Virus record (IMG/VR): IMGVR_UViG_3300048068_000305
Location: 1 to 24,971 of that record
Reading direction: 5' to 3' (one strand)
Origin: a virus
DNA length: 24,971 nucleotides
How positions within the stretch are numbered: position 1 is the first letter of the stretch; the number at the start of each line of letters is the position of its first letter. The notes beneath the pieces are model-generated. The model searched no databases, was not told the DNA's origin, and worked only from the letters and a program-made list of their open reading frames with translations. Below are positions 1-24,971 of this stretch, piece by piece. The translations under genes were made by a program, and so were the position numbers.

Positions 1-1565
1 ATAAAGTCGTACCCATATCTGTCAATTATCCGTTCTTTTTCAAACCGATACAAGACGGTATGGACCGACCAAAGACCGAATTGGCCTACAGAATACCGGC
101 CTCGAGGCTCACAAGAAAATCGATCCAAAACAAGCAAGACCAAGAACTACTTGAGGGTCTTGACACAACAATCGACTGGAAAAACACAGGGGACAACTCC
201 TATGACGGGGAGAAACTAAAACTACTAGTACACGATGAAAGCGGGAAGTGGGAGAGGCCAGATAATATATTAAATAACTGGCGAGTAACAAAAACGTGTT
301 TACGATTAGGTTCTAGAATTATTGGTAAGTGTATGATGGGATCAACATCAAACGCTTTAGACAAAGGAGGAGCTAATTTTAAAAAGTTATATGGAAATTC
401 TAATGTAACAAAAAGAAACAGGAACGGGCAAACAGCGTCTGGTTTATATTCTTTATTTATTCCAATGGAATGGAATTACGAGGGTTTTATAGATGAATAC
501 GGCATGCCCGTATTTAACACACCTAAAGAAGAAACCCTGAGTCCTCACGGAGACGTTATAGACGTTGGAGTAATAGAACACTGGGATAATGAAGCAGATG
601 GATTAAGAGGGGACCAGGATGCCTTAAATGAGTTTTACAGACAGTTTCCGCGTACAGAAGAACACGCTTTTAGAGATGAAACAAAAAATAGTATATTTAA
701 CTTAGTTAAGATATACGAACAAATAGATTACAACGAGGACCTTGGCAACACTAATGTATTAACCACAGGCAATTTTCAGTGGGCTAATGGAGTTAAGGAT
801 TCTACGGTTATATTTACGCCAAATCCAAGCGGAAGATTTAAAGTTTCTTGGGTGCCAGGCGTTGCTTTACAAAATAGACAAATAGTAAAGAACGGATTAA
901 AAAGTCCAGGTAATGAACATATGGGTGCATTTGGTTGTGATAGTTATGATATATCAGGAACGACAGATGGGCAAGGTTCAAAAGGGGCTTTAGCGGGGTT
1001 AACTAAATTTAGCATGGAGGATGCTCCCGCTAATACATTCTTTTTAGAATATATAGCTAGACCACAAACTGCTGAAATGTTTTTTGAAGATGTATTAATG
1101 GCATGCGTTTTTTACGGAATGCCCATACTAGCTGAAAATAATAAGCCTAGGTTATTGTACTATTTCAAAAGAAGAGGCTACAGGGGTTATTCAATGAATC
1201 GTCCTGATAAAGTTTGGAATAAACTATCCGTAACTGAAAGAGAAATTGGAGGTATGCCTAACTCCAGTGAAGATATTAAACAAGCTCACGCAGCTGCTAT
1301 CGAAAGCTATATAGACAGATACGTTGGTTTACAAGAAGATGGCAGCTACGGTACTATGTACTTTAATACCACTTTAAATGAATGGTCAAGATTTGATATA
1401 AACAAAAGAACAAAGTTTGATGCTGCAATTAGCTCAGGTTTAGCTATCATGGCTTGCAACAGACACTTATACCATCCTAGACCTACAGTAGAAAAAAATA
1501 AAATAAATTTAAAAATAGCTAAATACACCAATTCTGGTGGTTTATCAAAACTAATAGAAAAATAA
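1..1565 (+). CDS. terL: Terminase large subunit, C-terminal part (5' end outside window)
   Basis: The reading frame is open from base 3 onward, so the ATG at 60 is probably an internal methionine (19 codons precede it without a stop) and the gene is cut by the window edge. About 520 residues are visible. The N-terminal Walker A/B ATPase motifs are missing; a GST-type coupling segment (KCMMGSTSNALDKGG, near base 340) is seen. The C-terminal half fits an RNase H-like terminase nuclease: an Asp in AFGCDSYD (codon 939-941) and a late Asp in KFDAAISSG (codon 1419-1421) suit metal-binding acids. The protein would cut concatemeric DNA and pump it into the head through the portal. The overall sequence, including GLYSLFIPMEWN and EGFIDEYG, matches my memory of crAss-like phage terminases. 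The portal gene follows after 4 bases. The first ~265 bases differ from the rest in GC content and codon use. Confidence 0.92.
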   Translation, partial: KVVPISVNYPFFFKPIQDGMDRPKTELAYRIPASRLTRKSIQNKQDQELLEGLDTTIDWKNTGDNSYDGEKLKLLVHDESGKWERPDNILNNWRVTKTCLRLGSRIIGKCMMGSTSNALDKGGANFKKLYGNSNVTKRNRNGQTASGLYSLFIPMEWNYEGFIDEYGMPVFNTPKEETLSPHGDVIDVGVIEHWDNEADGLRGDQDALNEFYRQFPRTEEHAFRDETKNSIFNLVKIYEQIDYNEDLGNTNVLTTGNFQWANGVKDSTVIFTPNPSGRFKVSWVPGVALQNRQIVKNGLKSPGNEHMGAFGCDSYDISGTTDGQGSKGALAGLTKFSMEDAPANTFFLEYIARPQTAEMFFEDVLMACVFYGMPILAENNKPRLLYYFKRRGYRGYSMNRPDKVWNKLSVTEREIGGMPNSSEDIKQAHAAAIESYIDRYVGLQEDGSYGTMYFNTTLNEWSRFDINKRTKFDAAISSGLAIMACNRHLYHPRPTVEKNKINLKIAKYTNSGGLSKLIEK

Positions 1566-1569
1566 AAAT

Positions 1570-3996
1570 ATGGCTGAGTCAGTTGTAACAAGTTATTTTC
1601 CGAGTCAAATTGCAAGCGATGCCGAGAAAATGTCAAAAGATTATGGTAACACCATTGGTAGAGCTATAGAAAATGAATGGTTTAGCTCCGATAACGGCAA
1701 TAGTCGATTTAAAAGTAATCAAGCTACTTTTCACAACCTGAGATTATATGCTCGAGGAGAGCAAGGAATACAAAAGTATAAAGATGAGTTATCTATTAAT
1801 GGTGATTTATCTTATTTGAATTTAGACTGGAAGCCAGTGCCAATTATACCAAAGTTTGTTGATATAGTTGTTAATGGGATTTCAGATAGACAATTTGATA
1901 TAAAAGCATACTCACAAGATCCATACGGTGTTGAAAAAAGAACTAAGTATATGGAGTCTATTATAAGAGACATGCAAACCCAAGCGCTAAACGACTTCGC
2001 GGCTAAGGAGTTTGGGGTTAATTTATTTGAGAATAACCCTGACACTTTGCCTAAAAATAAAGAAGAACTTGACCTGCATATGCAATTAAGCTATAAGCAG
2101 CAAGTTGAATTAGCGGAAGAACAGGCTATAACTGTTTTATTAGATGGCAACAATTACGATTTAATTAAGCGTAGATGCAATTATGATTTAACCACTATAG
2201 GTATTGGCGCGGTTAAAAATACATTTAGCAAGGCAGAAGGGGCAACTGTTGAATATGTTGATCCGGTAAATTTAGTTTGGTCATACACAGACTCTCCTTA
2301 TTTTGAGGATATATATTACGTAGGAGAGGTAAAAGCCGTACACTTAAACGAGCTTAAAAAACAATTTCCTTGGCTTACTAATGATGACCTGCAAAAAATA
2401 GCAGGCCAAAACACAAGCAACAATGGGTTTTATGACAGGACTCTTAGCAATTCGGATTATGACGATTCAAATACTGTTCAAGTTCTTTACTTTAATTACA
2501 AAACTTTTACAAACGAAGTTTACAAAGTTAAAGAAACAGCGACGGGAGCAGCTAAAATAATACCTAAGACTGATGAGTTTAATCCGCCGGAAGAAATGTA
2601 TGAAGAGTATGGCATATCTAAATTGTCAAAATCTTTAGAGGTTGTTTACGAAGGCGTAAAAGTACTAGGCGGGCAATTGCTTAAATGGGAGTTAGCTAAA
2701 AATATGATACGTCCTAAAAGTGATTATACTAAAGTTAAAATGAACTATAGTATTGTAGCCCCAAGAATGTATAGAGGTAGAATTGAATCTATAGTAAGCC
2801 GTATAACTGGTTTTGCAGATATGATTCAACTTACACACTTAAAGTTGCAACAAGTAATGTCAAGAATGGTTCCAGACGGAGTTTATCTTGACGCTGATGG
2901 TTTAGCTGAGGTTGACTTAGGCAACGGAACAAACTACAATCCGCAAGAAGCATTGAATATGTTTTTTCAAACGGGATCTGTTATTGGTAGGTCATTTACG
3001 CAAGACGGCGATATGAACCCCGGCAAAGTACCTATCCAAGAAATCACAACAGGGGCTGGTGGTCAAAAAATGCAAAGTTTAATTGCTAACTATAATTACT
3101 ACATGCAAATGATCCGTGATGTGACGGGTCTGAATGAAGCCAGAGATGGTAGCACACCGGACGCTAGAGCATTAGTTGGCGTTCAAAAACTTGCTGCAGC
3201 TAATTCAAATGTAGCAACACGACATATATTAGAGGGTAGTTTGTTTTTAACTGCAGATTTATGCGAGGGATTATCATTAAGAATATCAGATATATTAGAA
3301 TACTCACCAACAAAAGAAGCGTTTATACATAAGATAGGTAATCAAAATGTAGCAGTGCTAGAGGAAATGAGCGATTTGTATTTATATGACTTTGGTATAT
3401 TTATTGAACTTCAACCAGATGAAGAAGAAAGAGCTGTATTAGAAAACAACATACAGGCAGCCGTTCAAAGTGGTCTTATTGATTTATCAGATGCTATTGA
3501 CTTAAGGGAAGTTAAAAATATAAAATTAGCTAATCAATTACTCAAGATACGAAGAAACGAAAAGCAATTAAAAGACCAGCAAATACAGCAACAAAATATA
3601 CAAGCTCAAGCAGACGCTAACGCTCAAGCTCAACAAGTAGCAGCTCAGGCTGAGGTTCAAAAACAACAAGCTTTAATACAACAGAAAATCGCATTAGAGC
3701 AAGCCAAAGCTCAAATCGATTCACAAAAGCTAATACAAGAAGCTTCATTAAAGAAAGAATTAATGTCTTTAGAGTTTGAGATGAATATGCGTTTAAAAGG
3801 TATTGAGGTTAAAGGCAAGAAAGAAGAAATAGCAGAAAAAGAGGATCGTAAAGACGATCGTACTAAACTACAAGCATCACAGCAAAGTGAATTAATAAAT
3901 CAAAGACAAAACGATTTGCCCCCTAAAAACTTTGAATCCAGCGGAAACGATATACTTAGCGGCAACTTTAACTTAGGTTCCTTCGAGCCTAGGTAA
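1570..3996 (+). CDS. Portal protein
   Basis: This 808-residue protein lies directly after the terminase, the usual place for a portal, and its length suits the large portals of crAss-like podoviruses. The portal forms the dodecameric ring at one head vertex through which DNA enters and leaves. Residues 1-650 form the portal-like body, including a region (about 500-560) with RDVTGLNEARDG, similar to the conserved portal stem/crown region of this group. Residues about 658-790 form a long predicted helix or coiled coil very rich in Gln and Ala (19 Gln in residues 658-717), then become Lys/Glu-rich. The tail ends with a short disordered GN-rich stretch. The ATG at 1570 is preceded by an A-rich leader without a Shine-Dalgarno. 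The stop is followed by five more in-frame stop codons. Assignment rests on position, size and recalled family resemblance. Confidence 0.88.
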   Translation: MAESVVTSYFPSQIASDAEKMSKDYGNTIGRAIENEWFSSDNGNSRFKSNQATFHNLRLYARGEQGIQKYKDELSINGDLSYLNLDWKPVPIIPKFVDIVVNGISDRQFDIKAYSQDPYGVEKRTKYMESIIRDMQTQALNDFAAKEFGVNLFENNPDTLPKNKEELDLHMQLSYKQQVELAEEQAITVLLDGNNYDLIKRRCNYDLTTIGIGAVKNTFSKAEGATVEYVDPVNLVWSYTDSPYFEDIYYVGEVKAVHLNELKKQFPWLTNDDLQKIAGQNTSNNGFYDRTLSNSDYDDSNTVQVLYFNYKTFTNEVYKVKETATGAAKIIPKTDEFNPPEEMYEEYGISKLSKSLEVVYEGVKVLGGQLLKWELAKNMIRPKSDYTKVKMNYSIVAPRMYRGRIESIVSRITGFADMIQLTHLKLQQVMSRMVPDGVYLDADGLAEVDLGNGTNYNPQEALNMFFQTGSVIGRSFTQDGDMNPGKVPIQEITTGAGGQKMQSLIANYNYYMQMIRDVTGLNEARDGSTPDARALVGVQKLAAANSNVATRHILEGSLFLTADLCEGLSLRISDILEYSPTKEAFIHKIGNQNVAVLEEMSDLYLYDFGIFIELQPDEEERAVLENNIQAAVQSGLIDLSDAIDLREVKNIKLANQLLKIRRNEKQLKDQQIQQQNIQAQADANAQAQQVAAQAEVQKQQALIQQKIALEQAKAQIDSQKLIQEASLKKELMSLEFEMNMRLKGIEVKGKKEEIAEKEDRKDDRTKLQASQQSELINQRQNDLPPKNFESSGNDILSGNFNLGSFEPR
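3541..3920 (+). repeat. Low-complexity Gln/Ala coding repeat in portal C-terminus
   Basis: The DNA contains many near-identical GCTCAAG / CAAGCTC units (for example around 3601-3660 and near 3707), coding for alternating Gln and Ala residues. They produce a long uninterrupted helix-forming tail in the portal protein. This is seen directly in the sequence; the coiled-coil prediction is by eye from heptad-like hydrophobic spacing. Confidence 0.6.
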
Positions 3997-4028
3997 TAAT
4001 AATAGTAATAATTATATAATATTTTATC

Positions 4029-5198
4029 ATGTCAGAAGAACAAGAAAAAGAAGCACCTGTAGTTGAAGAGACTACTGCGCAAGAAACAAAACCTATGTCG
4101 TTCGAGGACGGCGTTATTAAGGTTGATTTATCAGAATTAAATAAACCAACAGAAGATGCCATTCCAGAGCAAGAAACAGATGCAAGCGATGTTCCTGTCG
4201 AGCAACCCCAAGACACGCCAAGTAGCGAAGAAGTGGTTGAAGAAGTACGGGAGTCCGTTCAAGATGAAGAATCCGTTCTTCAAGAAATAACAGAAGAAGA
4301 AGTACAAGAGCAAGTAGAAGATCTTCAAGAAGATGTACACGAAGCTCTCGCTGAACAACAAAATTCAGGAATTGAATTACCAGATAATATACAGAAGGTG
4401 GTTGAATTTATGAATGATACAGGAGGATCTTTAGAAGACTACGTTAAACTTAATACAGATTACGCCTCCCTAAATGAAACTCAATTATTAAGAGAATATT
4501 ACGAAACAACACGACCTCACTTAGACTTAGAAGAAATTTCTTTCTTAATGGAAGATAATTTTTCTTATGATGAAGAACTGGATGAAGATCGAGATGTACG
4601 TAGAAAAAAATTAGCCCATAAAGAAGAGTTAGCAAAAGCTAAAAATCACTTAGAGGGATTAAAAACAAAATATTACGACGAAGTAAAAGCTGGATCAAAG
4701 TTAAATCCAGAACAACAAAAAGCGGTTGAGTTTTTTAACCGTTATACAAAAGAAAACGAACAGGCAACTAAAGTAGCTGAACAACAAGTGTCTACATTTA
4801 AAAACAAAACAGAAAAGCTTTTTTCTAATGATTTCAAAGGTTTTGATTTCAACGTTGGAGAAAAGAAATTTAGGTTTAAAGTTAATAATGTAGATCAAGT
4901 TAAAGACACACAAAGCGACATTAACAATTTGGTCAAGAAGTTCTTGAACGATAAAAATGAAATGAATGACGCAGCGGGTTATCACAAGTCTTTATTTACA
5001 GCTATGAATCCAGATGCAATTGCAAACCACTTTTACGAGCAAGGCAAAGCCGATGCAATGAAAAGCAGTGTTGAAAAAGCCAAGAATATTGACATGAGCC
5101 CAAGAGGTACTCATGAGAAAGTCAGTATGCCAGGCGGTTTTACGGTTAAGTCAATTAAATCTTCTAGTTCGCCTAGGTTTGGAATTAAAAGAAAATAA
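4029..5198 (+). CDS. Probable capsid scaffolding protein
   Basis: This 389-residue protein lies between the portal and the major capsid protein, the classic place for a scaffold. Residues 1-120 are extremely rich in Glu and Asp and look disordered. Residues about 130-260 look helical with coiled-coil character and many charged residues. The protein ends in a short basic, Ser-rich tail (SSSSPRFGIKRK). An acidic disordered N-terminus, helical middle and basic C-terminus are common in phage scaffolds such as that of P22, where the basic end contacts the coat protein. I see no protease motif and recognise no exact family member, so the role is inferred from position and composition. The ATG at 4029 is the first Met of the frame and has no Shine-Dalgarno. 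The capsid gene begins 25 bases after the stop. Confidence 0.68.
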   Translation: MSEEQEKEAPVVEETTAQETKPMSFEDGVIKVDLSELNKPTEDAIPEQETDASDVPVEQPQDTPSSEEVVEEVRESVQDEESVLQEITEEEVQEQVEDLQEDVHEALAEQQNSGIELPDNIQKVVEFMNDTGGSLEDYVKLNTDYASLNETQLLREYYETTRPHLDLEEISFLMEDNFSYDEELDEDRDVRRKKLAHKEELAKAKNHLEGLKTKYYDEVKAGSKLNPEQQKAVEFFNRYTKENEQATKVAEQQVSTFKNKTEKLFSNDFKGFDFNVGEKKFRFKVNNVDQVKDTQSDINNLVKKFLNDKNEMNDAAGYHKSLFTAMNPDAIANHFYEQGKADAMKSSVEKAKNIDMSPRGTHEKVSMPGGFTVKSIKSSSSPRFGIKRK

Positions 5199-5223
5199 AA
5201 CAACAACTTAAAACTTAAAAATT

Positions 5224-6645
5224 ATGGCCGCAGCAGGTTCATTTACGGGTAGCGCAGGTGCATTAGCACACTTAACGCCTCGCCCAACACAAACGTTATT
5301 TAACGACAACTATCTAACTCTAAACGATTTAGATTTTACACAACAGTTCTTACCAGAAGTATATGAAAAAGAAGTAGAGCGTTACGGAAACCGTACGATT
5401 TCTGGATTCTTACGTATGGTAGGTGCTGAAATGCCTATGGCTTCTGATCAAGTAGTATGGTCTGAGCAAGGAAGATTACACATTGCATACGACCCAGTAG
5501 TAACAACTACAACTACAGTAACAATTCCAGCAGGTGCAGGAGGAGTTAACCAAAACGTTATTGGCCCAGGAGCTACAATTGTAGTTGCCTCAGCTGACGG
5601 ACTAGTTGTAGAAAAAGCTTATGTTCAAGCAGTAGCTGCTCCTGTAGCAGGCGCTGTAGAATTAACAGTAGTTGGTTATGCAGCTGCAACAATCACAGCT
5701 CACGCTGCTGGTAAAGTATTTGTATACGGTTCTGAATATGCAAAAGGAACTTCTAACGCAGGTACTTCTGTTGATGCAGCTTTCGAACAATTTAACAACA
5801 AGCCAATTATCCTTAGAGATAAATACAACGTAAGCGGTTCTGATACTGCTCAAATTGGATGGGTTGAAGTTACTACTGAAGCTGGAACATCTGGTTACTT
5901 ATGGTACTTAAAATCTGAGCACGAAGCACGTATTCGTTTTGAAGATCAATTAGAAATGGCTATGATCGAAGCTGAAAAAGCTGCTACTCCAATTACTCCA
6001 GCCGCTGGACTAGGTGGTGGAACTGAGCTTACAGGTTCTGACGGACTTTTTGCCGCTCTTGAAACTAGAGGTCTTGTTTATACAGACGCTAACTTTGGAG
6101 GCGCTGCTGGATTAGATGATTTTGACGTTATCTTACAGGAGCTTGACAAGCAAGGAGCTATTGAAGAAAATATGCTTTTCTTAGATCGCGCAACTTCTTT
6201 AGGTATTGACAATATGTTAGCACAGCAAAATTCTTATGGTACTGATGGTACTTCTTATGGAGTATTTGACAACTCTTCAGATATGGCGCTTAATTTAGGA
6301 TTTAGCGGATTCCGCAGAGGATCTTACGATTTCTATAAGACTGACTGGAAATACTTAAACGATGCTACCACTCGTGGATTAGTTGGAGATGTTGAAGGTG
6401 TTATCGTACCTGCAGGAACTTCTACAGTTTACGATCAGCAATTAGGAAAAAATATTTCACGACCATTCTTACACATTCGTTATAGAGCTTCTGAAGCTGA
6501 CGACCGTAAGATGAAGTCTTGGATTACTGGATCCGTTGGTGGAAACTATACAAGCGACGAAGATGCAATGAACGTTCATTTCTTATCAGAAAGATGTTTA
6601 TGTGTACAAGGAGCTAACAACTTTGTGTTATTGAAAAAAGCATAA
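5224..6645 (+). CDS. Major capsid protein (HK97-fold expected)
   Basis: The 473-residue product matches my memory of the major capsid proteins of crAss-like and related marine Bacteroidota phages, notably the N-terminal segment GFLRMVGAEMPMASDQVVW (residues about 62-80). It would form the icosahedral shell. Residues about 92-180 are an Ala/Val/Thr/Gly-rich, beta-like stretch that looks like an inserted surface domain. The core then resumes, with the acidic helix around EARIRFEDQLEMAMIEAEK suiting a spine helix. The gene stands out in codon choice: 12 of 18 Arg codons are CGN, mostly CGT, whereas neighbours mainly use AGA. This is consistent with selection for high expression. A strong hairpin terminator follows 12 bases after the stop, so the capsid message probably ends here in part. 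Confidence 0.88.
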   Translation: MAAAGSFTGSAGALAHLTPRPTQTLFNDNYLTLNDLDFTQQFLPEVYEKEVERYGNRTISGFLRMVGAEMPMASDQVVWSEQGRLHIAYDPVVTTTTTVTIPAGAGGVNQNVIGPGATIVVASADGLVVEKAYVQAVAAPVAGAVELTVVGYAAATITAHAAGKVFVYGSEYAKGTSNAGTSVDAAFEQFNNKPIILRDKYNVSGSDTAQIGWVEVTTEAGTSGYLWYLKSEHEARIRFEDQLEMAMIEAEKAATPITPAAGLGGGTELTGSDGLFAALETRGLVYTDANFGGAAGLDDFDVILQELDKQGAIEENMLFLDRATSLGIDNMLAQQNSYGTDGTSYGVFDNSSDMALNLGFSGFRRGSYDFYKTDWKYLNDATTRGLVGDVEGVIVPAGTSTVYDQQLGKNISRPFLHIRYRASEADDRKMKSWITGSVGGNYTSDEDAMNVHFLSERCLCVQGANNFVLLKKA

Positions 6646-6657
6646 AGCTTAACTAAT

Positions 6658-6703
6658 GTAATTGTTACCCTCGTTGTATTGGCGGGGGTAATTATTACTT
6701 TTT
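6658..6703 (+). terminator. Rho-independent terminator after the capsid gene
   Basis: Bases 6658-6673 pair with 6683-6698 to form a 16-position stem. It has one mismatch (6663/6693) and two G-T wobbles (6664/6692 and 6671/6685), and a 9-base loop. The GC-rich upper stem (6667-6673 with 6683-6689) is followed at the base by TTTTT (6699-6703). It lies just downstream of the major capsid gene, where a partial terminator would raise capsid transcript relative to the downstream tail genes. Confidence 0.82.
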
Positions 6704-6728
6704 ATCAATTATTTAATTATATTATATC

Positions 6729-7556
6729 ATGGCTAAAAAAGCTACAGCAGAAACAGTTGAGGTTGCAACTCAACCAACTAGTGCAAAAAATGCACCAGTT
6801 CAAAAAGCACCGGCTAAACCAGTGTTTGAATTTAAAGATAGAACTTATTATATTGCTACAGGAAAATCTCCTTTATTGTTTACCATCCCCTCAAGACACA
6901 GTCAGCGAAAGCCTTTACTGTATTTTGATGAAGAATTAGGTTATTCGCGGGAGCTTCGGTACGCTACTAATCAGCCAACGCCGCTTGTTGATGAGCAAAA
7001 AGGGCAAGTAACATTAGGTAGAATTGCTTTTAGAAACGGTACATTAACTGTAAAAAAAGAAGATGTTGCTTTACAGAAGTTGTTATCTATATATCACCCT
7101 TTTAAAGACAAGGTATACAAAGAACTAGATCCAGTACAAGATTCTGTTAATGAATTAGATTGGATTGAATACGAATTAGAAGCTCTAACAGCTGCTAAAA
7201 GTATGGATATTGATTACGCGGAAGCAATATTAAGATCTGAGTTTGGAGAAAAAGTTACAACATTATCTTCAAGTGAATTAAAAAGAGATTTGATGATCTT
7301 TGCAAAAAGAAATCCTATCTTATTTATGGAATTAGCAAACGACGATTCTGTCGAGCTAAGGAACACAGGAGCTAAAGCCGTTGAAGCCGGCATATTAAAA
7401 CTTTCTGGAGATCAACGTACATTTACATACGGTGATGGAAACAGAAAATTAATGACAGTTCCTTTTGATGAGCATCCTTATTCTGCATTAGCATCTTTCT
7501 TTAAGACTGATGATGGGATGGAAGTTTACAAAACAATTTTAAAAAGACTTAAATAA
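6729..7556 (+). CDS. Conserved virion-module protein of unknown function
   Basis: This 275-residue protein follows the capsid gene. Residues 1-35 are a low-complexity Lys/Ala/Pro/Thr tail. The conserved body begins near residue 38 with the segment FKDRTYYIATGKSPLLF, then IPSRHSQRKPLLYFDEELGY and RELRYATNQ. I remember similar proteins next to capsid genes in marine Bacteroidota phages, with the same SRH...PLLYFDE and RYATNQ pattern, but no established function. Position between capsid and ring proteins suggests a head accessory, completion or assembly factor. The frame is open from 6729 to TAA at 7556, and the ATG has an A/T-rich leader. A second overlapping open frame from 6679 is a shadow. 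Gene reality is very likely; the role is not known. Confidence 0.8.
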   Translation: MAKKATAETVEVATQPTSAKNAPVQKAPAKPVFEFKDRTYYIATGKSPLLFTIPSRHSQRKPLLYFDEELGYSRELRYATNQPTPLVDEQKGQVTLGRIAFRNGTLTVKKEDVALQKLLSIYHPFKDKVYKELDPVQDSVNELDWIEYELEALTAAKSMDIDYAEAILRSEFGEKVTTLSSSELKRDLMIFAKRNPILFMELANDDSVELRNTGAKAVEAGILKLSGDQRTFTYGDGNRKLMTVPFDEHPYSALASFFKTDDGMEVYKTILKRLK

Positions 7557-7564
7557 GTCACTAA

Positions 7565-7607
7565 TTATAGTAGCTAGGCCGCTATAATGGTGGCCTAATT
7601 ACTATAA
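7565..7607 (+). terminator. Hairpin between virion genes, possible weak terminator or processing site
   Basis: Bases 7565-7582 pair with 7590-7607. The inner stem TAGGCC/GGCCTA is perfect and is extended by GC and G-T pairs. A C-A mismatch (7574/7598) and a wobble precede nine more outer pairs. The loop is the 7 bases 7583-7589. No T-tract follows on the + strand (an A-rich stretch follows instead), so it is not a textbook terminator. It fills most of the 70-base gap before the next gene and may be an RNA processing or stability element. Confidence 0.5.
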
Positions 7608-7626
7608 ATAATAAAAAAATATACAA

Positions 7627-8358
7627 ATGGCAATAAGCGTGGATAGTGTTTACCAGCGGGTGCTTGGCATACTTAATAAAGAACAAAGAGGCTATGTAAC
7701 AGCTCAGGAATTTAACTTATTTGCTAACCAAGCGCAAGAAGATTTATTCGAACAATACTTTTACGATATAAACCAATTTGGTAGAATACCAGGTAATAGC
7801 ACAGAGTATTCGGACATGTTAAATCTACTTAACGAAAAGATTAACATATTTGAAACTTCAGCGCAACCAACTCGTACAGGAAACTTTTTTGACGAGCCAA
7901 CTGATCTATATAGATTGGGAACAGTAGTATATAAAAATACAACAACAAATTCCTTTGGTGCATCATCTACAGAAAGCATTGAAGCAGAGCGTATTAACGC
8001 TAACGAGTTTTTATACATAAACTCATCCCCATTAACAAAACCTAAAAACGTCAGACCTGTATTTGTAGCAAACACAAATGGAATCAGAGTTTATGGAAAC
8101 AGCGAGGTAACAGACGTTACTGAAGTTGAGTTTCAATACATAAAGAAGCCAGCTAAGGTTCAATGGGCTTACCAAATAGTATTTGACGAACCTTTATACA
8201 ACGCTGCGAATTCAGTTAACTTTGAGCTACATCCGTCGGAAGAAACAGAACTTGTAATTAAAATACTAGAATTATCCGGCATATTAATAAAAGACCTTAA
8301 CTTGTATCAGGTTATGAATCAAGAAGAGCAAGAAACCATTCAACAAGAAAAAGCATAA
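7627..8358 (+). CDS. Head-tail connector / ring protein
   Basis: This 243-residue protein begins with the pattern SVYQRVLGILNKEQRGYVT, followed by QEFNLFANQAQEDLFEQYF. I recall this N-terminus from structural proteins that lie between the capsid and tail hub genes in many marine and crAss-like podoviruses. Its likely role is as an adaptor or ring below the portal, comparable in position to T7 tail tubular protein A. The N-terminal 60 residues look helical, the middle is beta-rich and the C-terminus is a helix rich in Glu and Gln. The next gene starts 3 bases after the stop, which suggests linked translation. The assignment to a connector is from position and recalled family; which ring it forms cannot be told. 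Confidence 0.7.
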   Translation: MAISVDSVYQRVLGILNKEQRGYVTAQEFNLFANQAQEDLFEQYFYDINQFGRIPGNSTEYSDMLNLLNEKINIFETSAQPTRTGNFFDEPTDLYRLGTVVYKNTTTNSFGASSTESIEAERINANEFLYINSSPLTKPKNVRPVFVANTNGIRVYGNSEVTDVTEVEFQYIKKPAKVQWAYQIVFDEPLYNAANSVNFELHPSEETELVIKILELSGILIKDLNLYQVMNQEEQETIQQEKA

Positions 8359-8361
8359 CAT

Positions 8362-9282
8362 ATGGGTTTAATAAATCAAACAGACGAACAATACTACTTA
8401 GGCCCGGATGGAGTTTGGAATAGCTGGGATGAAGACTATGGCAATTACCAATTTACTAGTATTAAAGATATTATAAACAACTTTATTATATCATATGTAG
8501 GTGAGGAAAAAATTATACCTAAAGCTAAAAGAACCGATGTAGCATTTCACGCTCAACGAGGCATTCAGGAGTTCAGCTTTGATATACTGCCTTCGGTTAA
8601 ATCTGCTGAAATTGAAATAGGGCCTAATTTAAACTTCGTATTGCCTAAGGACTACGTAAACTATGTAAAATTAGTTTGGGTTGATTCTAACGGCATAGAA
8701 CGCGTTATATATCCAGCTCAGCACACTAGCAACCCATTCCCTATTCTACAAGACAATAATTACGAATATCTTTTTGATGAGCAAGATCAAGAAATAATAT
8801 CTGCGCAATCTTCAGAAACAAAGAAAAGGTTTGAGTCAACTAGCCGCAATGAAGTTAATAATAACATAGACAACTTAGATAATAAGCTAGGGGGTGGTTA
8901 TTATTTTAATCACTTTGGAAGACGCTACGGGCTTTCCCCTCAGCAAGCGCAATCTAATGGTGTTTTTTATATAGATCAACTTCAAGGAATAATATTCTTC
9001 GATTCTTCATTCGTAGGAAAAATAGTTACATTAAAATATATCTCGGACGGCTTAGGTACTGACGAAGAAATGGTTGTACATAAATTTGCAGAAGAAGCTT
9101 TATATAAGTATATAGCCTATGCTATTTTATCTACAAGAGCAAATACACCTGAGTATTTAGTAGCTCGTTTCAAAAGAGAAACTTCCGCCGCTAAAAGAAA
9201 TGCAAAAATTAGATTATCAAATATTAAAATTGAGGAGATTACACAGGTTATGCGTAATAAATCCAAAATCATAAAACACTAA
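8362..9282 (+). CDS. Head-tail connector / ring protein
   Basis: The 306-residue product is the second of two small proteins between the capsid region and the tail hub. It has a helical N-terminal region (about 30-75, TDVAFHAQRGIQEFSFDIL), a beta-rich centre (NFVLPKDYVNYVKLVWVD), a Gly/Tyr/Phe patch (about 175-192, GGGYYFNHFGRRYGL), and a basic helical C-terminus (SAAKRNAKIRLSNIKIEEI). The helix-beta-helix plan, with ISDGLG and EEMVVHKFAEEALYKYI near the end, resembles the ring or stopper proteins of crAss-like and marine podoviruses as I recall them. It would seal or join the portal to the tail. The genes on both sides lie 3 bases away, so all three are probably on one message. Confidence 0.7.
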   Translation: MGLINQTDEQYYLGPDGVWNSWDEDYGNYQFTSIKDIINNFIISYVGEEKIIPKAKRTDVAFHAQRGIQEFSFDILPSVKSAEIEIGPNLNFVLPKDYVNYVKLVWVDSNGIERVIYPAQHTSNPFPILQDNNYEYLFDEQDQEIISAQSSETKKRFESTSRNEVNNNIDNLDNKLGGGYYFNHFGRRYGLSPQQAQSNGVFYIDQLQGIIFFDSSFVGKIVTLKYISDGLGTDEEMVVHKFAEEALYKYIAYAILSTRANTPEYLVARFKRETSAAKRNAKIRLSNIKIEEITQVMRNKSKIIKH

Positions 9283-9285
9283 TAT

Positions 9286-12200
9286 ATGGCAGAGTTTGTG
9301 CATATTTTCCAAGCAGGGAGAATGAACAAAGACCTTGACGAACGTTTAGTTCCGAATGGAGAATATAGAGACGCTTTAAATTTAGACTTAGCGAACTCCG
9401 ACGCAAGTGATGTTGGAGCTATGCAAAATATTGCTGGCACAATACAATTGCGTTCAAAGGCAGGCACTGGAGCAACTTGGACCGGCGGTTATATAGACGC
9501 TATGACAAACCCTGTTTGTATTGGATCTTATAGAGATGATATAAACGAAAGAATATATTGGTTTATAGCAAGTGATGGTATTAGTGCAATTGCGGAATAC
9601 GATCAAACAAAAAATGAAGTTAGTCCTGTATTAGTAGATACCGCGGGTATTTTAAATTTTTCATCTGATTATTTAATTACAGGTATAAATATACTTGACA
9701 AGTTTCTATTCTGGACAGACGATCAAACTGAGCCAAAGAAGATTAACATTGGGAAGTTTAAAACAGGTTCTACTGATTTTATTACTCAAACTAAAATTCC
9801 TAAATGGGAACCTAACCAAGATAGCTATAACACAAATTTATCTGGGCGACCTGATTTTGTAGAAGCAGATGTTACTACAATTAAGCTTTCGCCTTTAACC
9901 GCTCCTGCAATAAACGCTTCGGTTAGCGAGTATGGTAATAATATTCCAGGAACAGGATTAACCCCTGTTACAACTACCTTTAACTACGAGGGCTTAGAAA
10001 ATTTTACATTTATACCGGATCTAACAACCGCACCTAGTAGGTTTGTATCATACCCTACTTATGGAGAATATTTAGAAAACAGGGAGAGTGGAGCTTACAT
10101 AAACAGTAGTTTTAATAATGCAGCAAATAACCCTAATTATGACGCAACTTACGGCTGGACCGGAGAGGTTACTTTTCAAATAAGCACTACAGTTACTGTT
10201 TGGGAGGTTGGTAAATTAATTACAATAAACGGAGAGTTTAATAATATATTCGGAGAAAATGTAAAATATTCTATACAGATGTCAATAGTATCTGTTTCTG
10301 GGTTGTTAATTACAGGTAGAATACAAGCTATATCTTCTAACATAGGTAAAACTATAAGCGGCGACGGGACAAGTACTCCTATTGTTTGGGAAGCTGTTCT
10401 TGAAGAAAAAGATCCGCTATTTGAATATAATTTTCCAAGGTTTGCCTATAGGTGGAAATATATAGATAATGAATATTCAGTGTATTCACCGTTTTCAGCA
10501 GTTGCTTTTGCTGGCGGGGAGTTCGAGTATTTAGCTGCCGACGGGTACAACCTAGGTATGGTAAATAACATAAGAAAATTATTAATAGATAATCTTACTT
10601 GGGGCAGCGACGAAGTATCTGAGCTTGACATCCTATATAAAGAAGCTCGCAGTACCGCTGTATACGTGGTAGATACTTTAAAAAAACAAGATTACACTTC
10701 TTTACCTACAAGTTTTGAAATTAAAAATGAATTAATAGGAGCCGTTGTAGAGGCAAATCAGATACTTAGGCCGTGGGATAATGTACCCCGTAGGGCTAAA
10801 TCTCAAGAAATAATTGGCAATAGGATAGTTTATGGTAATTACTTGCAAAATTACGATACATTTGGAGTGATTAATTTATCGACGGGTCAAACATCTACAG
10901 CCGTTGACTTGTCCTTGTCTTTGTTTAGCGAAACTCATCCTGGAAACGCAACAAACCCAAACCCAAACCCATATACTAGACTTCCGCGCCCGTCTTTAAA
11001 ATCTATAAGAACATATCAAATAGGGGTTGTATATAAAGACGCTTATGGCAGGGAAACACCGGTATTTTCAAGCCAAAATGCTAGCTTAAAGGTAGAAATA
11101 AACAAAGCTGTTTCTATATCAAAATTACAAGTTACCCCTAATAATATACCCCCTGCTTGGGCTACGCATTATAAGTTTTTTGTAAAAGAAACAGCTAATG
11201 AATATTACAATCTTGCTTTAGATAAATTTTACCCCGCTGAAGACGGCAATGTTTGGCTTTCTTTTCCTTCATCAGAAAGAAACAAAATTGATGAAGAAAC
11301 TTATTTAATATTAAAAAAACAACACGATAATAATGTACCCGTTGAAACTTTAAATAGATATAAAATATTAGCTATTCAATCGGAAGCTCCTTTGTTTGTT
11401 TCACAATTTGATGAATTTGTTGCATCCGCTGATGTTGTTGCAACAAACGAGCTGGAGCCTGGCCGTATTACTATTAACTTTACGGGTCCTTCTAATGATA
11501 ATAATCCAGCTTTTTTTAGCGGATTTAATGGTGGAAATAAAATAAAAATATCAGTTGGAGGTAATGATTCTGAGTTTTATAACGTAGTTGACGTTAGCAA
11601 TTCTGGAAGCAGCGGTGAGGAATATACTGTGCAATTAACTGAGCCATTAGGCATTGAAGTCCCAAATGTAGCTATTAATGACACTTTTATTATAAAAATA
11701 TATACAGAAGAAAAGAAAGACTTACCTGAGTTTGACGGGCGATTTTTTGCAAAAATAAACAGAGATTTTGCTTTTGACACAAATATTATTAGCTCTTTTA
11801 AAGCTTTAGCTCCCAGGTATGCCATTAAAGATGAAATTGATTTTTTGGGGACAGAAGTTTATGGGGGATTATCTCCTTTTGGTAAAGGTTATTATTATGC
11901 AGATAACGCTTGGAACGGAGGAAGTAACTGTAATGATGGAAGTGATCCTCATAATTGGGGTTTAACAGGGTGGACCGGCCCAAACTGGGGGCCATTTGGT
12001 AATTTGATGGGCTATGAGGAAGATTGGAATGGAGGGTATGCCCCGCCTACACTAGGAAGGCGGACGTTTGGTTTTGTATATGCCGGTGTTGGTAGCTGGA
12101 GTAATGTAGACTTTATGTCTGGTAATACCGGAGGGCACAGTCAAGTTAGAACCCCTACCGGGTTAATTTCTCCTGGAGCTAAGATAAGATTCAAATCTAA

Positions 12201-15200
12201 GAACGGAACATTTTCAAAAGTTTATCAAATACTAGAAGCAACTTCAAGATTGACATATAGAGGGCAGATGGATCAGGACTTTTTGGGGGGTTGTTTTGAT
12301 GATAACAATACAGCAAATTCCAAATTAGCTATTATACTTTATCTTAACGAACCAATTAATGATGAATGGATGCCTGAATGGAACGATTGGGCTACATTAA
12401 ATTCTGTATTGCCATCTATCCAGGTAGTTCAAAATGTTAGTACTGACGGTAACAAGCTATTAACATCTAGCAATCCAGCTATATTTGAAACAGAACCAAA
12501 AGAAAGTGTTAATTTAGACCTTTACTATGAGGCTAGCGACGCTATAGATATATCTGACTATAATAATTCTAACCAAATACTTAACTGGTTCAATTGTTAT
12601 TCTTACGGAACCGGGGTTGAATCTAATAGGATCAGGGACGACTATAACGCTGTTTTTATAGATAAGGGACCTAAGGTGTCTACTGTATTAGATGAACCAT
12701 ACGCAGCTGAGCGAAGAGGTAGCGGTTTTATATTTTCTCAAATATACAACTCTACATCTGGAATAAATAGATTAAACCAATTTATACAGGCTGAGCCAAT
12801 TACAAAAGACCTTAACCCTATATACGGAACAATACAGAAGCTACACGCTAGAGATACCGATTTAATATCTTTATGTGAAGACAAGTGCTTGCGCGTATTA
12901 GCTAATAAGGATGCTTTATTTAACGCTGATGGCAATTCTAATGTAACATCTAATCAAGCGGTGCTAGGGCAAGCTGTGCCTTACGCAGGCGAATTTGGTA
13001 TATCTAAAAATCCAGAGTCTTTTGCGTCTTACGGCTTTAGAGTTTATTTTACAGATAAAAACAGAGGAGCAGTAATAAGATTATCTAGAGATGGTATTAC
13101 CAATATTGCTGAAAAAGGTATGTCAAGTTTCTTTGCTGATAACTTAAGAACATCAACTACTGCTATAGGTAGTTATGATGATGATAAAGATATATACAAT
13201 CTTACATTGGATAACTTATCTAACTACTGGCAAAAAAGATTAAGCCTTGATGCTAAATACCAATTAGATCCAGATTGCGAAGACGCTCCCGATAGCTTAG
13301 TGCCTAGTGCAACAATATCATTTAAAGAAAGTGTTGACGGCTGGACAAGTAGAAAAAGCTTTATTCAAGAATCAGGCATAACTTTAAATAATTTATATTA
13401 CACTTTTAAAAGTGGTCTTGTATGGTTGCATGGCGCAAATGCTATTTACAATAATTTTTACGACGTACAATACGACAGCTCATTTAATGTTTTAATAAAT
13501 GAAATGCCACAAGTTGTAAAAGGCTTTAGTACTTTAAATTATACGGGCACAGCATCTAGAGTTTTTGAATACCAAGGGCCAAACGAAAAATGGTATTCTA
13601 TAGCAGAAGTTAATGCTAATCAAATAATACCTGAATTTTCACAGATTAAAAAACATGGCTGGTATACTAGTTTTGTTAGAACAGATCTTGAGGCTGGCGA
13701 AGTTAAAGAGTTTCAAAAGAAAGAAGGTAAGTATTTTAATTACATAAAAGGTACTTTAATTGGGTGTGAACCTGACGGCGGGGGTATTGGACCTTGTTTA
13801 GATTGCGGAGAAGATACACCTCAAGACTACTTATTAACAGTTACTATTGACGAAACTTGTAGCAGCTCAGGCTCTCCAATCCCTGATACTGATTTTAGAG
13901 GATGGTACCAGTGGAATGCTAAAGGAATAACATCTCCAATAATAGATGAACTTACAGCTCAAGACGCTAAATGTATTATAGACGACTTTTACGCTCAAGT
14001 TAGTGGAAACTATTCCGAGGTAGTTGTATACAGCAACCACTTTAAGTATGTGTTTGAAGATGGTATATCTGTAGGTACTCAAATGTATGATTCCACCACT
14101 TTAGAGCCCGTAACTACTCCAGGATGTTATTTGTACATAAAGAACCCTCCTGGAGCGCTTCCAAATAGCCCTGCTTTAGATCCTGGTAATCCAACTGAAG
14201 CACCTGTTACTTACTTTATAGTTATATGGGGAGCTGATGGAATTATAGACAGTGTAACACCATATATCTCTCTTACAGTATGCCAGGCACTCCCAGATAC
14301 CTATTGGTCTATGTGGACTACCTTTCAAGTTATAACACAAGAAACGGGATCGCATATAGAGAACTTAAATAATTATTCTAACGCTTTAGATAGCAAGTGT
14401 GCGCTTGAGGATTTATATCAGTTAACGGTTGATGAAACTTCAACAGGAGGTAGCCAAAGCGGAATAGGATTTTATTTTTATAGCAATATTGGCTTTGGAG
14501 AAGGCACGCAGCTTTACGCTCAAAATGGTATTCCACTGAGTCTTAATAGTCCTGGAGCTCACTTGTTAGTAAGACCTCCAGCGGAGAATAATTTAAACAA
14601 TGACGTTTTTATACGAGATAACGGCGTATCTGCTCCGGACTCTTACGAAATAGTAATTGTAGGTAGCAACGGAGTGGTAGAATCCATAACACAATATAAC
14701 ACTATTACAGGATCTTGTTCCGAGGACCCTTACGAGCCGATTGAAGGTCAAGACTTTAGGTTCATAGCTACAAAAACCGCGTCTCCATATTTTGGATTGT
14801 TTGATAACACTTTAACAGAAGTAAGCTCTCCCTATACATTTGCGCCTGTGCCTAACCATATTAGCTCAGTTGTAGCTAAAGTAAGCGACAACTACAATTA
14901 TATGCTAACTGCAGGACTGTATGACTCTCAACCAGTTTATTTATCAACTGATAATGGAGAGAGCTGGAGTAACTCAACTTTTTCCGCCAACAAAAATAAC
15001 GTTCATATTTCTAGATCTGGTCAGGTTATGATTATTGAAAGCGGGGGCTTTAATAATGCCTTAATTGAAGTTTCAAATAATTTTGGAGATAGTTTTACAA
15101 CTTTTAATTTAGATAACATAATTACGCTAGGAACATCTGTTTCTTTTCTAAACAGGGTAGCATTGTCCTCAGGAGGTAAATTTATAACGATAAGTGTATT

Positions 15201-15732
15201 TGCTAATGGTGGGACTGCAAACGACAATAAATATCGTATATTAAAAAGCAGTGATTATGGAGCTAGCTTTAGTGATATAACTGACAACGTAGGCTTTCCT
15301 TTTACAGGTGCACGGTTTACAGTTGATATTCAAGATGGTTTAATATCAGGAAATGGTAAATATGAAATATACTTTAATGCTGCAGGTTTATCTAGATATT
15401 CTGACGACTATGGCGAAACATTTATTGATAAAAACTACGCACAAATTGATTGGAATCCAAGCGGTCAAATAAGTGAAAACGGGAAATATTTTATGTTAGA
15501 AGGAGGTCAAAATAGTAGGTATTCAACTGATTTTGGCGCTTCAGAAACACTGTTAGCAGCCCCTAACTCTTCATATGGAGATATAGGCGTAAACAGCTCA
15601 GGAGAATTTTCTTTTGCTACAGGAAGCAATAGTAATAGTATGTCGTATAGCAATGATTTCTTTGATACATTCACAACTATTGGCCCAGTAGCGGACGTTA
15701 CTAAACCTTTTATATTAGTAGACGTAGGTTAA
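9286..15732 (+). CDS. Tail hub / stabilisation (muzzle-like) protein with modular receptor-binding C-terminus
   Basis: This 2148-residue protein starts with a segment (residues 10-40, GRMNKDLDERLVPNGEYRDA) shared, as I recall, by podovirus tail stabilisation or nozzle proteins such as P22 gp10-like and crAss muzzle proteins. Residues 1-1490 form one large, mostly beta body with no signal peptide, ending in the conserved-looking SFVRTDLEAGEVKEFQ region. A Gly/Cys hinge (about 1493-1510) follows. Residues about 1513-1666 and 1667-1811 are two diverged copies of one domain. Residues about 1850-2148 carry six Asp-box motifs (S-x-D-x-G-x-x-W/F), expected to fold as a beta-propeller. The N-terminal part probably closes the tail channel and the C-terminal modules probably contact the host surface. 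Whether the propeller has an enzyme site is not clear; I see no obvious sialidase Arg triad. It is much longer than typical family members because of the added modules. Confidence 0.8.
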   Translation: MAEFVHIFQAGRMNKDLDERLVPNGEYRDALNLDLANSDASDVGAMQNIAGTIQLRSKAGTGATWTGGYIDAMTNPVCIGSYRDDINERIYWFIASDGISAIAEYDQTKNEVSPVLVDTAGILNFSSDYLITGINILDKFLFWTDDQTEPKKINIGKFKTGSTDFITQTKIPKWEPNQDSYNTNLSGRPDFVEADVTTIKLSPLTAPAINASVSEYGNNIPGTGLTPVTTTFNYEGLENFTFIPDLTTAPSRFVSYPTYGEYLENRESGAYINSSFNNAANNPNYDATYGWTGEVTFQISTTVTVWEVGKLITINGEFNNIFGENVKYSIQMSIVSVSGLLITGRIQAISSNIGKTISGDGTSTPIVWEAVLEEKDPLFEYNFPRFAYRWKYIDNEYSVYSPFSAVAFAGGEFEYLAADGYNLGMVNNIRKLLIDNLTWGSDEVSELDILYKEARSTAVYVVDTLKKQDYTSLPTSFEIKNELIGAVVEANQILRPWDNVPRRAKSQEIIGNRIVYGNYLQNYDTFGVINLSTGQTSTAVDLSLSLFSETHPGNATNPNPNPYTRLPRPSLKSIRTYQIGVVYKDAYGRETPVFSSQNASLKVEINKAVSISKLQVTPNNIPPAWATHYKFFVKETANEYYNLALDKFYPAEDGNVWLSFPSSERNKIDEETYLILKKQHDNNVPVETLNRYKILAIQSEAPLFVSQFDEFVASADVVATNELEPGRITINFTGPSNDNNPAFFSGFNGGNKIKISVGGNDSEFYNVVDVSNSGSSGEEYTVQLTEPLGIEVPNVAINDTFIIKIYTEEKKDLPEFDGRFFAKINRDFAFDTNIISSFKALAPRYAIKDEIDFLGTEVYGGLSPFGKGYYYADNAWNGGSNCNDGSDPHNWGLTGWTGPNWGPFGNLMGYEEDWNGGYAPPTLGRRTFGFVYAGVGSWSNVDFMSGNTGGHSQVRTPTGLISPGAKIRFKSKNGTFSKVYQILEATSRLTYRGQMDQDFLGGCFDDNNTANSKLAIILYLNEPINDEWMPEWNDWATLNSVLPSIQVVQNVSTDGNKLLTSSNPAIFETEPKESVNLDLYYEASDAIDISDYNNSNQILNWFNCYSYGTGVESNRIRDDYNAVFIDKGPKVSTVLDEPYAAERRGSGFIFSQIYNSTSGINRLNQFIQAEPITKDLNPIYGTIQKLHARDTDLISLCEDKCLRVLANKDALFNADGNSNVTSNQAVLGQAVPYAGEFGISKNPESFASYGFRVYFTDKNRGAVIRLSRDGITNIAEKGMSSFFADNLRTSTTAIGSYDDDKDIYNLTLDNLSNYWQKRLSLDAKYQLDPDCEDAPDSLVPSATISFKESVDGWTSRKSFIQESGITLNNLYYTFKSGLVWLHGANAIYNNFYDVQYDSSFNVLINEMPQVVKGFSTLNYTGTASRVFEYQGPNEKWYSIAEVNANQIIPEFSQIKKHGWYTSFVRTDLEAGEVKEFQKKEGKYFNYIKGTLIGCEPDGGGIGPCLDCGEDTPQDYLLTVTIDETCSSSGSPIPDTDFRGWYQWNAKGITSPIIDELTAQDAKCIIDDFYAQVSGNYSEVVVYSNHFKYVFEDGISVGTQMYDSTTLEPVTTPGCYLYIKNPPGALPNSPALDPGNPTEAPVTYFIVIWGADGIIDSVTPYISLTVCQALPDTYWSMWTTFQVITQETGSHIENLNNYSNALDSKCALEDLYQLTVDETSTGGSQSGIGFYFYSNIGFGEGTQLYAQNGIPLSLNSPGAHLLVRPPAENNLNNDVFIRDNGVSAPDSYEIVIVGSNGVVESITQYNTITGSCSEDPYEPIEGQDFRFIATKTASPYFGLFDNTLTEVSSPYTFAPVPNHISSVVAKVSDNYNYMLTAGLYDSQPVYLSTDNGESWSNSTFSANKNNVHISRSGQVMIIESGGFNNALIEVSNNFGDSFTTFNLDNIITLGTSVSFLNRVALSSGGKFITISVFANGGTANDNKYRILKSSDYGASFSDITDNVGFPFTGARFTVDIQDGLISGNGKYEIYFNAAGLSRYSDDYGETFIDKNYAQIDWNPSGQISENGKYFMLEGGQNSRYSTDFGASETLLAAPNSSYGDIGVNSSGEFSFATGSNSNSMSYSNDFFDTFTTIGPVADVTKPFILVDVG
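13822..14718 (+). repeat. Tandem duplication of a ~145-residue domain within the tail protein
   Basis: Copy 1 spans bases about 13822-14283 and copy 2 spans 14284-14718. Shared landmarks, in order, are an aromatic N-terminal start (DTDFRGWYQW / DTYWSMWTTF), a Lys-Cys centre (AQDAKCIIDDFY / LDSKCALEDLY), a GTQ-M/L-Y turn followed by a Pro/Gly segment, and a C-terminal strand pair (FIVIWGADGIIDSVTPY / EIVIVGSNGVVESITQY) ending in Cys. DNA identity is low, so the duplication is old. The function is unknown; binding modules are likely. Confidence 0.75.
14944..15672 (+). repeat. Six Asp-box (BNR-like) repeats forming a predicted beta-propeller
   Basis: Asp-box-like motifs occur at residues about 1887-1894 (STDNGESW), 1930-1937 (SNNFGDSF), 1988-1995 (SSDYGASF), 2039-2046 (SDDYGETF), 2080-2087 (STDFGASE) and 2122-2129 (SNDFFDTF). 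Starts are spaced 43, 58, 51, 41 and 42 residues. Most are preceded by a S-G-x-G-K/Q/E strand such as ISGNGKYEIYF. Such motifs occur on the blade edges of sialidase-type and VPS10-type propellers. Confidence 0.82.
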
Positions 15733-15764
15733 AATAAATAAAAATAATTTAATAATAAGTAAAT

Positions 15765-17852
15765 ATGCCAAGTTTTAACAATTATACATTTACAAACATC
15801 CAGTATACTATACCGGAAGGAAGCAATGTTTCTATATTATACCCTACAGCACAAATAACAATTGTGCCAAATAGTGGGTATACAGCAAACGCTGCAGATT
15901 TTTCACTAGACCCTAGCTTTTCTGACAATGCAGTACAGTCCGTAGTTTTTACCCAAGATGGTTTAAATGTACTTTGTACTGTAACTTTTGACACAGGATT
16001 TGTAATGCCTTCAGGTAACTACACAATACCTTTGTGCGTTGTAGGTGAAGGAACTGTAGTTAACATAAATGTTGCAGGGTTAGTATATTCTTCAGTTGGT
16101 GAAAACATTAGCGGAGACGGCCCTGAAACCGGAACTGCTTTTAGCAACTCAGGAAGCCTAGGCCAAACAGAATTGTTACTTACAAGAACGTATAATGCAG
16201 ACGCTGGCTACTATTGGGAAACGTCTAATTACCCTACGATTAATATAACTCAAGGTAACCAAGCTAATTATAACATAGTACAAACGCCTACTTATGCCGG
16301 AGACGATTTAACAGGTATTTCTTATGCGGTTAATTATACATACCCTACTCAAGACAATTTACAAGAGCGCATTGCGATAAATGTACCAGGAGTTAGTTTA
16401 ATATATGTTGCTCCTCAGTATATTACAAGTTACTCTGGATTACCTAGCACGGTTAGCGGCTATGGACAGGAAGTTAATGGTTGGCGAATATATGGAAGTG
16501 AAGGAGCTAGCGTTACGGCTACTTTAGTAAGTCCTAATCACTCTGCTGTCATTTGCAGCGACACTATTGGTAGCTCCGGCTTTATAAGCGCTGACATATT
16601 GTTTCCAGATATAAATCTTTCTTGTAATGGTTTTTGTAACGAGGTGTACACTATTACACTAACAGGAGATTTGGACCCTGCTTTTGCTCAACCAAACCCT
16701 ATAACAGTCTATCAATCTACTGTTCAACCGAGAATAGAGTTTACAGCGAGCTCTTCCTACGGAATAACTGGATATTCTCAAATAGAAACCAAAGGATCTG
16801 CCTATACCGTTCTATCTTCACCTCAAACAATACCAGTAGAGTGGACTTTAACTACACCTTTAGGGACTATAAGCCCCCCTTCTTCATCTATAGACTATGA
16901 TACTATAGTTTTAGAAAACAACCAAGTAAGTTTCCCTGAAGCTACATCAGATCAACTTAATGTAAATAATATTAATGTTAATTCAACAGCTGGCATATTG
17001 CCTGGCGATGTTTTTAATAACGAATTTATTTCAGGATCTTACCAAACACCTACGGGCAATAATGAATCGTTAAACGCTGGCTTGTATTCTCCTTTTGAAT
17101 ATACTGTTACCGCTGTAAACTCTAGTACAAATATAAGTGTTACGCCTAATATATCTATAAAGGAAGGTTTTATATTAACAATTGTTAGAAATGGAGGCAA
17201 TGTAGTAGATATTTCAGATATAAGCTTAACTCAAGTTGATTCTGCAACTGTAAAATTAAGCGCAATATTTAATGTAAATTCTTTTGGGTATGAAAATAAA
17301 ACTTTTATTTTAAATCTAGACGAAGCATTAAGTTTTACGCCAAACTTAGCCTGCGCGGCATCTGCTGTTAGTGGAGGTGAAGGCATAACAGATTATTCTT
17401 TAGACTTGGATCCAGCAGGAGGTGTTGTTGCGTTCCTAGTTAATGGGCAAGGGTTGCCTGATAAGTTTGAAATATTCCACGGCTTACCTTTTGCTAATGA
17501 CAAAAAAGCAACATCCAGCATGAGCGCTTCCGGAAACTTGGGGCCTTTTGAAAATGTTTTTGGAACTGAGCCTATCAACTTAATACCAACTTCATCACAG
17601 CTGAATCAAGATCAATTTATAGGTTCTGATAAAGGAACAATTCCAAATAGAACTTCAGAATTTTTTAATGATACTGGATTTACTATACCAAGTATGACTG
17701 TAGGCGGAACAACTTATCAACAGGTTGTTTGGTGGCAATATACAGCAGCTGATTATACTAATAATTCAAATGCAACAATAAGAATAACAGGGCCTTCTGG
17801 AACAGGATGGGATGCTTTAAGATTATGCTGCCCTGACGGAAACTGTACTTAA
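15765..17852 (+). CDS. Beta-rich tail fibre or adhesin-like protein
   Basis: This 695-residue protein is almost entirely predicted beta strands, with Ser, Thr, Asn, Gly, Tyr and Val dominant. At least two N-terminal units (about residues 10-115 and 140-210) share a strand-GY-turn layout (VPNSGYTANAADF / YNADAGYYWETSNY) and suggest repeated Ig-like or similar beta-sandwich modules. Residues about 540-695 form a distinct C-terminal module (GLPDKFEIFHGLPF, then a GPFENVFG segment, VVWWQYTAADY, and a terminal RLCCPDGNC). I recall this C-terminal pattern from other marine phage and bacterial surface proteins, without a named function. Next to the tail hub, it is probably a receptor-binding fibre. 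No catalytic motif is seen. The 9-base spacing to the following gene suggests joint translation. Confidence 0.7.
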   Translation: MPSFNNYTFTNIQYTIPEGSNVSILYPTAQITIVPNSGYTANAADFSLDPSFSDNAVQSVVFTQDGLNVLCTVTFDTGFVMPSGNYTIPLCVVGEGTVVNINVAGLVYSSVGENISGDGPETGTAFSNSGSLGQTELLLTRTYNADAGYYWETSNYPTINITQGNQANYNIVQTPTYAGDDLTGISYAVNYTYPTQDNLQERIAINVPGVSLIYVAPQYITSYSGLPSTVSGYGQEVNGWRIYGSEGASVTATLVSPNHSAVICSDTIGSSGFISADILFPDINLSCNGFCNEVYTITLTGDLDPAFAQPNPITVYQSTVQPRIEFTASSSYGITGYSQIETKGSAYTVLSSPQTIPVEWTLTTPLGTISPPSSSIDYDTIVLENNQVSFPEATSDQLNVNNINVNSTAGILPGDVFNNEFISGSYQTPTGNNESLNAGLYSPFEYTVTAVNSSTNISVTPNISIKEGFILTIVRNGGNVVDISDISLTQVDSATVKLSAIFNVNSFGYENKTFILNLDEALSFTPNLACAASAVSGGEGITDYSLDLDPAGGVVAFLVNGQGLPDKFEIFHGLPFANDKKATSSMSASGNLGPFENVFGTEPINLIPTSSQLNQDQFIGSDKGTIPNRTSEFFNDTGFTIPSMTVGGTTYQQVVWWQYTAADYTNNSNATIRITGPSGTGWDALRLCCPDGNCT

Positions 17853-17861
17853 AATAAAAAT

Positions 17862-18200
17862 ATGGCAAATATAACTTTAACATTTTCAAACCCCTTACCC
17901 GAAGGAATTCAAGTAGGAGACATCGCTTGGTATTTAGATGTTGATGCCGAACCTGCACCTACAGAAGTAGAAATGGGGCCAATACTTTCAATAGGAAGTA
18001 ACCCTGTCTCTATAGTTGTAGACGCAGCAGTAGGCGTTGGTTCTCCCTCGCAAGATGATTTTATTTTTTATGCTGAAAATCCTATTGGTTTTTTAGGGCA
18101 GCTTAAAGGGTACTATGCTGAAGCTCAGTTTAGGAATAGTTCAACAAGCTACGCCGAGTTATTTTCCATAGGGTCAGAAATATTTGAGAGTAGTAAATAA
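17862..18200 (+). CDS. Small conserved tail/structural accessory protein
   Basis: This 112-residue protein begins 9 bases after the fibre-like gene. It starts with MANITLTFSNPL, has a beta-rich core (VQVGDIAWYLD, GPILSIGS), and ends in GYYAEAQFRNSSTSYAEL followed by GSEIFESSK. I remember very similar short proteins with this C-terminal ending next to tail fibre genes of marine Bacteroidota phages, but no proven function is known to me. No signal peptide or membrane segment is visible. It could be a fibre cap, baseplate-like adaptor or decoration protein. The start is supported by the first Met of the frame and an A-rich leader. Confidence is high that it is a gene, low on role. Confidence 0.72.
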   Translation: MANITLTFSNPLPEGIQVGDIAWYLDVDAEPAPTEVEMGPILSIGSNPVSIVVDAAVGVGSPSQDDFIFYAENPIGFLGQLKGYYAEAQFRNSSTSYAELFSIGSEIFESSK

Positions 18201-18231
18201 CGTGTAATAATAATATATAAAACTTAATATA

Positions 18232-18873
18232 ATGATAGGTCAAGTAGTTGGCGGATTAACCAGCATAGCTAGCGGTATAATCGGCAGTAAAAAAAGAAGG
18301 CGAGAGGCTAGTAGAGCGGCAGCAGAGTTAAAAAAGCGTAAAGCTGAATATGAAAGACAGGACACTTCTAACGTATACACAAACATGCAAAACACCATGG
18401 AGGACTTAACCGTTAACCAGCAAGCTGCACAATTTCAAGCGGAACAAGAGCAACAAGGACTTTCTAATATAATGGGGCAAATGCAAGGCGCAGCTGGAGG
18501 ATCTGGCATTGCAGCATTAGCTCAATCATTAGCGGGGCAACAATCTCAAAACCTAAGAAGAGCATCGGCGGACATTGGCAGACAAGAACAAGCTAATCAA
18601 ATGGCTGAAAGAACCCAAGCGAGCAACCTTCAGCTTTATGAAAAGAAAGGTGAATTAATATCAAGAGACGCAGAAAAAGATAAAATATCAACCCTAATGG
18701 GCATGGCTCAACAAAGATCTGCAGCGGCAAATCAGGCAAAACAAGATGCAACAAATGCTATTATTGGTGGAATCGGCTCAACAGTTGGCGGTGTTGCTTC
18801 TGCTCTAGGTGGTACGCCAAATATGGGTGGATCCGGAGGAGGGTTTATGCAGAATATGATGGGCAACGGGTAA
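18232..18873 (+). CDS. Internal virion / ejection protein (small, T7 gp14-like in plan)
   Basis: The 213-residue product starts with a hydrophobic Gly/Ile stretch (VVGGLTSIASGIIGS, residues 4-18) followed by a strongly basic patch (KKRRREASR). Residues 20-170 are a long Gln/Ala/Glu-rich helical region (about residue 60-130, with AAQFQAEQEQQ and GGSGIAALAQSLAG). The C-terminus has a glycine-rich hydrophobic segment (AIIGGIGSTVGGVASALGG) and a disordered GGSGG tail. This plan, a small amphipathic membrane-active-looking protein opening a cluster of three increasing-size virion genes, resembles the T7 ejection proteins gp14-gp15-gp16. It would be packaged in the head and injected to help form a channel in the host envelope. 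The similarity is architectural, not an alignment. Confidence 0.6.
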   Translation: MIGQVVGGLTSIASGIIGSKKRRREASRAAAELKKRKAEYERQDTSNVYTNMQNTMEDLTVNQQAAQFQAEQEQQGLSNIMGQMQGAAGGSGIAALAQSLAGQQSQNLRRASADIGRQEQANQMAERTQASNLQLYEKKGELISRDAEKDKISTLMGMAQQRSAAANQAKQDATNAIIGGIGSTVGGVASALGGTPNMGGSGGGFMQNMMGNG

Positions 18874-18890
18874 TTAATAAAATATAAATT

Positions 18891-20297
18891 ATGAATCAAC
18901 AGTTAGTAAAAGGAGCCGCCTTAATAGGGCAAAGCAATAGGTCCACTTGGAATCAAGCTTTTCAAAAAAACCTAAATGCATCTTTAGCAGAAGGAGCTAA
19001 AAGACAAATGATCCGTAAAGCTGAGAAAGCTAGAGCTAATGCTAAAACGGCTGGGTATATAGAAAGTTTAAATTCTAAAGTAGATACTACTAGCTTATCC
19101 AGTTCCCAGCAGCAAGCTGTTTCAAATTACCTTACCGATCAGAAAATGCTATACGCAGACGCTGCTAGGAGAATATCTAAACTAGACCCAACTCACCCAG
19201 AGTACATGGCCGTTCGTGACGAGATGAACGCCGTGCAAATGAATTTTACAAATTTAGCAGGTTCGTTAAATCAATACAAAGAAGACAAAAGCAATTATTT
19301 AGCAGATTTTGATAACAGTTTGCTTTCTGCTGGCAACAAAACTAGCACTTATGTGGAGGCTTCTAAAATTTATACTGACGAAGGATTTGTTGGGATTGGA
19401 GAGGGTGGCGTGTTAAATTTCTGGAATGACGCTAAAGGAGAATACAAAAAATACCAGGATATAGACAAGCCTTTCTTAAAAGACACAAAATCAGCAAATA
19501 GCATACTCCAACTCAATGAGCAATTATACAACTCAGGGAAGGAATTAAATGGCACCAGAAGAAATATGGTGCGTCAAAAATTAAATAGCATGATTAGCTC
19601 AGGAGGTAGAGATACTTTATTGTCACTAGCCTCTGATGATTTTATAATAGAAGGTGGATTGGGCTTACAAGATCCTAACTTATTCGAAAAAGAAAACGAA
19701 GCATTCCTTAAGGAGGCTGTGCTGGACGGCTATATGAACGTGTTAGAGGACACCGCGTCACAAGGAGCTATTGACAATAGACCTAAAGTCTCAGGAGGCG
19801 GTAGAGGGGCTGGCGGCAGAAAAACTTTACAAGAAGAAATACCTGTTGTTAATGATGCTTTTGCTTTTTCTCAAATGAGCACTAATGTTGCTCCTGGAGA
19901 CAGAGAAGCTAAAACTAGATTACTTGTTCAAGAGATAAATGCAATAGACCCCACTAAGGCAGGTAACTATTATTCTAGGGGGGATTTTTACAACATGTGG
20001 CTTGACGGCGTAGGAGAGAACGACAGTGATGAGGCTCGAAGAGTTTTTATTAACACCTACGGGGATTCCCAAATATTCCTGTTTAATGAAAAAGACCCTG
20101 AACGATCTATGCCTATTAAGATGAATACTGATAACCCTCAAGACTTGTATGAGTTTTATTTAAAGAATTCTAATCTTAACACTAGAGCGCAGAATTACCA
20201 CATCGGACAATACGAAGGCTATATAGCAAATTCTGAAAAACCAAAAGAAAACAATACTACTTCTTCTACAGGAGGAGGTTCACTAGACAATCTTTAA
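18891..20297 (+). CDS. Internal virion / core protein (predicted)
   Basis: This 468-residue, mainly helical and charged protein follows the small ejection-type gene. The N-terminus (MNQQLVKGAALIGQSNRSTW) and residues 30-140 are predicted helical with an Arg/Lys-rich patch (KRQMIRKAEKARANAKTA). A flexible Gly-rich linker (SGGGRGAGGRK, about residues 301-311) separates two halves. The C-terminus is Ser/Thr/Gly-rich and disordered. No enzyme motif is seen and I do not recognise a precise family. The location between a gp14-like protein and a giant polyvalent protein suggests a packaged core or cargo protein ejected with the DNA. The next gene's ATG lies 4 bases after the stop, suggesting coupled translation. 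Confidence 0.62.
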   Translation: MNQQLVKGAALIGQSNRSTWNQAFQKNLNASLAEGAKRQMIRKAEKARANAKTAGYIESLNSKVDTTSLSSSQQQAVSNYLTDQKMLYADAARRISKLDPTHPEYMAVRDEMNAVQMNFTNLAGSLNQYKEDKSNYLADFDNSLLSAGNKTSTYVEASKIYTDEGFVGIGEGGVLNFWNDAKGEYKKYQDIDKPFLKDTKSANSILQLNEQLYNSGKELNGTRRNMVRQKLNSMISSGGRDTLLSLASDDFIIEGGLGLQDPNLFEKENEAFLKEAVLDGYMNVLEDTASQGAIDNRPKVSGGGRGAGGRKTLQEEIPVVNDAFAFSQMSTNVAPGDREAKTRLLVQEINAIDPTKAGNYYSRGDFYNMWLDGVGENDSDEARRVFINTYGDSQIFLFNEKDPERSMPIKMNTDNPQDLYEFYLKNSNLNTRAQNYHIGQYEGYIANSEKPKENNTTSSTGGGSLDNL

Positions 20298-20301
20298 TTA
20301 A

Positions 20302-23300
20302 ATGGAAAAATTATTTAACTCCTTAAGCGAAAGCGGAAAATACACTAAATCTTTTGAAGATTTTCAAACACAGTTTGGGTCTAAAGAAGGTCAAGAAAAA
20401 CTATACGGAGCATTAAAAAACTCTGGTGATTATACAAAATCTTTCGGTGATTTTAGTAATCAATTTTTTGCTGCAGAACCAGTAAAGACAAACGACTCTG
20501 CAAGTGCGGATCCAGCTGTGGAGTCAAGCCAAGAAGATACGGGGTCCAAATCGGAAGAGCCTTTATCGGCGTGGCAATCTATTAAGAATACATTCAAAAA
20601 AGCAGGTGAACGTATCTATGACGTTGTTGAGTTTTGGGGCACTGACGAAGGTGCTAATTCCGGGTTAGATATAGCTACAAACTCATTTTATTCATTATTA
20701 TCAAGTCAAGAAGCCGTTGATGAATATGCAAAAAACAACCCCGGCTGGATGTCAGAAGGCTTGGGATCTGAAGCGACTATAGAGGCTATAAAAAAATATA
20801 AACTAGAACAAGATGAAAGTAATTTTGCTACTAAAGGTATTGTAGCTAGCGCTAAAGAAGGCGATGTAGGCGGACTTATAGCTGGTAGCGTTGAAGCTTT
20901 AGTAAATGCTTTTTCTAGCGGTGTATATTTTTTAGGTACAGGGTTGGGAGCTGGAGTCTTTTCTGAAGTTGCTGCTGAAAATTATATTACATATAACGAA
21001 CAAAAAGCTGAGAACTTAGGCGTATCTTTAGATGAACTTATTAGATCAGGCGAAGCAGACAATTTAGCTCCGGTTGGATTAGGTGCTGTTAGTGTTGGAT
21101 TAGAAAGATTTGGATTTGGTAAAGTTTTAAAAGGCATTGCTGGTAAAAATATAATTAAAAACGCTAGTGCTAAACTTATATACAATAGAAAAGCTAGAAA
21201 TGTTGCTAATATATTGGCAGCTGGGGGAGTAGAATCTGCTACGGAGATATTACAGCATGCTACCGATAAAATAAATGAAGAATTTGGTAGAACAGCAGGA
21301 ACAGAAGAAGACGCTAAGTTTGTGCAAGCCACTTTCGACGCTATATTTAGCGAAGAAGCGCTTGAAGCTGGATTACAGGGGTTAATAGGCGGTGGTGGAT
21401 TATCTGCAACAGGAACCGGTTATAGAGCTATGAACACGATAAGAACCACTGTAGATGGGGATTTAATTGATAAAAACTTAGAGGACTTAAGTAAGCTGAG
21501 AGTAAAATTTAATAAAGCCACTGATAAAACAGAAAAAGCTGGCATACAAAAACTAATAGATACTAAAGAGTCAGAAATAGCTGATTCTGTAAGGAAAGGC
21601 AATGACATATATAATAGTCTCTCAGATGGGCAGTTAAAAGAAATAGAAAATTTAACAGATCTAGCTGACGCTGCGGCATATCAAGTTACTGAGCTAAATA
21701 AAAAGTTTAGAGCAGGGGAAATCGACAAAGCTGGCTATGATTTAGCTTATCAAGGTTTTAAATCTGAATATGATAGCGTACGCCAGCAACTTATTGATAT
21801 GAACCTCGAGCAAAACATAGAGTTTGCAAAGCAAGAGGCTGAATCAAAGGGGCTTAAATTTAAAGTTTACGAAACCACGAAATCTTTGCAACAAGCAATG
21901 AATAGGTTTAAGACAAGCAAAGAGAATAAGCAGGCTTTTAAAGACAACAAAGGTAATATACACGGATTTGCCATAGGTAACCAGATATTTATTAACAAAG
22001 AGGTATCTAGTAAATTAGGCGCCGTAAACGTTGGAGCACACGAATTTTTACACCCTGTGTTTAACAAACTAGTTGGGAATGTTAAGGAGCAAAGCAAAAT
22101 GGTTCGTCAGTTTAGAAAATCAATGACCTCATCTCAAAGAAGGTTTGTTGATGCTGAAATGAAAAAAAGGGGGTATACAGGTAAAGAATATAATACAGAG
22201 TATGTTAATGTATTTTCTGATGCTTTACGTAAAAAACAAATTAATTACGATAAAACAACATTTGAAAAAATAGGAGACGCTATAGTAAGTGTTTTTAAAC
22301 CAGTAGGCTATACTAATATAGGCTTTGAGTCTGGTAAAGATGTATATAATTTTATTAAAGAATTTGACCAAAGTGCAGAACAGGGTAAATTAACAACAAA
22401 AGCAGCAGAAGCTCTTAAAGATGTTGATTTAAGTGATGCTGGACTACAAGACGAGCTACAGACCTCTAAAACATTATCAGAGGACGTTAAGGCTACATTG
22501 ACAGATAACATAACGGAAATAAAGAATCTAGCAAAAGAGAACGCTGAGATAGCTGCTAAGTTTAATAAAGAGCCTATTAAAGGAGCAAAGCAAGTAAGAT
22601 TAGAAAGAGAAGTTATTGAAGGCGTAAAACCTTTGGTTGAAAAAATTGTTACAAATCGTACAAAAGCATTGTATGACAAAATAGCAGATGATGCTAAAAG
22701 AGGCGTTACAAGAGAACAGTTCCAAGAATCAATGCGAGCTGACATTGAAACAATGATCCTTAATGAATACGATGCAACCAAACAAGATCTCGAAAAGTTT
22801 ACAGTAAGCAGAGCGTATTTAAGAGCTAACAATTTAGCTAAACGTTTAGGAATAGAATCTGTAGAAGAAGGCGGTATCAAACAAGATATAGATACTGCTA
22901 AAGGCATTACAGAAGAAAAAACCACAACCACAAAGCCCAAAGAACCTTCTGTAGAAAGAGGGCAAGCTACATTTGATGAGCTTGACATCATTGACGATGC
23001 TTTAATTGAAGATATTAAATCTGAGCTTGAAAAAGAAATAAGGACTAGGGTTCAAAAGGGTACATTAGCGGAAACTGTTTCTGTTAAAAAAGGTAGAGAA
23101 ACTTATATTGTTTCTTGGCTAGAAAATTATGTTAACAAACAGCTGTTTAAAAAGCTTCTTAAAAAAGTAGGTGCAATTAAAGGAACATATCCTAATACTA
23201 TAATACCTACTGCATATATTGACTTTTTACAAGATCCTAAAACTTTTGATATTATAACAAAAGCTTTACCTATTAAAAGTATAAAGAAAAGTTACGGTAA

Positions 23301-24971
23301 GCTATTTGGAATAGAGCGCATAGGTAGAGAAGTTACCGCGGAGGGTAACCCTGTATTTAGAATAAAGAAAATCGATAAGACTAAGTTTTTTAAATACTTT
23401 GTTGAAGGGAAAAAATCAACTGTATTAGAAAGACAAAAGCAATTGTTTAGAGAAATACTTGAACCGTTAGCTAAACAAGCTGTAGCTGACTTCACTACTG
23501 CAGAAAACTTAGAAAAATTAAAATCAATCCAAAGTTTAGCTCCCGCAACTTCTGTTGATGTTGTTAATAAAATAAGCTTAGATGCCGCTCTCAATAATTT
23601 AGAGTCCCAAATAGACCGATATAAAGGCGAAGCTGCAGGATTTGATATTATACAGTTTAGCTTAACTAAACAGGAAAGATCACAAATTGCGGAAAAACTA
23701 GACCTAAAAAGTGATAGCAATATAACAATGGCCCAAATTGAAGCTCAAGTTATTGCTCAAACACTTAGACCTCTTGTTAAAGAAAGAAAAGCAGAAATAA
23801 AAGATATTGAGTACAAATTAGGCCCTGAGTTATTTGAAAAACTACAAAACACCGTAATAGGCCCTTATTTGGATTCACTACAGGCTTTGCAAGACAAAAA
23901 AGCTTATGCGAGAGGTACTTTTGCAGAGCAGCTCGCATGGGATGCTTTTAAAGGCGTTAAAGGTGTTAAAATGGTTTCTAAGCGTCCTGATGGAAAAGCT
24001 GGAAGTTCCGCTCCTGATATTGTAATAAATTACAAAGGTCAAAATATTATATTTGAGATTAAAAGTAGAAGATCGGATAGAATAACAAGTGTTAATATTT
24101 ATAACTATACCGATTCTAAAAACTATAAAACCACAAGAAACACAGGTACGGAAAGCGAACAAATTATATTTGATCAAATAAAGAAAAGCAAAAACTTAAA
24201 TAGTTTTGTTTCTAAGGTTAAAAAAATGATGGATAAATTTTATCCAGGAGAGAATTACTTAGATAAAAATGGTTACATAGAATTAACACCTGAGCAAATT
24301 GTAAAATTAAATTTAAAAAATAGCCTATATAAAGAAACTGTTACATATATAGAAGGACTAAATGAAAAATTAGTAGAAACTATATATAACGAAAAGGGAG
24401 CCAACTATATAGGCTTTACCGACATAGGGAGTTTTTATGTTGGTAATAATAAAAATAATTTATCAGTTCCTAAATTTCAAGCGGACTTATACTCAAGAGC
24501 CTGGCTTTACATGGGTCAAATCAAAAAAAATGGAAAACATACATTTCCGTTAAGAATGTTTGCGCAAATATCAACTGAATCAAGTAAAAAGCTAGGTGAA
24601 GCTAAAACAGATTCTATTATTAATAGCAATTCTATAAAAACAATCCTTCAATTTAGTTTAACAGCTGCTCAACCAATTGAATTTCAGGATAGTAGATTAA
24701 AAGGAAGACAAATAAGCACTTTTGACATAAACGGAGTCGATTACCAGGCTGAGCTGTTTGATTTTAAAAATTTAGCCTCAACTTTTGACAATGCAGAAGA
24801 GCTATTTAAAGCGATGCAAAAAGTTTCAGGAAGTAAAAAAGTAACATCTGAAGAATATAAGTATTTTGTATTTGATAGAAATGATGACACTGGAATTGTA
24901 AGTCAACAAGGAGAAGAAGTGGAATGGAACGGTAAAAGATGGATTTATCCTGAATCTGACACAAAACAATC
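20302..24971 (+). CDS. Giant polyvalent virion protein with zincin-like and PD-(D/E)XK-like regions (3' end outside window)
   Basis: The frame is open from ATG 20302 to the window edge (at least 1556 residues, no stop) and all + strand lines in this frame read as coherent protein. Residues 3-55 are two 30-residue-period repeats. Residues about 190-380 hold hydrophobic Gly/Ala-rich helices (GGLIAGSVEALVNAFSSGVY; GLQGLIGGGGLSATG). Residues about 390-515 look like coiled coil. At 580-584 is HEFLH, an HExxH zinc-peptidase motif, with Glu633 (in NTEYVNVFSDAL) a candidate third ligand. A Thr/Lys/Pro linker (about 870-890) follows. Residues 1209-1256 give Glu, Pro-Asp and EIK in PD-(D/E)XK spacing. 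It is probably a packaged, injected protein replacing T7 gp16-type proteins; the enzyme roles are inferred. No RNA-polymerase DxDxD motif was noticed in this part. Its C-terminus is unknown. Confidence 0.8.
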   Translation, partial: MEKLFNSLSESGKYTKSFEDFQTQFGSKEGQEKLYGALKNSGDYTKSFGDFSNQFFAAEPVKTNDSASADPAVESSQEDTGSKSEEPLSAWQSIKNTFKKAGERIYDVVEFWGTDEGANSGLDIATNSFYSLLSSQEAVDEYAKNNPGWMSEGLGSEATIEAIKKYKLEQDESNFATKGIVASAKEGDVGGLIAGSVEALVNAFSSGVYFLGTGLGAGVFSEVAAENYITYNEQKAENLGVSLDELIRSGEADNLAPVGLGAVSVGLERFGFGKVLKGIAGKNIIKNASAKLIYNRKARNVANILAAGGVESATEILQHATDKINEEFGRTAGTEEDAKFVQATFDAIFSEEALEAGLQGLIGGGGLSATGTGYRAMNTIRTTVDGDLIDKNLEDLSKLRVKFNKATDKTEKAGIQKLIDTKESEIADSVRKGNDIYNSLSDGQLKEIENLTDLADAAAYQVTELNKKFRAGEIDKAGYDLAYQGFKSEYDSVRQQLIDMNLEQNIEFAKQEAESKGLKFKVYETTKSLQQAMNRFKTSKENKQAFKDNKGNIHGFAIGNQIFINKEVSSKLGAVNVGAHEFLHPVFNKLVGNVKEQSKMVRQFRKSMTSSQRRFVDAEMKKRGYTGKEYNTEYVNVFSDALRKKQINYDKTTFEKIGDAIVSVFKPVGYTNIGFESGKDVYNFIKEFDQSAEQGKLTTKAAEALKDVDLSDAGLQDELQTSKTLSEDVKATLTDNITEIKNLAKENAEIAAKFNKEPIKGAKQVRLEREVIEGVKPLVEKIVTNRTKALYDKIADDAKRGVTREQFQESMRADIETMILNEYDATKQDLEKFTVSRAYLRANNLAKRLGIESVEEGGIKQDIDTAKGITEEKTTTTKPKEPSVERGQATFDELDIIDDALIEDIKSELEKEIRTRVQKGTLAETVSVKKGRETYIVSWLENYVNKQLFKKLLKKVGAIKGTYPNTIIPTAYIDFLQDPKTFDIITKALPIKSIKKSYGKLFGIERIGREVTAEGNPVFRIKKIDKTKFFKYFVEGKKSTVLERQKQLFREILEPLAKQAVADFTTAENLEKLKSIQSLAPATSVDVVNKISLDAALNNLESQIDRYKGEAAGFDIIQFSLTKQERSQIAEKLDLKSDSNITMAQIEAQVIAQTLRPLVKERKAEIKDIEYKLGPELFEKLQNTVIGPYLDSLQALQDKKAYARGTFAEQLAWDAFKGVKGVKMVSKRPDGKAGSSAPDIVINYKGQNIIFEIKSRRSDRITSVNIYNYTDSKNYKTTRNTGTESEQIIFDQIKKSKNLNSFVSKVKKMMDKFYPGENYLDKNGYIELTPEQIVKLNLKNSLYKETVTYIEGLNEKLVETIYNEKGANYIGFTDIGSFYVGNNKNNLSVPKFQADLYSRAWLYMGQIKKNGKHTFPLRMFAQISTESSKKLGEAKTDSIINSNSIKTILQFSLTAAQPIEFQDSRLKGRQISTFDINGVDYQAELFDFKNLASTFDNAEELFKAMQKVSGSKKVTSEEYKYFVFDRNDDTGIVSQQGEEVEWNGKRWIYPESDTKQ
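20308..20466 (+). repeat. Two tandem 30-residue-period N-terminal repeats in the giant protein
   Basis: Residues 3-25 and 33-55 align without gaps at an offset of 30, with 14 of 23 positions identical, including a shared YTKSF, D-F and Q-F core (GKYTKSFEDFQTQF / GDYTKSFGDFSNQF). Codons differ between the copies, so the duplication is old or under protein-level constraint. Confidence 0.8.

Follow-up and report, generated by a model that had tools for sequence, protein, structure and literature searches.

The window analyzed here is a 24,971-base virus fragment from IMG/VR, in which a cluster of virion genes is followed by a giant gene that is cut by the window end (Table 1). The cluster holds a portal, a scaffold-like gene, the major capsid protein, neck genes, a 2148-aa tail protein and small virion genes, and a terminase-like product (Pfam/PHROGs) is also encoded upstream of the giant gene. 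Among the window products, PHROGs identified the portal (phrog_6547, E 3e-148), the major capsid protein (phrog_13704, E 6e-99) and two neck-type proteins (phrog_14543 and phrog_13977), while the tail protein gave a weak match to the C-terminal part of the crAss muzzle (Pfam/PHROGs). In the tail protein (9286-15732) this match spans residues 1387-1488, and Vps10/sortilin-like repeats lie at residues 1869-2002.

The portal of the window matched 87 phage records, comprising Flavobacterium, Cellulophaga, Tenacibaculum and Maribacter phages as well as one uncultured record, and the source of the fragment is most likely a podovirus-like marine phage of Bacteroidota. The order of the virion genes is common to the Flavobacterium and Cellulophaga phages, and in several phages of the portal-matching set the cluster likewise terminates in a giant gene annotated “structural protein” (for the Cellulophaga phages this label is used as annotated). 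The genes of ejected or internal virion proteins usually lie at the end of such a virion cluster, and the giant gene thus occupies a site typical of them; gene order, together with the literature, suggests that its product would be part of the virion and enter the host. In one other locus (L041), the sequence beyond the giant gene has a plus-strand ORF (15468-15893) that resembles an amidase endolysin by eye and is followed by a ribonucleotide-reductase-like gene on the minus strand (16040-17758, also by eye).

Table 1. Positions of the features discussed (window coordinates unless another locus is named)
Feature	Position (nt)	Strand	Residues	Basis
Virion gene cluster upstream of the giant gene	1570..20297	+		PHROGs and Pfam
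Giant protein gene, 1556 aa, cut by window end	20302..24971 (ORF 20302-24969)	+		Sequence
Two N-terminal repeats, GKYTKSFEDFxxQF / GDYTKSFGDFxxQF	20302..20481	+	1-60	Read in sequence
Zincin metallopeptidase domain (predicted)	21775..22434	+	492-711	AlphaFold2 and 97-relative alignment
HEFLH, two predicted zinc ligands and predicted general base	22039..22053	+	580-584	Invariant in 97 rows
Codons of H580, E581 and H584	22039-22041, 22042-22044, 22051-22053		580, 581, 584
E633, predicted third zinc ligand	22198..22200	+	633	Invariance and model
D640, near-invariant acid on the ligand helix (D/E in 100/103)	22219..22221	+	640
Degenerate junction motif QTSKT, end of zincin module	22459..22473	+	720-724
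Junction motif IQFSLT	23650..23667	+	1117-1122
PD-(D/E)XK nuclease module (predicted)	23749..24561	+	1150-1420	Conserved residues and model
Junction motif LQFSLT	24646..24663	+	1449-1454
C-terminal module in L029	11941-14613 (L029)		about 1480-2340

Architecture of the giant protein

In close relatives, most complete orthologues have 2166-2467 aa. No Pfam or PHROGs family matched the giant protein of the window above its cut-off. In tblastn searches of 50,697 phage records, neither the giant, nor the zincin domain of a distant relative, nor a third relative had a match; cultured relatives were reached solely via the portal gene and a structure search. When 134 giants were compared all against all, the zincin was seen to be followed by a middle that varies and then by a C-terminal module. 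The latter, about 870 residues long, shows strong conservation in 121/134 giants, and in our protein it falls beyond the end of the window. It opens with a HAD-type domain (phrog_415, “polynucleotide kinase,” matched by 8/32 members, best 3.6e-5); the module had no good Pfam match and no PDB relative by sequence, and those giants of Flavobacterium and Cellulophaga phages that were examined for it gave no match. Its relatives number at least 545 viral contigs, 122 of its positions are more than 90% conserved in 109 giants, and the part past the HAD-type domain is helical-looking with many invariant Q, S, N and R residues. Two near-identical giants, L030 and L031, differ in length (1730 aa in one, 2456 aa in the other) through a stop or frameshift in one contig, either biological or an assembly error.

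The HExxH motif and its conservation

The initial annotation had read HEFLH at residues 580-584 of the giant protein, preceded by IFINKE and NVGA, and these positions are correct, with IFINKE at residues 562-567. On the plus strand and in frame with the giant ORF, positions 22021-22230 read AVNVGAHEFLHPVF...YNTEYVNVFSDALR, the motif stretch of the protein being AVNVGAHEFLH...NTEYVNVFSDALR, and the minus strand of the same interval is closed by stops. The giant protein has only 5 His, and any HExxH arose in 0.1% of 2000 shuffles.

Relatives were collected in a first scan (25 related viral contigs), an alignment-based scan (at least 263 related contigs, 80 kept), a scan for a second subgroup (102 contigs, 80 kept) and a scan of genome contigs (two related), and all fetched loci matched the zincin domain profile. 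Among 103 members below 80% identity, E633 was present in all, and H580, E581 and H584 in essentially all aligned members. Because some of the scan patterns contained E633 or H580, the 81 nonredundant members that had not been selected on these residues were counted apart; in them, E633 was found in 81/81, E581 in 78/78 aligned, H580 in 76/78 and H584 in 76/76 aligned. Seven members inspected directly, five of them with an apparent gap at HExxH in the alignment, all carried HEFLH slightly upstream. The initial annotation had proposed conservation in relatives as a check on its claim, and across 97 diverse relatives, down to 20% identity, the only invariant residues were H580, E581, H584 and E633, along with F684.

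A set blind to the protease gave the same picture: among 80 contigs retrieved by the C-terminal module alone, 71 of the 73 five-prime-complete giants had HExxH upstream of that module. The two exceptions have degenerate zincins: that of L213 (residues 940-1160) reads LEELFH, and that of L268 (residues 1000-1180) reads HHDAFH. HEFLH could in principle have arisen by chance in a helical protein of another kind, since the window protein itself matched no Pfam or PHROG family and no PDB sequence above cut-off, but the conservation in 97 relatives already refutes this idea and the structural model and the co-occurrence with the C-terminal module exclude it as well, so that we give it a negligible probability.

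A predicted zincin fold

AlphaFold2, run on residues 492-711 with the 97 relatives, returned a model with a mean pLDDT of 88.7 and a pTM of 0.86. In order, the model has a helix, a strand, two helices, two strands, a short helix and the HExxH helix (86-99), followed by two connecting helices, a helix (136-152) that bears E633, and C-terminal helices. The predicted fold amounts to a minimal zincin: one helix, a sheet of three strands, and the two helices that bear HExxH and the Glu. As in members of the zincin clan, the model places HExxH on a helix and the predicted third ligand, a Glu as in gluzincin-type sites, downstream on a later long helix, and the core elements follow in the expected order at a pLDDT of 88.7, with the listed structural matches at Z below 6. 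Structure prediction, which the initial annotation had named as a way to check its metal site, thus has H580 and H584 sharing a helix, with a later long helix bearing E633, within a zincin-type domain. The earlier suggestion that E633, some 50 residues on, could act as the third ligand is borne out as to its position, invariance and predicted placement on the later helix. The label “gluzincin-like” fits insofar as the site combines HExxH with a Glu; in fold, however, the domain comes closest to small zincins of the M34/PPEP and PprI types and not to thermolysin.

Foldseek alone found no significant match in the PDB. With a second aligner, nearly all of the top PDB rows were zincins at modest Z scores (below 6): the N-domain of anthrax lethal factor (Z 5.5-5.6), PPEP-1, -2 and -3 (4.3-5.2), PprI (3.7), collagenase (2.8) and thermolysin (2.1). 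We nevertheless call the domain a zincin, because these matches agree among themselves and the residues are invariant. Against predicted viral structures, the matches were giant proteins of uncultured phages, the elemoC structural protein of a Flavobacterium phage and a protein labeled “large polyvalent protein associated domain-containing.” By sequence, Peptidase_M78 was matched by 12 of the 97 relatives (best 3.3e-7), while the window's own domain had no match; ATLF was matched by 4/97 (best E 0.0025), the thermolysin-type M4 profile by 1/97 (E 0.011), and M90 and SprT-like (Pfam) and the phrog_87 metallo-protease (PHROGs) by single relatives. A PDB sequence search with the zincin profile returned nothing meaningful. 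An HNOB match over residues 625-690 (E 0.006) was rejected, being below its cut-off and covering the Glu helix only.

Judging from the model and the invariant residues, the domain of the window would be a zincin metallopeptidase, and we infer that it binds zinc and is active. It has to be weighed whether the fold is instead kept for structure, as a packing or ejection element. The precedent for this is the N4 vRNAP, whose C1 region holds an HExxH and which is packaged unprocessed (PMC5512222; PMC12633501). A structural role would not require invariant catalytic residues, however, and four catalytic positions are invariant in a domain that otherwise falls to 20% identity; we therefore regard such a role as very improbable.

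The nuclease module and the junction motif

The giant protein of the window carries a second enzymatic domain behind the zincin, a PD-(D/E)XK nuclease module. Nine sequences, with identities as low as 20%, all keep its residues E1209, D1239, E1252 and K1254, which form the E...D...ExK signature of these nucleases, and the model, whose pLDDT is only 78, shows their core fold. The best match of the model was the HhaI endonuclease (Z 9.8, rmsd 3.0 over 158 aligned residues); further restriction enzymes and Holliday-junction resolvases came next. A search for further copies of the module was unsuccessful; it is present in only about nine giants, which marks it as rare, exchangeable cargo. Relatives of the window giant have an additional HAD phosphatase-type domain. 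With a zincin and an unrelated nuclease in one polypeptide, encoded among virion structural genes, the protein is polyvalent in the sense of PMC5512222.

On reading the complete relatives, an FSK string was noticed to recur between modules. Counted as [ILVMAF]xFS[KRLMI][STNAV] in the 134 giants, with expected values from shuffles, the motif occurs 117 times between the zincin and the C-terminal module (8.9-10 expected) and 77 times within the C-terminal module (11.2 expected), as opposed to 2 times in front of the zincin (6.6 expected) and 0 times inside it (3.1 expected). When all 400 dipeptides were counted in this frame, only FS stood out strongly (z 33, the next reaching at most 8.3), and in the nonredundant set it was counted 69 times against 6.4 expected. 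Conservation extends over about six positions (I/V/L, K/Q, F, S, K/L/R, S/T), with the consensus [IVL][KQ]FS[K/L][ST]. The codons of the motif match the background, with serine codons divided between AGY and TCN, indicating selection on the protein and not a copied DNA repeat. Other long ORFs on the same contigs had no excess (39 vs 36.4 expected), and the motif is absent from twelve other proteins of the window.

The motif also tends to sit at module borders: for 128 of the 142 copies, a homology break is no more than 5 residues away, compared with 58 +/- 6 at random positions and a random maximum of 73 in 500 trials. The test is biased to some degree, since local alignments are prone to stop at a motif that is shared. 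In the window, two copies bracket a nuclease of about 38 kDa, one on each side; in relatives, the HAD module often has the motif next to it, at one end or at both. Where the zincin module of the window giant ends with the degenerate QTSKT, its sisters read EFSKT or KFSKT.

Proposed self-cleavage and the alternatives

On balance, we think that the zincin of this giant polyvalent virion protein probably, though far from certainly, cuts mainly the giant protein itself at the FS linkers and so frees its modules. The initial annotation had offered host proteins, cell wall peptides and the giant protein as substrates; the giant protein has gathered most of the evidence, and nothing was found in favor of a host target. 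In the mechanism that we propose, H580, H584 and E633 would hold the zinc and E581 would activate the water, and the zincin would cut, in cis or between copies, at [IVL][KQ]FS[K/L][ST], either while virions are assembled or once the protein has been delivered into the cell. The cuts would free the modules behind the protease, namely the nuclease of the window from between its two linkers and, in relatives, the HAD phosphatase-type domain and other exchangeable modules. Several points weigh against this: a strict copy of the motif is missing from the middle region in 53 of the 134 giants; L213 keeps its motif copies even though the first His of its zincin motif is lost; the zincin protein of elemoC has one possible motif copy only; and the N4 vRNAP has an MPTase and is nonetheless packaged uncut (PMC5512222). 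The bias of the homology-break test and the modest Z scores of the PDB fold matches count on the same side.

The main alternative is that the zincin is active but acts mostly on a host protein or on a periplasmic or cell-wall peptide that it encounters in the course of delivery or later, with the FS motifs being flexible, exchangeable linkers or a docking signal instead of its cleavage sites, which we hold to be rather unlikely. The motif is restricted to the part behind the zincin and to module borders and has about six conserved residues, all of which argues against it, and no pointer to a host substrate was seen here. Such restricted placement and such a number of conserved residues are the usual appearance of protease sites. 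On the other side, the domain is conserved as an enzyme, the motifs of L213 persist without an intact active site, and a host-directed effector is listed as an alternative role of MPTases in PMC5512222. A further possibility is that another protease, either a phage maturation enzyme or one of the host, processes the FS motifs while the zincin has a separate role; the degenerate zincin of L213 beside its retained motifs would be in keeping with this. Many tailed phages do use a separate head protease. No peptidase was recognized, however, among seven (Pfam) or six (PHROGs) other products of the window, and the zincin and the C-terminal module occur together in 71/73 giants, so that processing by another enzyme appears quite improbable.

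Comparison with known systems

Part of the system is familiar. Zincins are known as a kind, zincin-like MPTase domains occur in phage “polyvalent proteins” such as P1 DdrB and the N4 vRNAP, and they were sorted into 12 clades and their self-processing of polyvalent proteins was proposed in 2017 (Iyer 2017, PMC5512222). A keyword search of the text of that paper turned up no cleavage site for such processing. The predicted domain of the window resembles these MPTases in its three-stranded sheet, its HExxH helix and the Glu on the following helix, and the giant protein resembles the polyvalent proteins in the fusion of unrelated enzymes, the position of the gene next to virion genes and the self-processing predicted for it. 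Unlike the MPTases described there, the window family has a visible candidate linker code. The code is new, being undescribed in the openly licensed literature that was searched, and so are its restriction to module borders and to the region behind the zincin and the nuclease that it brackets.

The giant of Flavobacterium phage vB_FspP_elemoC_14-1A (QMP84890.1, 3694 aa) is the last gene of the same virion cluster and has, like the window giant, a detectably homologous zincin (HEIFH), but it is much longer, no C-terminal module was detected in it, and its one possible junction motif compares with 0.34 expected. The N4 vRNAP likewise has one possible copy (0.17 expected), unlike the multi-copy window family; in the N4 vRNAP, the crAss001 RNA-polymerase proteins and the Cellulophaga giants, at most single copies were seen, and these were not counted as positive. 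A stretch of P1 that lacks the dar operon was left out of this comparison. Cellulophaga phages phi38:1 (gp101) and phi46:3 (gp120) have their giants at the same position, after the portal, capsid, neck and tail genes, but neither protein has HExxH or the junction motif, so the last gene of the cluster does not always encode this protease. PPEP-1, -2 and -3 (M34-type) and PprI/IrrE (M78-type) are among the best solved matches to the model of the window zincin, at low Z and about 11-16% identity; they are stand-alone enzymes and not modules of a phage polyprotein.

We can go further, with somewhat less than even confidence, and suggest that a large family of uncultured marine phages delivers a self-cutting polyprotein in which the zincin reads a simple linker code set between exchangeable enzyme modules and cargo is added by inserting a code-flanked module, an arrangement of modules and code that may be likened to the polyproteins of RNA viruses. 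The family behind the code comprises at least 263 related metagenomic contigs. The candidate site, for which the statistics are strong, makes the processing prediction of 2017 (PMC5512222) directly testable. If the proposal is true, the FS code would offer a means to chart what many giant phage proteins that lack annotation carry as cargo, and would explain how modules such as the nuclease are swapped without disturbing the rest of the giant.

HExxH stretches were also noticed in two other large proteins. L187 (741-12320, MW202828.1) encodes, as the last product of this virion gene cluster, a protein of 3859 aa, annotated “reticulocyte binding/rhoptry protein,” with two HEFGH stretches and perhaps two zincin domains. 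In L274 (6120-13145), gp47 of crAss001, an RNA-polymerase-associated virion cargo protein, carries an HExxH at residue 2157.

Follow-up and report, generated by a model that had tools for sequence, protein, structure and literature searches.

The window, i.e. the whole 24,971-bp stretch of DNA that was analysed, is a linear virus sequence in which a giant gene is located after the head/tail structural cluster (Table 1). The portal, terminase and capsid-type genes were shown to match phage families, with the portal and a second structural protein matching phages of Flavobacterium, Cellulophaga, Tenacibaculum and Maribacter; named relatives of the phage are Elemovirus and Cellulophaga phage phi38:1. 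The phage is marine, with a member of the Bacteroidetes as its likely host. In phi38:1 (gp101) and Elemovirus, the giant proteins encoded at the syntenic position are annotated as structural proteins. Iterated profiles revealed no sequence homology between the window giant and the giants of phi38:1 (gp101), Elemovirus or ctfjg026. As the syntenic giants lack detectable sequence similarity, the label 'structural protein' reaches the window protein by position alone.

Table 1. Coordinates of the features of the window discussed in the text
Feature	Position	Strand	Remarks
Structural gene cluster, upstream of the giant gene	60..20297	+	Terminase large subunit, portal, capsid-type and other virion proteins
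Giant late-gene protein	20302..24969	+	ORF open at the contig end; 1556 residues present, protein truncated
Two N-terminal repeats (SGKYTKSFEDFQTQF / SGDYTKSFGDFSNQF)	20302..20472	+	~30 residues each; found in giants of the same family only
HEFLH, HEXXH metallopeptidase signature	22039..22053	+	Residues 580-584; invariant in 67/67 aligned sequences
Glu633, candidate third zinc ligand	22198..22200	+	Invariant in 67/67 aligned sequences
Upstream boundary motif, QFS of IIQFS	23653..23661	+	Q1118-F1119-S1120; bounds the nuclease module
Nuclease module	23656..24651	+	332 aa (residues 1119-1450), flanked by two QFS motifs; full-length alignment with the modules of L092 and L086
PD-(D/E)XK active-site stretch	23926..24063	+	E1209 (helix), D1239 (strand 2), E1252-I-K1254 (strand 3)
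Downstream boundary motif, QFS of ILQFS	24649..24657	+	Q1450-F1451-S1452; L086 alignment ends at 1458
Start of a different module, after the second QFS	24652..24969	+	Residues 1451-1556; singleton segment

The closest relative of the window giant is a protein of 2370 aa (L086), to which it is 82% identical. The N-terminal repeats of the window giant may serve as a signal for packaging or docking. In the window protein itself, the Pfam search detected no curated domain of polyvalent proteins, the NCBIfam search returned unrelated weak matches only, and a Pfam match to HNOB (E 0.006) fell below the cut-off, for which reason HNOB was set aside as a domain of this protein. For the segment that follows the second QFS motif, no relative was found among the aligned giants.

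The first-pass annotation had proposed a PD-(D/E)XK nuclease-like site in the giant protein, and each of its elements was recovered: Glu1209 in GTFAEQLAW (starting at residue 1205; Glu1209 codon at 23926-23928), Pro1238-Asp1239 in APDIVI (starting at residue 1237) and Glu1252-Ile-Lys1254 in FEIKSR (starting at residue 1251; codons at 24055-24063), with an Asp-to-Glu spacing of 13 residues. A pattern this loose is frequent by chance, and conservation is the deciding evidence. Single-sequence searches with the domain against viral contigs, tblastn searches against named phages and a scan of genome contigs with the core retrieved no relatives. With the whole giant as query, three domain homologues were obtained, all of which keep the four residues; giants fetched via the conserved C-terminal region contributed divergent members, and scans with subgroups brought the family to 60 homologues, reached by iterative search down to ~15-20% identity.

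The acidic residues and the lysine of the proposed site (Asp1239, Glu1252 and Lys1254) proved invariant in these relatives. The profile alignment of the 60 homologues gave E1209 in 57/57, D1239 in 58/58, E1252 in 59/59 and K1254 in 59/59, where the denominators represent the homologues covering each position. To guard against a possible bias of the profile alignment towards matching residues, a second, independent alignment was made using MAFFT, in which D1239, E1252 and K1254 constituted three of just four fully invariant columns and E1209 was at least 90% conserved. Among nine homologues, down to 17% identity, 15 columns were invariant and included all four named residues, the chance of which is ~4 in a million under random placement with relatedness ignored. 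The module accordingly displays the catalytic triad of the PD-(D/E)XK superfamily, an Asp and a (D/E)-x-K, together with the helix-1 Glu that often accompanies it. Pro1238 is not conserved (Gly in 43 and Pro in nine homologues); variation at the Pro position is not unusual within this superfamily.

An AlphaFold2 model of the nuclease module, based on a 53-sequence alignment, was predicted with a pLDDT of 87.1 and a pTM of 0.77; it replaced an earlier AlphaFold run with four sequences (pLDDT 49), the PDB matches of which were meaningless. The model comprises a helix (13-67), four strands (72-77, 90-94, 97-104 and 110-117) and then helices at 133-163, thus presenting the alpha-beta-beta-beta-alpha-beta core of the PD-(D/E)XK superfamily, with E1209 in the long helix, D1239 at strand 2 and the ExK in strand 3. 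Ranking against the PDB using VIA-align placed the HhaI endonuclease first (Z 9.9, 169 residues, 3.4 A), followed by Hjc resolvases (Z 7.2), I-Ssp6803I (6.8), MspI (5.9) and HinP1I (5.9). Since Foldseek returned no PDB match below E 0.001 for this model, the structural case rests on the Z-scores, the residues, the topology and the consistency with which PD-(D/E)XK enzymes appear among the matches. Sub-threshold Pfam matches of the nuclease (PDDEXK_9, Hjc, Mrr_cat_2 and TnsA) all point to the same superfamily, and a P-SSM2 protein absent from the modelling alignment was a top fold match in BFVD (E 4.7e-10). Given the predicted alpha-beta-beta-beta-alpha core and the PD-(D/E)XK enzymes among the top structural matches, the fold assigned in the first-pass annotation is very probably right.

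The modular context of the nuclease, absent from that annotation, is the more interesting part. In 12 aligned giants, residues 1-1120 are common in part and a C-terminal region of ~670 residues is common, with a variable stretch in the middle. When the giants were cut at QFS, the resulting segments often matched over their full length, as seen for the nuclease module (332-337 aa), a HAD module (189 aa), a 60-aa module and the C-terminal region. Correspondingly, the alignment between the window protein and its closest relative stops at residue 1458, just past the second QFS (1450). The nuclease is present in 19 of the 75 giants fetched; other contents of the variable stretch include ART-PolyVal (E 4e-5), a Zeta/AAA_33 kinase and the HAD module. 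The latter, which resembles a phage polynucleotide kinase (phrog_415), was detected as a HAD/polynucleotide-kinase-like module in 22 of the 50 variable stretches scanned and comes after the nuclease in several relatives. As read from the aligned segments, the nuclease slot is exchangeable, with other modules, ART-PolyVal among them, replacing the nuclease in relatives.

Individual variable stretches provided further observations. An ART-PolyVal (ADP-ribosyltransferase) match was found at L099:11850-13280, where the window has the nuclease, and in one more of the 50 scanned stretches. At L159:6233-9997, a P-loop, GGPGSGKST, lies within the variable stretch and probably gave rise to the Pfam match to Zeta_toxin/AAA_33.

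Taken together, residues 1119-1450 are best read as a PD-(D/E)XK nuclease module with an HhaI/Hjc-like core that is an interchangeable cargo of a giant, polyvalent-type phage protein, a reading to which we assign a probability of roughly two in three. The computation supports a nuclease fold, an invariant active site, the replacement of modules, boundary motifs where the exchanges occur and, upstream, a HEXXH...E signature that does not vary.

The module boundaries carry the motif [IVL]-[QK]-F-S-[KR]. Within the 75 giants, 98 [QK]FS[KR] sites were observed compared with 11.7 in shuffled sequences, and the 765 other ORFs of the same loci contained 18 compared with 17.6 in shuffles. Homology breaks were located at most 3 aa from [QK]FS in 96 cases against 14.4 expected, a 6.7-fold enrichment for breaks that are not independent, the protein pairs behind them being numerous and overlapping. 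Across 72 members, the residues most frequent where the C-terminal region starts are [IV]-[QK]-[FA]-S-[KR]. The simplest reading of the motif would be that of a protease site. A strong alternative, not far below even odds, is that it represents a structural linker or a relic of module joining, i.e. a permissive junction where no protease acts. The strict motif is missing from 26 of the 75 giants, and at the level of boundaries it is degenerate in some (QAS, KSS and LSR) and absent from others, so the motif could be such a permissive linker. However, the Q/K, F, S and K/R residues are kept with varied codons (34 distinct 12-mers encode the 98 sites), and motif-site pairs within one protein differ in DNA in 75 cases and are the same in five, a pattern that speaks for selection acting on the residues rather than for a junction at the DNA level. 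The same counts led us to reject a recombination site in the DNA as the origin of the motif.

Upstream of the nuclease module, the giant carries a HEXXH...E zincin signature, for which region no zincin Pfam match was found; it constitutes a candidate protease for cleavage at the motif. Carriage of the giant protein in the virion is suggested by the position of its gene and the annotation of the syntenic giants. The protein would be packaged and then ejected with the genome, upon which the putative metallopeptidase, or another protease, would cut at [QK]-F-S-[KR] sites and release the modules. The freed nuclease could introduce metal-dependent cuts early in infection into DNA of the host or a rival, or into the phage's own replication intermediates, and the kinase/phosphatase-like module, which often follows the nuclease in relatives, would possibly act together with it. 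In its full form, this proposal holds that marine phages pack a polyprotein, whose nuclease, phosphatase, ADP-ribosyltransferase and other plug-in modules may be freed at [IVL]-[QK]-F-S-[KR] by a built-in metallopeptidase, rendering effectors exchangeable between phages with packaging and release intact; we advance it tentatively and regard it as rather doubtful in this complete form. Should cleavage indeed take place at the QFS sites, the sequence by itself would suffice to recognise the ends of modules and new effector domains, and a defined substrate motif would become available for the self-processing proposed for polyvalent proteins.

Approximately half of the nuclease homologues are free-standing, unannotated phage ORFs of ~225-300 aa, including PSSM2_192 of Prochlorococcus phage P-SSM2 and gp181 of P-TIM40, both of which are designated 'hypothetical protein' and belong to phrog_26930, a family of unannotated function. 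DUF6267 adjoins the free-standing nuclease gene in 28 of 37 loci, and a cytidylyltransferase-like gene and a DnaB-type helicase are found nearby; this neighbourhood suggests an older role in phage DNA metabolism. The DUF6267 protein encoded directly downstream of most free-standing nuclease genes (L226:4269-5504 and similar) carries KWDGAP, which we take to be reminiscent of the ligase KxDG motif. The nuclease profile is matched by each of two tandem free-standing ORFs at L200:2675-4276, which suggests a duplication.

The DNA-metabolism setting of these homologues favours an explanation in which the nuclease is real and the giant protein is not injected, serving instead in the late cell, for example in DNA packaging, concatemer processing or recombination, and being fused just for co-expression. 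This explanation is unlikely: the variable stretch of relatives holds ART-PolyVal and Zeta-like modules, consistent with the pattern of injected polyvalent proteins (PMC5512222). Moreover, the window nuclease is a module of a gene that follows the structural cluster, in one protein with the HEXXH signature. That the domain is a catalytically dead, DNA-binding relative with the fold kept is highly improbable, as all four active-site positions are invariant in 57-59 diverse homologues, which is unexpected for a dead enzyme, even though activity has been lost in some PD-(D/E)XK relatives.

Compared with known systems, the predicted fold of the phage module holds the same type of PD-(D/E)XK site as HhaI (PDB 6uke) and HinP1I/MspI. 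It differs in that identity to HhaI is 11% and that no cognate methyltransferase was noticed in the phage window; a PDB sequence search with the phage nuclease gave no match at E < 0.4. With archaeal Hjc (PF01870; PDB 2wcw), the module shares the core fold and, along the D...ExK stretch, has a weak profile match (E 0.025-0.16). The window protein nevertheless scores 12.3-14.1 bits against the PF01870 cut-off of 21.1, and falls outside that family; the phage module also has double the length and a conserved C-terminal part of its own (Y1362, N1363, K1365, G1376 and G1381). Related members of the nuclease family match phrog_26930 by profile, the difference being that the phrog_26930 members are free-standing genes in other phages, whereas the window module lies inside a giant protein. 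The phrog_26930 family, present in well-studied cyanophages, thereby gains a testable identity as a PD-(D/E)XK nuclease.

Polyvalent proteins are described by Iyer et al. (2017; PMC5512222) as large, multidomain proteins for which injection along with the phage DNA is predicted and processing by metallopeptidases has been proposed. The giants resemble these as very large, multidomain phage proteins with a HEXXH signature and mosaic effectors including ART and a Zeta-like kinase, and several unrelated catalytic domains indeed occur in one very large phage protein: the window protein combines the HEXXH...E signature with the nuclease, and its relatives carry HAD, ART-PolyVal and Zeta-like modules. 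A PD-(D/E)XK module and a boundary motif, on the other hand, were not found in term searches of that paper. In Salmonella phage SPN3US (PMC10052503), proteins of the head undergo cleavage in the course of assembly, and ejection involves many of the proteins that were packaged alongside the genome; cutting there is performed by a separate prohead protease, gp245, whereas the giant studied here has its candidate protease within itself. In uncultured marine phages, a giant late protein emerges as a mosaic of payloads whose boundaries follow a visible rule. Both PD-(D/E)XK nucleases and polyvalent proteins are already known; within a limited open-access literature search, what appears to be new is the identification of phrog_26930 as a nuclease family, together with the QFS rule for boundaries.
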